A stretch of DNA of 64,000 nt from Luteolibacter sp. SL250. Lineage in GTDB: Bacteria; Verrucomicrobiota; Verrucomicrobiia; Verrucomicrobiales; Akkermansiaceae. The DNA is taken from NCBI RefSeq assembly GCF_026625605.1, contig NZ_CP113054.1, forward strand, positions 1,302,001 through 1,366,000. The letters run 5' to 3'. Positions within the stretch are counted from its first letter, which is position 1, and each line of letters begins with the position of its first letter. The translations under genes were made by a program, and so were the position numbers. This document shows, one piece after another, positions 1 to 64,000 of the stretch. The notes beneath the pieces were generated by a model. That model was not told the DNA's origin. It did no database searches and was given only the letters and a program-made list of their open reading frames with translations.

Positions 1-744
1 GCCCCTCGCTTCCGGCCCGCCAGCCCCCGTGATTCCGTTGCCCCCATTTGCCGCGATGTTCAGAAATTCGCCCTCCGCGAGGGTAATGCTGAAACGGGTG
101 TAGTTCACGTTCTCTTGCCAGGAAGCCTGTGCGCCGTTTCCAGGAATATCGCCATCCACAGGGGTTTGGGGGATGAGGCTGAGGCCCGTGAGGTAACTTG
201 TGACATCGAAATCGCCCGCGGCGGCGCTTTTTCCAACAAAACCGAATTGGGAGTGGGCGGCGGCCGTGTTGGTGTTCCGTGAGGCGATGAATATGTCGTA
301 GGTTCCGCTCGCGAGGCCGCCGATCTGCAAGCCGACGTAGCGCACGGTCGTGCTGGACGCGAAGATTGCGTCCCTGCCTGCCGACGGTGACGCATAGATG
401 CCACCGGAAAAGTTCGTAACACTCCCGAGTGCGCTACTGTTGACCGGTTGCGTGGACAATCCGATGGTGGTGCCGCTGCTGACACCGAGATTCAATGTTA
501 CGCCCGCCGCGGCCGCTCCATTCGATAAAATCAAACCGGAGTTGATGTCGGCCAGTTGGACTTGATTCCACGCGTTATCCGCCGAGGAGCCGCCGAGGGC
601 GTGATAGGGGCTGTTGGTCAATGAACCACCGCTTACCGTCGTAGGACCGAAGTCGAACATGATTGAAGCCGCCGATGCGATTGAGGTGAACATAGGCAGT
701 GCCAGGAATGCGATCAGGGTTTTGTATGGTTGTGGGTATTTCAT
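1..744 (-). CDS. Secreted protein, partial (C-terminus outside window)
   Basis: The reading frame is open from an ATG at 744 to the left edge, giving 248 codons. The first 24 or so residues form a Sec signal peptide: MKYPQPYK, a hydrophobic core, then an A-S-A cleavage region. The mature part begins SIMFDFGPTT and is rich in Ser, Thr, Gly and Ala with few charges, as in secreted beta-sandwich proteins of Verrucomicrobiota that often carry a C-terminal PEP-CTERM sorting signal. That end is not visible, so surface anchoring is only a guess. The gene lies 50 bases downstream of the DUF4832 gene on the same strand and may be cotranscribed. No clear Shine-Dalgarno sequence precedes the start. Function unknown. 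Confidence 0.7.
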   Translation of the reverse strand, partial: MKYPQPYKTLIAFLALPMFTSIASAASIMFDFGPTTVSGGSLTNSPYHALGGSSADNAWNQVQLADINSGLILSNGAAAAGVTLNLGVSSGTTIGLSTQPVNSSALGSVTNFSGGIYASPSAGRDAIFASSTTVRYVGLQIGGLASGTYDIFIASRNTNTAAAHSQFGFVGKSAAAGDFDVTSYLTGLSLIPQTPVDGDIPGNGAQASWQENVNYTRFSITLAEGEFLNIAANGGNGITGAGGPEARG

Positions 745-794
745 AAGAGTTTACTGGATGATGGTTAGCGTTTTTTTCCGTTGTTACGACCTGG

Positions 795-2297
795 TCACTG
801 TTCGACCTCAACGTTCGAGATGACGTGGAACCCCTTCCCGGCGGTCGGCACCAGAGGAAGGTTGATCGCCTTGCCTGTTGCGGCATCGAAGAGTGAAATT
901 TGGAGGGCGGCGGTCCCGCTTCCCTTTATGTCAGGAAAAATAATCCGGCCGCGGGTAATGTGCTTTTCGTTCTGAAGCCAGCGGCTGGTCGGGACTGATC
1001 CCGCATCGGTTTCTGCTAGGATGTTGCTGTTTTTGTCGACAAGCCGGACTTTCATCCGGAAATCCCGAAGGGCTCTGCCTGCGGCTCGATTCGTCCATTG
1101 GATGTCCATTGCGAATGCCTCACCCGCGCGTATCACCTTTGGCAATTTGATCTTGAGGGGAACAATGCGGTAGCCCATCCCCCGCATACCTCGGGCCACC
1201 AGATCCGGGCGGTCACGCATGAAGCTGAAGGCGTCCTTGGAGCCATAACCGAGGAGATTGATGTAATTGGGGTGGAGGCTCAGTGCATCGTCGACGGCCC
1301 ACGAAAGATGATCCGGCCCCCCTTGGCGCGTCTTTGCATAGCTGCCAACGAATTCACTTACTTGCGGCGCGCGGTGGAGTTCCTGATAGACTTGCTTGGA
1401 AAGTTTCCGCTCATTCGAACTGACGGCACCTCCAACTCCGTCCCGGCGAAGCGTGATGTTGGGTTTCAAGAGCGCGAGATCGAAGGCGCTGTAGTGGAGA
1501 AACTCCTGGTAGTTCGCTGTGAATGCCGGATCGTATCGGTTCTTGGGGCCGCCGTTGAGCGCGGCCGGCCCATCGGGATCGTAGGAATAGCTCAAGGCCA
1601 ACATCTGGTCGTTGAAAACCTCCGTCCACAGATCGAGCAGGATGGCCAGGGCCTCTCGCCGATCTTCAACGGTCGGATACTGGAAACCGGTATGCCACTC
1701 GCCCCAACGGCCGAAGCCGCGGAGATCCACCAAGGTCGGCCTACGTGGTCCCGTGAGGTGGGCGCGGGTTTCCGTTAGGAAGACCTTCAGTCTTTCGCGG
1801 TAGAGGGCATTTCTCGCGTCCACATGCCAACCGAAGTTTCCCTGCTCGTCCTTGCGGAGCTGCTTCTGCTCCTCGGGGATTCCCGCCAGAAGCCACTCGG
1901 GTATCCCAAGTCCGCCCGCCGGTCTGAGGCGCGACCACCCGAACAGGGGCTCGGTGCTCATCCTCAATTGTATCGATTTACCGCGGGCCGTCCAGTGGTC
2001 CCAAGCCTTGTCAACCTTGCTCCAGTCGTAGCGACCTTCCGATTTCTCGACATCTGACCAAGCGAACATCACTGCGACATGATCGCACCCATCGAAGCTT
2101 GTTTCCGGGAGGTTGAGCATCGTCGATGATCCGTCGGGACGGGGATCGAGAGGGTAGTTTTCATACAGGATCCAGCCCATGTCGGGATTGCTCAGAACCA
2201 CCTCCAGATCTTCCCTGGGTGTGACGGTCTGCATTTCCGCCAGGGAGGTTGCGCAGGTGATGAGGAGGACGCCGAGCGTTGTGAAATATCGATGCAT
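795..2297 (-). CDS. Secreted DUF4832-type (glycosidase-like TIM barrel) protein
   Basis: 500 residues. A signal peptide covers about residues 1-20 and ends T-S-L-A. The mature protein opens with an NPDMGW motif near residue 37, similar to the NPxxGW/Y segment that starts DUF4874/DUF4832 proteins. It then reads like a glycoside-hydrolase-type barrel: MFAWSDVEKSEGRYDW resembles the W-xx-hE-xx-G-x-F/Y-D/N-W strand of GH42/GH5 relatives, and LVDLRGFGRWGEWHTGF holds a candidate acidic active-site region. The last 120 residues look like a beta-sandwich domain. Polysaccharide breakdown outside the cytoplasm is the likely role, but substrate and catalytic residues are not established. It is divergent from the kinase gene, with 178 bases between the two starts. 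Confidence 0.75.
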   Translation of the reverse strand: MHRYFTTLGVLLITCATSLAEMQTVTPREDLEVVLSNPDMGWILYENYPLDPRPDGSSTMLNLPETSFDGCDHVAVMFAWSDVEKSEGRYDWSKVDKAWDHWTARGKSIQLRMSTEPLFGWSRLRPAGGLGIPEWLLAGIPEEQKQLRKDEQGNFGWHVDARNALYRERLKVFLTETRAHLTGPRRPTLVDLRGFGRWGEWHTGFQYPTVEDRREALAILLDLWTEVFNDQMLALSYSYDPDGPAALNGGPKNRYDPAFTANYQEFLHYSAFDLALLKPNITLRRDGVGGAVSSNERKLSKQVYQELHRAPQVSEFVGSYAKTRQGGPDHLSWAVDDALSLHPNYINLLGYGSKDAFSFMRDRPDLVARGMRGMGYRIVPLKIKLPKVIRAGEAFAMDIQWTNRAAGRALRDFRMKVRLVDKNSNILAETDAGSVPTSRWLQNEKHITRGRIIFPDIKGSGTAALQISLFDAATGKAINLPLVPTAGKGFHVISNVEVEQ

Positions 2298-2475
2298 TGA
2301 ATGAAAAGACCGAGAGTGCGGGCTATGAAGGGACGGGAAGCGGGGATTGATTCAGTTTGAGGGTCGCGGAGGCCAATCACGTGAACAATGTCATCCGCTC
2401 ATGGCGCGATCCATCCCTCTTTAGACACAGAAAGGAGGGACAGCTGGACTTGCTGATGGAGTTGTCTAGGGTGCG

Positions 2476-4545
2476 ATGGTGAGTCGTTTGGCCCTCTGTA
2501 TCAGACACTTGTTCGCCGGCATTCTGGCTGCCGGCGGCTTTCTTGCTGTGTCATCGTCGATGGCGTACGGGGAGCTTCCGATCCATGAAATGAAGCGGAA
2601 GACCCTGGCCCACTCGTTCCAAACCATGAACGTGAAAGTGACCGGAGTGGTGACGTGGGTGGATGCCGCCGTGGGAGCGGAATTCTACATTCAGGACGCG
2701 ACAGGGGGGATTCAAATTTTGCCACTTGAGGAGTCCGAACACCCGCGTATCGGTGATGTGGTAACCGTCACCGGTAAACTTGCCCGGGGCGAGTTCTCGC
2801 CAAATATCCGTGACGCCATCTACGAAAGATCGGGCCAGGCGGAATTGCCTGAACCCAAGTTTGTTTCCGGAGATGTTCTTCTCAATGGAGGCTACAGCTG
2901 CGAAAGGGTGCGGCTGGATGGTTGGGTGCGTGCGGCGGAGCGGATCGATCCGCATTTGTTATCGGTGGTTATTGGATCCGGGGGAGCCAGAATTACGATA
3001 AGGATCACTGACTCAGGGGGGCTGATTGCGGAAGAGCTGGTGGCAACCCGGATGGTGGCGATCGGGGTGGCCACGCCCGTCAAGCCGCGCGGCGGAACCC
3101 GCCAGTTGGTCGATGTTCGGGTGCTAACGTCGCCGTCATTCTGCAACATCATCGAACGTGAGGCGAGAAACCCTTGGTTTGCGCCCGTGGTGCCGTTGTC
3201 GAGGGCTTTCAGCTTCAGGCCGGGGCAGACCCGCGGCGACCGGCTCCATGTCGCCGGCAAGGTGCTCTATCGCTCGGGGGAAACCATTTATCTTCACGAC
3301 GGAACGGCGGGGCTGGCCATCCGGGGGAGCAACGTCCCGGAATTCGAACCCGGGGATTGGGCAGAGGCCATAGGCTTCATGGACATCGAGAACTACGCGC
3401 CGTTGTTGACCGATTCGGAACTGATCGCAACCCAGCCGATTGCGGTTCCCATCATCCCGGTGAAGCGGACTGTGGGCGAGCTGGTGAAGGGACTGCAACA
3501 TGCCGCCTATGTAACAGTCACCGGCGAGTTGGTCGACCGGATGCAGAGCGCAGGTCTGTCAGGGTCTTCCCACATGCTCATGCTACGTTCGTCGGAGGGT
3601 ATATTCTCCGCCGAGATCATGGGTGGTCCGGACCATAATGATATTGCGGGGTTGGAACCGGGGAGTCTTCTGGAAGTCAGTGGTGTGTGCGTGATGGCCA
3701 CCAATGCCACCGGGGATACCACCGGGTTCAAGATCCTGGTTCCCGGTAATTCTCAGATCCGTTTGTTGCGGGGAGCGGGTTTTTTCACCTTCCGGCGGCT
3801 TCTCCTGCTGCTTGTTTTCACGTTGGTCGTCCTTCTGGTCGCATCGGTATATGCTTACTTCGGAGCGCGCCGCAACATGCATCTGAGAGAGGAAATCGGC
3901 GAGCGAAGGGCAGTCTCCGCCGAGCGGAATCGTCTCGCCCGGGACCTCCATGATACTCTGGAACAAGGCCTCACTGGCATCCAGATGCAGTTGCATTGCA
4001 TCCGCCCCGATGCGATGGATGCCGCCGCTGAGAACCGCAAGCGCTTGGATCTGGTGCGCTCGCTTGTGCTCCAGTGTCACAACGAGATGCGGCAATCCAT
4101 ATGGGATCTCAGATCGCCGGCGCTGGAGGAGTTTGATCTGTTGGATGCCCTGGCGCGAATTGCCCAATCGCTGGTAGTTGGTTCCAGCACCGTGGTGGAG
4201 ATCTCGCAGCAACGGTGCCCTGTGAAAATTCCACAGCCGATCGAGGACAATTTATTGAGAATCGGTCAAGAAGCTCTGACCAACGCGATTAAGCACGCGA
4301 GTCCCACACATCTGACCATCCATCTCCGAACAACATCGACATCGGCGACACTGACGGTCACCGATGACGGGATAGTCAGCCCTGACTTCGAGGTGAAACC
4401 GGGTCATTTCGGATTGCTGGGAATGAAGGAACGAGCGGAACGGATTGGCGGTTTCCTGACGATCACGCGCGATCCGGAGGGCGGTTGCACGGTGAGTGTC
4501 GAGGTGCCTCTTTCAGTCGACGCAAAACCAGACCCACTTTTATGA
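2476..4545 (+). CDS. Sensor histidine kinase, HisKA_3 type, with periplasmic OB-fold-like sensor
   Basis: 689 residues. An N-terminal signal peptide or first membrane segment (about 1-32) is followed by about 400 residues exported to the periplasm. These contain at least three similar beta-rich modules, each starting V-x-V-T/A-G and holding YIQDATGGIQ, YLHDGTAGLA or a related turn, which suggests tandem OB-fold-like domains. One membrane helix follows (about 437-460). The cytoplasmic part has a HisKA_3 dimerisation domain with the phospho-acceptor His492 in RDLHDTLEQG, and an ATPase domain with an N-box (IGQEALTNAIKHA) and a G-box (GHFGLLGMKERA). This is the NarX/LiaS/DegS-type kinase class. 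Its stop overlaps the response regulator start in ATGA, so the pair is translationally coupled. The signal sensed is unknown. Confidence 0.9.
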   Translation: MVSRLALCIRHLFAGILAAGGFLAVSSSMAYGELPIHEMKRKTLAHSFQTMNVKVTGVVTWVDAAVGAEFYIQDATGGIQILPLEESEHPRIGDVVTVTGKLARGEFSPNIRDAIYERSGQAELPEPKFVSGDVLLNGGYSCERVRLDGWVRAAERIDPHLLSVVIGSGGARITIRITDSGGLIAEELVATRMVAIGVATPVKPRGGTRQLVDVRVLTSPSFCNIIEREARNPWFAPVVPLSRAFSFRPGQTRGDRLHVAGKVLYRSGETIYLHDGTAGLAIRGSNVPEFEPGDWAEAIGFMDIENYAPLLTDSELIATQPIAVPIIPVKRTVGELVKGLQHAAYVTVTGELVDRMQSAGLSGSSHMLMLRSSEGIFSAEIMGGPDHNDIAGLEPGSLLEVSGVCVMATNATGDTTGFKILVPGNSQIRLLRGAGFFTFRRLLLLLVFTLVVLLVASVYAYFGARRNMHLREEIGERRAVSAERNRLARDLHDTLEQGLTGIQMQLHCIRPDAMDAAAENRKRLDLVRSLVLQCHNEMRQSIWDLRSPALEEFDLLDALARIAQSLVVGSSTVVEISQQRCPVKIPQPIEDNLLRIGQEALTNAIKHASPTHLTIHLRTTSTSATLTVTDDGIVSPDFEVKPGHFGLLGMKERAERIGGFLTITRDPEGGCTVSVEVPLSVDAKPDPLL

Positions 4546-5177
4546 AATCCAAAGGCATTCACATTCTTGTGGTGGACGATCACTCGGTCGTCCGTGAAGG
4601 GCTCATCAGTATAATCTGCGCGGAACCAGGTTTCGGGGTCGTCGGCGCTGCATCCAACGGAGCGGAAGCGATCGAAGCATATGATCGGCTTTTGCCAGAC
4701 GTTACGATAATGGATCTGCGGATGCCCGTTCTTGGTGGAGTGGAAGCCATAGGCATCATCAGGAACAAACACCCGGGGGCGAAAATTTTGGTGCTGAGCA
4801 ACTCGATCGGTGATGAGGACATTCATCTAGCCTTGGATTCGGGCGCAATGGGTTACATTTTCAAACACAGTTCGATTCATGAAATCGTTCCGGCAATCCG
4901 TTCGGTCGCGGAGGGGAACGAATGGATTCCCATGGACGTCAGCGATCAGCTGCGGCATCGGGTCGCGGCGGGAGTTCTCACCTCGCGGGAGCGTGAGATT
5001 GTCCATCTGATCATGCTCGGCGAGGCGAACAAGGAGATAGGGGATCGCTTGGGTATCACCGAGCAGACGGTGAAATCCCACCTACGCAACATTCTTCCCA
5101 AGCTCCAAGCCCGCGACCGGACCGAAGCGGTTACCGTGGCACTTCGTCGAGGTATCATTCATCTTCCCGAAACATGA
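4542..5177 (+). CDS. Response regulator, NarL/FixJ (REC-LuxR HTH) family
   Basis: 211 residues. The ATG at 4542 is chosen over the upstream one at 4485 because it overlaps the kinase stop as ATGA and starts the receiver domain correctly (MKSKGIHILVVDDHS). The receiver has the acidic pair DD near residue 14, the phospho-acceptor Asp58 in IMDLRMP and a conserved K in the IFKHSS region. The C-terminus is a LuxR-type helix-turn-helix (LTSREREIVHLIMLGEANKEI followed by TVKSHLRNIL). It should be phosphorylated by the kinase encoded just before it and act as a DNA-binding regulator. Its stop overlaps the next start, again as ATGA. Confidence 0.93.
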   Translation: MKSKGIHILVVDDHSVVREGLISIICAEPGFGVVGAASNGAEAIEAYDRLLPDVTIMDLRMPVLGGVEAIGIIRNKHPGAKILVLSNSIGDEDIHLALDSGAMGYIFKHSSIHEIVPAIRSVAEGNEWIPMDVSDQLRHRVAAGVLTSREREIVHLIMLGEANKEIGDRLGITEQTVKSHLRNILPKLQARDRTEAVTVALRRGIIHLPET

Positions 5178-6436
5178 ATTTCATGAAATCCATTGCACAC
5201 GAGTTCCGGGGATCCTCCGCCAACTACTTCGTTTGGTATGCGCGAATCTGGGTGTGGGTCTTGGCGGGTTCAGCTCATGCTCAGCCACTCACGCATTTCC
5301 GTGCGTCCTTTGATCTTCCCGGGACCGGTGGGGCAACTGTGCTTCATGCGTCCGATTACCGATGGGTGGCCGCAGTTGCCAGTGGAAAGTCAGTCGGGGA
5401 AGCCCCCGCAGATGGGGAACAGTTGTCGGTGGGAATTGATGCCGGACCTACGTCATTCTCCGGTGAACACACTTCATCGACACAACCCAGTCGTGCCGGA
5501 TTTCTGTTCGCTTCGCCTATGGAGGGTTATACTCCAAGGGCGATGATGCTCCATACCCTGCATCTCGGAGTTGCGGATCACATACGGACGGAAAACAAAC
5601 GTGACTGGTTGGTTAGCGGAAAAGGAGCTCTCGTAGGCCTCAAGGTGCGGGAGATTGAGGAATTATCGCTTCGCGTCAGGGCGGCCAGCATTCACACTGT
5701 CATGCGCTTCGCAATCCGGGTGGATGGCAACTGGTATGCGAGTAAACTGTTTTTCAAGCAAATCAATCCAGAGGCATTTGAGAAACACGTGATTAACCCG
5801 GCGACCCATGAGTGGATCTCCGGTGTGTTGACCGCGGAGGGCGCGGTGGATACCAATTTGACCGATAACCCCTCCACTCCTCTCAACGGATCGGACGAAA
5901 TCAGCGGTTACGGATGGTATGCGGATTGTTATTCGTTGGCGGGGAAGGATGCATTAGTCCGGATTGATGATTATGGGATCAAACTTGGAATCCTCAGCCA
6001 GCCGTATCTGCAGTGGGCAATCGGACCGTTCGTTAACCCCTTCACCGATACCGATCCCACCGCGGATTCCGATGGAGACGGGTTGAGCAACCTGATGGAA
6101 TTCGTGAGCGGTGGAGACCCCACCGTCGACGACAGCTCGACTGTCGCGCCTTCGGTCACCACCCATGGAAACAATCTCCTGGTCACTTTCAGGCGCTCGG
6201 ACGCTTCCGAAGTTGAGCGTCTTTTGGTGTCGGTGACGGTGGATGGAGGGGCCGATGCTTCCGGCGTTGCCAAGCGGCATTATATCATGGGTGCGGGAGA
6301 TGAGGTATGGCCGGACGGTTCGACTTCCTCGGTAAACGAGGTGGGTACTTTGGACAGTATCACCGTCACAATTCCCAACGCCTCCCACCTCCGAAAATCG
6401 GTCCGCGTCACGGCAGTATATCGGGAACGAAATTAG
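5174..6436 (+). CDS. Secreted protein with calcium-binding-like C-terminal segment, in kinase/regulator operon
   Basis: 420 residues starting at the ATG that overlaps the response regulator stop; ATG 5183 is an alternative. A signal peptide ends near A-G-S-A-H-A (about residue 36). The body is a beta-rich extracellular domain. Residues about 290-325 contain DTDPTADSDGDGLSNLMEF, an Asp-rich thrombospondin-3/EF-hand-like calcium loop, followed by the DGLSNLMEFVSGGDPT segment common at the C-termini of verrucomicrobial secreted proteins. Being the third gene of a tightly coupled two-component operon, it may be a target or accessory sensing protein of that system, but this rests only on position. 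Product function unknown. Confidence 0.8.
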   Translation: MNFMKSIAHEFRGSSANYFVWYARIWVWVLAGSAHAQPLTHFRASFDLPGTGGATVLHASDYRWVAAVASGKSVGEAPADGEQLSVGIDAGPTSFSGEHTSSTQPSRAGFLFASPMEGYTPRAMMLHTLHLGVADHIRTENKRDWLVSGKGALVGLKVREIEELSLRVRAASIHTVMRFAIRVDGNWYASKLFFKQINPEAFEKHVINPATHEWISGVLTAEGAVDTNLTDNPSTPLNGSDEISGYGWYADCYSLAGKDALVRIDDYGIKLGILSQPYLQWAIGPFVNPFTDTDPTADSDGDGLSNLMEFVSGGDPTVDDSSTVAPSVTTHGNNLLVTFRRSDASEVERLLVSVTVDGGADASGVAKRHYIMGAGDEVWPDGSTSSVNEVGTLDSITVTIPNASHLRKSVRVTAVYRERN

Positions 6437-6749
6437 ATCGTCCATATTTCCCCTGAAACGAGCAAAATATTCATGTGGCGAAGATCAGGCGGCCGAGGTC
6501 GTTGGTTTAAGTGCCACGCGTGGACAACGGAGGAACGTAAGTCGGCCGACGCAGTGGTAGCGGATAAGCGAAGGGGCCGACAACGCGTCGATCGGGTCCA
6601 TCCCTGCCTCCAAAGAGGGAGAGACGCATTGGAGGGCCGAGGGATATCATCCAAACATAGCCATCTGCGTTGGCACGCATTCCTTTAGGTAACCGCCCTG
6701 TTGCCGGTCGGTCTTAAAGTCATGACTTTTCAAGAACTCGACGACGAAC
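6437..6749 (+). other. Intergenic stretch, no gene seen
   Basis: 313 bases between the two-component operon and the beta-helix gene. Short open frames exist but none has a convincing start or protein-like composition. I see no tRNA, no strong hairpin with a T-run and no clear sigma-70 promoter. It presumably carries the promoter of the downstream gene. Confidence 0.4.
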
Positions 6750-9700
6750 ATGAAACGGTTACATCTATCAAGCCACAACGGGTCTTCTTGCATTGCAAAT
6801 ATGGCTTTGGGCCTGTTGCTCTGCATGGCGGGGCAAGCGTTCGCTTTGACGCGCCATGCATTTTGGTCGGGTCAGGGGCTTGACGGTCAGCCATCCGGTG
6901 AACTTACAGCCGCGTCTTTTCATATGCGACCGTCGGTCGAGCGCGCAGGAACCTCAATTACGAACACTGGCGGCGCGACTTCGTTCACCGATTTCCAGGG
7001 GATGATCTGGACAGGTTCGGGAACGAATTCGACCCCTGGACACTGCTTTGCGTGGAACCCCGGATCGGTGACCAATTCAATGACGCTTTCGTTCAATATG
7101 AGCGGTCTAACAAACCTCGCCGTGCGTATGGATGTTCGGTCGGCGGGAACAGGTCGGACCACGGCGTTCGAAGGGATAGATTATAGCATAGACGGCGGCG
7201 CAACCTTTGCACCCGCGCAGGTGAACCTCACGCTGACGGGGATGCCGTCGACGAACAGTTTCTTCGGCTACTCGTTGGACCTATCAAGCCTGGCTGGGAT
7301 AGAGAACCAGTGGTCCGTCAAAATTCGTTTTAGGATTCCGGATCAGGGTTCCGGCAGCAGCCTCCGGTTGGATAACATTCAGGTTTCCGCCGGAACAAGT
7401 TGGTCGCCGACGGACCCGATCGGGCCCCAGTTCACCGCCGAAGAAAAGATCTCACAACGGGCTGCTGGAAGCGCAATTCTCAGTCAAATACGCTCCGCAG
7501 CTTCGAACGGAGCGGGGACGTTCACCATCCCCCCGGGCGATTACAGGTTCAGCGGAGCCTCCGGAAGCAACCCCGTCATGCAGAATCTGCATCATCTACG
7601 AATTGTTGGGACTGGGGCCACCTTCTGGTGGGATTCACCCCAAACCTACGGATGGGAATTCTGGGGATGTAGCAACATCGAAATCATAGGTTTGACTCTC
7701 GATTGCGATCCTCAGCCACATGCGCAGGGGCGCATCACGGCCCTTGATCGCGTAGCAGGAACGGTGGACATGACAGTGATGGACGGATATCAGATGCCCA
7801 CCCTGGGTTCGAACCGGGCGACCATTTTTTACCGTCCGGACGGGACGTTCATCAAGCGGGGCCCGATCAACGGAAAAGCCGCAATCATAAGTGGTCGATC
7901 AATCCGGGTAACCACCGTAAATCTCGCCGACGTCAATGTGGGGGACTACATGGTGATATCCCAGCGTACCGCGCAGTTCCTCGTGTTCAAGTCATGCTCG
8001 AACATGTTGGTGCAAGACGTCAATATGTGGAGTTTTGCGGGGATGGCGGTGACCGAGAATGGGGGACAGGGTGGGAACGTCTACCGTCGATTAAAGGCTA
8101 CGCGCCGCCCTGGAACCAATCGGCTGCATTGCTTCGGGGCTGATGGACTCCATATGACAAACACTGGAATCGGCCCGCGGATCGAGGATTGTGAGGTAGC
8201 GTATACTTCGGATGATTTGATCAACATACACGGGACTTTTGGACAGGTGGCGGAACGGGTGAACAGCCGCACGTTTCGGGTGCTGGGAAGTCCTTACACG
8301 GTCGGAACTCGCCTGGATTTCTGGGATGAGTATTCACTCGAACATTTGGGGTTCGCCTCGGTGATACAGTCCTCTCGCGTCACAGACCCGGCACAGATCG
8401 CGGAGGCGAGAAGCGGTACCGTGTCGGATTATTCACCAGCCGTCTATGATGTCATTCTTGACGGTGATGTTGACGCCGGGGATCTGGACCTCATCGAACA
8501 CCGTCAGAACGTCTGTGAGGGCTTCGTCGTGAAAGACTCCTATTTTCACAGTACTTTCAACCGAGCGTTTCTCGTCAACGGTTCCCCTTCGGGGCTCATC
8601 ACCGGCAATACCTTCGAGCGCGTGCACAGTGGGGGCATCAATATGGGTATGGAGACGTGGCGATACATGGAAGGACAGTTTCCGAGCGGGACCGTGATCG
8701 AGAACAACAGGCTTGTCGACATGCCGGGCATCCAGGTCGAATTGAATGCGAGGGGCGTACCGCGCACTCACCGTCACCGACCGGTCAATGACATCACGAT
8801 CCGCAATAACTATGTGGAAAACACGATCAAGGTGATGCAGGTGGACCGCGTAAACATCCTGAACAACACCCTTTCCATCCGTAACATTCCTGTCAACTGG
8901 ACGCGTCCTGTAGTGTCCGAGAGTGAATACGGAGCCAGCTTCGGTGACGCGATTTTTCTCTCGGTCGTGGCGAACGCGAACGTGGCTGGTAACAAGGTTA
9001 TGTGGAACAATCCCGGTGGAGAGGATGTTCGGGTGGGCCCTCTCGGTAAGAACATCTGGATCGACGGCCTCCAGCAGTTGGAACCCGTTGCGGATTCCAA
9101 CACCGGCTGGTGGTTGGAAGGAGTTCAAGGGGATCAGGGATGGCGCTACGGTTCGGCGGATGGTGTGTCGGTGCGGAACGGAATCTATTACGCATCGATG
9201 TTCCAGCAGTTTGCCACTCAAAGCGGCGGCCGTTGGCGGGAGGGGACAATTCCGAATTTGGGCAGATACGACCTCCAGCCGAGTGATTCCCGCGCTGTGG
9301 TTCGTCGTTGGGTTTCGCCCTCTACGGCTAGCACGCGCGCCAAAGGACGCGTGCAGACCTTTGGAGGCACGGGGAACCGCACCAAAATTTACCTGTTTTT
9401 GGGCGGAATCTTGAAATGGTCCCATGACATCACGACTGCGGAGGTTTACGAATTCGATGTCAATCTTGGGGTGGTTTATGAGTCCATTCCGGTGGACTTC
9501 GTCATCGATTCGAAAGGAGATGCCACAGGAGACGATACCCAGTTGTCAGTGACGATGTTGAGGGCACCGACAGGAGGGGAAATGCCTTCGCAATCCAGCG
9601 GTCTTGCTGGTATTCCCGCCACCACCTTTGATGCTTGGCGTCACGAAGTATTCGATAGCGAGCAGCTTAGCGATCCGGATGTCAGCGGTGCCTTCGCCGA

Positions 9701-10016
9701 CACGAACCGGGACGGGCTGGTGAATCTGCTCGAGTACTTCCTTGGACGGGATCCTGTCGGGCAAAATGCTGCCCGCACCCTGCCGCTTCTGCGTCTTTCG
9801 GACGAGACAGTAGAATTCATCTATACGAGAAGAAAATCCGCTGCCCGAGAAATGACGGACACTGTGCAATGGAGTGCAACGCTGACCGAGGGGAGTTGGA
9901 CCGATGCCGGAGTAATTGAGGAAATTCTCAATGACGATGGAGTTTTCCAGATCGTAAGGGCAAGTCTTGCGAAGGATTCAGAGCTCAGAAGATTTTTTCG
10001 ACTGAAGGTCGAATAG
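6750..10016 (+). CDS. Large secreted right-handed parallel beta-helix protein
   Basis: 1088 residues. A signal peptide covers about 1-33, ending AGQAFA. Residues about 35-230 form a beta-sandwich-like region. From about 240 a pectate-lyase-fold parallel beta-helix begins: TFTIPPGDYRFSG is the usual first turn of such enzymes, and later coils carry asparagine-ladder motifs (ITGNTFERV, IENNRLVD, IRNNYVEN, ILNNTLSIR). A C-terminal stretch FADTNRDGLVNLLEYFLGRDP matches the secreted-protein segment seen in the 5174-6436 gene. The fold suggests a polysaccharide lyase or hydrolase acting outside the cell, but I cannot name the substrate and see no unambiguous catalytic set. It is alone on its strand between island DNA and the two-component operon. 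Confidence 0.85.
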   Translation: MKRLHLSSHNGSSCIANMALGLLLCMAGQAFALTRHAFWSGQGLDGQPSGELTAASFHMRPSVERAGTSITNTGGATSFTDFQGMIWTGSGTNSTPGHCFAWNPGSVTNSMTLSFNMSGLTNLAVRMDVRSAGTGRTTAFEGIDYSIDGGATFAPAQVNLTLTGMPSTNSFFGYSLDLSSLAGIENQWSVKIRFRIPDQGSGSSLRLDNIQVSAGTSWSPTDPIGPQFTAEEKISQRAAGSAILSQIRSAASNGAGTFTIPPGDYRFSGASGSNPVMQNLHHLRIVGTGATFWWDSPQTYGWEFWGCSNIEIIGLTLDCDPQPHAQGRITALDRVAGTVDMTVMDGYQMPTLGSNRATIFYRPDGTFIKRGPINGKAAIISGRSIRVTTVNLADVNVGDYMVISQRTAQFLVFKSCSNMLVQDVNMWSFAGMAVTENGGQGGNVYRRLKATRRPGTNRLHCFGADGLHMTNTGIGPRIEDCEVAYTSDDLINIHGTFGQVAERVNSRTFRVLGSPYTVGTRLDFWDEYSLEHLGFASVIQSSRVTDPAQIAEARSGTVSDYSPAVYDVILDGDVDAGDLDLIEHRQNVCEGFVVKDSYFHSTFNRAFLVNGSPSGLITGNTFERVHSGGINMGMETWRYMEGQFPSGTVIENNRLVDMPGIQVELNARGVPRTHRHRPVNDITIRNNYVENTIKVMQVDRVNILNNTLSIRNIPVNWTRPVVSESEYGASFGDAIFLSVVANANVAGNKVMWNNPGGEDVRVGPLGKNIWIDGLQQLEPVADSNTGWWLEGVQGDQGWRYGSADGVSVRNGIYYASMFQQFATQSGGRWREGTIPNLGRYDLQPSDSRAVVRRWVSPSTASTRAKGRVQTFGGTGNRTKIYLFLGGILKWSHDITTAEVYEFDVNLGVVYESIPVDFVIDSKGDATGDDTQLSVTMLRAPTGGEMPSQSSGLAGIPATTFDAWRHEVFDSEQLSDPDVSGAFADTNRDGLVNLLEYFLGRDPVGQNAARTLPLLRLSDETVEFIYTRRKSAAREMTDTVQWSATLTEGSWTDAGVIEEILNDDGVFQIVRASLAKDSELRRFFRLKVE

Positions 10017-10200
10017 TGAGTTCACCGACGGTCAAAATCTGGTGCAAGCGGTGGAGCATGCCGGCCGTGTGAAAGCACACCCCACCGGATGATCGGCGAA
10101 TATCCAGTCCCTTCCACCGAATGCGCCCTTTGCCTAGAGGTGGTTTCAAAAGGTGAATTGAAGCTTGTACTCGAATTGGCGATGCCTATGAACAGGAAGC

Positions 10201-10518
10201 GTGACTTACGAGTTCATGACCGACGTTGTCTGGGAGCGGATGCGGATGCTCCTTCCGGAAGCCAATTCATTTGGTCGGCCACGATGTGGCGACCGCGATG
10301 TATTGGAAGGAATCTTACGGGTGCTCAGGACCGGTGCGAGATGGAGGGACATCCCGAAGCATTTGCCAAGCGCGGCAACTTGCTGGAGACGCCTGAGGGA
10401 CTGGGAGGAAGGCGAAGTCTGGGACAACCTCTGGCGCGCGTTCATCTTCCAGCTCGACCAACAACGCCTGCTCGACTGGCAGGAATGCTTCATGGACCGG
10501 ATTCGCTCTCCGGCCTAA
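10201..10518 (+). pseudogene. IS5-family transposase N-terminal fragment (DUF4096)
   Basis: 105 residues covering the insertion-element N-terminal domain: VWERMRMLLPE, then GRPRCGDRDVLEGILRVLRTG, ARWRDIPKHLP and the tryptophan-rich WEEGEVWDNLW. Complete IS5/IS427-type transposases continue with a DDE catalytic domain, often through a frameshift into a second frame. Here the frame stops just after MDRIRSPA and nothing recognisable as the catalytic half follows. The GTG at 10201 or the ATG at 10216 could be the start. No inverted repeats were found around it. It marks the left side of the accessory region. Confidence 0.75.
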
Positions 10519-10656
10519 CAGGCCAGCCTCGGAGGTTTGAATGTGGCCATTAAGCTTCAGGTCATTTAATTGTAACAAGCGGCATAATGCGGAGTAAAGC
10601 CGTGGTCATCTTAGCTGTTAGTGGTGGACTCGACGATGACGCCGTCGGCCTACCTG

Positions 10657-10681
10657 CCAGACCCATTAATAATGGGTCTGG
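10657..10681. repeat. Perfect 25-base palindrome after DUF4917 gene
   Basis: Twelve-base arms (CCAGACCCATTA and its complement) sit around a single central base. The palindrome lies 10 bases beyond the stop codon of the minus-strand DUF4917 gene, where a transcript hairpin would form. No T-run follows on either strand, so it is not a classical intrinsic terminator. It could instead be a protein-binding or recombination site. Confidence 0.5.
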
Positions 10682-10691
10682 GGAAACGAAG

Positions 10692-11696
10692 CTAATCGGC
10701 AATCCACCCACCTGGTCCATTCGAATCAAAGAAATCAACCTGGGCAGTTTCGAGTCCTTTGATCTTCTTAATTGAAAATTTCACTCTGGAACAGAATTCT
10801 TCGTAATCGCCAGATCCGGTGTAAACTGAAACCCCAATTCGGTTAATCCTCGCTTGGCCCAAGGCAGCAAGAATATGGGAGTCCTGTTCTCCGCAGGCCC
10901 ATCCGTAAATGATTGCTGAATCCTTGGGGCAGGAGAGTTCGGTGTAGACCTGATTGAGATACCGGCTTCTGCGTATGGCCTGTAACTTCTTCCTCACGTC
11001 TCCTTCGCTGACAAAAAGTGGGTGTTTACCGCCGATTGTCCACTTGTCAGAAATGCTACTCAAAAGATCTCCACTGGGGTCCGCGGTCACTTTGGCTTCA
11101 TTCCCCCACAGATCAGTCACTAATGACAAGCTTCCATGAGGGTAGAAAATCAAAGTGGATCCCTCTCGGTAGCTTTCGTAGTTAAAATTAAATGATCCTC
11201 CGTAACCGAAGCAGTCCTTAAATATAGGGTCTTCAGGATCGTTGTATTCCATGATCGACCAATAGACCGAAAGATCATAGTTTAGGGAAAAGACAGTGCC
11301 GAAATTTTTCATGAAATCGGCCATTGCTGGAAAATGCCCTCGGATTAGATCTCTAACGGGATGGACTTGCTGAACGCATTCAATCAGGGCCATTTTGATT
11401 GAATTGTAGCATTCGGTCGTTTTGTTGTCGGGGATTCCAAGGGCTTTGTTGATCTCGAAGGCGTGGGAAACAGATCTCATCACCCATTCAAAATCCGGCG
11501 ATTTGAAATAATTGAAAATGGCAGATGTCTCTCGACTGATCAGTCCTCTCTTTTCCGCTTCACTATACAGTGACGTGTAAGTCAGGGGAGAAGCTGCGCC
11601 TTGCAGTGCGACCGAAGCGCCATTGCCGAGGATGAGGCAATTGCGGGTTGCTTTCATTGGTGCCCATATTTCTGGGAACGGTTTTAGGGTCGTCAT
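10692..11696 (-). CDS. DUF4917-family, SIR2-like protein
   Basis: 334 residues. Features typical of DUF4917 are CLILGNGASVAL near the N-terminus (glycine-rich, Rossmann-like), TVFSLNYDLSVYW in the middle (compare the NYD motif of SIR2-like domains), FYPHGSLSL, and a late IIYGWACGEQDSHIL resembling the GxS-x-D-x-H of SIR2-like NAD-binding proteins. Start ATG 11696 is used; ATG 11657 would place the glycine-rich motif even closer to the N-terminus. SIR2-like proteins in defence regions often degrade or sense NAD, but no enzymatic role is proven for this family. It lies at the outer end of a minus-strand group of defence-like genes. About 287 bases separate it from the next gene upstream, including a low-confidence open frame at 11563-11919. 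Confidence 0.75.
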   Translation of the reverse strand: MTTLKPFPEIWAPMKATRNCLILGNGASVALQGAASPLTYTSLYSEAEKRGLISRETSAIFNYFKSPDFEWVMRSVSHAFEINKALGIPDNKTTECYNSIKMALIECVQQVHPVRDLIRGHFPAMADFMKNFGTVFSLNYDLSVYWSIMEYNDPEDPIFKDCFGYGGSFNFNYESYREGSTLIFYPHGSLSLVTDLWGNEAKVTADPSGDLLSSISDKWTIGGKHPLFVSEGDVRKKLQAIRRSRYLNQVYTELSCPKDSAIIYGWACGEQDSHILAALGQARINRIGVSVYTGSGDYEEFCSRVKFSIKKIKGLETAQVDFFDSNGPGGWIAD

Positions 11697-11983
11697 GTGA
11701 TCTAATAGATAAAATTTGCTTCGGTTGAGAGGCGCTCGATGTTCTCGCTGATTTACTCGATCCCCAGAGGGATCCGATCAGAATTGTTGTTTTTTGGGAG
11801 TAAATCGCGATTTTGCCTGGAGGAGGACCAGGTTCTGTTCTCGATGACTTTGGCGGTTCCTGTTTTGCGGGTTCGGATTCTTTCAGAACGTTCTTTATCT
11901 CATTGTAATGGCGGAACATGGCGACAACTGCATCCGGGGCCTCGTTCGAATCGATGGGATGCGAAGCTCTTCGCGGCTCTCAT

Positions 11984-13645
11984 TCAAATCCATTCAACAT
12001 TTCTTCCGCGTCCGTATTTCTTTTCTTTTTCGTCAGACGTCAGAACCTCCACATCGGTTAGTAAGCAAAGCCAGGCGTCCAGACGGTCAGCCATCCACGG
12101 AGCGCTGTTTTCTCCAATCTTATTCTCCATGCCCGCCGTCGGAACGATGCCAAAATCACTCAACATGAATCGGAGTCTCTGTTTGGGTGCGCCGGGGTCC
12201 AACCGTGAAAGAGCGACTCTCAGATGCTGGGTGAAAACGAGGTCCGCATATAGGTCACGGAAGAATTCGTTCAGCGGTCGATTCATCCGATCCTCCAGCC
12301 ATCCATGAAACCAGCGGATGGAAATCCGGGTTTCTCCTCCCCATGATAGATCCTCGTGGTCGGCAAAGCGCGTAAGCCATATTTTGGTTCGCAGAATCCA
12401 TCGAACCAGCATCCCGAAAGCCCGCGGACATTCGTCCTGAGCTTCTCCAGCCCCCATGTCGATCCAGTCGTAGTGATTTGAGTCGCCCGAGATATTAGAG
12501 TTCCACCAATTGGACGCTGCCTCTATGGCAGAGGGGGCATTGGCGGCTAGACACTCCCGCCGAATACCGTCCGCCAGCGATAGTGGAGTATCTCCCAGCC
12601 AGGACAGGGTCGCGTTTACCACATCATCGACAGAAGAGCATCCTTCCCTCACGGCCAGTTCGAAAACTCGCAGGAAGGTTTCCAGAATATAACGCTGAAA
12701 CTGCCTGCCTTCGAAGATTGCCCAAGAAGCTCTCTGGTGTTCAAGCATGGGATCTGTGAGTACCAATGGCGCATTCTTTTTGACGAGACCCGTGAACCAC
12801 GTGCGGCGGAGGTCCTCGGAATCCGCGGCGCCGATTTGCTCAAGCGTATCGATTATCAGGCGGGTAGTGATCCTACGACCGTTCGGCAGCCCATTCGATA
12901 CGTTTCCGAGAAGCAGCCGAATGAGGGATTGTTTTACGTTCTGAGGCGCGACACGGAATGCGGCTGGATGGAGTCCTTGAAGTTGCAAGTTTTCGAGGTC
13001 TTCGTGCGCCCGAACCTCGAAATCCAACCGCCCGAACTGGACAAGCAGCGGGTCATCACTCAGTCGGGACTCGATATATTCACAGATCCGGTCGGTTTCT
13101 TCATTGGAAATGGGGACATGAATCCAGGTCGCGTGACCGTCCTTCGCCGTCGCGTATCCGATGAAATCGAGATACCGGAGAGCAGGGCCGTAAAGCGCAG
13201 CCGCGTAGATGCTGGTCGATTCGGTTCGCTTGGTCTTTTTCTCGTCCTTATTTTTATCGAAGCTCAGGACAGTCGGGAAGACGAGCGTTTGATCCACTCC
13301 AATTCTGCGGTTCGGCATTCCGAATTTCTCGTTCGCTTCGGAGTTGTCTTTCACTCCGTCGGCCATGGCCATTTCAATAGCTTGCCGAAAGCGGTCGTAG
13401 TTCTGTTGAGAAAATTTCTTCGGCTGTCCCTCGCATATCCGTTGAAATTTCCAAGCAATCCAAGCTCCCAAGCAAAAAATGCCGATGTCAGTGGTGGCGT
13501 TGTTCACTCCGGGCAAGAGGGTCCCGGCCAGCATATCGAAGTTGACCAAGCGAAGCCCCAGAAAATCGATGCCGCCACCATCGTCGGCAAACGCCTGCGT
13601 CAGGAAGGGCTGTTGGGGAAGCGGTTTGAGGGCTTTAGGCTTCAT
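11984..13645 (-). CDS. Unknown 553-residue partner of the PLD nuclease
   Basis: I do not recognise the family. Start ATG 13645 is chosen because it overlaps the end of the PLD gene by 11 bases and opens a sensible N-terminus (MKPKALKPLPQQ). Around residues 25-65 the sequence GGGIDFLGLRLVNFDMLAG and GIFCLGAWIAWKF suggests an alpha-helical or membrane-proximal domain. The rest is mixed alpha/beta and rich in Trp and Arg towards the C-terminus (WFHGWLEDRMNRPL), with no nucleotide-binding loop visible. The overlap with the nuclease gene implies translational coupling and probably a complex or a toxin/regulator relationship. It could be a target-sensing subunit; this is inference from gene order. 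Confidence 0.7.
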   Translation of the reverse strand: MKPKALKPLPQQPFLTQAFADDGGGIDFLGLRLVNFDMLAGTLLPGVNNATTDIGIFCLGAWIAWKFQRICEGQPKKFSQQNYDRFRQAIEMAMADGVKDNSEANEKFGMPNRRIGVDQTLVFPTVLSFDKNKDEKKTKRTESTSIYAAALYGPALRYLDFIGYATAKDGHATWIHVPISNEETDRICEYIESRLSDDPLLVQFGRLDFEVRAHEDLENLQLQGLHPAAFRVAPQNVKQSLIRLLLGNVSNGLPNGRRITTRLIIDTLEQIGAADSEDLRRTWFTGLVKKNAPLVLTDPMLEHQRASWAIFEGRQFQRYILETFLRVFELAVREGCSSVDDVVNATLSWLGDTPLSLADGIRRECLAANAPSAIEAASNWWNSNISGDSNHYDWIDMGAGEAQDECPRAFGMLVRWILRTKIWLTRFADHEDLSWGGETRISIRWFHGWLEDRMNRPLNEFFRDLYADLVFTQHLRVALSRLDPGAPKQRLRFMLSDFGIVPTAGMENKIGENSAPWMADRLDAWLCLLTDVEVLTSDEKEKKYGRGRNVEWI

Positions 13646-16346
13646 GAATTTCCAGAATGACGCTGAGGAGTTCCGGCACGAGGGCGGTGCCACAGGCAGA
13701 GCAGATACAAGGAATCAGGCTTTCGATGGGTCGGAGCGTAGGCTCGCGGGTATTGGCATTGGAGCATCCGTCCTGCACACACATGGGGCGCAGATGATTG
13801 ACAATCTGGATTGAGTTTCCTTTTGCCTTCCGCTCCAGTCTTCGACGAAACTCAGCCCAATTGACGATGCGACCGAATGACTCTGGCTTCACTTCATCGC
13901 CGTTGGCTGCGGCGCGGATTGTTTGGAGGTAACTGAATCCCGGATAGTTTTTCCAACTCTTGTGCTCCATTGCCGTGAGGGCCGAGTCTAGGCCCTTTAA
14001 ACCAAAGCCTCCTTCCGATCTCGGCAAGTAATGCAAAGCATGTTCGAGGACTTCCGACTTCGTCGTTTCATCGAGCGTGAGCGAAAGCCCGGTGAAGTGT
14101 CGGAATTTCAACCACACCAATAAAGGAAACCCTTCGTCGTTTCGGGCGTCAGCATGGAGGATCGCAAACAAGGCTACGCCAAGAAGAATCAAATCGTGGG
14201 GAGCTTCCAGTTCGGGATCGTCCATGATGTCCTGGAGAATCGGCGGGAACTTCCAGTGTCGATACGGATGGGCTTTGGGAGTAACCCAAGTGTCGGGCTG
14301 GCTGCGATCATCGACCAGCAGGCGGAGGAAACCGGAAATGAGGTCGTTGGTTAAAACGACGGGGACCCCTTCGTCGACAGTCCCGTTGCCTGGATGGAGC
14401 AGCAGGGTGATGAGCAACGTCTGGAATGCAACCGGTAGCAGGCGTTCTTTGTGCGGCATTTCGAATTCCTCCGCGCGTTTGCCCTTAGAGCAGGGCCTCG
14501 CGTAAATGACGGCGCCATTCATCCGTTGGGTGAGAGTCGAATAGTAGCGCTCCGCATCCCGCCAGCGTCGGATTCTTGAACTTGTCGCATCATCTTCTTT
14601 GGGCTTTTTGGGTTCGTTAGGCTTGGCCCTCTCGCCGCCTTCCTCCCCCTCGGTATCGGAAGGCTCCATTTCGCGTACGGCGCTGACCGTCTCCTTGGGT
14701 TTTTCACGAAGCAGAGAAGTCATGATTCGTTGGAACCACGCAACATTTCCACCAGCATGCTGGCCCTGGCGCCCGGCATTCTCGTCGACCGCAACCGGTG
14801 GCCAAATTGGCACCCTGACCGGGCGCTCTTTTTCAGGAGTCGTGGTGGAACTGCTCGGGTGGAATCCTTCATTTATGTCCTCCGCGTCCAGAGTTTGGAA
14901 GCAAAGCCGGAAGATCGCATTGATGCCGGCGGCTTCGGGCACCTCCTCGCCCGACAACAAGGCGCGCATCGCAGCCGCCGCGTTCCGTTGGAGGGGCGTG
15001 GCCGTTAGGTCGGCAAAGCTCTCCACCAGAGCGAATGAGCGGAATTCGTCGCCCGTAGCTTTGGTTCCCTTGATCTCCACGGCTGCGGCATTCATCGACC
15101 CCTCCAACCAGCCCGGGTATTGATCGCTTCCCAGTCGTTCAAGAGTGCGGTCATGAAAGAGTCTTCCGTACGAGCGGGTTTCTCGTTTTGGGCCGCAGAT
15201 CCAGGTGGCACTCACGTTCTCCAACGGCAGAGCGTTTTGATGTGTCGAATCCACACCGAGAAAAATGCCGGACGATTTCAATACGGCGTGAATTCCGATC
15301 CAGCCTGTCCCGCTGCTGGAATAGTCCGGGGGAGCGTGTGTTAGTGGTTTCCTGGGAATGAAAGCCGCGAAGAGCGAGTCAAACACCGGTCGGTCGATTT
15401 TTCGCAGGACTGCGGCTTCGATATTCTTGCTCTCCAATGCTGCCATGGTGGCGTTGACGCTTCCAGTCATGGAGAAACATCCGCCATTCCGATCCACCAA
15501 ACCGTATAGCTTCAGATGGGCAAAGCGGCCCGAATTGCCCTTGTGTCCCTGGAGACCAAGCTGGCGAAGTGGTTTCTTTTGCCACTGTTCAAGTTCCTTG
15601 GGTTCCAGATCCACACCCTCTCCTTGTTTAGCTGGGAACACCTCGATGTCTTTGGCTCCGAGTGTCCTCGCAAGGTTTTTTACTCCCTCTAGGCCACCGC
15701 CGAAGTAGGGTGAGGCCACTCGGAGTTCGCGGCAGTCGACCACCTTGGCGAGTTGTTCTGCGAAACCGCCTTGGAATGATGAAAGAAACCATAGCTTGCG
15801 GGATTTCTGCGCCTGGTTGCTTTCGTGAAGATCTTCCAGGAGGCGTATCATTGAAACGATGGTCTTTAGCCCGGGGCGTTCCTGTTGCTCCCGCAGCGAC
15901 CACATTCCCAGCAGTCCCTTCACGAACTCCGTGAGTTCCCGACACAACTCTCTATCTCCGCCGCCTCGAAACACTTCAAAGGTTTCGAAAAGCTCAAGAT
16001 TGTTGATGAATCCGGATTGCGTGAGATTGCCGCTGCCGCAGAGCACGGCCACCTGGTCGTTGTCCGCCATGATCCAGACCTTCGGGTGAAAAGCTCCGGC
16101 GCAGTTCGGATAGACCAGCGAGTAGATGGTGGACGCAGCGCGCAGCGCCCCCACTTCCTGAGCTGCCATCTGGAAACCTTTCAAATCGCAGAGCACCACC
16201 GCTCCTGCTAGATTCCGTCGATCGATTTTCGGCAGGATAGAGGTCTCGAAAAATACCGGACTGGCGGTGTAGCTGGTTCCCAATACGTAGCGGGGAGCGA
16301 ACCGCTTGAAGAACTCGGACAGTTTCCATTGAGGGGTTTCAGTCAT
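13635..16346 (-). CDS. Phospholipase-D-type nuclease with C-terminal zinc ribbon
   Basis: 903 residues from ATG 16346; the frame is open upstream to 16520, but MTETPQWKLSEFF begins the conserved part. Two PLD/HKD-like half-sites are visible. The first is His87-x-Lys89 (FHPKVWIM) followed by GSGNLTQSG. The second is His277-x-Lys279 (AHLKLYG) followed by GSVNATMAA. The missing Asp of a full HKD motif is usual in PLD-like nucleases. A charged, proline-rich linker (about 570-610) leads to a helical C-terminal half. The protein ends with a Cys cluster (CVQDGC, then CICSACG), consistent with a zinc ribbon. The architecture suggests a DNA- or RNA-cleaving effector. It is coupled to the 553-residue protein by an 11-base overlap and preceded by the DUF3883 gene. 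Confidence 0.8.
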   Translation of the reverse strand: MTETPQWKLSEFFKRFAPRYVLGTSYTASPVFFETSILPKIDRRNLAGAVVLCDLKGFQMAAQEVGALRAASTIYSLVYPNCAGAFHPKVWIMADNDQVAVLCGSGNLTQSGFINNLELFETFEVFRGGGDRELCRELTEFVKGLLGMWSLREQQERPGLKTIVSMIRLLEDLHESNQAQKSRKLWFLSSFQGGFAEQLAKVVDCRELRVASPYFGGGLEGVKNLARTLGAKDIEVFPAKQGEGVDLEPKELEQWQKKPLRQLGLQGHKGNSGRFAHLKLYGLVDRNGGCFSMTGSVNATMAALESKNIEAAVLRKIDRPVFDSLFAAFIPRKPLTHAPPDYSSSGTGWIGIHAVLKSSGIFLGVDSTHQNALPLENVSATWICGPKRETRSYGRLFHDRTLERLGSDQYPGWLEGSMNAAAVEIKGTKATGDEFRSFALVESFADLTATPLQRNAAAAMRALLSGEEVPEAAGINAIFRLCFQTLDAEDINEGFHPSSSTTTPEKERPVRVPIWPPVAVDENAGRQGQHAGGNVAWFQRIMTSLLREKPKETVSAVREMEPSDTEGEEGGERAKPNEPKKPKEDDATSSRIRRWRDAERYYSTLTQRMNGAVIYARPCSKGKRAEEFEMPHKERLLPVAFQTLLITLLLHPGNGTVDEGVPVVLTNDLISGFLRLLVDDRSQPDTWVTPKAHPYRHWKFPPILQDIMDDPELEAPHDLILLGVALFAILHADARNDEGFPLLVWLKFRHFTGLSLTLDETTKSEVLEHALHYLPRSEGGFGLKGLDSALTAMEHKSWKNYPGFSYLQTIRAAANGDEVKPESFGRIVNWAEFRRRLERKAKGNSIQIVNHLRPMCVQDGCSNANTREPTLRPIESLIPCICSACGTALVPELLSVILEIHEA

Positions 16347-16444
16347 TTCGATAGGGATCTCAAAGTTGCTTTCGATATACCAGCACTGGTGCTGTTCTTG
16401 AAAGCTTGTTGTCCGATGAAGTCCCAAATCGTCCGCGACGATGA

Positions 16445-17089
16445 CTATATTCTGTGTCTTAGAAGTTGAACGCGATAAGCCGTAGGTTCGACTACGCAGC
16501 TGTCGATTTCCCACGCCCATAAAACCTCCAACGTCCCGCCCGAAGCAATGCGCGAATCGCCAAGCCCCGAGATCTTGATACCGTAAACGATAAAGAGGGC
16601 GGTCTGTCCCTTTTCTATCCGGTGGAGCTCAACTTCATTTCGGGTCATAAGGATGGCATCACACAGATTGCTCGTGGTACCTTTTACCTCGATTTTCACT
16701 CTTTCCTCTCCCTTTTCGGCCTCAAAGTCGTAGGGGTTAGATGCCGATGTGTCTCTCACGCGATATCCACGGGTCGTTAGCCACGCGGAACCCAGCTCCA
16801 TGGCACGGAGCTCGACGCGTTTCCTATCAGGAGCCGACAGCCCCCCAAACCCCTGCCCGCTCTTTTTCGTGAGGGGGTTTGTAATTTCGATCATGGCGAT
16901 TTCGTCCTGATCCGCTGGAGAGAGTTCACGTCCATCCGCTTCGGCTCGATAGATGGTCGCAAGTACCCGACCCAATAACCGGGGGTGGACCGTCGGTGTA
17001 TGAAAGCGTGTCACCCGGACGCCCGAATCGGCTAACCCAACTTTCCGCTTCTGGGAGCAAAATGACTCTGCTAGAAAGAATTCGCTCAT
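16445..17089 (-). CDS. DUF3883 protein, putative PD-(D/E)XK nuclease
   Basis: 214 residues from ATG 17089. The C-terminal 130 residues match DUF3883: RAMELGSAWLTTRGY, NPYDFEAEKG, then IEVKGT, where Asp and E-x-K would form a PD-(D/E)XK-like metal site, followed by MTRNEVEL. DUF3883 is common in restriction and defence loci. The start is supported by a GGAGGA ribosome site about 10 bases upstream, but that site lies inside hsdM, and the two divergent genes share the four bases CATG at their starts. An alternative is that the gene lost its natural 5' end when the hsd operon arrived. The N-terminal 80 residues are not recognised. Confidence 0.75.
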   Translation of the reverse strand: MSEFFLAESFCSQKRKVGLADSGVRVTRFHTPTVHPRLLGRVLATIYRAEADGRELSPADQDEIAMIEITNPLTKKSGQGFGGLSAPDRKRVELRAMELGSAWLTTRGYRVRDTSASNPYDFEAEKGEERVKIEVKGTTSNLCDAILMTRNEVELHRIEKGQTALFIVYGIKISGLGDSRIASGGTLEVLWAWEIDSCVVEPTAYRVQLLRHRI

Positions 17090-18761
17090 GCCCGATTCTT
17101 CCTCCCAAGCCTTCCTCCGCGAGCTCGACAAGAAACTCTGGACCGCCGCCGACAAGCTGCGGTCGAACCTTGATGCCGCCGTTTACAAGCACGCCGTCCT
17201 CGGTCTCATCTTCCTCAAATACGTCTCCGATTCATTCGCCGAACGGCAGAAGGAGATCGAGGCGATGCTAAAGGATCCCGAGAATGACTTCTACATGGAC
17301 CCCGCTGACCACGGCGGAGCTGCCGGTTATCAGAAAGCTATTGATCAGGAACTGGAGGAGCGGGACTACTACATCGAGAAAAACGTCTTCTGGGTGCCGG
17401 CGCTGGCGCGGTGGAAGACCTTGCAGGATTCCGCCAAGCTCCCGGCGGGAACCGAGATCACCGTGAAGAACGGCAAGGTCTCGAAATACAAGATCACTTC
17501 CACCGGCAAGCTCATCGACGACGCGCTGGAAGCCGTGGAGAAGGAGAACCCGAAGCTCAAGAACGTCCTCAACAAGAACTACACGCAGCTCCAGATCGAT
17601 CCGGCGAACCTCGCGGGGCTCATCGACCTCATTGCCACCATCCCGTTCCAGCACGCGGACCTTCACGCGAAGGACATCCTCGGCCACGTTTACGAATATT
17701 TCCTCGGCCAGTTCGCCCTGGCGGAGGGGAAAAAGGGGGGGCAATATTTCACGCCCAAGTCGATCGTCAGTCTTATCGTGGAAATGATCGAGCCCTATCA
17801 GGGGCGCGTCTATGACCCGGCGATGGGCTCCGGCGGCTTCTTCGTCCAGTCGGAGCGCTTCATCGAGGAGCACGGCGGCATCATCGGTGATATCATGGTC
17901 TTCGGGCAGGAAAGCAATCCCACCACCTGGCGGCTGGCGGCGATGAACATGGCCATCCGCGGCATCGACTTCGATTTCGGCAAGGAACCGGCGGACACTT
18001 TTACCCGCGACCAGCACCCGGACCTCCGCGCGGACTTCGTGATGGCGAATCCGCCCTTCAACATCAAGGCATGGTGGGACGGCAAGCTGGAGGGCGACGC
18101 ACGGTGGAAATACGGCACGCCGCCGCAGGGGAATGCCAACTTCGCCTGGGTCCAGCACATGCTCCACCACCTCGCGCCGAATGGCTCGATGGCGCTGTTG
18201 CTCGCCAATGGCTCGATGAGTTCGAATTCCAGCGGCGAGGGTGACATCCGCCGCGCCTTGATCGAGGCGGATCTCGTCGAGTGCATGGTCGCCCTGCCCG
18301 GCCAGCTCTTCACCAATACCCAGATTCCCGCCTGCATCTGGTTCCTCACGAAAAACAAAGCCAAGCGCTCCCGTCCCGGGGCCGCCGCCCTGCGCGACCG
18401 CCGCGGTGAAACGCTCTTCATCGACGGCCGCAAGCTCGGCTTCATGAAAGACCGCGTGTTGCGGGATTTCGCTCCAGAGGACGTCGAGAAAATCGCAGGG
18501 AAGTTCCGCGAATGGAGGACAGGTGGTTACGAGGATGTTTCCGGTTTTTGTAAATCTGCGACAAATCAGGAAACTGCCCTCAGCGGTCATATCTTAACTC
18601 CGGGTCGATATGTCGGTGCTGAAGACGTTGAGAATGATGGCGAAGCCTTCGAAGACAAGATGTTGCGTCTTGTGACTGAGCTAAATTTGCAATTTACCGA
18701 AGCTGCGAAACTTGAGAAGACCATCACCGGAAATCTGAGAGGACTTGGATATGAAGGGTAA
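17088..18761 (+). CDS. hsdM: Type I restriction-modification DNA methyltransferase subunit M
   Basis: 557 residues, full length for HsdM. The N-terminal helical domain (FLRELDKKLWTAADKLRSNL, then KYVSDSF) is followed by the methyltransferase core. The SAM-binding motif I is YDPAMGSGGFF near residue 242, after QYFTPKSIVSLIVEM. The catalytic NPPF of gamma-type N6-adenine methyltransferases starts at residue 321. The M subunit methylates adenine at the site chosen by HsdS and forms the M2S or R2M2S complex. The gene is clearly GC-rich. Its 3' end overlaps hsdS. The start codon overlaps that of the divergent DUF3883 gene. Confidence 0.95.
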   Translation: MPDSSSQAFLRELDKKLWTAADKLRSNLDAAVYKHAVLGLIFLKYVSDSFAERQKEIEAMLKDPENDFYMDPADHGGAAGYQKAIDQELEERDYYIEKNVFWVPALARWKTLQDSAKLPAGTEITVKNGKVSKYKITSTGKLIDDALEAVEKENPKLKNVLNKNYTQLQIDPANLAGLIDLIATIPFQHADLHAKDILGHVYEYFLGQFALAEGKKGGQYFTPKSIVSLIVEMIEPYQGRVYDPAMGSGGFFVQSERFIEEHGGIIGDIMVFGQESNPTTWRLAAMNMAIRGIDFDFGKEPADTFTRDQHPDLRADFVMANPPFNIKAWWDGKLEGDARWKYGTPPQGNANFAWVQHMLHHLAPNGSMALLLANGSMSSNSSGEGDIRRALIEADLVECMVALPGQLFTNTQIPACIWFLTKNKAKRSRPGAAALRDRRGETLFIDGRKLGFMKDRVLRDFAPEDVEKIAGKFREWRTGGYEDVSGFCKSATNQETALSGHILTPGRYVGAEDVENDGEAFEDKMLRLVTELNLQFTEAAKLEKTITGNLRGLGYEG

Positions 18762-20046
18762 TGGGGAAATTATCCAACTTCGCGACGCTTGTTCGAAGAT
18801 TGGTAGCGGATCCACACCTCGGGGTGGTAAGGAAGCTTACAAGGGCGGTGCAACGTCATTAATCCGAAGCCAGAATATCTACAATGATGGTTTTCATCGT
18901 GACGGCCTCGTATACATTAGCGACGAACAATCTGCAGAACTCCGAAACGTCGAAGTCGAACCAAAAGACGTATTGTTGAACATCACCGGCGATTCTGTTG
19001 CAAGGTGCTGCCAAGTCGCGGCAGATATATTGCCTGCCCGCGTGACCCAACATGTTGCAATCATTCGCCCGGACCCCAGAATACTCAATGCTGACTTTCT
19101 TCGATACGTTCTGGTTTCACACGAATACCAGCAACGACTGCTCGCTCTTGCTTCCGCTGGTGCAACGCGTCCTGCGCTGACAAAGTCAATGATTGAAGAG
19201 TTGGATATTCCATCTCCACCTCTATCTCAACAGAAGCGGATCGCCTACATTCTCGGCACGCTGGACGATAAGATCGAATTAAACCGCCAGATGAACGCCA
19301 CGCTGGGGTCGATGGCTCGAGTCCTCTTCCAAAGCTGGTTCGTGGATTTCGATCCCGTTCGAAGAAACTCCGATGGCGAAGCCCAACGACCGGAAGACTC
19401 GTTGTTTCCTGATTCGTTTGAAGATTCTTTGCTCGGATCGATTCCAAATGGCTGGAGGGTCAAGCAATTGTCGGAACTTTGCACTCTCGGCCGGGGTGCA
19501 TCGCCGCGACCCATCAACGATTACATGGACGGTGAGGTCCCATGGATTAAAATTGCAGACGCAACGGCCGCTGCCGGACCATTTCTATTTGAGACGAAAG
19601 AGAGAGTGAAGAAGTTAGGAGCGGCCAAAAGTGTTCCAGTTGCTCCCGGAGATTTGATCCTTTCGAACAGCGCCACCTGTGGCGTGCCGATCTTTGTCGA
19701 GTTCCACGGCTGCATTCATGACGGCTGGCTCTACTTCAAGGACCTCCATTCAATTTCAAAGCTCTACCTCTTCCACGTGTTGATCGAATTGGCCGATCAC
19801 CTCATCAATATCGCAGACGGCTCCGTTCAAAAGAATCTGAATACCAACTTGGTTGGGCAGCAGAATGTCTTGGTGCCTCCACGCGAAGTTTTGGACGCAT
19901 TCGAGCTTCATGCATCTGGGTGGTTCAGCAAGATCCGAGCAAATAGCCTCGAATCCCGCACCCTCGCCAATCTCCGCGACACGCTACTGCCGAAGCTTTT
20001 GTCCGGCGAACAAACGGCGCTACCTGCATTCGATCCCAAACCATGA
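18751..20046 (+). CDS. hsdS: Type I restriction-modification specificity subunit S
   Basis: 431 residues from ATG 18751, which has a GAGGA site 7 bases upstream and overlaps the hsdM end by 11 bases. It has two target-recognition domains, each starting with the usual IxxGxxP segment (KIGSGSTPRGG and TLGRGASPRPI). Each is followed by a conserved helical spacer: PPLSQQKRIAYILGTLDDKIELNR ending the first half (shown here in two parts as PPLSQQKRIAYILG and TLDDKIELNR), and NLRDTLLPKLLSGE at the C-terminus. HsdS reads a bipartite DNA target and anchors HsdM and HsdR. Base composition is mixed, with A/T-rich parts in the recognition domains, as expected for exchanged modules. The stop overlaps the next gene as ATGA. 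Confidence 0.94.
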   Translation: MKGNGEIIQLRDACSKIGSGSTPRGGKEAYKGGATSLIRSQNIYNDGFHRDGLVYISDEQSAELRNVEVEPKDVLLNITGDSVARCCQVAADILPARVTQHVAIIRPDPRILNADFLRYVLVSHEYQQRLLALASAGATRPALTKSMIEELDIPSPPLSQQKRIAYILGTLDDKIELNRQMNATLGSMARVLFQSWFVDFDPVRRNSDGEAQRPEDSLFPDSFEDSLLGSIPNGWRVKQLSELCTLGRGASPRPINDYMDGEVPWIKIADATAAAGPFLFETKERVKKLGAAKSVPVAPGDLILSNSATCGVPIFVEFHGCIHDGWLYFKDLHSISKLYLFHVLIELADHLINIADGSVQKNLNTNLVGQQNVLVPPREVLDAFELHASGWFSKIRANSLESRTLANLRDTLLPKLLSGEQTALPAFDPKP

Positions 20047-21878
20047 GCGAAGAATATTCATTTCCAACACTTGAGGAGATTGATTCGGTGGGTTGGGAGT
20101 CGGCAGTCTCTAGTGCTGAGTTACCCATTTGCCATAAGTTCTCCAGAATCTTCTTTGATCAGTTTCGTGCCCATCAAGATCAAAAAGAAATCGTTCCGGC
20201 GAAAGTATACCGCTTTCTTGGACAGATTTCTTCAATGAGCCTTGACGCAGGAAGTGTCGATTCACCATTGGGTCCAGCAATGGTTACTACGACGGGGAGG
20301 ACCACGGATGTCGGAGATTTTGATGATGTTGCTCTATCGACAATTCAAGGGTTGATGGGGAAGGCGACTATTCCCGCTCTGCGGGCCCGTCTTGGCGATA
20401 TTGTATGGATTCGGAAAAAGGATCACGGTGGAGCCATGGTTGCTGCGGTGGCCTACCTCGAAGAGTTCAAGATGCTTGATGCTCTGAACAAGTGGGTATG
20501 GGCGATAACGAATCTTGAGCGCGGGTTCAGTCTGGCGAGAATTCTCGGATCTAAGAACCCTTTGTTTCAGGATTACGTAGACTTTATTTTAAATCGTCTT
20601 ACTGAGCTTCAGAATTCGTGTGATGACGCTTTTTGCGCCCGTTTGCTCTCAATGCTTGTAGAGCAACGTTCTGGAGATGCTAAAGTTCTAGCGCAAATTG
20701 CCGAGTCCATCGGGACACGCTTGGAACAAGCTGCTTCAGATTTCCTGGCCCGGCAGTATTTCGATATCGCAGTGAGCTGCTTCGAGTGGGCAAAGGAGGA
20801 TGAGAACGCACGACGCATCAAACGATTAAAGGGGGACTCGCTTGTGCGTTTGGCCGAAAAATGCGTCAGCAATGGCCAAGGCTATTTTTCAGCTACTCAT
20901 CACTTGGCTGTTGGTATCGAATGTTTGCGACAAGGTCGAGACGAAGCAGATCGAATCCAGCGACTCCACAAGATGCTCTTGGACTGGCAATCAAAGTCGC
21001 TAGACGAAATGCAGACACATACCCACGAAACGAATGTGTCCGAAATGATCGAAATTGCCCAAAAGAACGTTTCTGGGAAATCTCTTCAGGGGGCTGTCTT
21101 TGCAATGGCGATGGGCCATAATCCAATCGATACGGAAGCCTTGCGAAAGCGTGTGCTAAACCAGATTGACGAATTCCCCATGGCCAGCATTTTTGACGTT
21201 ACGATGATGGATTCGGATGGGCGGGTTGTAGCGAACAAGCAGTCTGTATTTAATGCGAGTGAGGAACACAAGGAAGCTGCAATCGAAGCGGAAATGTTCC
21301 ATCAAGCTGCGCAGATCGACTGGAGTCTTAGGTCTCAAGCCTATATTGATGTAAGCAGGAGACAAATTTGGATCGAACATCGTCCGACGCACAAGGATCT
21401 TGAATTTCTTGTTTTGCAGAATCCCTTTATTGCTCCAGGGCATGAGGCGTTGTTCCTGAAAGGTATCGTATGCGGGTTTCGCGGCGAGTTCGATATCGCA
21501 GCACATCTCTTGGTTCCACAGATTGAAGAAAGTATTCGGTATGTTCTCAGACGCGCAGGACATGTAACGTCAAAACTTGATGCGAAATTAATTCAGCAAC
21601 AGCGTTTGCTAGGGACGCTTTTGGGCATGCCGGAAACAGTGGAAATATTTGGCAAAAATCATGTTTTTGAGCTGCGTGGATTACTCTGTGAGAAGTTTGG
21701 GTATGACCTAAGAAACAAACTCGCCCACGGCTTTCTCACATACAACGCGTGCTGGGGCGCTGATGTAATAAATCTCTGGTGGCTGGTGCTTCGCTTTCTG
21801 TGCATCCCACTTCGGGTGCAGGACGGCAATCCCGGTGAAGAGGGTGCCTCGAAGCCTGATACTGACCCCGAGGCATAG
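20043..21878 (+). CDS. DUF4209-type protein with R-x4-H motif, inside hsd operon
   Basis: 611 residues, starting at an ATG that overlaps the hsdS stop (ATGA), so it is coupled to HsdS production. The C-terminal quarter fits DUF4209: IVCGFRGEFDIAAHLLVPQIE, LRRAG, ETVEIFGKNHVFELRGLL and YDLRNKLAHGFL, with WWLVLRFL at the end. Within this, Arg557-Asn-x3-His562 matches the R-x4-6-H motif, with a polar second residue, that marks HEPN ribonucleases. Relation to HEPN is my inference. The N-terminal 450 residues are helical and unassigned. DUF4209 proteins are found beside type I restriction genes, but no role is established that I know of. Codon use is more A/T-rich than hsdM and hsdR. Confidence 0.8.
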   Translation: MSEEYSFPTLEEIDSVGWESAVSSAELPICHKFSRIFFDQFRAHQDQKEIVPAKVYRFLGQISSMSLDAGSVDSPLGPAMVTTTGRTTDVGDFDDVALSTIQGLMGKATIPALRARLGDIVWIRKKDHGGAMVAAVAYLEEFKMLDALNKWVWAITNLERGFSLARILGSKNPLFQDYVDFILNRLTELQNSCDDAFCARLLSMLVEQRSGDAKVLAQIAESIGTRLEQAASDFLARQYFDIAVSCFEWAKEDENARRIKRLKGDSLVRLAEKCVSNGQGYFSATHHLAVGIECLRQGRDEADRIQRLHKMLLDWQSKSLDEMQTHTHETNVSEMIEIAQKNVSGKSLQGAVFAMAMGHNPIDTEALRKRVLNQIDEFPMASIFDVTMMDSDGRVVANKQSVFNASEEHKEAAIEAEMFHQAAQIDWSLRSQAYIDVSRRQIWIEHRPTHKDLEFLVLQNPFIAPGHEALFLKGIVCGFRGEFDIAAHLLVPQIEESIRYVLRRAGHVTSKLDAKLIQQQRLLGTLLGMPETVEIFGKNHVFELRGLLCEKFGYDLRNKLAHGFLTYNACWGADVINLWWLVLRFLCIPLRVQDGNPGEEGASKPDTDPEA

Positions 21879-21914
21879 ACGATATGCTTGTGAGAACTTC
21901 AAAATAACAAAGAA

Positions 21915-23633
21915 ATGGCTCTCTTAAGTCTTATTGAATCAGCGGTAAAGGTCGGTTACAGCATCAAGCTTCTTCAGTATTTGATGAAAGAGTGTCCGAA
22001 GCACAAAGAAAGCCGGGTGCTTCCCTGCCGCGTAATCGACGGCGATCCTTTTATTGAGGAGAAGGAGCTTCTTGCATACCAGCGATATTTAAACGAAAGG
22101 TGGCCAATTCCCAACGGAAAGACGCGACCGCCAATGCGGAAAGCAATCGCGGATGACGTTAAATCAGAATCGCACTACGGGTGCGCAATTTGTGGGAATG
22201 GAAATCATGGAGAAGTTGCCCACATCCATGCTGCTGCAGATGGAGCATGCAACGGTCCTGATAATCTCATTTATTTATGTCCCAATCACCACACTGCTTA
22301 CGATTATGGCCATAAAGTCGCAGCCAACATAAGACGAGAGGTAGTTGATGCTGCGAAAACGATGAAGCGGGATTCGCGGCGTAGAATACTCCGTCACGAA
22401 CTAAATGCGGCCAAGGCGATGTTCGGACTGATTCAGAGAATCAAGAAGATATTGGATCAATTGGGCAAGGAGAAGGAGCTCGACCTGAGGGAGGTTGGCG
22501 TCACAGAAATGCGGTTGCTCATGGCGGAGGTGACTAACGCCTCGGTCAAAGCGAGTGAGGCGGCTCAGAAGGATCAGGATCATACAGAGGTTGAACTTGA
22601 GTTGACAAAAATTGCTCCAAAGATTGCAGCGTTGGCTGGAATCGGGGAAGCTTCGACCTCAGAAAGTGGTTTGCGTGAGGCCGCGACGGAGGTTGTTGCA
22701 GTATCTAATAAAGTTATTATCGATCTTGGGGAAATTGAATGCCCGCATTGTGAGGGAGCAGGTCAATATGGAATGGGAGGGAGCTACTGCTCCTTCTGTG
22801 GAGGTTCCTGCTACGTATCGACTGACCTCGCGGAAGGATATGATCCAAATGATATTGATGAGGTTGCGTGCCCTAGGTGTGAAGGGCATTGCCAGACGGG
22901 GTGGGTCGGAGACCTTTGTGCTTATTGCAAAGGGGATGGATATGTTACCACTGACGAAGCTGATGACTATGATCCGGAAGAAATTGATGAAATCGAATGT
23001 CCGCATTGCGAAGGTTCCGGGAAAATGGGCTTGGCTGGATCACTGTGCTCGGTTTGTGGCGGCTCCTGTTTTGTGCGCCGTGAATTCGCAGCTAGCTATG
23101 ATGAGGCGGAGATTGATGAAGTCGCGTGCCCTAAATGCGATGGAAGCGGCACCATGGGAAGAGTTGGTTCTTATTGTTCATATTGTAAGGGCGATTGCTG
23201 TGTCTCTAGGGAAGAGTTTGATGCTTATGATCCGGAGGACGATGATGAATTTGACTGTCCGCGGTGCAATGGTTCTGGACTAACTGGCTTGGTGGGATCG
23301 TTTTGCTCGTATTGTAAGGGTGAATGTGTCGTCTCCAAGGAAGAATTGGATGATTACGATCACGAAAAAATCGATGAGGTGGATTGTCCGCATTGCGAAG
23401 GAGCCGGTCAGACTGGTTGGGCTGGATCATATTGTCGATATTGCAAAGGGGAATGCGTCGTTTCCCAGTCGAAGTTCGATGATTACAGTCCTGAGGAAAT
23501 TGATGAAGAAGCTTGTCCAAGATGTGGTGGGAGTGGCCAGACGGGTCTGGTCGGTGACACATGCAAGCTTTGTAAAGGGGAGTGTTCAGTGTCTCGTGCA
23601 ACCGCTGAGGCTTATCGAGAGAAATACTGCTAA
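21915..23633 (+). CDS. HNH nuclease fused to seven 43-residue zinc-finger-like repeats
   Basis: 572 residues. Residues about 86-132 form an HNH domain: Cys90-x2-Cys93, His103 in VAHIHA, Asn117, then Cys122-x2-His125-His126, the usual treble-clef zinc and metal arrangement. A helical, charged linker follows (150-270). From Cys276 to the end come seven repeats starting at Cys276, 319, 362, 405, 448, 491 and 534, exactly 43 residues apart. Each unit reads C-P-x-C-x-G-x-G-x2-G-x2-G-x2-C-x2-C-x-G-x-C with small variations, like half of a DnaJ cysteine-rich domain, then an acidic spacer such as YDPEEIDE. Fourteen CxxC pairs could bind seven zinc ions. The gene is A/T-rich and lies between the DUF4209 gene and hsdR. 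A role as extra nuclease with a multivalent binding arm is inferred. Confidence 0.85.
   Translation: MALLSLIESAVKVGYSIKLLQYLMKECPKHKESRVLPCRVIDGDPFIEEKELLAYQRYLNERWPIPNGKTRPPMRKAIADDVKSESHYGCAICGNGNHGEVAHIHAAADGACNGPDNLIYLCPNHHTAYDYGHKVAANIRREVVDAAKTMKRDSRRRILRHELNAAKAMFGLIQRIKKILDQLGKEKELDLREVGVTEMRLLMAEVTNASVKASEAAQKDQDHTEVELELTKIAPKIAALAGIGEASTSESGLREAATEVVAVSNKVIIDLGEIECPHCEGAGQYGMGGSYCSFCGGSCYVSTDLAEGYDPNDIDEVACPRCEGHCQTGWVGDLCAYCKGDGYVTTDEADDYDPEEIDEIECPHCEGSGKMGLAGSLCSVCGGSCFVRREFAASYDEAEIDEVACPKCDGSGTMGRVGSYCSYCKGDCCVSREEFDAYDPEDDDEFDCPRCNGSGLTGLVGSFCSYCKGECVVSKEELDDYDHEKIDEVDCPHCEGAGQTGWAGSYCRYCKGECVVSQSKFDDYSPEEIDEEACPRCGGSGQTGLVGDTCKLCKGECSVSRATAEAYREKYC
22740..23633 (+). repeat. 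Seven in-frame 129-base coding repeats
   Basis: The seven cysteine-rich protein repeats are encoded by units starting at 22740, 22869, 22998, 23127, 23256, 23385 and 23514, with no length variation; the last is cut short at the stop. The DNA copies are diverged from each other, whereas the protein pattern is kept. This indicates old duplications held by selection rather than a recent slippage array. Confidence 0.85.
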
Positions 23634-23648
23634 TTCTAATAAGTGAGA

Positions 23649-26879
<3,231 letters not shown>

Positions 26880-26947
26880 CGCCGTTCAAAAGGCCGAACG
26901 ATTTCAACGACTTGTGACAACAGGGGATAATGCTGTGCCGCAACCGG

Positions 26948-27421
26948 TCAGAAGCCCCTCAAGGTCGCCTTGTCGAGTGCCGCCTTGTCTGAGGCCGATT
27001 TCGCGCTGTATTCCCTCGTTGTGAACAGGAGGATGTGAGTTCTCAGCTCATAGACCGCTTTACGGCTTTGATCGGATAATTCCCAGAAGCCATAATTTTT
27101 TGAATCTGTGAGTTTCTTGATCCAGAGCGACTGGCCGCGGTTTGCTTCAAAGAAGGTCTCCCATTCGGCCTCCGTTAGCTCTTGGGAAATTCCGACCGCG
27201 TGGCCTGAGCGTTTGGAAATCAACAAACTATGAACGGTTCCTTTCCAAACCGTGGCTGCAATCGAATATGGCCCTTTGGTGAACGAGTAAACAGCCGTCT
27301 CGGCCTCGATTTTCAGGGCGGTTGAGGGCCCATAACGACTCTCGCATTGTTGGAGGGTCTCACCAATTCGGGCGGTGGCGGCGTAGGGAAAGAGACAAAG
27401 GCAAGCAACGTATTTGAGCAT
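26948..27421 (-). CDS. Small secreted protein of unknown function
   Basis: 157 residues. A signal peptide of about 17 residues (MLKYVACLCLFPYAATA) precedes RIGETLQQCESRYG, a segment I associate with a small exported family in Verrucomicrobiota. The remainder is a mix of short strands and helices with WxxFFEAN and a C-terminal Lys/Asp-rich tail. It lies on the strand opposite to hsdR, 68 bases from its end, and 26 bases downstream of the nuclease-like gene. There is no sign of a defence role. Confidence 0.65.
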   Translation of the reverse strand: MLKYVACLCLFPYAATARIGETLQQCESRYGPSTALKIEAETAVYSFTKGPYSIAATVWKGTVHSLLISKRSGHAVGISQELTEAEWETFFEANRGQSLWIKKLTDSKNYGFWELSDQSRKAVYELRTHILLFTTREYSAKSASDKAALDKATLRGF

Positions 27422-27447
27422 GTTGAGGATGGGGTGCTGAAATTTGA

Positions 27448-27903
27448 TCAGGGGGCGGAGGGGGCGGAGGGGGCGGAGGCATCCCGGAGGAAGGTAATGA
27501 TCTGGGACCAGTTCTCCCGAAATTTCTCCTTATCGGGCAGCTGCTTAAGATCCACCTTGTTCCAGCGGTCGCCGCGCGGCAGGGAGCGGATCAAGCCAAT
27601 TGGAATTACGTAGTATTCCGGTGTTAGAACTTCTTTTCTTCCGTCTTTCGAACCTCGATTGAGAAAAGCAGCGACCACAAAATCGCATTCGAAATTGCTG
27701 ATTGGGAACCCGGTCGCGCCGGTCCTCCACCGGCTTTTGACCTGAATCTTCGCCGAGGTGTTGGCTTCTGGGTCGGTGGCGACAAGATCGTAGCCGGGCA
27801 TGTTGGCGTACGTCTTATACGTAGCGATCCGGTGAAGGAGGAGTTGGCCCAGAACCAGAAATTCCGCGCCTTCGCTTTCCAGTCGTGTATCGAGTCTTGT
27901 CAT
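27448..27903 (-). CDS. Small PD-(D/E)XK-like protein
   Basis: 151 residues from ATG 27903; the frame is open further upstream to 27999, but that would run towards the divergent regulator. The sequence GAEFLVLGQLLLHRI, then GYDLVATD, then KIQVKSRW gives a possible PD-(D/E)XK core: Glu early, Asp in GYDL and Q-V-K in place of E-x-K. This is similar to small restriction-endonuclease-like proteins next to Xre regulators. Activity is unproven. The last residues APSAPSAP come from a 9-base tandem repeat at 27450-27480. Confidence 0.6.
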   Translation of the reverse strand: MTRLDTRLESEGAEFLVLGQLLLHRIATYKTYANMPGYDLVATDPEANTSAKIQVKSRWRTGATGFPISNFECDFVVAAFLNRGSKDGRKEVLTPEYYVIPIGLIRSLPRGDRWNKVDLKQLPDKEKFRENWSQIITFLRDASAPSAPSAP

Positions 27904-28009
27904 CAGCGGTCGGAGCGAGGAAGCGTTGCTCCAAAGTTGGGACCGCGTCAACTGACGAAATGAGTGTTTTGGCTCCTCCTGAGTCCACCGCCGTAGCACT
28001 CTCGGCCGA

Positions 28010-28267
28010 ATGTACCTTTCGAACGAGAATGACCCTGACGGCCTGCGCTATGTCGCGCAGGTTGTCGATGTCATCCGTCGCGAAAGGGAGCTCAGGGGAT
28101 GGTCAGCTTTTCGCCTGGCCAAAGAATCGAAAGTGCATCACTCAGTGATTGTTAGAGCAGAAAAAGGGGAGCGCATTCCAGGTCTGCCGGTTCTCGTTAG
28201 AATCTGCCGCACGCTAGGGGTTGAATTCTCTGAGGTCTGTCTCAGGGCGGAGACGAAACTGCGATGA
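28010..28267 (+). CDS. Xre-family helix-turn-helix regulator
   Basis: 85 residues. The helix-turn-helix covers about residues 20-75: VVDVIRRERELRGWSAFRLAKE, shown in parts as VVDVIRRERELRG and WSAFRLAKES, then KVHHSVIVRAEKGERIPGLPVLVRICRTLGV. This is the lambda-repressor/Cro-like fold used by small autoregulated repressors. It is divergent from the nuclease-like gene, the two starts being 107 bases apart, and probably controls that shared promoter region. There is no other domain. Confidence 0.8.
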   Translation: MYLSNENDPDGLRYVAQVVDVIRRERELRGWSAFRLAKESKVHHSVIVRAEKGERIPGLPVLVRICRTLGVEFSEVCLRAETKLR

Positions 28268-28728
28268 GGAATCCCAATGCAGACCTAGAGTCACCCAGTG
28301 CTTTTTGATCCCCGATCATCCTCAAAACGTTGATAATTAGATTGTCGGAGAAAAGTGATCTAATTTGTCGCGCAGTTTTCTTGCGATCTGCTCATTGGCG
28401 TCCAAAAGTTAATCGTCATTCCGACCTGTCCGGCACTAGCCTTGCAGGTTCGTGCGGAAGGGGTAGTTCCCTTCACGGGTAAATCCCTAAAGCGCAGATA
28501 ATGATGGCATAGGATTAACTGCTTCTCAACTTAGGATAACATCTGGATCGCAAGGAGGGCGAAGTCTGGGATCAGACTCCGTCCGACATGCTGCGAAGTG
28601 GTTCATGAAGACCAGACTGACCTCCGGCCTTCATTTGCTCGGCGAACTGCCGAGCGATCTGCGTCTTTCAACCCAAAGCTGTCTTGTCAGCCAAGGGGAA
28701 ACCGCGGCTGAACCACAAACAAAACCAA
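28268..28728 (+). other. Intergenic stretch before the mobile unit
   Basis: 461 bases without a convincing gene. It is A/T-richer than the core chromosome. Around 28553-28575 a short stretch encodes EGEVWDQ, similar to the IS5-type remnant at 10,410, so a small insertion-sequence scar is possible. No tRNA or terminator was seen. It should hold the promoter of the methyltransferase operon. Confidence 0.4.
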
Positions 28729-30045
28729 ATGAAGCAATCTCTAATCATTGAATATGTTCCAATCTGGGCCCTCAAGGTCCACGGCTCGAACCCCCGCAAA
28801 CACAGTAAAAAACAGCTTCGGCAGATCGCTGACAGCATCAAAACCTTCGGCTTTAAAGTGCCGGTTCTAATTGATCAAAACAACCGCCTCATCTGCGGGC
28901 ACGGAAGGGTCGAGGCCTGTCGCTTGTTAGGAATTGAAACCGTCCCGGCCATCCGCGCCGTTGACCTGGATGAGGCCAAGATCAGAGCTTACATGATTGC
29001 TGACAACCGTCTCACCGAAAACGGCGGATGGGATGACATTCTCCTAGGAGAAAATTTCAAGTTCCTGGCAGATCTTGAATTGGACTTCAGCCTGGAAATT
29101 ACCGGATTCGACTACGGCGACATCGAGCAGTTCATCATCGAAGAGGAAGGTTCCACGTCGGGTGAGCCTCCAATACCCGATGCGGAGGATCTGCCAGCGA
29201 TAGCCCACCCAGGCGATCTGTGGTTGATGGACAAGCATCGCCTGTTTTGCGGGGACAGCCTGGCGGAAGAAAGTTATCGCAGGCTGTTTGAGGATCAGAG
29301 TAAGGCAACAATCGTCTTCACTGATCCTCCTTACAACCTCCCGGCGCGAGAAATCGGCAAAACATGTGCTGCCAATCATGGTGCCTTCGCCATGGGCTCC
29401 GGCGAGATGTCCTCGGCGGATTTTACGGACTTCCTTGCCACCGTTTTCGCCCACCTCAAGAAAAATTCGAGCGATGGATCGATTCACTATATTTGCATGG
29501 ACTGGCGTCATGCTGGCGAACTGCTTGCAGCCGGCGGGCGGGTTTATGACGAATACAAAAACCTTTGTGTCTGGACCAAAACGACCGGTGGCATGGGGAC
29601 CTTCTATCGCAGCCAGCACGAGCTGATCTTCGTGTTCAAAAGCGGCAAGGGCAAACACCAGAATCATTTTAAGCTGGGAGAGCATGGGCGCTATCGTACC
29701 AACGTTTGGAAACATCCTTCAGTGATGCATCTGAAATCAGCCGACGGCGACAAGAGCGGGAAAGAGGCCCTTGGGCTGCATCCGACAATCAAGCCAGTCG
29801 GCTTAGTCGAGGATGCGTTACGGGATTGCTCCCGGCAGGGTGAAATCGTGCTCGACGCTTTCCTAGGCAGCGGAAGCACTCTGATCGCTGCTGAGAAGAC
29901 CGGACGCGTTTGTTTCGGGATCGAAATGTCGCCGCGCTACGTTGACGTGGCAATCAAGCGTTGGCAGGAGTGGACGGGCATGGATGCGGTTCATGCACGA
30001 ACGGGCGCTAAGTATGACGAGATCAACAGAGAACAGGCTTTATGA
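28729..30045 (+). CDS. ParB-like nuclease domain fused to adenine/cytosine-N4 DNA methyltransferase
   Basis: 438 residues from ATG 28729. Residues about 8-110 are a ParB/Sulfiredoxin-like domain (NPRKHSKKQLRQIADSI, then LICGHGRVEACRLLG, with the GHGR core). The methyltransferase follows with motif IV TDPPYNL at about 198-204 and motif I DAFLGSGSTLIAAE near the C-terminus. This order, motif IV before motif I, is that of beta-class N6-adenine or N4-cytosine enzymes. Such fusions are carried by prophages and integrative elements. Its stop overlaps the DUF5681 start (ATGA), beginning a three-gene coupled operon. Confidence 0.92.
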   Translation: MKQSLIIEYVPIWALKVHGSNPRKHSKKQLRQIADSIKTFGFKVPVLIDQNNRLICGHGRVEACRLLGIETVPAIRAVDLDEAKIRAYMIADNRLTENGGWDDILLGENFKFLADLELDFSLEITGFDYGDIEQFIIEEEGSTSGEPPIPDAEDLPAIAHPGDLWLMDKHRLFCGDSLAEESYRRLFEDQSKATIVFTDPPYNLPAREIGKTCAANHGAFAMGSGEMSSADFTDFLATVFAHLKKNSSDGSIHYICMDWRHAGELLAAGGRVYDEYKNLCVWTKTTGGMGTFYRSQHELIFVFKSGKGKHQNHFKLGEHGRYRTNVWKHPSVMHLKSADGDKSGKEALGLHPTIKPVGLVEDALRDCSRQGEIVLDAFLGSGSTLIAAEKTGRVCFGIEMSPRYVDVAIKRWQEWTGMDAVHARTGAKYDEINREQAL

Positions 30046-30413
30046 GTGAGGATGCCGACTACGAGGTGGGATATAAAAAGCCACCCAAGAAAAACCAGTT
30101 TCCGAAAGGTAAATCCGGGAATTCCCAAGGGCGGCCTAAGAAGGACAAATCCTTGCAGGAGATCGCGAAGACTATCGGGGGGACCAAATTGATTGCTGAC
30201 GGCAAATCGATCACCCTAACAGAGGCCGTTGTCCGTAGAGCCGCCCACGATGCCGTTAAAAGCGGTGATGCGGGTGCTCGACGATTTTTCGCCGACCTCC
30301 TTTACGACAGTCAGAAGGATCAAATGACACTAGAGGATTTCGAGCCCAACTTGGATGATGAGATCGCAATGCGGGAATTGCTCAGTGCCCACGAGAAAAA
30401 TTCAAAAAAATGA
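30042..30413 (+). CDS. DUF5681 phage-type small protein
   Basis: 123 residues with the family signature near the N-terminus: VGYKKPPKKNQFPKGKSGN followed by SQGRPKK, a basic glycine-rich arm. Then comes a helical region with VVRRAAHDAVKSGDAGARRF. DUF5681 proteins sit just upstream of large terminase genes in many elements, which makes a small-terminase or DNA-binding role plausible. Both ends overlap neighbours in ATGA, so it is made together with the methyltransferase and the terminase-like protein. Confidence 0.85.
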   Translation: MSEDADYEVGYKKPPKKNQFPKGKSGNSQGRPKKDKSLQEIAKTIGGTKLIADGKSITLTEAVVRRAAHDAVKSGDAGARRFFADLLYDSQKDQMTLEDFEPNLDDEIAMRELLSAHEKNSKK

Positions 30414-31399
30414 ATCCTCTGGAATATAGGCTGATGTATCGCTTGAGCTTCAAAAGCTTTGTACGGTTCGCATTCAGGGAATTGAATCCTAAGCTCTCTT
30501 TTCATCCCAACTGGCACATTCCGCAAATGTCCGATCTTCTGCAGGCTTCATTTTTTCATCCTGAAATACCAAAGAGGCTGATTTTCAATCTGCCGCCGGA
30601 CAGTTTCAAGACGCATGTGTGCGCCGTATCATTTCCTGCCTGGCTCCTCGGACGAGATCCTAGGAAATCAGTTCTGATCCTATCCGAATCAATAGATTTA
30701 GCCGAAGAAACAAAAGAACGCTGCGCCGAACTGATGGACAGGCCGCGGTACAAAGCTGTTTTTCATCGGACCAGAATCAAGTCCAACGGTCGGGCGCTAA
30801 CGCTCACTTATGGCGGAGGAATCCGGTATGGAGGCATCGGAAATTCCTGGGGCCACAAGAAAAGTGATATAGTGATTATCGATAATCCTCAGAGCATGCA
30901 CACACAGGGAAATCTTGAGATGGCACGATTCCGGGAAATCGGACGCCTTTTGAAAAACCGTATCGAAGGGATTATTATCGTAGCGACCCGGAGGATAGGG
31001 GAAGGGGATCTAAGCGGGCATTTGCTCCGGCAATCCCAGAAATGGTTACAAATCGCAATTCCAACGGTGGGCTTGAGCGATGAATCCTGGAATCTTTCCT
31101 CTGATGAATACACCCGGCTGACCGGCGAATTGCTGCATCCAGATTACCATGGTTGGAAGTATGTCGAAAGCGAAATTCAGGAGCTGGGAGGCGAGGCGTT
31201 TGCTTATCAGCACATGCAGGGCCTTTATCGTCCACAAACACAGGGCCATCGTCCGGGAATCAACGAGTATGGCGAACCGGTTACATACGTTGGCACCTTC
31301 GACCCCACCCAGGTGACACTGGAAGACTGCCTGAGGTGGAGAGAGAATCATTCGCAGCGGGTTCGGCTGGATTACCCGGAGAAGCTGCCGTATCTGTGA
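30410..31399 (+). CDS. Large-terminase-like ATPase lacking the nuclease domain
   Basis: 329 residues resembling the N-terminal ATPase of phage large terminases: HPNWHIPQMSDLL (the adenine-binding region), NLPPDSFKTH in the Walker A position, VLILSESIDLAEE, and DIVIIDNPQS in the Walker B position. The Walker A loop lacks the usual G before K, and Walker B has Asp-Asn where Asp-Asp is common, so ATP hydrolysis is doubtful. Full terminases have 450-600 residues with a C-terminal RNase H-like nuclease; here the frame ends at KLPYL. No portal, capsid or tail genes follow. It is either a decayed prophage gene or a reduced protein of a satellite-like element. Confidence 0.75.
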   Translation: MNPLEYRLMYRLSFKSFVRFAFRELNPKLSFHPNWHIPQMSDLLQASFFHPEIPKRLIFNLPPDSFKTHVCAVSFPAWLLGRDPRKSVLILSESIDLAEETKERCAELMDRPRYKAVFHRTRIKSNGRALTLTYGGGIRYGGIGNSWGHKKSDIVIIDNPQSMHTQGNLEMARFREIGRLLKNRIEGIIIVATRRIGEGDLSGHLLRQSQKWLQIAIPTVGLSDESWNLSSDEYTRLTGELLHPDYHGWKYVESEIQELGGEAFAYQHMQGLYRPQTQGHRPGINEYGEPVTYVGTFDPTQVTLEDCLRWRENHSQRVRLDYPEKLPYL

Positions 31400-31516
31400 A
31401 GGCTATCCGGTCTGTCGGATTATTTCTGGGACCAATGAAGCCGGGATTCATTGGTCGGCGGAAAAAGACTCCAATGACTTGATCTCTACGGCACGTGGAG
31501 CGTGTGTCACCTGGAC

Positions 31517-31963
31517 ATGCACTCCATTAGCGAACTGGAAAAACTACCAAAAAAGGACCTGCTGGAACTGTGGCACAAGCTGCCGGGAAAGCAGATCCCA
31601 CCCACTCGAATCGGTCGCCTGCTGGCGGAAGTGGCTTACCGCATTCAGGAGCAGCGTTATGGCAAGCTCGACAAGAATACGTCGGTTTCCCTGAGCCGAC
31701 ACATGGCTGCCTTTGAGAAATCCCTGGAGCAGGGGAGGCTGGCGAGGCCGGTAAAATCCAAATCGAAAGTCCGGCTGGAATCGGGATCGTTGCTCAGCCG
31801 GCAATGGGAAGGCCGGACCATCACGGTGCGGAACCACGGGACTCGGGATTTCGAATTCGAAGGGGTGAGATACAAATCACTCACCGCCATCGCGAAATTG
31901 GTCACCGGCCAGCACATGTCAGGCCCGCTGTTCTTCGGGTTGAAGGAGGTGAAGCGTGGCTAA
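31517..31963 (+). CDS. DUF2924 protein, recombinase partner
   Basis: 148 residues from ATG 31517 (GTG 31502 is possible). DUF2924 features are SISELEKLPKKDLLELWHKL, shown in parts as SISELEKLPKKDL and LELWHKL, an alkaline basic middle (VKSKSKVRLESGSLLSRQWEG), and the small C-terminal domain FEFEGVRYKSLTAIAKLVTG. Proteins of this family are nearly always encoded just before a serine recombinase, as here, with an 8-base overlap. A role as directionality or accessory factor has been supposed from that linkage, but I cannot show it. Confidence 0.85.
   Translation: MHSISELEKLPKKDLLELWHKLPGKQIPPTRIGRLLAEVAYRIQEQRYGKLDKNTSVSLSRHMAAFEKSLEQGRLARPVKSKSKVRLESGSLLSRQWEGRTITVRNHGTRDFEFEGVRYKSLTAIAKLVTGQHMSGPLFFGLKEVKRG
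31943..31951 (+). promoter_or_regulatory. Strong ribosome binding site of recombinase
   Basis: AAGGAGGTG lies 5 bases before the GTG start at 31956, inside the end of the DUF2924 gene. It is the clearest Shine-Dalgarno sequence of the island and fixes the recombinase start despite the non-ATG codon. Confidence 0.8.
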
Positions 31964-33734
31964 TCTGCCCATAAAGCGCTGCGCGATCTACACCCGGAAG
32001 AGTTCCGAGGAAGGACTTGAGCAGGAATACAACTCTCTGGATGCACAACGCGATGCAGGCGACGCTTTCATCCGTTCCCAGAAACACGAGGGCTGGAAGG
32101 TTCTGGAGGAAACCTATGACGACGGTGGGATTTCCGGTGGCCACCTCGAACGCCCGGGCCTACGCCGTCTGCTCAACGACATCGAAGCGAAGAAGATTGA
32201 TGTTGTGGTCGTTTACAAGGTCGACCGGCTGTCGCGGTCGCTTGCGGATTTCTCCCAACTGATGCAGCTCTTCGACAAGCACGGCGTTTCATTCGTTTCG
32301 GTCACCCAGCAGTTCAACACCTCCAGCAGCATGGGAAGGCTCACCCTGAACGTGCTGCTTTCCTTCGCGCAATTCGAACGGGAGGTGACGGGGGAGCGGA
32401 TTCGCGACAAGATCGCGCTGTCCAAGAAGAAGGGAATGTGGATGGGGGGAATCCCATTGCTCGGTTACGACGCGGTGGAAGGAAAGCTGCGTATCAATCC
32501 TTTCGAGGCGAAGACGGTAGTAGCATGTTTCGAGACCTATCTCGAGAGCGGTGGGCTAATCGATGCCATCACAAAGCTCAACGGACAGGGCTTCAAAACC
32601 AAAGCCTACGCGAGCATCAAGGGAAGGATCTTGGTGGCAAGGCCTTGGGTTGCCAAGCAACTCCACCGGGTATTGACCCAGCCTATCTACATCGGAATGG
32701 TCCGCCACAAGGAGGAGTTTTTCGAAGGTGAGCACGATGCGATCGTTCCGCAGGAATTATGGGAGCAGGTCCAGACGAAGCTTCGGGAGAACCAACCAGG
32801 CTTCCACGGAATCGAGGGACACACGAACGAGGCTGCCATCCGTCAGACGAAACTTGTTCATCCTCTGAAAGGATTCGTCCAAACCGTCGAGGGTTTCGCC
32901 CTCACCCCAACCTATACGAATAAAAGCAGCTCCCGGAGTGATGGCTCCAGAACGAGGACTCGCTACCGCTACTACGTCTCCCAGCAATCTATCCGCCAAG
33001 GTTACCAGGCCTCGTCGATCAAGACGTTGAACGCGGAGGGGCTGGAAGGAGCAGTGAAACAGATGCTGGTTCAGGCATTGCCAAAACTGTTGCCCCTGGT
33101 GTCCCAATCCGAGCTGACGAAGGAGCAAGTCCGGCACCGGCTTGAATCCTACGCGGCGATGCTTGCGGAAACGAGATCATCATTCGAGTTGGCCCGGGCC
33201 ATCCACCTGCTGGTGCCGCGGATCGTGGTGGGCGACGAGGAGATCAGAATCTACCTTACAGAGCATAGTGTCGTTCGTTTGATCAACCATGTCGCGGAAC
33301 CGATGCTTCCACCCTCTCCACGCGAATCCCTGGTAATAGGAATCGAATTTGGACCGAGCGAAGCCCTCATCACCGCCATTGTGGATCTGCGCTGCCGGCG
33401 GGGAAGGGGACAGATTGTTGATGGTCAGACAGGGAAAATCGTTTCAGCGGCACGTACGGAGCCAAAGCCAGCGCTTATCCAGGCGGTCGTCCAAGCGGAG
33501 TTCTGGCGACAGAAGCTGCGGGAGGAGCCATCGAAATCGCTTGGCGAGATCCTCAAACCATATGGGTTGAAAGAGGACTATGTCCGGCGACTCCTCCGTG
33601 CCGCTTATCTGGCACCTGAGATCAAGACTGCGATATTTCAGGGAACTCAGCCTCCGGGCCTACAGGTCCAGGATCTCACCGCGGCAGTCTCTTCGGACTG
33701 GGGCATTCAAAAGCAGCAGTTGGCTTTCCAGTGA
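31956..33734 (+). CDS. Large serine recombinase/integrase
   Basis: 592 residues. The resolvase domain has the catalytic Ser16 in YTRKSSEEG, the EYNSLDAQRDA helix, DDGGISGGHLERPGL and YKVDRLSRSLADFSQL, then the long E helix. A recombinase domain follows (GYDAVEGKLRINPFEAKTV, then LTQPIYIGMVRHK). In place of the usual cysteine zinc ribbon there is LKGFVQTVEGFALTPTYTN without clear zinc cysteines, a variant I associate with DUF2924-linked recombinases. It should integrate and excise the element between short att sites. A repeat that could be such a site begins 30 bases after the stop. Confidence 0.93.
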   Translation: MANLPIKRCAIYTRKSSEEGLEQEYNSLDAQRDAGDAFIRSQKHEGWKVLEETYDDGGISGGHLERPGLRRLLNDIEAKKIDVVVVYKVDRLSRSLADFSQLMQLFDKHGVSFVSVTQQFNTSSSMGRLTLNVLLSFAQFEREVTGERIRDKIALSKKKGMWMGGIPLLGYDAVEGKLRINPFEAKTVVACFETYLESGGLIDAITKLNGQGFKTKAYASIKGRILVARPWVAKQLHRVLTQPIYIGMVRHKEEFFEGEHDAIVPQELWEQVQTKLRENQPGFHGIEGHTNEAAIRQTKLVHPLKGFVQTVEGFALTPTYTNKSSSRSDGSRTRTRYRYYVSQQSIRQGYQASSIKTLNAEGLEGAVKQMLVQALPKLLPLVSQSELTKEQVRHRLESYAAMLAETRSSFELARAIHLLVPRIVVGDEEIRIYLTEHSVVRLINHVAEPMLPPSPRESLVIGIEFGPSEALITAIVDLRCRRGRGQIVDGQTGKIVSAARTEPKPALIQAVVQAEFWRQKLREEPSKSLGEILKPYGLKEDYVRRLLRAAYLAPEIKTAIFQGTQPPGLQVQDLTAAVSSDWGIQKQQLAFQ

Positions 33735-34053
33735 GAGACCTGGTCTAACAGGGAGGGGTTGTCGGACAGGGAGGGATTCGTTAAACGAATCCATTCTGCG
33801 CTGATAATCAGTCAGTTGCGAGGAGGAATTCTGAATGAGTGTTACAGACTGGTGTCACATGACAACTCAATTTTGTGTTTCTAGCAGATATTGAGTCTCG
33901 CTGTTAAACCGAATCGCCACTTTTTCCAGAGAACCCGCAGGTCTCATGGGCTTCCTAAGCAGGAGGTAAGGTCGTCGCCCCGGCAAAACGAGGGGATAGC
34001 TCCGCAATCGGAGTGTCTGGTGTTCCCCCCGGAAGCGCGCTTGCAAGATCACA
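33735..34053. other. Gap after the recombinase with candidate attachment repeat
   Basis: 319 bases. The left part holds repeat copy 1 (33765 to about 33860, listed separately). The rest shows only short open frames on both strands, which I take as chance. No promoter or terminator is clear. Confidence 0.5.
33765..33860 (+). repeat. Candidate att repeat, copy 1
   Basis: The first 21 bases (33765-33785, core AGGGAGGGATTCGTTAAA) are identical to 37633-37653, and similarity continues, with substitutions and one gap, for about 95 bases. Copy 1 contains a 19-base palindrome at 33774-33792 (9-base arms). It begins 30 bases after the serine recombinase stop, where an attachment site would be expected. 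It also resembles the tRNA-Ser 3' end at 42771-42791. Confidence 0.6.
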
Positions 34054-34395
34054 TCAACCGGCTGGACCAGCAGGCTCCGCCGCGTCCACTGCCGCCACGA
34101 AATACGCTTCCTCAATGACAAACTGAAGCGACAGGCAGCCATCGGTCCGGCTGGCACGAAGCCCTCCATGGCAATATTCGCAGTTCTGCGCCTCTTCGTC
34201 GTCCCATGCTTTTTCAAGCAGCTCGCGGGCGATGCGGCGCATCTCGTCAGGAACTGGGACTCCTCCGCTTTGCTGGGGCCGGGTACTGATGTTCCAGCCT
34301 ACCGCAGTTGCGGCGGTTGCGACCTTTCCAAAATCGAATTGGGCCATCGTGGTCTCGATGGCCTTCGAACGCAGTTCAATAGGATCGGGATTCAT
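34054..34395 (-). CDS. Small hypothetical protein
   Basis: 113 residues from ATG 34395. I do not recognise it. The N-terminal half is helical and ordinary in composition (MNPDPIELRSKAIETTMAQF, then VPVPDEMRRIARELLEKAWDDEEA). A CEYCHGG motif in the second half could bind a metal or be chance. The C-terminus (AAEPAGPAG) looks like low-complexity read-through. It stands alone on the minus strand between the recombinase and the heat-shock genes. Confidence 0.45.
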   Translation of the reverse strand: MNPDPIELRSKAIETTMAQFDFGKVATAATAVGWNISTRPQQSGGVPVPDEMRRIARELLEKAWDDEEAQNCEYCHGGLRASRTDGCLSLQFVIEEAYFVAAVDAAEPAGPAG

Positions 34396-34456
34396 GCCTG
34401 AAATCAGGCACAAACATCGGACGATTTCAACCTGAGGAGAGATCAATATCTGCATC

Positions 34457-34484
34457 TTGACGTCGCGAAAAATCTGATTTTATT
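34457..34484 (+). promoter_or_regulatory. Possible sigma-70-like promoter for first Hsp20 gene
   Basis: TTGACG at 34457 and a TTTATT box at 34479-34484 with a 16-base spacer, about 110 bases before the first heat-shock start. I see no CIRCE or RpoH-type consensus. This is a weak visual match only. Confidence 0.3.
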
Positions 34485-34593
34485 TCCAAACAAGGAGCCC
34501 CTTTGTGGCGCTCCATACATGAACCGGCTCGCTCGCGAACCGGCGGGGGCAGCGGGCCGGACGAGCACTACCCGCCATATCCATACTGGAAAT

Positions 34594-35046
34594 ATGAATG
34601 CATTGATTCGATGGAATCCGTTCCACGAATTGGCTGATGTGCATGGCCGTTTATCCAGCATCCTCAGCCGTTCACAGGACGGAACCAGTGTCCCAAGCGA
34701 ACCCGTGGCCACCCCTGACTGGAGTCCGGTGGTGGACGTCGCGGAGAACGACGGCGGCTACCTGCTGAGGGTTGAGATACCAGGAGTAAGGGAGGATGCC
34801 GTATCGGTCCGGCTGGAAGGAAGAAGCCTGTCCATCCGGGGTGAACGCAAGCCCGGTCTAGGCGACGATGTGCGCTATCTGCGCATGGAGCGTGCCTATG
34901 GAACCTTCTCACGTACATTCCTGCTTCCTGAAAATGTGGATGCGGAAAGCGTGGAGGCCCGGTTCAAGCTCGGCGTATTGGAGATCCATATTGCCAAGAG
35001 CGAGGCATCCAAGCCCCGGCTGATCGAGGTGAAAGGTGAAACCTGA
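34594..35046 (+). CDS. Small heat-shock protein, Hsp20 family
   Basis: 150 residues from ATG 34594, the start that gives the usual N-terminus MNALIRWNPFHEL; the frame is open earlier from 34519. The alpha-crystallin domain spans about 45-140: WSPVVDVAENDGGYLLRVEIPGV (in parts WSPVVDVAEND and GYLLRVEIPGV), then LSIRGERK, RMERAYGTFSRTFLLPENVD and FKLGVLEIHIAK. It lacks a signal peptide, so it acts in the cytoplasm as an ATP-independent holdase that keeps unfolding proteins soluble. It is the first of three Hsp20-type genes in this part of the island. Confidence 0.93.
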   Translation: MNALIRWNPFHELADVHGRLSSILSRSQDGTSVPSEPVATPDWSPVVDVAENDGGYLLRVEIPGVREDAVSVRLEGRSLSIRGERKPGLGDDVRYLRMERAYGTFSRTFLLPENVDAESVEARFKLGVLEIHIAKSEASKPRLIEVKGET

Positions 35047-35177
35047 ACGACGCGGGTCGCAGACTTTCCAGAAGGAAGGCGCGACGATGCGTCCATACCG
35101 AGGGGTGACCTCCAATGGTCACATCGTCCATGGGTGGTCACCCCGCATTCATTTTAACTCAAACAAATTCGAGTCCT

Positions 35178-36116
35178 ATGAAATCATTATCCAATGCAAC
35201 ACAACGTCTCGGTGTGATCCCGGGTGTTATGGCCCTTGGTGTAGGAGCCGTGATGGTGGCGTCACCCCCACTCGCGGGAGCCGCTGAGACCGGCTTTTTG
35301 GACAAGGTACAGGAATGGCAGGACAAAATGTCCGACAAGTTCCGCGACACTTGGAAAAGCCTTCGTAACGAAGGGAAGCCGTCGGTGGTCTCGGCATCCG
35401 TCGACCTGCGGGAACAAGAAAAGAGTTACATGCTCCGATTGGACTTGCCCGGTCGCGACCTTGAGAAAGTCGAAATCAACCTGAAGGGAGACACGCTGCA
35501 CATCGTGGTCCCGGAGGCTGACACGCTGGCTCGGTACGAGCAGACCGTTGTCCTAGCGGGTGCCGACACGGGAGCAAAACCTGTTATCGAGCGTAAGAAG
35601 GATGACGGGGTGATCACCGTGACAGTCCCGAAAGGAGCGAATCCACCCGGTCCGGTGCGCGTGCCAGCTGCTCCAGACGCTACATGGGGTGCTCCATCAC
35701 CGTGGGAACGTGACGTTCTCCGCCAAATGGATGACCTCCGCCGTGGCATGGACAAGATTTTCGAGGATGCCTTCAGGGATGTTCCCCGCGCACCCGAATT
35801 GGAAAAATACTTCGATCAACCGAGGTTCGGCTCGTTCATCGATCTCAAGGAGGAGGAGACGAACTATGTCGTCACCGCCTATCTTCCCGAGCGTGACGTC
35901 AAGAACGTCAATGCGACCATCCAAGGCAAGATTCTCAAGATCGAAGCGCTTGCTGAGGACACGCCCACCGACACGGATAAGGAGGGGAAATCTTCAGTCA
36001 CCCGGCGCGCATACTATTCGCAGCAGCTCACCCTTCCGGGAGCGGTGGAAGCGGACAAGCTGACTGTTGAAAGGAAAGAGGGTCTTCTGAAAATCACCGT
36101 CCCCAAGAGCAAATAA
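35178..36116 (+). CDS. Exported protein with two tandem alpha-crystallin (Hsp20) domains
   Basis: 312 residues from ATG 35178. Residues 1-36 are a Sec signal peptide (basic start MKSLSNATQRLG, hydrophobic core, ending L-A-G-A-A). The first alpha-crystallin-like domain is at about 70-165: VSASVDLREQEKSYMLRLDLPG (in parts SASVDLREQEKSY, MLRLDLPG), then INLKGDTLHIVV and GVITVTVPKG. A linker with WERDVLRQMDDLRRGMDKIF follows, like the N-terminal arm of a second Hsp20. The second domain (about 220-312) has FIDLKEEETNYVVTAYLPERD, shown as FIDLKEEETN and YVVTAYLPERD, and ends LLKITVPKSK. A periplasmic double-domain small heat-shock protein is unusual. A strong terminator follows. Confidence 0.85.
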   Translation: MKSLSNATQRLGVIPGVMALGVGAVMVASPPLAGAAETGFLDKVQEWQDKMSDKFRDTWKSLRNEGKPSVVSASVDLREQEKSYMLRLDLPGRDLEKVEINLKGDTLHIVVPEADTLARYEQTVVLAGADTGAKPVIERKKDDGVITVTVPKGANPPGPVRVPAAPDATWGAPSPWERDVLRQMDDLRRGMDKIFEDAFRDVPRAPELEKYFDQPRFGSFIDLKEEETNYVVTAYLPERDVKNVNATIQGKILKIEALAEDTPTDTDKEGKSSVTRRAYYSQQLTLPGAVEADKLTVERKEGLLKITVPKSK

Positions 36117-36441
36117 CCCACGCCATCCCTGGCGCACGGAAAGTCGCAGGGCCGCTCCTCCGAAGGAGCGGCCCTTTCGCATTCCCGCTCTTCTCTCAAG
36201 GCGCGTCGATCCGTCTCAGTAGGAAAATTTGCTGCGGCAACACTGACGCGTTCCAGATAGCACGCTTCTCATAAGCCATTGTATTTCCAACCAAACGAGT
36301 TCGGCATGAGTGATGCTAACGCCAATAGTGGGCGGTGCCGCTGTGGAGCATGAGGGCTTCCGAGGTATTCCATCGCCCCCGGGAAGCAGCGGAAAGGTGG
36401 ACGACCTTCCCGGAGAAATTCCCACCGTTCTGAAAGAACCG
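36117..36441. other. Gap between second and third Hsp20 genes
   Basis: 325 bases. Apart from the terminator at 36149-36177 I see nothing certain. The third Hsp20 frame is open upstream to 36310, but residues before MKHTLTQWN do not resemble the family. The region should contain a separate promoter for the third gene. Confidence 0.5.
36149..36177 (+). terminator. Rho-independent terminator
   Basis: A perfect 11-base-pair GC-rich stem (GGGCCGCTCCT and complement) with a CCGA loop, followed by TTT, 32 bases after the exported Hsp20 stop. It separates the second heat-shock gene from the third. Confidence 0.85.
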
Positions 36442-36888
36442 ATGAAACATACATTGACCCAATGGAACCCGATGCGGGAGTTGGAACACTTCCAGAACCG
36501 CATCCTCAACGCATTCGCACCCGCTCTTGGCAGCCGGGGGGACAATCCCTCCGCTTCGGAGTGGGCCCCCTTGGTTGATATCACCGAGGACGACGACGGC
36601 TATCACATCGGCGCGGAGTTGCCTCAGGTCGACAAGAAGGACGTGAAAGTCACCCTTGAAAGCGGTGTGCTGACGATCACCGGCGAACGCCGCTTCGAGA
36701 AGGACGAGAACAAGCGGAAGTACCACCGGATGGAAAGGGCATACGGCTACTTCTCCCGCAGCTTCTCCCTTCCAACTGATGCCGATCCCTCGAAGGTCGA
36801 GGCGGAGTTCAAGGACGGGATGCTCAACGTTCGCGTTGGCAAGAGCGAGGAAGCACGGCCTCGTCAGATCGAAGTAAAGGTCAGCTGA
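36442..36888 (+). CDS. Small heat-shock protein, Hsp20 family
   Basis: 148 residues from ATG 36442 (MKHTLTQWNPMREL), closely parallel to the first Hsp20 of the island. The alpha-crystallin domain has WAPLVDITEDDDGYHIGAELP (in parts WAPLVDITED, DDGYHIGAELP), VTLESGVLTITGER, RMERAYGYFSRSFSLP and FKDGMLNVRVGKSEEARP. It is a cytoplasmic holdase chaperone. The match between its RMERAYGxFSRxFxLP stretch and that of the first copy indicates the two belong to one subfamily. A hairpin terminator follows 44 bases after the stop. Confidence 0.93.
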   Translation: MKHTLTQWNPMRELEHFQNRILNAFAPALGSRGDNPSASEWAPLVDITEDDDGYHIGAELPQVDKKDVKVTLESGVLTITGERRFEKDENKRKYHRMERAYGYFSRSFSLPTDADPSKVEAEFKDGMLNVRVGKSEEARPRQIEVKVS

Positions 36889-36931
36889 CCTCTTCCCGCC
36901 GCGAACTGCGGCTCCCTCGCATTCTTACCGA

Positions 36932-36964
36932 GGCCCGCTTCCCAGTGGAGCGGGTCTTCGTTTT
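36932..36964 (+). terminator. Probable Rho-independent terminator
   Basis: Stem GCCCGCTTCC/GGAGCGGGTC with one bulge and a short CAGT loop, then CTTCGTTTT. It sits 44 bases after the third Hsp20 stop. Confidence 0.7.
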
Positions 36965-37005
36965 CTATCCTGACACGGATTCATCTCTCACCCTCTGATC
37001 TCACA

Positions 37006-37371
37006 ATGTTTCCATCCTCCGAACTCGATCCCCTTATTGATTTCGTTGTTTATCGACTCCGGAAAGCCGAATGGATCTCCGGCTATCAGTTCCAGAAGGA
37101 TCGTGGCTACCTTCTGGAGTGGACGGCAAAAGGCCGCCAGCGCGCTCTTCTGTTGCAAAAATTGATCGTCCGCCATGAGCTGACGGATCAATCCAATGTC
37201 CGGAAATTCAGCACGATATGCCTCGAAGAGGCATCCGCGCCGTCGGACGATCCGGTTCCTGCCGTGGAGCGAGATTTCTGGAGAATCTGCCTTGAGGAGT
37301 TGTGTATCGGTCTAGAAGAGAACTCCTTGGCGACGCTGGCGCGGGTGATCGCTTCATGGAAGCCCTCCTAA
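37006..37371 (+). CDS. Hypothetical protein downstream of Hsp20 genes
   Basis: 121 residues, not recognised. It is helical and Leu/Arg-rich, with no membrane segment or signal peptide: PLIDFVVYRLRKAEWISGY, then LLEWTAKGRQRALLLQKL, and near the C-terminus FWRICLEELCIGLEEN. Composition and length suggest a real gene. It starts 42 bases after the terminator of the third Hsp20 gene, so it probably has its own promoter. Confidence 0.6.
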   Translation: MFPSSELDPLIDFVVYRLRKAEWISGYQFQKDRGYLLEWTAKGRQRALLLQKLIVRHELTDQSNVRKFSTICLEEASAPSDDPVPAVERDFWRICLEELCIGLEENSLATLARVIASWKPS

Positions 37372-37503
37372 CAGGAACTACGTTACGTATGCATTGCGGG
37401 AAGGAGGCAATTCTTATCGATTCATTGAGCTCGGCCACCTCCGATATAAGCCGACCTAAAGCCTAGCCTTTCTAAGGGCGCACGTGTATGAGAAGCCGCC
37501 CCC

Positions 37504-37525
37504 TTTTTGACAACGTCGTCAAAAA
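37504..37525. promoter_or_regulatory. Palindromic site, copy 1
   Basis: The core GACAACGTCGTCAAAA lies within a near-perfect inverted repeat with TTTTTGAC and GTCAAAAA arms. The same core recurs at 38067-38082. Twofold symmetry, size and location before small regulator-type genes suit a repressor operator or a resolvase site. Confidence 0.5.
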
Positions 37526-37632
37526 CAAAATTTCCCTCCGTAAGACCGGGCGGTGGCCGAATCAGAGGAGATCCGTGCTACAAGGGGGTAGCCGTGACCT
37601 TCTTCCCCGGTGTTCGAGCAAAAAGCTGCTAG

Positions 37633-37727
37633 ACAGGGAGGGATTCGTTAAATGATGCCATTTCGCCCTAAGGATTAGTGACTTACGATCGAAGAACCGG
37701 AGTGAGTATTACAAGTAGGTGCTACAA
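37633..37727 (+). repeat. Candidate att repeat, copy 2
   Basis: Identical to 33765-33785 over its first 21 bases and diverged but alignable for about 95. The 19-base palindrome of copy 1 is degraded here. Together the copies bracket the three Hsp20 genes and the hypothetical gene at 37006. Confidence 0.6.
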
Positions 37728-37776
37728 ATCTAGCCGGGAATGGACACGATCGCTGAAACCTGTTGAGATCGGTCTT

Positions 37777-37959
37777 ATGGGAAGCACCACAAACTCGATC
37801 ATCACAGGCGATTCAAAGGAACGTGTCGCACTTGATTTAATGAAAATCCTAATCTCTGAAAATGCGAATCTGGCAGAGCGCATGAAAGACCCGAAAAAGG
37901 GTCTGTTAGATCTCTACAAGAACTGCTTGGAGGCGGTTTCGGGGACACTCCCCCAATAA
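37777..37959 (+). CDS. Small hypothetical protein
   Basis: 60 residues from ATG 37777 (MGSTTNSIITGDSKERVALD). The frame is open further upstream to 37678, but that part lies across the repeat. The protein is helical and charged (MKILISENANLAERMKDPKKG), plausible as a small cytoplasmic protein. No family is recognised. Confidence 0.45.
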   Translation: MGSTTNSIITGDSKERVALDLMKILISENANLAERMKDPKKGLLDLYKNCLEAVSGTLPQ

Positions 37960-38066
37960 TGGGAGGCATGGCCGTGATTTGCCGCGATCCCCTCTAGATG
38001 CCTATTCTCAGAATTTCCAAACGATCAGAGATCCAGAATTTCACATGCTTCGCCCCAACGATTTTG

Positions 38067-38082
38067 GACAACGTCGTCAAAA
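38067..38082. promoter_or_regulatory. Palindromic site, copy 2
   Basis: GACAACGTCGTCAAAA, identical to the core at 37509-37524, here preceded by TTTTG. It lies about 105 bases before the 38186 gene, a suitable place for an operator controlling the putative toxin-antitoxin pair. Confidence 0.5.
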
Positions 38083-38185
38083 TCATCGCCATGGGAGGAA
38101 GCGATTACCTGTGGGCTTGGAATATTTTTAGGAATATTTACCAAAAGGATTGACGGTCGCGGCACAATAGGACCAAGCTGCCGCC

Positions 38186-38698
38186 ATGACGACCGAGGAA
38201 CAGTTTCTTTCCGCAGTCCCGTCTGAAGTGTTGCTGAAACTTCGCACGGCCACGGAAGGTGGATTTGGTGATTATGCGAGATCTTACAGCATGGTGGCTG
38301 ATGCCCACAACAGCCGTGTAGTCGCAAACATCATTAATTGTCACATGGTCGACAGACTGAAGAAGGACGGTTGTGATGAAGACCTCGTTTTCTGTGCTGC
38401 AAACCATCGAGATCTTTTTGTCTATCAGAACAAGGTCATTTTTATCTTCAAGAAGTTGGACGAAAAATTGAAGAGTCGCAATTACCCAACACAGGCGTCC
38501 CGTCGCTTTAACGCGCAGGAACCCCTCCGAGGGATTCCCGCCGCTCTCCCAAGGGTCGAAATCGGTTACGTTCCCGATCCTGCCGGTGCTGCGATCAACG
38601 GAATATTTGCCGTTTACCGCTCAGGAAACATTATCGAGTGGAGCCACGATTTGTACGATTCCCATGACCCAAGACAACGCGACATCAAATTCGCCTAA
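38186..38698 (+). CDS. Unknown protein, possible toxin of HTH-ImmA pair
   Basis: 170 residues, not recognised. It is mixed alpha/beta: HNSRVVANIINCHMVDRL, then LVFCAANHRDLFVYQNKVIF and IFAVYRSGNIIEWSHDLYD (each a separate stretch). There is no signal peptide or membrane helix. It overlaps the following HTH-ImmA/IrrE gene by 35 bases, which points to coupled expression. An unknown protein next to an HTH-ImmA protease is the layout of several toxin-antitoxin or abortive-infection pairs (for example the RosmerTA type). The toxin role is inferred from layout only. Confidence 0.65.
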   Translation: MTTEEQFLSAVPSEVLLKLRTATEGGFGDYARSYSMVADAHNSRVVANIINCHMVDRLKKDGCDEDLVFCAANHRDLFVYQNKVIFIFKKLDEKLKSRNYPTQASRRFNAQEPLRGIPAALPRVEIGYVPDPAGAAINGIFAVYRSGNIIEWSHDLYDSHDPRQRDIKFA

Positions 38699-39746
38699 GC
38701 GCTTCAATCCGAAGATGCTTACCCTGGCTCGGGATTACGCCGAGATGACTCAGGCTGAACTTGCAGAAGAACTCAAGGTCAGCCAAGGCAGTGTGTCGAA
38801 ATTAGAGGAAGATTTGATACCTGCGTCCGATGAAACACTGGAAAAGCTGTCGCGGATCTTTAAAAGGCCGGTAACCTTCTTTTGCCAATTTCCGGGATTC
38901 CCGCTCACATTAGAAGGGCATTTCCGGAAAAAAGCATCGCTGACGAAAAAGCTCCTAAAAAAGGCCGATTCGAGAATGAACATCGAACGTCTTCAGATCA
39001 ATCAGCTGGTAGAGAGTTCTTCCTTGGATTTTTCTGATCCGCCGTTTTGTAATCCCGATGAATACATAGGAGGTCCAAAGCAGATAGCCCAAGAAATTAG
39101 AAGATTTCTGCAACTACCACCTGGCCCCATCGAAGACTTGGTAGAGGTTGTGGAACGGTGCGGTTGCATCGTCAGATTTCTCGACTTTGGGACGCTCCAA
39201 ATTGATGGATTTGCGATTCTTTCTGGAGCAAACGTGCCCATTATTTTTATCAACAAAGCGTTTCCGTCTGATCGGCGTCGTCTTACTCTGGGTCACGAAT
39301 TTGGGCATGTGATCATGCATCGAGGCTGCGTAAGGCCGAATATGGACGAGGAAGCCTTCACATTCGCAGGTGAATTCTTGATGCCTGAAAAGGAGATCAA
39401 GCCATCTTTGTATCCCCTCAATCTTGAGAAGCTGGCTCGCCTAAAATTAAAATGGAAGGTATCTATGGCTGCCATTCTTCAGCACGCAAAGAGGATTTCT
39501 GCTGTCAATGAACGATATTATCGTTACATGCGGGCAGAGTTGAGCAAGAGCGGCTACAGCAAGCAGGAGCCCTACGAAGAAAGTATTCCAACCGAGAAGC
39601 CGAAACTACTGACCAAGGTATTCCGGCATTTCAAAGATGACCTCGGTTATTCAATCGAAGAAATGTCGACGTTGATTTTCGCCAGCCAAGAGGAGGTGAA
39701 GTCTCTTGCTCGCCCCAATCACGACAGATTTACGATTTTAGATTAG
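38664..39746 (+). CDS. HTH-Xre and ImmA/IrrE metallopeptidase protein
   Basis: 360 residues from ATG 38664. The helix-turn-helix is at about residues 16-70 (MLTLARDYAEMTQAELAEEL, KVSQGSVSKLEEDLI). The ImmA/IrrE (COG2856) peptidase domain has its zinc motif HEFGH at 211-215 (LTLGHEFGHVIMH) and a downstream FAGEFLMPEKEI, where the Glu can complete the site. Such proteins repress a promoter through the HTH and relieve repression, or activate a partner, by proteolysis. The stop codon TAG at 39744-39746 straddles the junction with an IS630 element. The native stop is restored after insertion, so the protein should be unchanged. Confidence 0.88.
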   Translation: MTQDNATSNSPKRFNPKMLTLARDYAEMTQAELAEELKVSQGSVSKLEEDLIPASDETLEKLSRIFKRPVTFFCQFPGFPLTLEGHFRKKASLTKKLLKKADSRMNIERLQINQLVESSSLDFSDPPFCNPDEYIGGPKQIAQEIRRFLQLPPGPIEDLVEVVERCGCIVRFLDFGTLQIDGFAILSGANVPIIFINKAFPSDRRRLTLGHEFGHVIMHRGCVRPNMDEEAFTFAGEFLMPEKEIKPSLYPLNLEKLARLKLKWKVSMAAILQHAKRISAVNERYYRYMRAELSKSGYSKQEPYEESIPTEKPKLLTKVFRHFKDDLGYSIEEMSTLIFASQEEVKSLARPNHDRFTILD

Positions 39747-40744
39747 AGCATTTTAAATAATATTGTAGCCGTTTCAGGATTTGTTGCTATCCTTGCCTTA
39801 TGGCAACGATCTCGGTCGATCTCCGGCAGCGCATCCTCAAGGCTTATGATCGTGGCGATGTCAGCCGCGGACAGGTGGCCAGCCGCTTTGAAGTGTCACT
39901 GGGCATGGTCAAAAAGCTGCTCCAGCAGCGGAGCCGTCTCGGCGACATCTCCCCGCTCCATCACCGCAGCGGCCGCAAACCCATCATCCTCGATTCCCAC
40001 CGCCGTGAGATGCGCCTCCTCCTGGCTGATCAACCCGATCTCACCCTTGAGGAGATCCGCGCCCGCCTCGGTCTGGAATGCACCATCCAGGCCATCCATT
40101 ACGTGCTGGCTGACATGGGGCTGACATATAAAAAAAGACGCTCCGCGCCGCCGAGCAATCCCGGCCGGACGTCGCCCGCAGCCGCCGGATCTGGCGCAAA
40201 ATCCAAGGAGGATTTGAACCTTCCCGCCTCGTCTTCCTCGACGAATCGGCGGCGAAAACGAATATGACCCGTTTGCGCGGCCGCTCTCCGCGCGGAAAAC
40301 GCCTTCATGCCAGCGCCCCGTGCGGCCGTTGGAGGACCACGACGATGATCGGTTCGATCCGGCAGGACGGCAGCACCGCCTGTATGACGGTTGAAGGAGC
40401 CCTCAACGCGGAGGTGTTCCGGACTTACGTCCGCGAGATCCTGCTGCCCACGCTCGCACCGGGGGATATCCTCGTAATGGACAATCTCAGCGCCCATAAG
40501 GATCGTGAGGCCCTCAACCTGCTGGAGGAAGCAGGCGTGAAGGTGAGATTCCTTCCGGCTTATTCTCCGGATCTCAATCCGATCGAACTGATGTGGAGCA
40601 AAGTCAAAGCACTCCTCCGCAAAGCCGAAGCGCGCACCAATGAAGCGCTTCTCCTGGCAATCGGCGACGCGTTGTCCCGCGTCACCCAAAAGGACGCCGC
40701 CCATTGGTTCGCCCACTGCGGCTACGGATTTATTTAAAATGCTC
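39746..40744 (+). mobile_element. Complete IS630-family insertion sequence (999 bp)
   Basis: The ends are perfect 15-base inverted repeats (GAGCATTTTAAATAA at 39746-39760 and its complement at 40730-40744), flanked on both sides by TA (39744-39745 and 40745-40746). This is the target-site duplication typical of IS630/Tc1 elements. It carries one transposase in two frames. The insertion is inside the stop codon of the HTH-ImmA gene. Confidence 0.93.
39800..40737 (+). CDS. IS630 transposase, two frames joined by -1 frameshift
   Basis: Frame 1 (39800-40267) encodes the helix-turn-helix part: SVDLRQRILKAYDRGDVSRG, then GRKPIILDSHRREM and LTLEEIRARLGL. The catalytic part continues in the -1 frame from the A7 run at 40130-40136. 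Translation there gives TLRAAEQSRPDVARSRR, then RLVFLDESAAKTNMTR with the first catalytic Asp (DES), LVMDNLSAHKD with the second, and YSPDLNPIELMW with the final Glu, ending at 40737. A -1 slip on the A-run is a usual expression mode for IS630 elements, so the frames are probably a programmed frameshift rather than decay. Confidence 0.88.
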
Positions 40745-40883
40745 TAGTCCGTGGAATCAAGCCCCTCATTGCGCTTGGCGCTTGAATTCGCGCTGAATGA
40801 ACTCACATTCTCGCATTTCACCTTGTCGGAAAAGGCAGCGGGTGAATTCCACCCTCGTTAGCACGCAGCCACCAAGTCGCACA

Positions 40884-41732
40884 TCACGCTTTAGGAACGT
40901 TCTTTGGCCTTAGAATCCCGAGTTCGTGGAAAAGCGAATTGGGAGGCAACAAAAGTTTGATGTTGGCGGAGATTTTTCCACCGGCTTCCCGAACGACGAT
41001 TGGCTCTTCAACGATAAATACCATCGTAGAATCTGGATCTCTTTCTTTTGCCTCTTTAGTCAGGGCATCATAGAATTCGGAAGCGGGCACCAACTCGGGA
41101 TAGAAAGTCGTGGCGACGTAGCTACCGTAGCTCTGAAGCATCTGAATATGGAACTCTCTAAGCGTCGAAACCAAGTCAATCGTAGGATCAGTTGATTTGA
41201 GACCAGATCGCTTCCAGTCTTTGCTCTCCCGGCATAAACGCGCAGGATCGGTTGTAATTTTTATGGTAACAGAGGTGTCCGTTACTTGCCGATTAAAGTG
41301 CCCGACAGCTAATCCCACATGCTGGACATATCCTCTAAAATCAAGCACGAACGCAAAGGGCTTGCACGCTCCACATAATTTGGTGAGGAACGCTTCATAC
41401 TGATCCAATTTCGCCGTATCCTTCTTGAATCGGCGACGAAGTGAGACTTTGAAGTGCTCTTGAATCGAATAGGCGAAGGTCAGATAGTTTAGAATCAAGC
41501 GTTCTATCTCCTCTCCTGAATTCGCGTCTTCTTCCGCCGTTTTGCAAAGCAGCGTATCGAGGTAGTCCCGAAGTTGTCTGTAATTGGCTTCCAACATTCG
41601 GAACAGCGAGAGGCGATTCCTCGCCTCCGACACGCCCTTTGTGAACTCCTTGTGCTGTTCGATCTCGTCGGATCTTAGGGGTCTAATCTCTTCAAATCTC
41701 CCTCTCTGGATATTTCGTAGCGCCAGCTTCAT
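40884..41732 (-). CDS. Hypothetical protein in island
   Basis: 282 residues, not recognised. The N-terminal half is strongly helical and charged, possibly a coiled coil: IEQHKEFTKGVSEARNRL, then LEANYRQLRDYLDTLL. A predicted alpha/beta part follows (PFAFVLDFRGYVQHVGLAVG, LVPASEFYDALTKEAKERD). There is no signal peptide and no known catalytic motif. It lies between the IS630 element and the resolvase on the minus strand, a common place for cargo genes of small elements. Confidence 0.65.
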   Translation of the reverse strand: MKLALRNIQRGRFEEIRPLRSDEIEQHKEFTKGVSEARNRLSLFRMLEANYRQLRDYLDTLLCKTAEEDANSGEEIERLILNYLTFAYSIQEHFKVSLRRRFKKDTAKLDQYEAFLTKLCGACKPFAFVLDFRGYVQHVGLAVGHFNRQVTDTSVTIKITTDPARLCRESKDWKRSGLKSTDPTIDLVSTLREFHIQMLQSYGSYVATTFYPELVPASEFYDALTKEAKERDPDSTMVFIVEEPIVVREAGGKISANIKLLLPPNSLFHELGILRPKNVPKA

Positions 41733-41860
41733 ATCGCCGATTGTGATGAAGCGGAATCAGGAGTCGATAAATCCATGGTGTTGTCCTACGGGTGATGGCG
41801 CTTATCCCGACGTCACGAAGCAAGAGCGATAGCGGAGCCTTGGGAACTAGCACTAGTCCT

Positions 41861-42511
41861 CTAAGAACCTAAACGTTTCAGAAGGCGATGGATAGAAGTG
41901 GTGTGCCAGTCCCTTCCCTGTGGAGTTGGTATCTTCAGTCGATTCAAAGCAGCGGTGATTTCCCGGACGGAAGTGACTCCGGCTTTTCTCAGCTCTTGGA
42001 TCGTAGGCCTAAGGCTTTCCGCAGCGACAAACGCTCGCTCGCGGTTTTCCGCTCCCAACTTGCTGCCGTTCTTTCCAAGAATCACTCCCCGGGCCTTGGC
42101 GCTGGCAAGCGCTGCCTTCGTCCGCGAGGAAATAGCGCGAGCCTCTTCCTCCGCCACAGCGGCAAGGTTTTGGACGGTAAGGCGGTTTGCCGTCGGATTA
42201 TCGACCGCTAGAAACTCAATACGCGCCTCCATCAGCCCGGAGATGAAGTGAAGATTCCGGGCAAGTCGATCCAACTTAGCGATGATGAGAGTCGCCTTTC
42301 GCTTTTTTGAAAGGGCGAGGGCAGCATTCAACTGAGGGCGGTTCTTTCGCTTACCGCTCTCTACCTCCACGAACTCTCCTACCAGCTCCCAATTTCCACC
42401 GTTGAGGTACTTCTCCACTGCTGACTTCTGAGCCTCTAATCCAAGGCCGCTTTGTCCCTGCTTGGCTGTCGAAACTCGATAATACGCCACAAACTTGCCG
42501 TTCACGTTCAC
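41861..42511 (-). CDS. Serine resolvase/invertase-family recombinase
   Basis: About 216 residues from GTG 42511; the frame is open from ATG 42553, and the usual N-terminus (KFVAYYRVST) favours a start close to it. The resolvase domain has the catalytic Ser in YYRVSTAKQGQSGLGLEAQ, then ESGKRKNRPQLNAALALSKK, IAKLDRLARNLHFISGLME and an E-helix region AVAEEEARAISSRTKAALA. A C-terminal helix-turn-helix is seen in VREITAALNRLKIP. It probably acts in recombination or resolution of the mobile segment next to the tRNA-Ser gene. Confidence 0.88.
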   Translation of the reverse strand: MNVNGKFVAYYRVSTAKQGQSGLGLEAQKSAVEKYLNGGNWELVGEFVEVESGKRKNRPQLNAALALSKKRKATLIIAKLDRLARNLHFISGLMEARIEFLAVDNPTANRLTVQNLAAVAEEEARAISSRTKAALASAKARGVILGKNGSKLGAENRERAFVAAESLRPTIQELRKAGVTSVREITAALNRLKIPTPQGRDWHTTSIHRLLKRLGS

Positions 42512-42770
42512 ACATATACGGTCGTTAATGTGGCGCGGAGTAAAAGTGCACAAGCACCTGGAGGCTTCGAAACGCCTCTCTTCATTCCAAAATATCCGAA
42601 AGTGAACTACGCACCTAAATCGTTTGAGAGAACCGGGCGTAAAGCGAGGGAATCCGAGGGCGGGAATTGCTTTCCGGTGGAACAGAGAGAGCCGGGAAAG
42701 CGGCTGTAGCCCCGCAACGTGGGGGAATCTGGGATTTGAAAGAGAACTGAAAAGTTCGTCTCTCGGAAAG

Positions 42771-42860
42771 TGGCGGAACGAGAGGGATTCGAACCCTCGG
42801 TACGGTTACCCGTACGTTCCCTTAGCAAGGGAGTGCTTTCGACCACTCAGCCATCGTTCC
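42771..42860 (-). tRNA. tRNA-Ser(GCU)
   Basis: 90 bases including an encoded CCA (42771-42773). The acceptor stem is GGAACGA/TCGTTCC. The anticodon GCT (42824-42826 on the complement) sits in loop TTGCTAA. There is a long type II variable arm, and the T-arm reads GGGTTCGAATCCC. The 3' end points towards the island, so it is a natural integration site. Confidence 0.95.
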
Positions 42861-42939
42861 TGAAACCGGGTCGAGGGGTTTGAACCATAGCGTGGGGGTT
42901 GCGTCAACCCCTGCTTTCAAAAGTTGGGAGTCCGTCCGT

Positions 42940-44769
42940 TTATTCAGGCTTCTGGGGCTCCTCGGAGGGTTCGGCGAAGTCGGCGTCCGGGAGCTTCTCG
43001 CTGTCGTCACTCTCGGGCTCCGGCTGTTGCGGGGCTTCGGATGGCTCGGTGAAGTCGGAGTCCGGGAGGGCTTCGGCGGTGTTCTCCGGCTCGGGTTGCT
43101 GTGGGGCCTCGGAAGGCTCGGCAAAGTCGGAGTCGGGGAGCTTTTCACCGTCGCCTTCCGTGCCGCTGGCTTCTTCGGCGGAGGCTTCCGGTTCGGCGGA
43201 GTCGAGGGCGGATTGCTCCGCTTCGGCGACTTCGGGCGTTTCGAGGGCGACGGGTTCCTGAAGAAGTTCTTCGGCTTCCGGAGCGGCTTCCTCATCGGCG
43301 GAGGCGGATGCCCCAGCGGCTTCTGCGGTGTCGGCGGCAGAAGCAGCACCGGCGGCTTGGGCACCGGCTTCTCCCTCGGCTTTCGGTGCCTTCGGGCCTT
43401 TGGCCTTTTTCTTCTTCGGTTCCTTGGGCGGGGTGGGCTCGCGGACCTCCTGCACGACGAGGGTGTCGTCGGTGTAGAGGAGGATGTGGCCCTGCTGGAG
43501 GAGCCAGAAGAGATCGGCGGCGTATTCGGCGGGCGGGGCGGTGCTGCCTTCGGGCAGGACGGACTCCCAGAGACCGGCGAGCTTGGCCGGCTTGTTCTCG
43601 CGGATCCACGCGACCATCTTGCCGGGGCGTTCCGCGAGCACGGCATCCGCAGCGAGCGCGTGCGGACGCGCGGGGCCGGTGTGGAGCTTGCCCTGGCGCT
43701 TGAAGACGGGCAGGTGCTCAGCCTCCAGGGCGCGGCACACGGCAGGGATGAGGATGGCGGGATGCTTGCGGGCGTGGCTGCCGGCGATGCGGAGCGAGGC
43801 GAGCAGCGCGGGCGAGAGGTTCTTGCCGGGGATGGCGGCGGAGACTTCCGCCTTGCGCGTTTCGCGGAACGCCTTGTCAAAGGCGGTCATGGAAAGGGCA
43901 CGCTCGGCATCGCCGCGGTCGTCGATCCACGGGGTTTCCCCGCCGGCGTCCTTCAGCCGCCAGCGGATCTTCTGCTTGGTGGTTTCCAGCCAGGCGTTGA
44001 CGGCCTCTTCGCCGCGCTCGGTGCGGACCTTCGCGGAGTAGGCCTCGAACGGCATGTTGGAAAACCGCTCGCGGTGCAGGCGGCGGAGGTTGGTCTGGTA
44101 GGAGTGGAAATTCGGCGGTCCCAGCCATTCGCCGCTCAGGCCGCAGCGGGCGACGGACTGGAAGTTTCCGGTAGGCGGCTCCACTTCGACGGTTTCCTCT
44201 TCCAGGAGCTGGGAGCGGAGATCCGACTGCCACAGGTGGCGCAGGGCTTCCTCGCGGGTCAGGAAAAGCGACTCATCCAGCTTGCCGGCGAAGAACGCGG
44301 GCTTGGACTCCTCCGTCTCGAACACGGCCTTGAGCCGTGCACGCTCGGCGAGGAGAATCTGCGCGACATCGAAGAGAGGATAAACACGTGCGACCTGGTG
44401 GACTTCCTTGCCGATGAGATGGACGGCCTGTGCGTCCGGGGAGATGGTGACGCGCACGCCCGGTGCGGGGGCGATGTCCTCACGCTGCGGAGGGCCGCCA
44501 CGGCGATCCTGATAGGGCCGTCTGCCACCACCGCCGCCGCCGCCACCACGGTCATCGCGGAAATTCCTGCGCCCGTCACCACGCTGGTCACGGTCACGGA
44601 ATCCCTGCTGACGGTCATCGCGACGGTCGTCCCGCCGCGGCGGACGTTCGTCCTTGGCGTCATCGGATTTCGGTGCTCGGGCAGGCTTTCCAGCGTCACG
44701 CGCCCAGGACGGGCCGAGGGCGAAATTGGAAAGCAAACCTTGGAGTGGATCGGGCGCGGGATCGGTCAC
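42940..44769 (-). CDS. RG-rich protein with C-terminal Pro/Glu repeats
   Basis: 609 residues. The N-terminal 100 residues are rich in Arg, Asp and Gly (RRDDRRDDRQQGFRDRD, then a run of eight Gly), like RGG-box RNA-binding tails. A conserved middle domain (about 100-420) includes FLTREEALRHLWQSDLRSQL, GEWLGPPNFHSYQ and TKQKIRWRLKDAGGETPWID. The last 150 residues are acidic and low-complexity, ending in three imperfect repeats of LPDSDFAEPSEAPQQPEPE. I do not know a function; the composition suggests nucleic-acid binding. The minus strand is preferred over a long plus-strand frame here because that frame is Gly/Arg/Leu-rich and resembles nothing. It starts 109 bases beyond the waaA stop and may share its transcript. 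Confidence 0.8.
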   Translation of the reverse strand: MTDPAPDPLQGLLSNFALGPSWARDAGKPARAPKSDDAKDERPPRRDDRRDDRQQGFRDRDQRGDGRRNFRDDRGGGGGGGGRRPYQDRRGGPPQREDIAPAPGVRVTISPDAQAVHLIGKEVHQVARVYPLFDVAQILLAERARLKAVFETEESKPAFFAGKLDESLFLTREEALRHLWQSDLRSQLLEEETVEVEPPTGNFQSVARCGLSGEWLGPPNFHSYQTNLRRLHRERFSNMPFEAYSAKVRTERGEEAVNAWLETTKQKIRWRLKDAGGETPWIDDRGDAERALSMTAFDKAFRETRKAEVSAAIPGKNLSPALLASLRIAGSHARKHPAILIPAVCRALEAEHLPVFKRQGKLHTGPARPHALAADAVLAERPGKMVAWIRENKPAKLAGLWESVLPEGSTAPPAEYAADLFWLLQQGHILLYTDDTLVVQEVREPTPPKEPKKKKAKGPKAPKAEGEAGAQAAGAASAADTAEAAGASASADEEAAPEAEELLQEPVALETPEVAEAEQSALDSAEPEASAEEASGTEGDGEKLPDSDFAEPSEAPQQPEPENTAEALPDSDFTEPSEAPQQPEPESDDSEKLPDADFAEPSEEPQKPE

Positions 44770-44885
44770 AGCAACAAGCTTAACGGCTCGTTTTGAAATG
44801 ACAAACTCCGCTTTGCATCAAATCCGGACCCATTGCGGGGTTGGAAAGCGGCCATTTCCGGCCGATGCGGCGATCACCAACGCGG

Positions 44886-46157
44886 TCATTCCAACCACGA
44901 AACGACGCGTGCGGTCGCGCCCTCATGCACGGCCAGCACACCGGCGGCGGAGTTGGTGAGGCGTTCGCGCGATGCGGGATCGAGCGCGGTGCGGATGGCG
45001 GCGGTGAGGGCGGTCTGGTCGGCGGCCTGCAGCGCACCGCCCGCCGCGATGACGTGGCTGATGAGCGGCTCGAAGTTCTCCATGTGTGGACCGACGATGA
45101 GCGGCTTGCGCGCGAGGATGGCTTCGGCGGGGTTCTGGCCGCCTGTGGACAAGAAGCTTTTGCCGATGACGACGACGTCCGCATGCGCCGTCCAGTCGCG
45201 CAGCTCGCCGGTGGAGTCGATGACGAAGCAGGCGCTCGCCGCATCCGCAGGCGGGACGAACGATGAGCGCAGGGAAACCACAAACCCCGCCTTCTCCAGA
45301 TCCGCCTTCACCTCCGCGCGGCGTTCCGCGTGGCGGGGGACGATGACGGGGAGCACACCGTCACCGGCGGCGCGGATGGCCTCCGCGATCCACGCTTCCT
45401 CACCGATGTGGGTGCTGGCAGCCATGACGGCGGGCCTGCACGGGCCGAAGGCATCCAGCAAGGCCGTGAACTCGGGCCGCCGTGCGGGGTGGGCGCCGCT
45501 GCCGGGGTCGAACTTGATGCTGCCGGTGTGGCGGATCTTTTCCGCAGGCACACCGAGGTTTTCCCAGATGGCGATGTCTTCCTTCTCCTGCACGGCCACG
45601 CCTTCCAGCATGGAGAAAAGCGGGCGCACCCAGTCGCGGGCCTTGCCATAGCGGCCGGCGGAGCGCGGGGAGAGCCGGGCATTCACCAGATGCACGGGGA
45701 TGGCGCGCCTGCGGCAGAGGCGCAGCAGGTGCGGCCACGCCTCACCCTCAATGAGGACGATGCGCGCGGGCTCGAAGCGGTTGAGGTAGCGGCGGACCAT
45801 CCACGGGAAATCGAGCGGGGAATACGTGACGCGCAGGTTTTCCAATCCCGCTCCCGTTGCGACCGCGTGGCCGGTGGCGGTGCCCGTCGCCAGCACGAAC
45901 TTCCGGTCCGGCGCGGCCTTGCGCCACTCGCGGATGAGCTTCAGCGCGATGATCGTTTCGCCGACGCTCACGGCGTGGACGTGGACCGCCCCGCACGGCT
46001 CGTCATCCAGGCGGGTGGTGTAGATGGCGGCGCGTTCGCCGAGCCGCGTGCCGAAGCCGCCACGGCGGATCATTTTCACCACCCAGCCGGGAAAGGCGGC
46101 GATGAACAGGAGCGGCAGGAGGAGCCGGTAGAGCGTGAGGGCGATGAAGAAACGCAT
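44886..46157 (-). CDS. waaA: 3-deoxy-D-manno-octulosonic acid (Kdo) transferase
   Basis: 423 residues, the usual length for WaaA/KdtA. An N-terminal membrane anchor (LYRLLLPLLFIAAFPGWVV) precedes the GT-B fold. Family motifs are GGFGTRLGER, VHVHAVSVGET with the base-like Glu, TGTATGHAVA, SPLDFPWMVRRYLNRF, LIEGEAWPHLL, NARLSPRSAGRY, GSIKFD and GGQNPAEAI. The enzyme transfers Kdo from CMP-Kdo to lipid A precursors at the inner membrane, which shows that this organism makes lipopolysaccharide. The rsmD gene ends 4 bases before its start, so the genes are one transcription unit. Confidence 0.95.
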   Translation of the reverse strand: MRFFIALTLYRLLLPLLFIAAFPGWVVKMIRRGGFGTRLGERAAIYTTRLDDEPCGAVHVHAVSVGETIIALKLIREWRKAAPDRKFVLATGTATGHAVATGAGLENLRVTYSPLDFPWMVRRYLNRFEPARIVLIEGEAWPHLLRLCRRRAIPVHLVNARLSPRSAGRYGKARDWVRPLFSMLEGVAVQEKEDIAIWENLGVPAEKIRHTGSIKFDPGSGAHPARRPEFTALLDAFGPCRPAVMAASTHIGEEAWIAEAIRAAGDGVLPVIVPRHAERRAEVKADLEKAGFVVSLRSSFVPPADAASACFVIDSTGELRDWTAHADVVVIGKSFLSTGGQNPAEAILARKPLIVGPHMENFEPLISHVIAAGGALQAADQTALTAAIRTALDPASRERLTNSAAGVLAVHEGATARVVSWLE

Positions 46158-46161
46158 GCGT

Positions 46162-46713
46162 TCAGGAAATGGCTTCGTAGCGGAGGATGGCGCTGCTGCC
46201 GTATTCGCGGCGGTCCACCAGCGTCCACGCGGCGGACTCCGGGCTGCGCTGGTTCGAGGAGATCTCCGCGATGAACGATCCGCCGGGGGCGAGGCGCGGC
46301 GCGAGGAAGTCGGAGGTGAGCAGGGCGGTGACGTGGTCCTTGTCCCCGGCGTGCTTGAAGTACGGCGGATCCGCGAAGATAAGGTCGTAGGTGGCGGCGT
46401 CCCGCTTCAGGAAAGCCTGTGCCTCCGCACGGACCACGCGGCCTCCCTCCAGCCGGGACTTTGTCAGGTTCTCCGTGATGACGGCGACGGCCTGCCGGTG
46501 CTCATCGACAAAGACGCAGGAGGCGGCGCCACGGCTGAGCGCCTCCAGCCCGAGCGCGCCGGACCCGGCGAAAAGGTCCAGCACGCGCGCGTCCTCATTC
46601 CGCTCCCCCAGGATGGAGAAGATGGCCTGGCGGACGAAGTCCGTGGTGGGGCGGGCGACGGCGGACGGCACCTTGATGGCCAGACGGCCTGCTTTTCCGG
46701 CGATGATCCTCAT
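46162..46713 (-). CDS. rsmD: 16S rRNA (guanine-N2)-methyltransferase RsmD
   Basis: 183 residues, full length. It starts MRIIAGKAGR, has the RPTTDFVRQAIFSIL segment, the SAM-binding VLDLFAGSGALGLEALSRGA (two parts: VLDLFAGSGALG, LEALSRGA) and the catalytic ADPPY. It methylates G966 (E. coli numbering) of 16S rRNA during 30S assembly. The start overlaps the end of the preceding AsmA-like gene as ATGA, and waaA follows after 4 bases. Confidence 0.94.
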   Translation of the reverse strand: MRIIAGKAGRLAIKVPSAVARPTTDFVRQAIFSILGERNEDARVLDLFAGSGALGLEALSRGAASCVFVDEHRQAVAVITENLTKSRLEGGRVVRAEAQAFLKRDAATYDLIFADPPYFKHAGDKDHVTALLTSDFLAPRLAPGGSFIAEISSNQRSPESAAWTLVDRREYGSSAILRYEAIS

Positions 46714-48308
46714 GGTGGCGTGGCGGTGGCGGGTGGTTTCGGTTGGCCGGCGAGCGGGCCGTTTTTCCCCAGGCGGATCTGGATGTCACCGAGGCTGCCG
46801 GACGCCTCGATGTCGAGCGCGGCGCGCTGCGGGGTGGACATGGAGCTGAAGGCCGGTGGCGCCTGCAGGCCGGGGAAGAAGCGATTCACGATGCCGATGG
46901 TGGTTTCCGGCGGAGCGACGATGCGCAGCACCCCCGCAGTGCTGCCGTTGGAAAGGATGGTCGCATTTCCCAGCATCGAAAGCTGGTCGCCGATGATCCG
47001 GGCATCCATGACGGACAGCGCGCCGCGGCGCAGCACGGTCACGCTCCTGGCTTCGTCGAACTTGGTTTCCTGGCCGTTGGAGGTGACGGAGGGCTTCGTC
47101 GCGCGGGTGGAGAATGCCGCCTCCCAGGTCGAAGGGAACAGCAACTGGCCGCGGAAGCGGAGATCCGCGGATGCTCCGGGTGCTTTCATCACGGCGTCGC
47201 CGGGCAGTGCCAGGGACTTCACCTCCTGGTTGGGGGCGGTCGCCGCGAACGCGATGGGGATGCCGGGAACCATCGCAAGCTGGCAGGTGAAGCGCGTTGC
47301 GAATCCGCCGACCTGCTCGTCAAACGGAGCCATCGTGATCACCGGCGCACGCCACGCCAGGCTCAGGTCCCGTTTCGTCATCAGCACGCTGTCGAAGGAT
47401 TTCAGCGAGCCGATGGTGAGGGTGGAGGTGCCGGGATCTCCCGCGATGGGGATCTTTCCGGTGATGCCGGAGCTTTCCAGAATCCCGGTCTCCGTGCCCG
47501 CCATCACCAGCGTGAAGGAAGCGTTCTGGAGGTGGATGAAATCCGTTGGGATGGATGGTGGGGGAGCCGCGGCAGGAGCGGTGGATGCGGGCTCCTTCCG
47601 TGAGGTGGCAGGGCTGGATGGTGGCTGGCCTTCGGTGGAATGCGGGGTGCCCCCATCCGTCCGGGGGGGGGAGGCCGTGGCGGGGGGAGCCGCAGATCCT
47701 CCGGAGGGAGATGGAGTGACAGGGGGCGTGGCGGCCACGGTGGGTTCTTCAGATTGCCGTGGGGTGTTTTCCGCTTCACGGGCAGGAAGGGGCGTGTCCG
47801 CTGCGGGGTGGGACGCCAGCAGGTCTCCGGCCGGCAGGACGGGATGGGTTTCCGCCGCAGGTGGGTTCATCGCCACGGGAGGCGTGGCCGGAGTGGCAAG
47901 AAAGGAAAGGATTTCGACGGGCAGGACGATCCGCGGCGACTCCAGGGAGATGCCGCGGAGGTCGGGCTCTTTGGTGAAGACCGTCTTCCAGACCGGGCGG
48001 ACACGGAGCTGCGGGATGCGGACCAGCGGCTCCTTGATGAGTTCACGGAGCGGCTCCGGCTGTTGCATCGTGATGCCGCGGAATGTCACCCCGTTCCAAG
48101 GTGACCAGGACGCTCCGTCGATGGAGGTTGTCAGGGTGGTCCTTGTTTGGATCTTGCGGGAGAGCCAGCCGCGCGCCCATGGGCTGCCCAGCGCGAGGTT
48201 GCTGAGACCAAATGCGGCCGGAGGAAATGCCACCACCAGGATCAAAAGCCGCCGCAACCAGCGGCGCGGGCCCCGGCGACGGACGCCTGTTGGGGCTACC
48301 TCATCCAT
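46710..48308 (-). CDS. AsmA-like membrane-anchored protein with Pro-rich linker
   Basis: 532 residues. One N-terminal membrane helix (WLRRLLILVVAFPPAAFGL) is followed by a periplasmic region. The first part (about 35-135) contains SPWARGWLSRKIQTRT and WSPWNGVTFRGI, like the lipid-groove N-terminus of AsmA proteins. A linker of about 130 residues, mostly Pro, Ala, Ser and Thr, separates it from the C-terminal beta-rich part, which ends LDIEASGSLGDIQIRLGK. AsmA-like proteins support lipid transport to the outer membrane; applying this here is tentative. It overlaps rsmD in ATGA and is 3 bases from the next gene upstream. Confidence 0.6.
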   Translation of the reverse strand: MDEVAPTGVRRRGPRRWLRRLLILVVAFPPAAFGLSNLALGSPWARGWLSRKIQTRTTLTTSIDGASWSPWNGVTFRGITMQQPEPLRELIKEPLVRIPQLRVRPVWKTVFTKEPDLRGISLESPRIVLPVEILSFLATPATPPVAMNPPAAETHPVLPAGDLLASHPAADTPLPAREAENTPRQSEEPTVAATPPVTPSPSGGSAAPPATASPPRTDGGTPHSTEGQPPSSPATSRKEPASTAPAAAPPPSIPTDFIHLQNASFTLVMAGTETGILESSGITGKIPIAGDPGTSTLTIGSLKSFDSVLMTKRDLSLAWRAPVITMAPFDEQVGGFATRFTCQLAMVPGIPIAFAATAPNQEVKSLALPGDAVMKAPGASADLRFRGQLLFPSTWEAAFSTRATKPSVTSNGQETKFDEARSVTVLRRGALSVMDARIIGDQLSMLGNATILSNGSTAGVLRIVAPPETTIGIVNRFFPGLQAPPAFSSMSTPQRAALDIEASGSLGDIQIRLGKNGPLAGQPKPPATATPP

Positions 48309-48311
48309 GGA

Positions 48312-49079
48312 TCACTTCTTCTTCGGTGCGGCCTTCGGAGTTGCTTTCGTGGACGGTGCGGGAGCCGGTGTCGTTGCCGGGGCGGCGCCTTTGCCCAGCG
48401 GAAAGCGGATGGCGATGCTCTTGTCCGCCAGTCGCGTGCCCTCGCTGGACACTTCCACGAAGCGATAGACGACCAAGCCGAACTTGCCGTCGGCATAGCG
48501 GCCGTAGGCGATGTTCTCACGCGTTTTGCCGAAGGAACTTTCTTCCTCGAACTTCCACTCCGCGCCGCTCCATTTGCCGAGGATGCTCTGCTCCCCGGCG
48601 TCGATGTCCTCGCCGCGGACGAGCTTGCCGTTGGCGGACTGGAACGTGTCGTCCTTGGCGTTGTAGTTGATGATGGAAATCGGGGCGGCCGCACCTGTCG
48701 CGGTGAGGGACCAGGTGTCCGGTCCTTTCTGGCGGAGCAGGAGCATCACATCTTCCGTGATGGGTTTGAACTCACGCTGGGACCAGAGCTTCAGGTAGTC
48801 GTCATACTCTTCCTTCGTCAGACCGAGTTTCTCGTGATAGGGCAGCGGAGCGTTGGCCTTCTGCTGCGCGCTGTATTCCTTGAACCACTTGATGTCCTTT
48901 TCCGCGGCGGCCTCCACCTTCGCGATGTATTTGTTGATCTCCGGCGGCGGCATCGGCACGCCGATCTGGCCCCGGACCGGGACGTCCTTCTCGAAAAGGC
49001 CGGCGAAAGGCTTCGGCACCTCCGCGTGGGCGGTGGCGAGGACGAACAGGGCGGCGGGCAGCAGGAAGGAGAGTTTCAT
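48312..49079 (-). CDS. Secreted protein of unknown function
   Basis: 255 residues. A signal peptide of 19 residues ends ATAHA. The mature part begins EVPKPFAGLFEKDVPVRG, has PPPEINKYIAKVEAAAEKD and KLGLTKEEYDDYLKLW, and ends in an Ala/Pro/Thr/Lys-rich tail (KATPKAAPKKK). No family is recognised. It is the first gene of the minus-strand group leading to the AsmA-like gene, rsmD and waaA, spaced 3 bases from the next. Confidence 0.75.
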   Translation of the reverse strand: MKLSFLLPAALFVLATAHAEVPKPFAGLFEKDVPVRGQIGVPMPPPEINKYIAKVEAAAEKDIKWFKEYSAQQKANAPLPYHEKLGLTKEEYDDYLKLWSQREFKPITEDVMLLLRQKGPDTWSLTATGAAAPISIINYNAKDDTFQSANGKLVRGEDIDAGEQSILGKWSGAEWKFEEESSFGKTRENIAYGRYADGKFGLVVYRFVEVSSEGTRLADKSIAIRFPLGKGAAPATTPAPAPSTKATPKAAPKKK

Positions 49080-49409
49080 GAAGCGGGGCGAGCGTCATAC
49101 GGTCGGAGGCGGAACTCAAGCGGCAATCCGTCCGCCCAAGGGATAATTGGGTAACCCGGGAATGGGGTTGCTCCTGCTTCCCGGCAAACCATTGCGGCGG
49201 CTCGCGTCCGCCATGCCCCTTTCATCCTCCCATCCACCGGATGGAAATAATGAACTGTCACTGGCGAATCCGGATCTCCTCCGGCACCACAGAGGATGGA
49301 GCACGGGTGGGTGCCGGGACTCCGGATGAACCAGGAGGCATGGCGGATGGAAACCGCCGCAATGGTTTGGTTGTTATGGTGTTTTGGAGAGTTTTGGCCT
49401 GCGCGCCTA
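49080..49409. other. Intergenic stretch with long inverted repeat
   Basis: 330 bases between two minus-strand genes. The main content is the inverted repeat at 49186-49217 and 49337-49368 (listed separately). No coding frame here is convincing. Confidence 0.6.
49186..49368. repeat. Inverted repeat with 32-base arms
   Basis: Arms 49186-49217 and 49337-49368 match as complements at about 28 of 32 positions (15 identical, a variable 6-base middle, 11 identical), separated by 119 bases. This is a large palindromic repeat of REP or miniature-element style. Confidence 0.75.
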
Positions 49410-50753
49410 TCAAGGGGTCTCGGTCGCCTTCAGCCGGAGGAAACGGCGCGGCTCTCCCGCCAGAGGTACCGCCACGCGGTAGCGCGTTGTCGCCGGATCG
49501 CTGTCGGCAATCGGCGCGACGTTTGCCTGGGGAACCGGGCTCCAGCCGTTGGCGGCGAGGTCGGTGCTTTGCTGGACCTCCAGCTTCACGCCCGGCATGA
49601 GGTCGCGCAGGCTGAACGCCAGGGTGATATGGTCCACGCCGCCGACTTTGGCGATCCCGGACGCCGGGAGTTCTCCGGGGGCGGAGGAGTTGTCCAGGTT
49701 CATCGCGTAGCGCACCAGATTCGGCAGCCCGTCGGCGGATGGCTTCGCGTTTGCATCCGCATTTCCGCCTGTCAGTCCGAGGGACGAAGCCCATGTGGAA
49801 TACGTGACCGGAGCCGGTCCGCCGGCGATCTCCAGATAGAGGTCCGCCCAGTCGAGAAAGTTCCTCTGTGCGGACGTTGCCTTGAAGATCGACTTCGCCG
49901 CCTCCATCCCGTTGCCGATCACCAGGATCCTCCCACCACCAAGCTGGTGGACATAAACACGGTCGGAAAACATGGTTGCCTCCACCCGCCAGTTGGCGTC
50001 TTCGAACATCACGTAGTCATCTTCATCACTCTCCTCAAAGGTGAGGATGTTGCCCGAGACGTCCAGTTCCAGGTCCTCCTCCCCATCGATGAAGACCTGG
50101 TAGGTTCCTCCTCCCGCCGCAACCAGGGTGAACGCTTCGATTTCATCCCCGGTCTCCTCTTCGATCCCGCGGGACCCGGCGTCGGTGCCGAAGTTCAGCG
50201 CGGAACGCGTCGGAAAGGTTCCCGCCCAGGCGGTCGGGTTGGCCGTTGGGAGCGGTGCGCGCGTCAGGACACCACCCACCGCGTCGAACGAAAGTGGCTC
50301 CGCCGGGTAGGGGCCTCCGCTGGCCACCGTCGTGAAGATATCACTCAGCAGGATGGTGTTCTGATCGACGATCTTGAGCGTCATTTTCCAGAACTCCGTC
50401 ACACCGCCGCCGACATTCACGGTGGATGAGCCGACCAACCGGTCGCCGGTCAGCGTCAGGTCGAACGACTCCTCTTCTCCGAACAGGTCGAACGTGAGGG
50501 TATAAGTGGTGCCGGCGACTTTCTCAGTGAGGGTGGCCGTGCCGGAAACCGGCTCCGCGTCCGCGGAAGCCGGGCTCGACGTCGCCTCGAACTCATAGCC
50601 GGTCAGATGCCAGACATCCGCCACCGGGACCACCACCGCCGGGGCGACGGCAGGGAGCATGGTGAGGATGGCGGATGCGATCACCTGGGGAAGATGGCGC
50701 ATGCGATGGAACAGGGTGTGGCCGGAGGATGGGCGTGAAGGGATACAGTTCAT
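49410..50753 (-). CDS. Secreted protein with C-terminal NL-x-YAMNLD segment
   Basis: 447 residues from ATG 50753, chosen because it overlaps the LuxR-type gene stop as ATGA; ATG 50702 would start directly at the signal peptide (MRHLPQVIASAILTMLPAVAP). The mature part is beta-rich (TLTEKVAGTTYTLTFDLFGEE, shown as TLTEKVAGTTYT and LTFDLFGEE). Near residue 340 comes SADGLPNLVRYAMNLDNSS, a relative of the DGLxNLxEY segment of other exported proteins here, then a beta domain ending RRFLRLKATETP. Function unknown. It is coupled to three LuxR-type regulators encoded upstream, which may control it. Confidence 0.75.
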   Translation of the reverse strand: MNCIPSRPSSGHTLFHRMRHLPQVIASAILTMLPAVAPAVVVPVADVWHLTGYEFEATSSPASADAEPVSGTATLTEKVAGTTYTLTFDLFGEEESFDLTLTGDRLVGSSTVNVGGGVTEFWKMTLKIVDQNTILLSDIFTTVASGGPYPAEPLSFDAVGGVLTRAPLPTANPTAWAGTFPTRSALNFGTDAGSRGIEEETGDEIEAFTLVAAGGGTYQVFIDGEEDLELDVSGNILTFEESDEDDYVMFEDANWRVEATMFSDRVYVHQLGGGRILVIGNGMEAAKSIFKATSAQRNFLDWADLYLEIAGGPAPVTYSTWASSLGLTGGNADANAKPSADGLPNLVRYAMNLDNSSAPGELPASGIAKVGGVDHITLAFSLRDLMPGVKLEVQQSTDLAANGWSPVPQANVAPIADSDPATTRYRVAVPLAGEPRRFLRLKATETP

Positions 50754-51013
50754 GGGAGTGGGATGTTGGCTTGCCGGGAGAGTTGCGCGGGAGGTGGCGG
50801 ATCGGAGATGCCCAGCTTGCGGCAGATGGAGCGGCAATACCCGGCGATGCAGCCCGGAGTGACCCCCAGCTCGCGGGCGATCGACTTCCGCCCGAGGCCC
50901 CGCCTGAGCCGATCAAACACCTGTCTTTCACGGTCCGAAAAATCCGGTTTCCCCATGGCATCAGCGATGGGGACGAGCAGGGCTTTCAGATTGTTTGCCG
51001 CAGGGCGGATCAT
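50750..51013 (-). CDS. Short LuxR-type helix-turn-helix protein
   Basis: 87 residues. The GerE/LuxR helix-turn-helix is FSDRERQVFDRLRRGLGRKS (about 25-44), then IARELGVTPGCIAGYCRSIC and RKLGI. There is no receiver or ligand-binding domain. It is either a stand-alone regulator or the detached output half of one. It overlaps the secreted-protein gene by 4 bases and follows two other LuxR-type genes on the same strand. Confidence 0.75.
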   Translation of the reverse strand: MIRPAANNLKALLVPIADAMGKPDFSDRERQVFDRLRRGLGRKSIARELGVTPGCIAGYCRSICRKLGISDPPPPAQLSRQANIPLP

Positions 51014-51117
51014 GGAGGACGGGGGATCTCGGTGGAGGGACGTGTGCCCCTTCCTGACTCAGTGGGAGCATCCTCCGCCAGAGCCGTTCCCGTATATCCC
51101 CGAAACTACGGAGATCC

Positions 51118-51960
51118 TCATTCTCCGCCTTGCCGGGCACCGCGCGCCGGAAACCTCAGATCCGCCAGCGCCTGTTGGAGCTGCGCCATGTTTTCATAAC
51201 CCATCTTCTCCCGCAGGATGCCCAGGTGGCGGTCAAGCGTGTCCCGCCTCCAGTGCAGCGCCCCGGCGATCTGCGCGCGGGACGTTCCGCGGATCATGGC
51301 GGAAAGGATGTAACCATCATTCCGCCCGAGGGGTGGAGACTCGTTGCCCGCGGCATGCAGACCCAGCGCACCGGCCAGATCATCCCATGTCCGGCGCAGG
51401 TGGCGGCGGTCTTCCAGACGGCGGCTCAACGCGGCCACCTGCAGGCCTACCACATGCAACAACTGCATCTCCCGGTGCGTGAAATCCCGGTCCCGCCGGT
51501 TCCAGCTCAGGACCACCCGGGAGTCTTCAAGGCGGATCGCATCGTATGCCATCTGATGGCGGGAATCCACATGCCGGTAAACTTCCCGGTAGAGCGGATT
51601 GTCGAGGAATGCGGTGTCGGATTCATAGTCGGACATCCGTTGCGGGCGGAGCATCGCGTTGTCGAGATGTCCTGCGGCGATCACCGGGTGATGGTGGATG
51701 GTCGCCGCCAGTTCATTGCCATGGCATTCCAGCACCCGCTGGCAGTGGGCGTTGTTCGACTCCATGGCGAGCACCTGGTCCATCTCCAGGGTCCAGAGGT
51801 TCCACAGCATGAAATCCGCTGGCAGGATCTTCAATGTTCCCTGGATCAGCTCCCGCCCGAGGGTGGGAAGATCCTCCGCCTCCATCAACTGCCCGGTGAG
51901 CCTGCGGATCGCCCGCAGATCCGACATGCGGATCTCCCCGAAACGTTCCGCCACCGGCAT
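51118..51960 (-). CDS. LuxR-type regulator with GAF-like N-terminal domain
   Basis: 280 residues from ATG 51960, which overlaps the stop of the upstream gene as TGATG. The first 190 residues look like a sensory domain, possibly GAF (LMEAEDLPTLGRELIQGTL, FMLWNLWTLEMDQVLAME, LSWNRRDRDFTHREMQLL). The C-terminus resembles a LuxR helix-turn-helix in which the normal LTxRE opening is replaced by LGRNDGYILSAMIRGTS, then QIAGALHWRRDTLDRHLGIL. The ligand is unknown. It is the middle gene of a three-regulator group. Confidence 0.75.
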   Translation of the reverse strand: MPVAERFGEIRMSDLRAIRRLTGQLMEAEDLPTLGRELIQGTLKILPADFMLWNLWTLEMDQVLAMESNNAHCQRVLECHGNELAATIHHHPVIAAGHLDNAMLRPQRMSDYESDTAFLDNPLYREVYRHVDSRHQMAYDAIRLEDSRVVLSWNRRDRDFTHREMQLLHVVGLQVAALSRRLEDRRHLRRTWDDLAGALGLHAAGNESPPLGRNDGYILSAMIRGTSRAQIAGALHWRRDTLDRHLGILREKMGYENMAQLQQALADLRFPARGARQGGE

Positions 51961-52487
51961 CAGAGGGTCTCCTTTCCGCTCTGGAACATCAGGTCCGCCC
52001 TCTTGCTCACCCCCAGCTTCCTGTAGATGCGCAGGACATGGCTTTCCACCGTCCGTTGGCCGCATCCGAGGATGATGGCGATCTCCGGTCCGGTTTTTCC
52101 TTCCCTCAGCCAGTCCAGCACCTCCGCTTCCCTTCTGGTGAACGGTTGCGCGGGCTGCGGTTCCGCAGGGCATGGACCATCCGCCCAGATATGCACCCTG
52201 GCTGTGCCGGCCAGCCTGCGGGCTGGAGGGGACGCCTCCAGCCGTGCCGTGATATCATCCCAGTCCATGGCGGATGCGGGGTGTTTTCCGGACGCCCATC
52301 GCTCCGCCCTCGCATTCAGCAGCGCCACTCGTCCGGGAAGTGCCAGCGCCACATTCCATCCCAATGCATCGAATATTTCCGCCCACGCGATCAGATTTGT
52401 CAGAAGGCGGCGGTTCTCCTTCTGGATACGGACATCCATTTCAGCCAGCAGCACATCAGTGGATGTCGTAATGGGTTCATCTCGCAT
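51960..52487 (-). CDS. LuxR-type regulator
   Basis: 175 residues. The N-terminal 100 residues are helical with an unknown fold (LLTNLIAWAEIFDALGWNVA). The C-terminus is a typical LuxR helix-turn-helix: FTRREAEVLDWLREGKTGPE, then IAIILGCGQRTVESHVLRIY and RKLGV. There is no phosphorylation site, so it is not a response regulator. It is the first gene of the group that continues with the GAF-like regulator by a one-base TGATG overlap. Confidence 0.85.
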   Translation of the reverse strand: MRDEPITTSTDVLLAEMDVRIQKENRRLLTNLIAWAEIFDALGWNVALALPGRVALLNARAERWASGKHPASAMDWDDITARLEASPPARRLAGTARVHIWADGPCPAEPQPAQPFTRREAEVLDWLREGKTGPEIAIILGCGQRTVESHVLRIYRKLGVSKRADLMFQSGKETL

Positions 52488-52551
52488 TCCTGATGATGGG
52501 ATAGCGGATTACCCGGGGTTTGTAAAACTGTGATGGGTTACCCGCCCATGC

Positions 52552-54774
52552 TCATTCAGGCTCCCCTCCGGGAAAAATCTCAGCGATGGAGGATTCGTGG
52601 TGTTGGTCGATCCAGCGGGTGAGGGCGGCCTGGAGCGGTGCGGCGACCTCCGGCCGGGCCGTGGCGAGGTCCGTCCTGCCGTGGGGGTCCGACTGCATGT
52701 GGAAGAGGCCGAAGTGGCGGCTGCCGTCCGCGGCGGGAGTGCAGACGACTTTCCAGTATCGGGTGCGGAGACACCGCTGCTTTGCGGTGACAAGCGATTC
52801 CTCATACTCCGGTTTCAGGACGAACTGGTAGTTGAAGGACGGATCATACGTCGTCATCTGGTCGAGCGGGTGAAGAGGGGGGCGCACGATGCCAGCGACC
52901 TTCGGCTGCATGAAGGGGAAGCCGGTCTCGCCATAGAATGGCCGCCATTCCGGGGTGGACTTGCCGGTGATCCAGCCCGCGAAGCTGAGACCCTCCCACT
53001 CCGTTGGTTTCTCCACTCCGGTCAGGTCCGCGAGGGTGGGCATCACATCGATGAGGCGCACGGTTTCCCCGATGGACCGGGCGGCCACGCCGGGCACGTG
53101 GACGATCATCGGCACATGGCTGGCGTGGAGGCCGCCGTTGAAGCCCTGGCCGTGCAGCAGCGTGGTGCCGGGATCGTAGAGATCATCCCCGTGGTCGCCG
53201 GTGACGATGACGATGGTGTTCTCCGCGAGGCCGTTTTTCTCCAACGCTTCCAGGATGTCCTTCACGCAGTCGTCGAACTGGCGCACGCATCCGTCATAGA
53301 CGGCGTTGATGTGGGCGATGTCCTTGGCCGGTGCGGCGGCGAAGATTTCCTCCAGGTTCGGTTTGCTGGCGAAATCATCGACATTGAACGGGAAGGCCTT
53401 CTTGTTCGGTCCGTCGTAGTCCGGATCGATGAACATGCTCGCGTAGGGCTCCTTGCTCTGGTAGGGGAGATGGGTGCAGGAGTAGAAAACGTGCCAGAAG
53501 AACGGCTTGCCGTTCGAGGCGACCTCATCCAGCCGCTTCCTCACCCGGTTGGTGACCACCTCCGGGGTGACGAAGCTGGCGAAGGAGTTGATCTGCGGGT
53601 AGAGGCGGTAGCCCAGCGCATTGTCGAAGTAGATGGCGATGACGGGATGGGCCATGACCACCGCCTGGCTCATGTACACCTTGAAGCTGTCGAAGCTGGA
53701 AACGGAGATGTGTTCGAAGCCCAGCGGCATCAGTTCATAGTAGCCCGCGCACCAGTCGCCGATGGCGGCGGTGTCGTAGCCTTTCTTCCGCAGCAGGGAC
53801 GCCATGGGGACCGTGCGGGACCGCGCGTCCTTGATCGCCTGCCGGTTCGGGAACATGTGCCGCAATCCGTGGGTGTGTGGATACTGGGCGGACATGAAGG
53901 AAGTCCCGGACTCCAGGGTGGAGCCGATGGGGGCATAGCAGGTGGTGAAATTCACCGAGCGGGCCGCGAGCGCGTCGATGGTGGGGGAAACACCGGCCGC
54001 GGCCGGGCCATCCGTGCGCCGTGGCCGGTAACCGGCAACTCCCAGGCGGTCCCCGCGGAGGGAGTCGGAGCCGATGATGAGGATGTTCGGCGTTTTTTGG
54101 GAAGAGGCGTTGTCCCGTGAAATGGAGTCGATGGCGGTTTTCACGCCGAAGATGCCGAGCGGCAGCACCACCACCGGACCGGCGATGAGCCAGCCACGGC
54201 GGCCCCAGCGGTGGATCTGCCAGAACAGGGCCACGGCGGCCACCAGCAGCGGCAGGATGGTGAAAAAGCCGATGTCGAACACACGGCGGATGGCGGTGGG
54301 GAGCAGTCCGATGGAGCCGCTGTACCAGTTCCCTCCGGCGTCCGGCAGGAAGTAGGGCTTCGATTCCACCATGCGGACGGTGAAATAGTGGTCATGCAGC
54401 AGCACGGTGAGGCCCCAGGCCAGGATGGCGGCGATCCACCACCGGCGGACGGGCAGCTTTCCGCACACCCAGGACAGGAACGGCTGCAGCAGCAGGGTAC
54501 CCAGAACCGCCAGGATGACGTAGGCGATGAGCATGAGCGCGTTCTGCCCGATGAGGAAGCCCATGAAATCTTCCTTCGCGATGGCGCTGAACTTCGTGTC
54601 CATCGCGTCCGCGCGGTTCGTCAGGCGCTCCACCGACCGGTAGAATTGGTAGGTCAGGAAAATGGAGATGCCGCCAAGGACGGGCAGGAAGCGGGCTGCC
54701 GGATGGCGCGGGTTTTCCGGACGGGTGGTGGAGGTGGACTGGCTCAAGACGCGGGAGGTTGGCAGCAACGCCAT
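52552..54774 (-). CDS. Membrane-anchored sulfatase-family protein
   Basis: 740 residues. Four or five membrane helices lie in the first 230 residues (LPVLGGISIFLTYQFY, LMLIAYVILAVLGTLLL, WIAAILAWGLTVLL, FFTILPLLVAAVALFW), then an exported alkaline-phosphatase-superfamily domain. Its start NILIIGSDSLRGDRLG carries the metal-binding Asp pair, followed by APIGSTLESGTSFMSAQYP, where formylglycine would normally arise from C/S-x-P-x-R. Here the sequence is S-T-L-E-S, as in LTA-synthase or phosphoethanolamine-transferase-like relatives that use Thr. VIVTGDHGDD and HASHVPMIVHVPG are the other metal-binding motifs. It may be a hydrolase or a lipid-headgroup transferase. Confidence 0.82.
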   Translation of the reverse strand: MALLPTSRVLSQSTSTTRPENPRHPAARFLPVLGGISIFLTYQFYRSVERLTNRADAMDTKFSAIAKEDFMGFLIGQNALMLIAYVILAVLGTLLLQPFLSWVCGKLPVRRWWIAAILAWGLTVLLHDHYFTVRMVESKPYFLPDAGGNWYSGSIGLLPTAIRRVFDIGFFTILPLLVAAVALFWQIHRWGRRGWLIAGPVVVLPLGIFGVKTAIDSISRDNASSQKTPNILIIGSDSLRGDRLGVAGYRPRRTDGPAAAGVSPTIDALAARSVNFTTCYAPIGSTLESGTSFMSAQYPHTHGLRHMFPNRQAIKDARSRTVPMASLLRKKGYDTAAIGDWCAGYYELMPLGFEHISVSSFDSFKVYMSQAVVMAHPVIAIYFDNALGYRLYPQINSFASFVTPEVVTNRVRKRLDEVASNGKPFFWHVFYSCTHLPYQSKEPYASMFIDPDYDGPNKKAFPFNVDDFASKPNLEEIFAAAPAKDIAHINAVYDGCVRQFDDCVKDILEALEKNGLAENTIVIVTGDHGDDLYDPGTTLLHGQGFNGGLHASHVPMIVHVPGVAARSIGETVRLIDVMPTLADLTGVEKPTEWEGLSFAGWITGKSTPEWRPFYGETGFPFMQPKVAGIVRPPLHPLDQMTTYDPSFNYQFVLKPEYEESLVTAKQRCLRTRYWKVVCTPAADGSRHFGLFHMQSDPHGRTDLATARPEVAAPLQAALTRWIDQHHESSIAEIFPGGEPE

Positions 54775-54862
54775 ACGGCATCAAGGGCCGGAATTTTCCG
54801 CATCCACTGCGGAAGAATGGATTCCGGAGGTCCGGTCCGGGTGTCCTCCGCCTCCGGAGGAG

Positions 54863-54894
54863 CCGGCATGGCCAGGAACCGCCTGCCATGCCGG
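54863..54894 (-). terminator. Hairpin downstream of PEP-CTERM gene
   Basis: A ten-base stem (CCGGCATGGC/GCCATGCCGG) with a 12-base loop, 18 bases after the minus-strand stop at 54913. No T-run follows, so terminator function is uncertain. Confidence 0.4.
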
Positions 54895-54912
54895 GAGGGC
54901 CGGGGAGTGGAT

Positions 54913-55623
54913 TCAGCCCCTGCGACGGCGGCCCCCGAAGAGGATGGCACCCAGTCCCGCGAAGAGCGCGGATGCGGGCTCCGGAACGGCCGTCCCATCC
55001 AACTGGTACCAGTTATGGCGGGAGGACAGGGAGTTGATGGCGGATGCGGCGGGGCCTCCGCCGAATCTGGCGGTGTCCTGGGTCGCACCCACGCCTGTGG
55101 GGACGGTGTTGGTGTTGTCCGTCAACGTGCCGCCGTTTTCCCATACGAAGTTGAGATCTGAGCCGACGGTGTTCGTCTGCTGCACCGTGATGAAGTAAGA
55201 GGTCCCCGCCACCAGGGTGATGCCGGACGCCGGGGTGAACACCCAGTTCGTGATCGCGGTGGTGGTGAAGTTCGGGTTCGTGAAAGTGCCCACCAGTGTG
55301 GACGGCGCGGTTTTCCCGGCGTTGGCGGTGTAGATGCTGATCAGGGGGGCATCCGTGCCGGTGTTGCCCACCCCGCTCAGGCGGAGAGTGATGGAGTCCA
55401 CCGTATAGTCAGTCGTCCCCATGGTGAAGCCAACCGCCTTTGCATTGTAGGCGGCATTCACCACGGGAGGTCCAGCGGAGTATGGGGTGTAGTTGATACT
55501 GGTGACGTTGCTCGATCCGGTGACGTTGACGGTGGTCGGAGCGGCGAGGTTGCCGATGATGATCGCCGAGTAGGCGGAGGAAGCCGAGACGGCGAGTGCC
55601 AGGAGAGGCGGGAGTGGGTTCAT
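54913..55623 (-). CDS. PEP-CTERM sorting-signal protein
   Basis: 236 residues from ATG 55623 (MNPLPPLLALAVSASSAYSA is the signal peptide). The body is a Ser/Thr/Asn-rich beta protein without known catalytic motifs. The C-terminus is a textbook PEP-CTERM signal: VPEPAS, a hydrophobic helix (ALFAGLGAILFGG) and RRRRG. Exosortase cuts such signals during export and surface attachment. No exosortase gene is in this window. The gene is divergent from the glycosyltransferase gene. Confidence 0.9.
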   Translation of the reverse strand: MNPLPPLLALAVSASSAYSAIIIGNLAAPTTVNVTGSSNVTSINYTPYSAGPPVVNAAYNAKAVGFTMGTTDYTVDSITLRLSGVGNTGTDAPLISIYTANAGKTAPSTLVGTFTNPNFTTTAITNWVFTPASGITLVAGTSYFITVQQTNTVGSDLNFVWENGGTLTDNTNTVPTGVGATQDTARFGGGPAASAINSLSSRHNWYQLDGTAVPEPASALFAGLGAILFGGRRRRG

Positions 55624-55771
55624 ACAAGCTGTGGATGTGGCGGAAATCCGGAGTGCGCCGAAAAACGCGAAAATTTTCCCGGAAGGGCCGGAAAGGCGGA
55701 CCGGTTTTTCCTTCCGGTTTGCCATCGACGGAGGGCGGGTGGGGGCATTAAAACACCGCCGGATTTCCGTC

Positions 55772-56899
55772 ATGCCAGCATCCCCGCGCCTGCTCATCGT
55801 CACCGCCGCCTTCGGGGAAGGGCACAACAGCGCGGCCCGGAATCTGGGGCTGGCACTCACCCAGGCGGGGGCTGAGGTGAAGGTGTGCGACCCGTGCATG
55901 CTGGCGGCCCCGCACTCCACCCGCCTCATCGAGCGCGGCTACCGCTACATCACCACCCATTTTCCGAAGGTGTGGGAGCGCATCTACCGCTCCACGGACA
56001 AGTCCGACTTCAACAAGCAGTCCCTCCCGCTGATGCGGAAGCCGGAACGCTACCTCACCAACCTCATCGAGGATTTCAAGCCGGACGCCATCGTCAGCAC
56101 CTATCCGGTGTATCCCTACTTCATCGCGCGGACGTTCCGCCAGTATGGCGGGCAGGTGCCGGTCTTCACCGTGGTGACGGACTCGCTGGAAGTGAACGCC
56201 ACCTGGCTGCGCGCGCCGACGGACCACTGGATCGTCACCGACCCGGCGACCAAGGCCGTGATGACCGCCGCCCCCGCGTCCCTCCCTGCAGAAAAAATCG
56301 AGGTCACCGGCTTTCCGGTGCATCCGGACTTCGCGGAGATCCCGCCGGTGGGGAATTCCGATTGCTGTGATCCGTTCCGCATCCTCTATTTCCCGACGGG
56401 GAAAAAGCCGTTCATCCGCCGCCACAGCCGCGCGCTGCTGGACGCGAATCCGTCCGTGCACCTGACCATCGTCATGGGGAAATACGTTTCCCTGTTGCTG
56501 CCGCGGGCGCTCCAGATCCGGCAGGAGTATCCCGGCCGGGTGAAGCTCGTCGGCTGGACGCGCCGCGTGACCAAGCTGCTGAACCGCCACCACCTGGTGG
56601 TGGGAAAGGCGGGCGGAGCCACGGTCCACGAAGCCATCGCCGCGCATTGCCCGATGCTCATCCACCACCTGGTCCCCGGGCAGGAGGAAGGGAACCTGCG
56701 GTTGCTGGAGTCCATCGGCTGTGGGAAACTGGCGGAAACGCCGGAGCATCTCACCGCCGCCGTGACCTGCATGCTGGAGCGGGACGCCGCAGGCTGGCGG
56801 ACCATGAAGCGCAGCGTCACCCGCCATGACCGGAACTCCGGCTCCATCACCGCCGCGAAGTTCATCCTCGGCAGGATCTCCGCCAAAGACACTCCATGA
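55772..56899 (+). CDS. MGDG-synthase/UgtP-like glycosyltransferase (GT28)
   Basis: 375 residues from ATG 55772; the frame is open upstream to 55631, without family similarity. The N-terminal MGDG synthase domain has LLIVTAAFGEGHNSAARNLG (the AGxGH-type motif) and PDAIVSTYPVY. The C-terminal GT28 domain has VGKAGGATVHEAIAAHCPML, which binds the nucleotide sugar. Family members add Glc or Gal to diacylglycerol at the inner membrane or act like MurG. The exact acceptor is unknown. The stop overlaps the HAD gene start as ATGA. Confidence 0.87.
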   Translation: MPASPRLLIVTAAFGEGHNSAARNLGLALTQAGAEVKVCDPCMLAAPHSTRLIERGYRYITTHFPKVWERIYRSTDKSDFNKQSLPLMRKPERYLTNLIEDFKPDAIVSTYPVYPYFIARTFRQYGGQVPVFTVVTDSLEVNATWLRAPTDHWIVTDPATKAVMTAAPASLPAEKIEVTGFPVHPDFAEIPPVGNSDCCDPFRILYFPTGKKPFIRRHSRALLDANPSVHLTIVMGKYVSLLLPRALQIRQEYPGRVKLVGWTRRVTKLLNRHHLVVGKAGGATVHEAIAAHCPMLIHHLVPGQEEGNLRLLESIGCGKLAETPEHLTAAVTCMLERDAAGWRTMKRSVTRHDRNSGSITAAKFILGRISAKDTP

Positions 56900-57531
56900 C
56901 TTTCCTCTTCGACATCGGCCGCGTGCTGTTGGACTTCGACTTTGAGACCTCGCTCGCCACCCTGCTGCCGGAAGGCACCGTTGATGCGAAGGTGCGGCTC
57001 GCGCGGCTGATTGAGCGGAAGGATGACTTCGAGGCCGGAAAGCTGGATACGGAAACCTACATCACCTGGGCGCTGGGCGTGATGGAGAGCACCGCCACCC
57101 ATGACGAATTCCTCCACGCGTGGCGGAACATTTTCACGCCCAACGGCCCCATGTGGGAGTGCGCGCGGAAGCTGGCGGAGGATGGGCACCGGCTGGTCCT
57201 GTTCTCCAACATCAACCCCATCCACAGCCCGTGGATTTTCGAGGCCTTCCCCGGCTTCTCCATCTTCCACGGCGCGGTCATGTCCTTTGAGACCGGGTTC
57301 ATCAAGCCGGACCCGGCGATCTACGAACACGCCATCGCCGCCTACGGTCTGGTCCCGGAGCAGACCCTCTACATCGACGACCTGCCGGACAACATCGCCA
57401 CCGGAAAGGCGATGGGCTTCCGGTCATGGCAATACGATCTGAAGGACCACTCCGCGTTCGAGGTGTGGCTGGAAAGGGAGATGACGGAGGTGGGGAACAT
57501 CGAACACCGAACGTCCAACATCGAACGTTGA
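56896..57531 (+). CDS. HAD-superfamily hydrolase (YihX-like), tail extended by a repeat
   Basis: 211 residues. HAD motifs are FLFDIGRVLLDFDF (motif I; the usual DxD is D-I-G, with Gly at the second position, as in some YihX-like members), LFSNIN (II), KPDPAIYEHA (III lysine) and YIDDLPDN (IV). A sugar or nucleotide phosphate is the likely substrate. The last 12 residues (GNIEHRTSNIER) are read from the left arm of an inverted repeat at 57495-57531, so the natural C-terminus probably ended near LEREM. It is coupled to the glycosyltransferase by ATGA. Confidence 0.85.
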   Translation: MTFLFDIGRVLLDFDFETSLATLLPEGTVDAKVRLARLIERKDDFEAGKLDTETYITWALGVMESTATHDEFLHAWRNIFTPNGPMWECARKLAEDGHRLVLFSNINPIHSPWIFEAFPGFSIFHGAVMSFETGFIKPDPAIYEHAIAAYGLVPEQTLYIDDLPDNIATGKAMGFRSWQYDLKDHSAFEVWLEREMTEVGNIEHRTSNIER

Positions 57532-57637
57532 CGTGAAGGGAGGAAGACTCCGGGGGCTGCGGATTCGCCGTTCAGCGTGCCCTTCCGCCCCTTCTTTGTT
57601 TCGATGTTCGATGTTGGACGTTCAAAGTTCGAGGTTC
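57495..57637. repeat. Inverted repeat of the AACATCGAAC family
   Basis: Arms 57495-57531 and 57601-57637 are complements at 31 of 37 positions, separated by 69 bases. Each arm is built from variants of GAACxTCGAAC and GTCCAACATCGAAC. Repeats of this kind occur widely between genes in Verrucomicrobiota and are often misread as protein (IEHRTSNIER). The left arm forms the end of the HAD gene, and the right arm lies upstream of thiG. Confidence 0.85.
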
Positions 57638-57684
57638 AAGGGGGGCTTGAAAGTTCTCGAGGGCGGCCCCAGCATCCCCGCGTA

Positions 57685-58464
57685 ATGTCTTCGCCACTGA
57701 TCATCGCCGGCCGCGAGTTTTCCTCCCGCCTCTTCCTGGGGACGGGAAAGTTTCCCTCGAATGAATCCATGAGGGACGCTCTGGCGGCGAGCGGCACCCA
57801 GATTGTGACCGTGGCGCTGCGGCGCGCGGACCTGACGGGCGCGAAGGATCCCTACGCGAACATCCTGGAATACGTGGATGGGGAGAAATACCTGCTGCTG
57901 CCGAACACCAGCGGCGCGATGAACGCGGCGGAGGCCGTGCGCCTGGCCCGGCTGGCGGAGGCCGCCGGCCTGCCGAAGTGGGTGAAGCTGGAGATCCACC
58001 CGGACCCCACCTACCTGCTGCCGGACCCCATCGAGACGCTGAAGGCGGCGGAGATTCTGGTGAACGAAGGCTTCACCGTGCTGCCCTACATCAATGCGGA
58101 CCCGGTGCTGGCGAAGCGCCTGCAGGAAGTCGGCACCGCCACCGTCATGCCACTCGGCGCTCCCATCGGCTCGAACCGCGGAATCGCCACGCGGGACCAG
58201 ATCCGCATCATCATCGAGCAGGCCACGGTGCCGGTCGTGGTGGACGCGGGCATCGGCGCGCCCAGCCACGCCGCGGAGGCGATGGAGCTCGGCGCGGATG
58301 CCGTGTTGGTGAATACGGCCATCGCCATCGCGGCGGACCCGTCGAGGATGGCCATCGCTTTCAGGAAGGCCGTCGAGGCCGGTCGGGATGCCTATGAAAT
58401 GGGCCTGCCGGAAACCAGCGACCATGCCAACGCCACGAGTCCGCTGACGGGGTTCCTGGGGTGA
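57685..58464 (+). CDS. thiG: Thiazole synthase
   Basis: 259 residues from ATG 57685; the frame is open upstream through the repeat and should not be used. It is a complete Thi[21 protein letters not shown] (start of the barrel), [30 protein letters not shown] (two parts: [20 protein letters not shown]), [61 protein letters not shown] and [10 protein letters not shown]. It joins 1-deoxy-D-xylulose 5-phosphate, ThiS-thiocarboxylate and dehydroglycine into the thiazole of thiamin. No thiS, thiH/thiO or TPP riboswitch is visible nearby. Confidence 0.95.
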
Positions 58465-58529
58465 GCCGGGCCGTGCAAGAGGATCGGTTCCACTGGATGG
58501 GGTGGGGAGCCCTGATGCGGCTCCCAGGA

Positions 58530-58561
58530 GTGGCGGGATGGCTGCGCCGTCACATTCGGGT
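58530..58561 (+). repeat. Single copy of ATGGCTGCGCC repeat
   Basis: Contains GGGATGGCTGCGCC and resembles the left arm of the inverted repeat at 61523-61554 over about 30 bases, so it belongs to the same repeat family. A matching second arm is not evident here. Confidence 0.5.
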
Positions 58562-58688
58562 GCTACTTTGAAAAGGAAACCAGATCCATGCGCCCACCGA
58601 CTGTGCAAAAGTGACTCGCGTTTTTCGTTCGATTGATGGATAAGCGACGTGGTCTTTCCCGTCATTCGCCCGTCCACGCTTCTGCCCC

Positions 58689-59048
58689 ATGAATCAGCCC
58701 GCCTTCGTCAGCCCGCATCCGGTTCCACGAAAACCAAGCGACGCGCCGTCCGCCAACGCAAATGATGGACGGGGTTCAGGGAAAGACGGCATTTTAGCGA
58801 AATGGCGCGCACTCTGGATCCTGACGTTGCGCTACCTCTGGCTTTCTTTCTGCTTCATTCTGATGATGGCGCCGATCAACTATCTTGCGGATCGGATCAA
58901 TCCGACCGGAAGCTCGCTATTCTCGCCGGAGCGATTCCACCCTGCTGCCGGACTCTCCCTGTCGATCGTGCTGCTGTGGCTGCCCATCGCCATCTGGCTG
59001 GCCACGAAGATGAGCGGTCACACGATCGTTTCCTTGCGGAAAAAGTGA
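58689..59048 (+). CDS. Small membrane protein
   Basis: 119 residues. A polar N-terminus (about 1-40, rich in Pro, Ser, Asp and Gly) is followed by two membrane helices (ILTLRYLWLSFCFILMM and LSLSIVLLWLPIAIWLA) and a short basic tail ending RKK. No family is recognised. It lies between thiG and glpT without overlap to either. Confidence 0.65.
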   Translation: MNQPAFVSPHPVPRKPSDAPSANANDGRGSGKDGILAKWRALWILTLRYLWLSFCFILMMAPINYLADRINPTGSSLFSPERFHPAAGLSLSIVLLWLPIAIWLATKMSGHTIVSLRKK

Positions 59049-59322
59049 GGGCTGGCCGCGGGATTTCTGGGATCTTACGGCTGCGGGGTGTATCGGGGGA
59101 TGCGGAAAAAAATCACCAGCAAACCCAAGTGGGATTGCTTGGAACCGGCGGCCTGAAGTTGGACTTCGTCTTGGAAATGGGGCGTTGTTAGGTTTGGAGC
59201 AGGTGTGTGCTTGGATTCGCTTGGGAATCGCTGGCGGGATCGTCTGAATTTGGGGATTGCCATCATTACGATCCTTTTGAGTCTGGAAACGCCATGGCGA
59301 TGTCCGGGCGACTTTCCCTGCC

Positions 59323-60660
59323 ATGAGTTCCCGCCTGCTGCCATTCCTCAAACCCGCCCCCGCGGCGCAACCTCTTCCGCAGGAGCAGATTGATCCCGCC
59401 TACCGCAAGCTGCGGATGCAGGTGTTCATCGGCATCTTCGTGGGATACGCCGCCTACTATCTGGTGCGGAAGAACTTCGCGCTGGCGATGCCGGACATCC
59501 TCAAGGCGTATCCGGACTACACGAAGGCGCAGCTAGGCACCGCCATCACCGGCCTGTCCATCGCCTATGGGCTGTCGAAGTTCGTGATGGGTTCGGTTTC
59601 CGACCGCAGCAATCCGAAGTGGTTCTTCCCCCTCGGGCTGATCCTTTCCGCGATGGTCATCGCCTCCTTCGGCTGGGTGAAGGGGATTTATTCATCGCTG
59701 GTGCTCATCGTCGCGCTGCAGACGCTGAACGGCTGGGTGAACGGGATGGGGTGGCCGCCGTGCGGAAAGACGATGGTCCACTGGTTCGGCAAAAAGGAAC
59801 GCGGACGGGTGGTGTCGGTGTGGAACGTGGCGCACAACGTGGGCGGCGCGCTGGTGGCGAAGTTCGCGCTGCTGGGTGTGATCCTGTTCCATGACTGGGG
59901 CGCGAAATTCTATTTCAACGCGATCATCGCCGCGGTGGTCGCCGTGGTCGTTTTCTTCCTGATGCGGGACACGCCGCAGAGCTGCGGACTGCCGCCAATC
60001 GAGCGGTACAAGGGCGAGGACGGGGAGAGCTACTCTGAGGAGGATGAGCGGACGCTCGGCTTCCGGGAGATCTTCTTCGGCCATGTGCTGAACAACGGTC
60101 TGTTGTGGGCCATCGCCGTGGCAAACGCGTTCGTCTATTTCGTGAGGTATGGAGTGGTGGACTGGATCCCCACCTACCTGCAAACGGCGAAGGGATTCTC
60201 CTTCGGCCAGTCCAGCACGGCGTGGGCGTTGTTCGAGTATGCGGCCATCCCCGGCACCATCCTCTGCGGCTGGGTTTCCGACACGTTGTTCCGCGGCAGG
60301 CGCGCCCCGGCGACCATCCTGTTCATGGCCCTCACCCTGGTGGGCATCCTCGTCTATTGGGCGAACCTGAACGGTCCGCTGTGGATCGACTACGTGGCGC
60401 TCGGGACCGTCGGTTTCTTCGTCTACGGGCCAGTCATGATCATCGGCCTTCACGCGCTGGAACTGGTGCCGAAGAATGCGGCCGGCACCGCGGCGGGTTT
60501 CACCGGCTTTTTCGGCTACGTCTTCGGCGCGGCCATCGCGGGGACCGGCGTCGGCTGGATCTCCGACCACTGGGGCTGGGGCGGCGTGTTCGCCACCATG
60601 ACCGTCTGCTGCGTGCTGACCATGGTCTTCAGCGCCATGACCCTCATCCGGAAAAAATAG
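59323..60660 (+). CDS. glpT: Glycerol-3-phosphate transporter (MFS, OPA family)
   Basis: 445 residues, with the 12-helix pattern of the major facilitator superfamily. OPA-family marks are YAAYYLVRKNFALAMP near the N-terminus, ITGLSIAYGLSKFVMGSVSD (part of the first loop motif), NGMGWPPCGKTMVHWF, the central VSVWNVAHNVGG and GTAAGFTGFFGYVFG late in the protein. It should exchange glycerol 3-phosphate for phosphate across the inner membrane. The downstream glycerophosphodiesterase gene (28 bases away) supplies this substrate, which supports the glpT call over hexose-phosphate transport. Confidence 0.9.
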   Translation: MSSRLLPFLKPAPAAQPLPQEQIDPAYRKLRMQVFIGIFVGYAAYYLVRKNFALAMPDILKAYPDYTKAQLGTAITGLSIAYGLSKFVMGSVSDRSNPKWFFPLGLILSAMVIASFGWVKGIYSSLVLIVALQTLNGWVNGMGWPPCGKTMVHWFGKKERGRVVSVWNVAHNVGGALVAKFALLGVILFHDWGAKFYFNAIIAAVVAVVVFFLMRDTPQSCGLPPIERYKGEDGESYSEEDERTLGFREIFFGHVLNNGLLWAIAVANAFVYFVRYGVVDWIPTYLQTAKGFSFGQSSTAWALFEYAAIPGTILCGWVSDTLFRGRRAPATILFMALTLVGILVYWANLNGPLWIDYVALGTVGFFVYGPVMIIGLHALELVPKNAAGTAAGFTGFFGYVFGAAIAGTGVGWISDHWGWGGVFATMTVCCVLTMVFSAMTLIRKK

Positions 60661-60688
60661 ACATCCAAACTTCCCAACCCATCCTGTT

Positions 60689-61501
60689 ATGAAACACACC
60701 ATCCATCATCTCATGGCGGCCCTTTTCACCGCGACTTCCCTTTCCTCCGCCGCGCCGCTCATCATCGGCCACCGCGGTGCGTCCGCCGCCGCACCGGAGA
60801 ACACCGTCGCCTCCATCAAGGAAGCCTGGAAGGAAGGCGCGGATGGCAACGAGGTGGACATCTATCTGACCAAGGACGGGAAGCTGGTGACCATCCATGA
60901 CAAGACCACCAAGCGGACAGCCGGCCAGGAGCTGGATGTGCGGGAAAGCACGCTGGAGCAGTTGTCCAAACTGGACGCCGGGTCATGGAAGGACCCGAAG
61001 TGGAAGGGCGAGCGCATCCCCACGCTGGACGAATCCCTCGCTGCCGTTCCGGCAGGGAAGACCATCTACATCGAGATCAAGGGCGGCGCGGAGGTGCTGC
61101 CGGAACTCCGCAAGGTCATCGACGCCAGCGGCAAGGCGAAGGACGAGATTTTCCTCATCGACTTCAAGCTGGAGAACCTGGTCGCGGCGAAGCCGCTTTT
61201 CGCGGACATCCGGAAGCTGTGGATCGTGGGGGCGAAGACGGACAAGCAGACGAAGGAAAAAACCTATCCGGATGTGAAGGAGCTGGCCGCGCAGGCGAAG
61301 GCCGCGGGCATGGATGGCCTGGATCTGAACCACGGCTTCCCGATGGATGCAGAGGACACCGCGGCGATCAAAAAGAACGGTCTGCTGCTCGCCGTATGGA
61401 CGGTGAATGACGCCGACGTTGCCGAAAGATGGGTCAAGGCGGGGGTCGACGCCATCACTACCGACAAGCCGGAGTTCATCCGGAAGTCGCTGGGCAGGTG
61501 A
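60689..61501 (+). CDS. glpQ: Exported glycerophosphodiester phosphodiesterase
   Basis: 270 residues. A signal peptide of about 22 residues ends S-S-A-A. The GDPD barrel starts PLIIGHRGASAAAPENTVAS, followed by NEVDIYLTKDGKLVTIHD, TLDESLA, IYIEIKGG and AVWTVNDADVAERWVKAGVD with a final TDKPEF. The conserved His, Arg, Glu and Asp residues of the metal site are present. It cleaves glycerophosphodiesters in the periplasm to glycerol 3-phosphate, the substrate of the GlpT encoded just before it. The two form an operon for phospholipid headgroup scavenging. Confidence 0.92.
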   Translation: MKHTIHHLMAALFTATSLSSAAPLIIGHRGASAAAPENTVASIKEAWKEGADGNEVDIYLTKDGKLVTIHDKTTKRTAGQELDVRESTLEQLSKLDAGSWKDPKWKGERIPTLDESLAAVPAGKTIYIEIKGGAEVLPELRKVIDASGKAKDEIFLIDFKLENLVAAKPLFADIRKLWIVGAKTDKQTKEKTYPDVKELAAQAKAAGMDGLDLNHGFPMDAEDTAAIKKNGLLLAVWTVNDADVAERWVKAGVDAITTDKPEFIRKSLGR

Positions 61502-61522
61502 GATGGAATTTCAAATATACGT

Positions 61523-61670
61523 GGTAGCGTGATGGCTGCGCCACTACGGCTGGGTGGATGGGTGCGACGTTCCGATCCCGACGCGTCATGGATGACATCT
61601 TTGCACCAGGCGGAGTCGTGGGAACCGCGTGGGGTTGTCCCAGCCGGAATGGCGCAGCCATTCCGCTACC
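61523..61670. repeat. Inverted repeat with 32-base arms (ATGGCTGCGCC family)
   Basis: Arms 61523-61554 and 61639-61670 are complements at 28 of 32 positions and enclose 84 bases. The core ATGGCTGCGCCA is invariant in both arms. It lies between the phosphodiesterase gene and the PH-domain gene. Confidence 0.8.
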
Positions 61671-61717
61671 CCGTGGACATTTCATCCGCACTCATCCGCG
61701 GTTTTTGAATCCACTTG

Positions 61718-62251
61718 ATGAAAGATGCGCTGCGGGGGCAGGATGTCCCCGTGAGCGAAGAATCCTCTCTCTGGAAAGGCAGTCCGTCCCAGTGGCTCAA
61801 TCTCTGGAACTTCACCGGGGCCATTGTGCTGGCGGCGGGTATCATCGCGGGCGGTATCTTCATGCCGCTGGTGTTCGCCGCCCTCCTCATCCCCCTGGCA
61901 TGGATCATCTGGAAATACCTCACCGTGCGTTGCCAGGGGTTCGAGCTGACCACGGAGCGGCTCAAGATCACCCAGGGGGTGATCAACCAGAAGCTGGACG
62001 AGGTGGAGCTCTACCGGGTGAAGGACATGCTGATGGTGCGTCCGTGGTGGATGCGTCTGACGGGACTGGCTTCCGTCATCCTCGAAACCTCCGACCGCTC
62101 CCAGCCAACCTTGGAGATCCCCGCCGTCCGTGGCGGGATGGAGCTGCGCGAACAACTCCGCAAACAGGTTGAGCTGCAGCGGGACCGGAAGCGTGTGCGG
62201 GAAATGGATTTCCAGGATTCCGGGCTGGAGGGGCCGGTGGATGCGGTTTGA
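61718..62251 (+). CDS. Membrane protein with bacterial PH domain (bPH2)
   Basis: 177 residues from ATG 61718 (TTG 61715 is just before it). Two membrane helices (about 30-70: FTGAIVLAAGIIAGGIFMPL, then VFAALLIPLAWIIW) are followed by a PH-like domain: LTTERLKITQGVINQKLDEV, ELYRVKDMLMVRPWWMRLTG, ASVILETSDRSQPTLEIPAV (separate stretches). The R-V-K-D region is typical of YdbS/bPH2 proteins. The C-terminal tail is charged. Role unknown, probably in the cell envelope. Confidence 0.82.
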   Translation: MKDALRGQDVPVSEESSLWKGSPSQWLNLWNFTGAIVLAAGIIAGGIFMPLVFAALLIPLAWIIWKYLTVRCQGFELTTERLKITQGVINQKLDEVELYRVKDMLMVRPWWMRLTGLASVILETSDRSQPTLEIPAVRGGMELREQLRKQVELQRDRKRVREMDFQDSGLEGPVDAV

Positions 62252-62704
62252 TAAAAATTCCGCATTTCCCCGGAACCATCATAAAACCTTTGATCTAAAT
62301 GAAAGTTTGGATTAGTTACTAATCAACCGCGAGGTGCTGGTCGTTCCCAAGACAGCCGACATCCGCGCCCGCAGCCTTGTTAAGCTCATAAACTGCAATC
62401 GGAGACCGGGGGGAATCCATTGTGGGGGAGCTGGAGCGAGTGACTGCGGAAAATCTCCCAAGGGGCGCGAATCCGAAATGCTATCCCGGATCCGCGCCCT
62501 TTGGCTTTTTTGTTTCCGGGGCTTTCCAGACAGGAATGGCGGTTTGCCCTGCGGATGACGACGCGGAGCTCTGGCTTCAACCGGCTTGGTTTCGCCGGGA
62601 AGTCTTGCAGGAACCTGATGTCCCGGTCTGTTCCGGGGGCCTCGGTCTTGGTGTGTTCTCTTTCTGGACACCTTCGCCGCCAACGGCCAGAGTCGGCGCA
62701 CCCC
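62252..62704. other. Intergenic stretch before lptF/G gene
   Basis: 453 bases. The LptF/G frame is open back to 62501, but upstream residues (MAFLFPGLSRQEW and on) are not family-like. Short frames on both strands look like chance. No RNA gene or clear hairpin terminator is seen. It should contain the promoter of the permease gene. Confidence 0.5.
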
Positions 62705-63829
62705 ATGCGGATTTCTGACCGATATCTCGGAAAACAAGTGCTGTTTGGCACGATCTACGCCGTGCTCGTGCTGAGCGTGGTTCTGGTTCTGGGCAGTCTT
62801 TTCAAGGAGATCCGCAGCCTGTTGGTCGAGCAAAAGGCTCCACCGATGCTGCTGGTGCGTTTCGTCATCAGCGTCCTGCCGTTTTCGCTGATGTTCACCA
62901 TTCCCTGGGGATTCCTCACGGCGGTGCTGCTGGTTTTTGGCAGGCTTTCCACGGACCATGAAGTTACCGCTTTCCGGGTCGCGGGGATGAGCTTGCCCCG
63001 GCTGGCGCTGCCGGTGTTCATCATTGGCGCCGCGCTATCCGGTGTCTGCCTGTATCTGAACGTGAATGTGGTGCCGCTGGCAAAGGCATCCGTTCAGGAT
63101 CTGGCGATGGATGAGGTGAAGAAGGATCCCCGGGCATTGCTGGACCCCGGCAAGGTGCAGGCATTCCTGAAGGAGTCGAAGAGCGGTTCGAACCTGTTGT
63201 TCGTAGAGGGGAAGAAGGGCGATGATCTGGCCGGCTTCCACTTGTACTGGAACAGGAAACTGGAGGACGGGGAGGATGGGGAAGAAGCGAGATCGGAAAG
63301 GACCTACGTCCACGCGGAAGGTGCCTCCATCAAGGTGGACAACGAGAAACGCCAGTTCAGCCTCCGGTTGCTCAACGCCTTTTTCGAAGCGAAGCAGGCG
63401 AACGGTCCGCCGAACATCGGTCTGAGTGGTGCGGCGGAGCCGCTGGTGCTTCCCTATGACTGGAAGGCACCACGGAAGAAGGCGAACTCCATGACCAACG
63501 CGGAGATCCGCCAGTACCTGCGGGCGAAGCCTGACCTGGAGTTGCGGAAGCAGGTGGATTTCCGCTCTGAGATCACCAAGCGGTTCTCCTTCTCGATGGC
63601 GTGCTTCGCCTTCGCGTTCGTGGCGGTGCCGCTGGGGCTGAAGAGCCGCCGGAAGGACACCTCCACCGGGCTCGTGCTCAGTCTGCTGCTGGGCGCGGGA
63701 TACTTCCTCTTTTCCGTTTTTTCCGCTGAGTTCGAAACGGACCTCGGTGCGACGGTCACGCTTTGGTTGCCGAACGTTCTTTGTGTCTTGGTCGGGTTAT
63801 TCCTGTTCCGGAGAGCGAAGTTCAAGTAA
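62705..63829 (+). CDS. LptF/LptG-family lipopolysaccharide export permease
   Basis: 374 residues from ATG 62705 (MRISDRYLGKQVLFGTIYAV). Three membrane helices in the first 110 residues include VISVLPFSLMFTIPWGFLTAV, written in parts VISVLPFSLMF and TIPWGFLTAV, followed by FGRLSTDHEVTAFRVAGMSL, the conserved coupling segment. A periplasmic beta-jellyroll-like domain (about 135-270) and three C-terminal helices complete the YjgP/YjgQ pattern. Its partners LptB and LptC and the second permease are not in the window. With waaA it indicates an LPS-bearing outer membrane. LptF and LptG cannot be told apart from this alone. Confidence 0.88.
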   Translation: MRISDRYLGKQVLFGTIYAVLVLSVVLVLGSLFKEIRSLLVEQKAPPMLLVRFVISVLPFSLMFTIPWGFLTAVLLVFGRLSTDHEVTAFRVAGMSLPRLALPVFIIGAALSGVCLYLNVNVVPLAKASVQDLAMDEVKKDPRALLDPGKVQAFLKESKSGSNLLFVEGKKGDDLAGFHLYWNRKLEDGEDGEEARSERTYVHAEGASIKVDNEKRQFSLRLLNAFFEAKQANGPPNIGLSGAAEPLVLPYDWKAPRKKANSMTNAEIRQYLRAKPDLELRKQVDFRSEITKRFSFSMACFAFAFVAVPLGLKSRRKDTSTGLVLSLLLGAGYFLFSVFSAEFETDLGATVTLWLPNVLCVLVGLFLFRRAKFK

Positions 63830-63844
63830 CATGGTGGCCGAGGG

Positions 63845-64000
63845 ATGAACACGCGGAAACTGGTCAAGAAGCTCAGCGGAAACATCCGCGCTTTCCTCGA
63901 TTCCGACCACATCAGCCTCACGCCCTTCCTCACGGCGGCGAAGACCTACGACCTTGAGAAGGCGAAGTGGGATGCACGGGCCGCACTGAGCGTGACGATG
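63845..64000 (+). CDS. Probable SulP-type transporter, N-terminus only
   Basis: Begins MNTRKLVKKLSGNIRAFLDS and is open to the right edge (52 codons). The segment YDLEKAKWDARAALSVTM resembles the cytoplasmic lead into the first membrane helix of SulP anion transporters (DxxAGLTVA type). The membrane part lies outside, so the call is tentative. It starts 15 bases after the LptF/G gene. Confidence 0.45.
   Translation, partial: MNTRKLVKKLSGNIRAFLDSDHISLTPFLTAAKTYDLEKAKWDARAALSVTM

What the first reader, a model, noticed from the sequence alone, without database searches (positions are those of the whole stretch)
21915..23633. HNH nuclease with seven exactly periodic zinc-finger-like repeats
Seven cysteine-rich units start at residues 276, 319, 362, 405, 448, 491 and 534, every 43 residues, each with two CxxC pairs in a DnaJ-like C-x2-C-x-G-x-G setting and an acidic spacer. 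They follow a well-formed HNH domain (Cys90, Cys93, His103, Cys122, His125/126). I know of no described restriction-associated protein with this architecture. The repeats could form a multivalent arm that binds DNA, unfolded protein or a phage component and gates the nuclease.
Basis: partly seen in the sequence, partly recalled or inferred. Interest (0 to 1): 0.85.

Follow-up and report, generated by a model that had tools for sequence, protein, structure and literature searches.

The report
Zinc-repeat HNH nuclease in defence loci
A rare, horizontally spread bacterial gene encodes a predicted DNA-cutting enzyme with a tail of 3 to 7 evenly spaced zinc-binding repeats; here it sits in the cargo slot of a restriction operon, and its relatives sit beside Argonaute, Lamassu and other anti-virus systems or inside phages, so it is probably an undescribed accessory defence nuclease.

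Summary
ORF 21915-23633 (572 aa) has an HNH core (C90, C93, H103, N117, C122, H125/H126) and seven 43-residue, four-cysteine units starting at 276, 319, ... 534. The anatomy adds a predicted N-terminal winged HTH (1-60) and an acidic repeat arm (net charge -40). I found about a dozen further sequences with this architecture, from four other bacterial phyla and from phages, with 3-6 units. The zinc-site residues and H103/H126 are invariant; N117 is Gly in one clade. Context is defence or mobile, not only restriction: two type I R-M operons (window; a spirochaete), directly after SPARTA, just downstream of SPARSA, beside Lamassu and SIR2-HerA, near a PRTase/ORC-like locus, in two phage lineages, and in Methylobacteriaceae mobile DNA. 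Related type I operons carry unrelated toxin or defence genes in the same hsdS-hsdR slot. Internal units amplify within each protein (up to 97% DNA identity), while the last unit is shared between proteins. Best reading: an autonomous accessory defence HNH nuclease whose acidic zinc array binds protein. Function is inferred, not shown.

The parts
21915..23633 (+). Gene for the wHTH-HNH-zinc-repeat protein (572 aa)
   Evidence: homologues
21915..22094 (+). N-terminal winged-HTH-like domain, residues 1-60 (excisionase/MerR-type topology)
   Evidence: AF2 pLDDT about 88-95, helix-helix-strand-strand-helix; sub-threshold HTH_17 matches in two homologues, E=0.014 and 0.0076, none in the window protein itself
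22140..22307 (+). HNH (beta-beta-alpha metal) nuclease core, residues about 76-131: C90 C93 H103 N117 C122 H125 H126
   Evidence: PDB profile hit TagI E=0.0065; fold match ScoMcrA, probability 1.00 but E=0.063
22335..22724 (+). Long helical linker, residues 141-270
   Evidence: AF2 secondary structure
22740..22868 (+). Zinc-site unit 1
22869..22997 (+). Zinc-site unit 2
22998..23126 (+). Zinc-site unit 3
23127..23255 (+). Zinc-site unit 4
23256..23384 (+). Zinc-site unit 5
23385..23513 (+). Zinc-site unit 6
23514..23630 (+). Zinc-site unit 7, C-terminal cap unit; groups with the last units of four homologues (99/98), not with the internal units
17088..18761 (+). hsdM, type I methyltransferase
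18745..20046 (+). hsdS, type I specificity subunit
20043..21878 (+). DUF7380 + DUF4209 protein (PADLOC candidate PDC-S39; DUF4209 overlaps a HEPN family, PMC3710099): second cargo gene in the slot
23643..26879 (+). hsdR, type I restriction subunit; starts 9 bases after the stop of the HNH gene

Best explanation
This is a member of a rare, horizontally moving family of accessory defence nucleases. Each protein has an N-terminal winged HTH, an HNH metal-dependent nuclease, a helical linker and an acidic arm of 3-7 zinc-site units. It probably works on its own: the wHTH places it on nucleic acid, the HNH cuts (most likely invader DNA), and the zinc array acts as a multivalent protein-contact surface. 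Contact with a phage or partner protein would recruit or release the nuclease. In this genome it has been loaded, with a HEPN-related gene, into the variable cargo slot between hsdS and hsdR of a type I R-M operon, where it would be co-expressed with restriction. Shown: the architecture, invariant zinc-site and H103/H126 residues, recurrent defence or phage contexts, array turnover, and the slot. Inferred: that it cuts DNA, that the arm binds protein, and that it protects against phage.
For: Full-length homologues keep all HNH metal-site residues and the cysteine pairs. Independent contexts: two type I operons, directly after a TIR-APAZ + pAgo pair, next to SIR2-APAZ + pAgo, beside Lamassu LmuA/LmuB and SIR2-HerA, a P2-like prophage and a second phage lineage. 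Solo copies (L024, L031, phages, Methylobacteriaceae) mean it does not need R-M subunits. About 12 of 16 related type I operons carry other genes in the hsdS-hsdR slot, among them NYN, SLFN_AlbA_2, TIR, RT, RhuM, AbiEii-type AAA and RecQ-like. GC is about 0.49 in the two cargo genes against 0.585 and 0.604 in hsdM and hsdR. The arm carries net negative charge in all 11 sequences tested (-4 to -40) while the N-terminal part is near neutral. The nearest solved relatives of the repeats, anti-TRAP and the DnaJ zinc domain, are protein-binding modules (established knowledge).
Against: No activity or phenotype is known. HNH matches are weak (HNH_2 1.6e-4; ScoMcrA fold E=0.063). N117 of the H-N-H triad is Gly in the Methylobacteriaceae/Sphingomonas clade, so that clade may be slow or inactive. 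Genomic association is not proof of defence: Methylobacteriaceae copies sit near transposases and metal-efflux genes, and the Sphingomonas contig shows no defence gene. AF2 pTM is 0.37 for the full protein, so the arrangement of the arm is unknown. Acidic zinc modules can still bind nucleic acid in rare cases.
Confidence: 0.5

Rival explanations
1. R-M guard, as PrrC with EcoprrI: the nuclease is held silent by the type I complex through the zinc arm and released when a phage anti-restriction protein disables the complex.
For: Position between hsdS and hsdR in a type I operon, comparable to prrC; two type I operons hold the gene and those two copies group together (82/81); PrrC precedent (PMC2610378; PMC3710099); HEPN-related cargo next to it.
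Against: Most copies have no linked type I system, and the two R-M families are distant (HsdM 31% over the shared core).
Confidence: 0.17
2. Modification-dependent (type IV) restriction enzyme: the wHTH reads a modified base or backbone in phage DNA and the HNH cuts; the zinc repeats hold oligomers together.
For: Best PDB fold match is ScoMcrA (probability 1.00, E=0.063) and best HNH sequence match TagI (E=0.0065); wHTH domains with HNH are known in type IV enzymes (PMC10853773, PMC12707154).
Against: No SRA, EVE or proven modified-base domain found; it shares the operon with an N6-adenine-type methylase, so it should not read that mark.
Confidence: 0.14
3. The HNH acts on RNA rather than DNA as an abortive-infection effector, as reported for Septu (tRNA cleavage).
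For: The abstract of PMC13096335 states that Septu cleaves the variable loop of tRNA-Tyr; other genes in this slot are RNA-directed (DUF4209/HEPN, NYN).
Against: No partner ATPase as in Septu; the HNH is nearer to TagI, ScoMcrA and IscB DNases.
Confidence: 0.07
4. Counter-defence or regulatory protein carried by phages and islands (anti-TRAP- or Lar-like), with the HNH fold kept as scaffold.
For: Anti-TRAP-type matches of the repeats (NF058604 5.6e-12, below its cut-off; PF15777 1.6e-14 in L030); phage-borne copies.
Against: Metal-site and H103/H126 residues are invariant, which a scaffold would not need; most copies sit with host defence genes.
Confidence: 0.08
5. Homing-type selfish endonuclease that inserts itself into defence loci.
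For: HNH fold, sporadic distribution, phage copies.
Against: No common insertion site seen, no intron or intein; very different neighbours; the long arm and cap unit have no obvious role in homing.
Confidence: 0.04

Closest known systems
PrrC and other genes embedded in type I hsd loci (RhuM, RloC, HEPN proteins)
   Same: Unrelated toxin or defence gene carried inside an hsd operon, co-oriented and tightly packed
   Different: Different fold (HNH with zinc array, no ABC ATPase or HEPN); most relatives are not linked to type I systems
HNH type IV enzymes ScoMcrA, TagI, McrA
   Same: HNH of the same broad group; possible wHTH before the nuclease
   Different: No SRA or sulfur-binding domain identified; C-terminal zinc repeat arm absent from them
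DnaJ central zinc domain (PF00684)
   Same: C-x2-C-x-G-x-G motif pairs, E=1.1e-16
   Different: No J domain; four core cysteines per 43-residue unit with an acidic spacer, repeated 3-7 times, instead of one 65-residue domain with four motifs
Anti-TRAP (RtpA/AT)
   Same: Four-cysteine C-x2-C-x-G-x-G pair in about 30 residues, a protein-binding zinc module
   Different: AT is a 53-residue free-standing protein; here an array fused to a nuclease
PADLOC PDC-M01B and Septu PtuB-type HNH partners
   Same: HNH in defence loci
   Different: They are encoded beside an AAA ATPase; the PDC-M01B match here lies only in its C-terminal end, and the PDC-M01B relatives examined lack the array

Membership tests
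HNH nuclease superfamily | Beta-beta-alpha metal fold with general-base His and metal-site His | tested here: met
   H103 and H125/H126 invariant, beta-beta-alpha in the model; HNH_2 just above Pfam cut-off (21.9 against 21)
HNH nuclease superfamily | Middle Asn of the H-N-H triad | tested here: inconclusive
   N117 present in the window and most homologues, Gly in Methylobacteriaceae and Sphingomonas
HNH nuclease superfamily | Nuclease activity | not testable with these tools
   No assay possible
DnaJ (Hsp40) | N-terminal J domain with HPD motif | tested here: not met
   No J domain by Pfam; N-terminus is a wHTH-like fold
DnaJ (Hsp40) | C-x2-C-x-G-x-G zinc motifs | tested here: met
   PF00684 1.1e-16, four stretches; second motif often ends in Cys
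Type I R-M subunit | Belongs to HsdR, HsdM or HsdS families | tested here: not met
   No such match; the three subunits are separate intact genes
PrrC-type R-M-embedded effector | Gene inside an hsd operon | tested here: met
   Window (between S and R), and L022 (between M and S)
PrrC-type R-M-embedded effector | ABC ATPase + HEPN anticodon nuclease | tested here: not met
   Pfam finds neither
PrrC-type R-M-embedded effector | Silenced by the R-M complex and released by anti-restriction | not testable with these tools
   Needs experiment
Type IV modification-dependent HNH enzyme | Modified-base reader (SRA, EVE, SBD) fused to HNH | tested here: inconclusive
   wHTH-like domain present but not identified as a reader; no SRA or EVE by Pfam
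Anti-TRAP | Curated model score | tested here: not met
   NF058604 45.6 bits against cut-off 65
PADLOC PDC-M01B | Full-length match including its HNH region | tested here: not met
   Only model positions 291-354 matched best, to the repeats

The most novel reading that the evidence does not exclude
A new kind of adaptable sensor-nuclease: an HNH nuclease whose zinc-knuckle array is expanded and homogenised by tandem duplication, as an evolvable multivalent binding arm, and which is loaded as a portable module onto unrelated immune systems (type I R-M, SPARTA/SPARSA, Lamassu) and temperate phages, binding a shared phage or partner protein to trigger cleavage.
Probability: 0.25. Interest if true: 0.8.

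Novelty: new variant of a known kind. Interest (0 to 1): 0.55.

Why it matters
Accessory genes inside restriction operons and beside short Argonautes have been a source of second-line immune effectors. Here the same small, self-contained protein recurs beside several unrelated immune systems and in phages, with an array whose unit number changes in evolution. If the array binds phage proteins, unit number becomes a readable record of an arms race and a direct way to test how a nuclease is switched by a modular, evolvable arm. The gene is one cassette of about 1.2-1.7 kb and can be tested in ordinary laboratory strains.

Tried and rejected
Close-relative search of viral contigs with the whole protein found nothing, and GenBank phages gave no match. 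The search of the genome's own class gave only weak partial hits near threshold. PADLOC PDC-M01B was followed up and dropped: the relatives found are HNH proteins beside AAA ATPases, without the array. L032 and L033-L037 are unrelated or short HNH matches and were not counted. Foldseek with the full model gave only helical-bundle noise; the N-terminal model gave HNH matches, all with E > 0.001. Literature searches for HNH + CXXCXGXG or zinc-repeat proteins in defence found no description; the library holds only open-licence papers. Rejected: 'R-M subunit', because solo and non-R-M copies exist; 'true DnaJ', because there is no J domain; 'artefact of a recent assembly duplication', because neighbouring units share only 47-67% DNA identity.

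Full report
OBSERVATION. The ORF 21915-23633 encodes 572 aa. HNH-type residues C90, C93, H103, N117, C122, H125 and H126 are present. Pfam finds HNH_2 (1.6e-4) and DnaJ_CXXCXGXG (1.1e-16). One correction: the second motif of a unit usually reads C-x2-C-x-G-x-C, not G-x-G.

ANATOMY. AF2 with ten natural homologues gives an N-terminal helix-helix-strand-strand-helix domain (1-60, pLDDT about 88-95), an HNH beta-beta-alpha core (strands 100-103 and 118-121, helix 123-131), long helices 141-270 and then a regular series of short strands and helices in the repeats. The full-length model is of moderate quality (pLDDT 74, pTM 0.37), so only the domain layout is used. HTH_17 is a weak match in two homologues and is not found in the window protein; calling the N-terminus a winged HTH therefore rests on the model's topology. 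The nearest solved HNH relatives are TagI by sequence (E=0.0065) and ScoMcrA by fold (probability 1.00, E=0.063). The nearest solved relatives of the repeats are DnaJ and anti-TRAP. The repeat arm has net charge -40 here and -4 to -22 in the homologues, while the rest is between -3 and +10. This argues against DNA binding by the arm and for protein binding (inference).

FAMILY. A plasmid tblastn, profile scans of viral contigs and one scan of 84,980 species genomes gave further proteins with the whole architecture: Methylobacterium aquaticum plasmid (L002), Spirochaetes (L022), Hyphomicrobiaceae (L023), Azospirillum (L024), Methylobacterium/Methylorubrum (L025-L028), Sphingomonas (L029, contig end), Ignavibacteriales (L030), Corallococcus (L031); plus viral contigs L007 and L038, and L092, a relative of L007 cut by the contig end. 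L002 and L025-L028 are one near-identical group. Unit counts are 3 to 6 (7 in the window), with a spacing of 41, 42 or 43 that is constant within a protein apart from one degenerate unit in L029. The family is rare: two further profile scans of 385 and 248 genomes found only the seed genomes apart from short HNH hits. The pattern pre-filter makes all these counts lower bounds. In the alignment C90, C93, E100, H103, C122, H125, H126, D130 and K148 are invariant. N117 is Gly in the Methylobacteriaceae and Sphingomonas proteins. The N-terminal tree mixes phyla: window and spirochaete group together (82/81), and a phage copy sits with Azospirillum (84/88). That pattern indicates horizontal transfer.

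ARRAY TURNOVER. In a tree of 51 different units the last units of five proteins form one clade (99/98), while internal units tend to group by protein (25 changes against 41.8 in shuffles). Neighbouring units reach 97, 95 and 95% DNA identity in L022, L007 and L030. So internal units are duplicated and homogenised within lineages while the cap is kept. In the window the units are older (47-67%). The tree has few columns and many weak forks; the cap clade is among the well-supported ones.

NEIGHBOURHOOD HERE. hsdM 17088-18761, hsdS 18745-20046, a DUF7380-DUF4209 gene 20043-21878 (PADLOC PDC-S39), the HNH gene, and hsdR 23643-26879 are co-oriented and tightly packed. DUF4209 overlaps a HEPN family noted in R-M operons (PMC3710099). 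The two cargo genes have GC about 0.49, hsdM 0.585 and hsdR 0.604. I fetched 16 loci around related hsdR genes from the same phylum. By my reading about 12 carry one or more other genes between hsdS and hsdR, including NYN, SLFN_AlbA_2, TIR, reverse transcriptase, RhuM, AbiEii-type AAA and RecQ-like genes. Two have none (L081, L082) and two are rearranged or unclear (L074, L080). None has this HNH gene or PDC-S39 by tblastn. The window gene is therefore cargo in a variable slot, comparable to prrC in EcoprrI (PMC2610378).

NEIGHBOURHOOD ELSEWHERE. L022: hsdM-[gene]-hsdS-hsdR, a distant type I family. L030: starts directly after a TIR-APAZ + pAgo pair, with a SIR2 gene upstream. L023: downstream of SIR2-APAZ + pAgo with a 742-aa HTH gene between. 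L024: convergent with Lamassu LmuA/LmuB, with SIR2-HerA beyond. L031: about 3 kb from an ORC-CDC6-like/PRTase pair. L038: in a P2-like prophage between a CI-like gene and a tail gene. L007 and L092: next to tail genes of two related phages. L002 and L025-L028: mobile-element and metal-efflux surroundings with no defence gene seen. The gene stands alone in several of these, so it cannot need R-M subunits.

MECHANISM. Best supported: a self-contained accessory nuclease of defence loci, in which the wHTH gives a nucleic-acid contact, the HNH cuts, and the acidic zinc array binds protein and recruits or releases the nuclease. The first two steps follow from conserved domains. The last is inference from charge, from the protein-binding nature of DnaJ and anti-TRAP zinc modules, and from array turnover. 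The PrrC-like guard, type IV, RNase, counter-defence and homing readings are ranked in the rivals.

KNOWN OR NEW. Each part is known: HNH, DnaJ-type zinc motifs, R-M cargo slots. The combination was not found in Pfam, NCBIfam or PADLOC as a family, nor in the literature searches I made, which cover open-licence papers only. I rate it a new variant of a known kind (HNH defence nuclease / R-M cargo gene), with membership in DnaJ, anti-TRAP, PrrC and type I subunits tested and not met.

Noticed in passing
L073-L088 (hsdS-hsdR interval of type I operons in the same phylum): The interval behaves as a cargo slot: about 12 of 16 related operons carry different toxin or defence-like genes there; several have no assigned family and could be new effectors.
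   Followed up: partly
window 20043-21878: DUF7380 + DUF4209 protein (PADLOC candidate PDC-S39, E=8e-149) as second cargo gene, overlapping the hsdS stop; HEPN-related by the literature.
   Followed up: partly
window 10692-17155, minus strand: Further defence-like genes divergent from hsdM: DUF4917 (PADLOC PDC-S21, 4e-92), a 569-aa gene with no Pfam match, a 961-aa PLD-domain protein and a 236-aa NO VEIN C-terminal protein.
   Followed up: partly
window 28684-33734: ParB-like + N6/N4 methylase, DUF5681, a terminase-like ORF and a 592-aa large serine recombinase next to the R-M operon: likely part of an integrative element.
   Followed up: no
L023:7767-9995: A 742-aa HTH protein of unknown function between a SIR2-APAZ/pAgo pair and the HNH homologue, ending 5 bases before it.
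   Followed up: no
L079:8653-10188: A reverse-transcriptase gene (RVT_1, 1.3e-11) inside the hsdS-hsdR slot of a type I operon.
   Followed up: no
L029 and L025-L028 homologues, position equal to N117: The HNH Asn is replaced by Gly in this clade although all metal-site residues are kept.
   Followed up: partly
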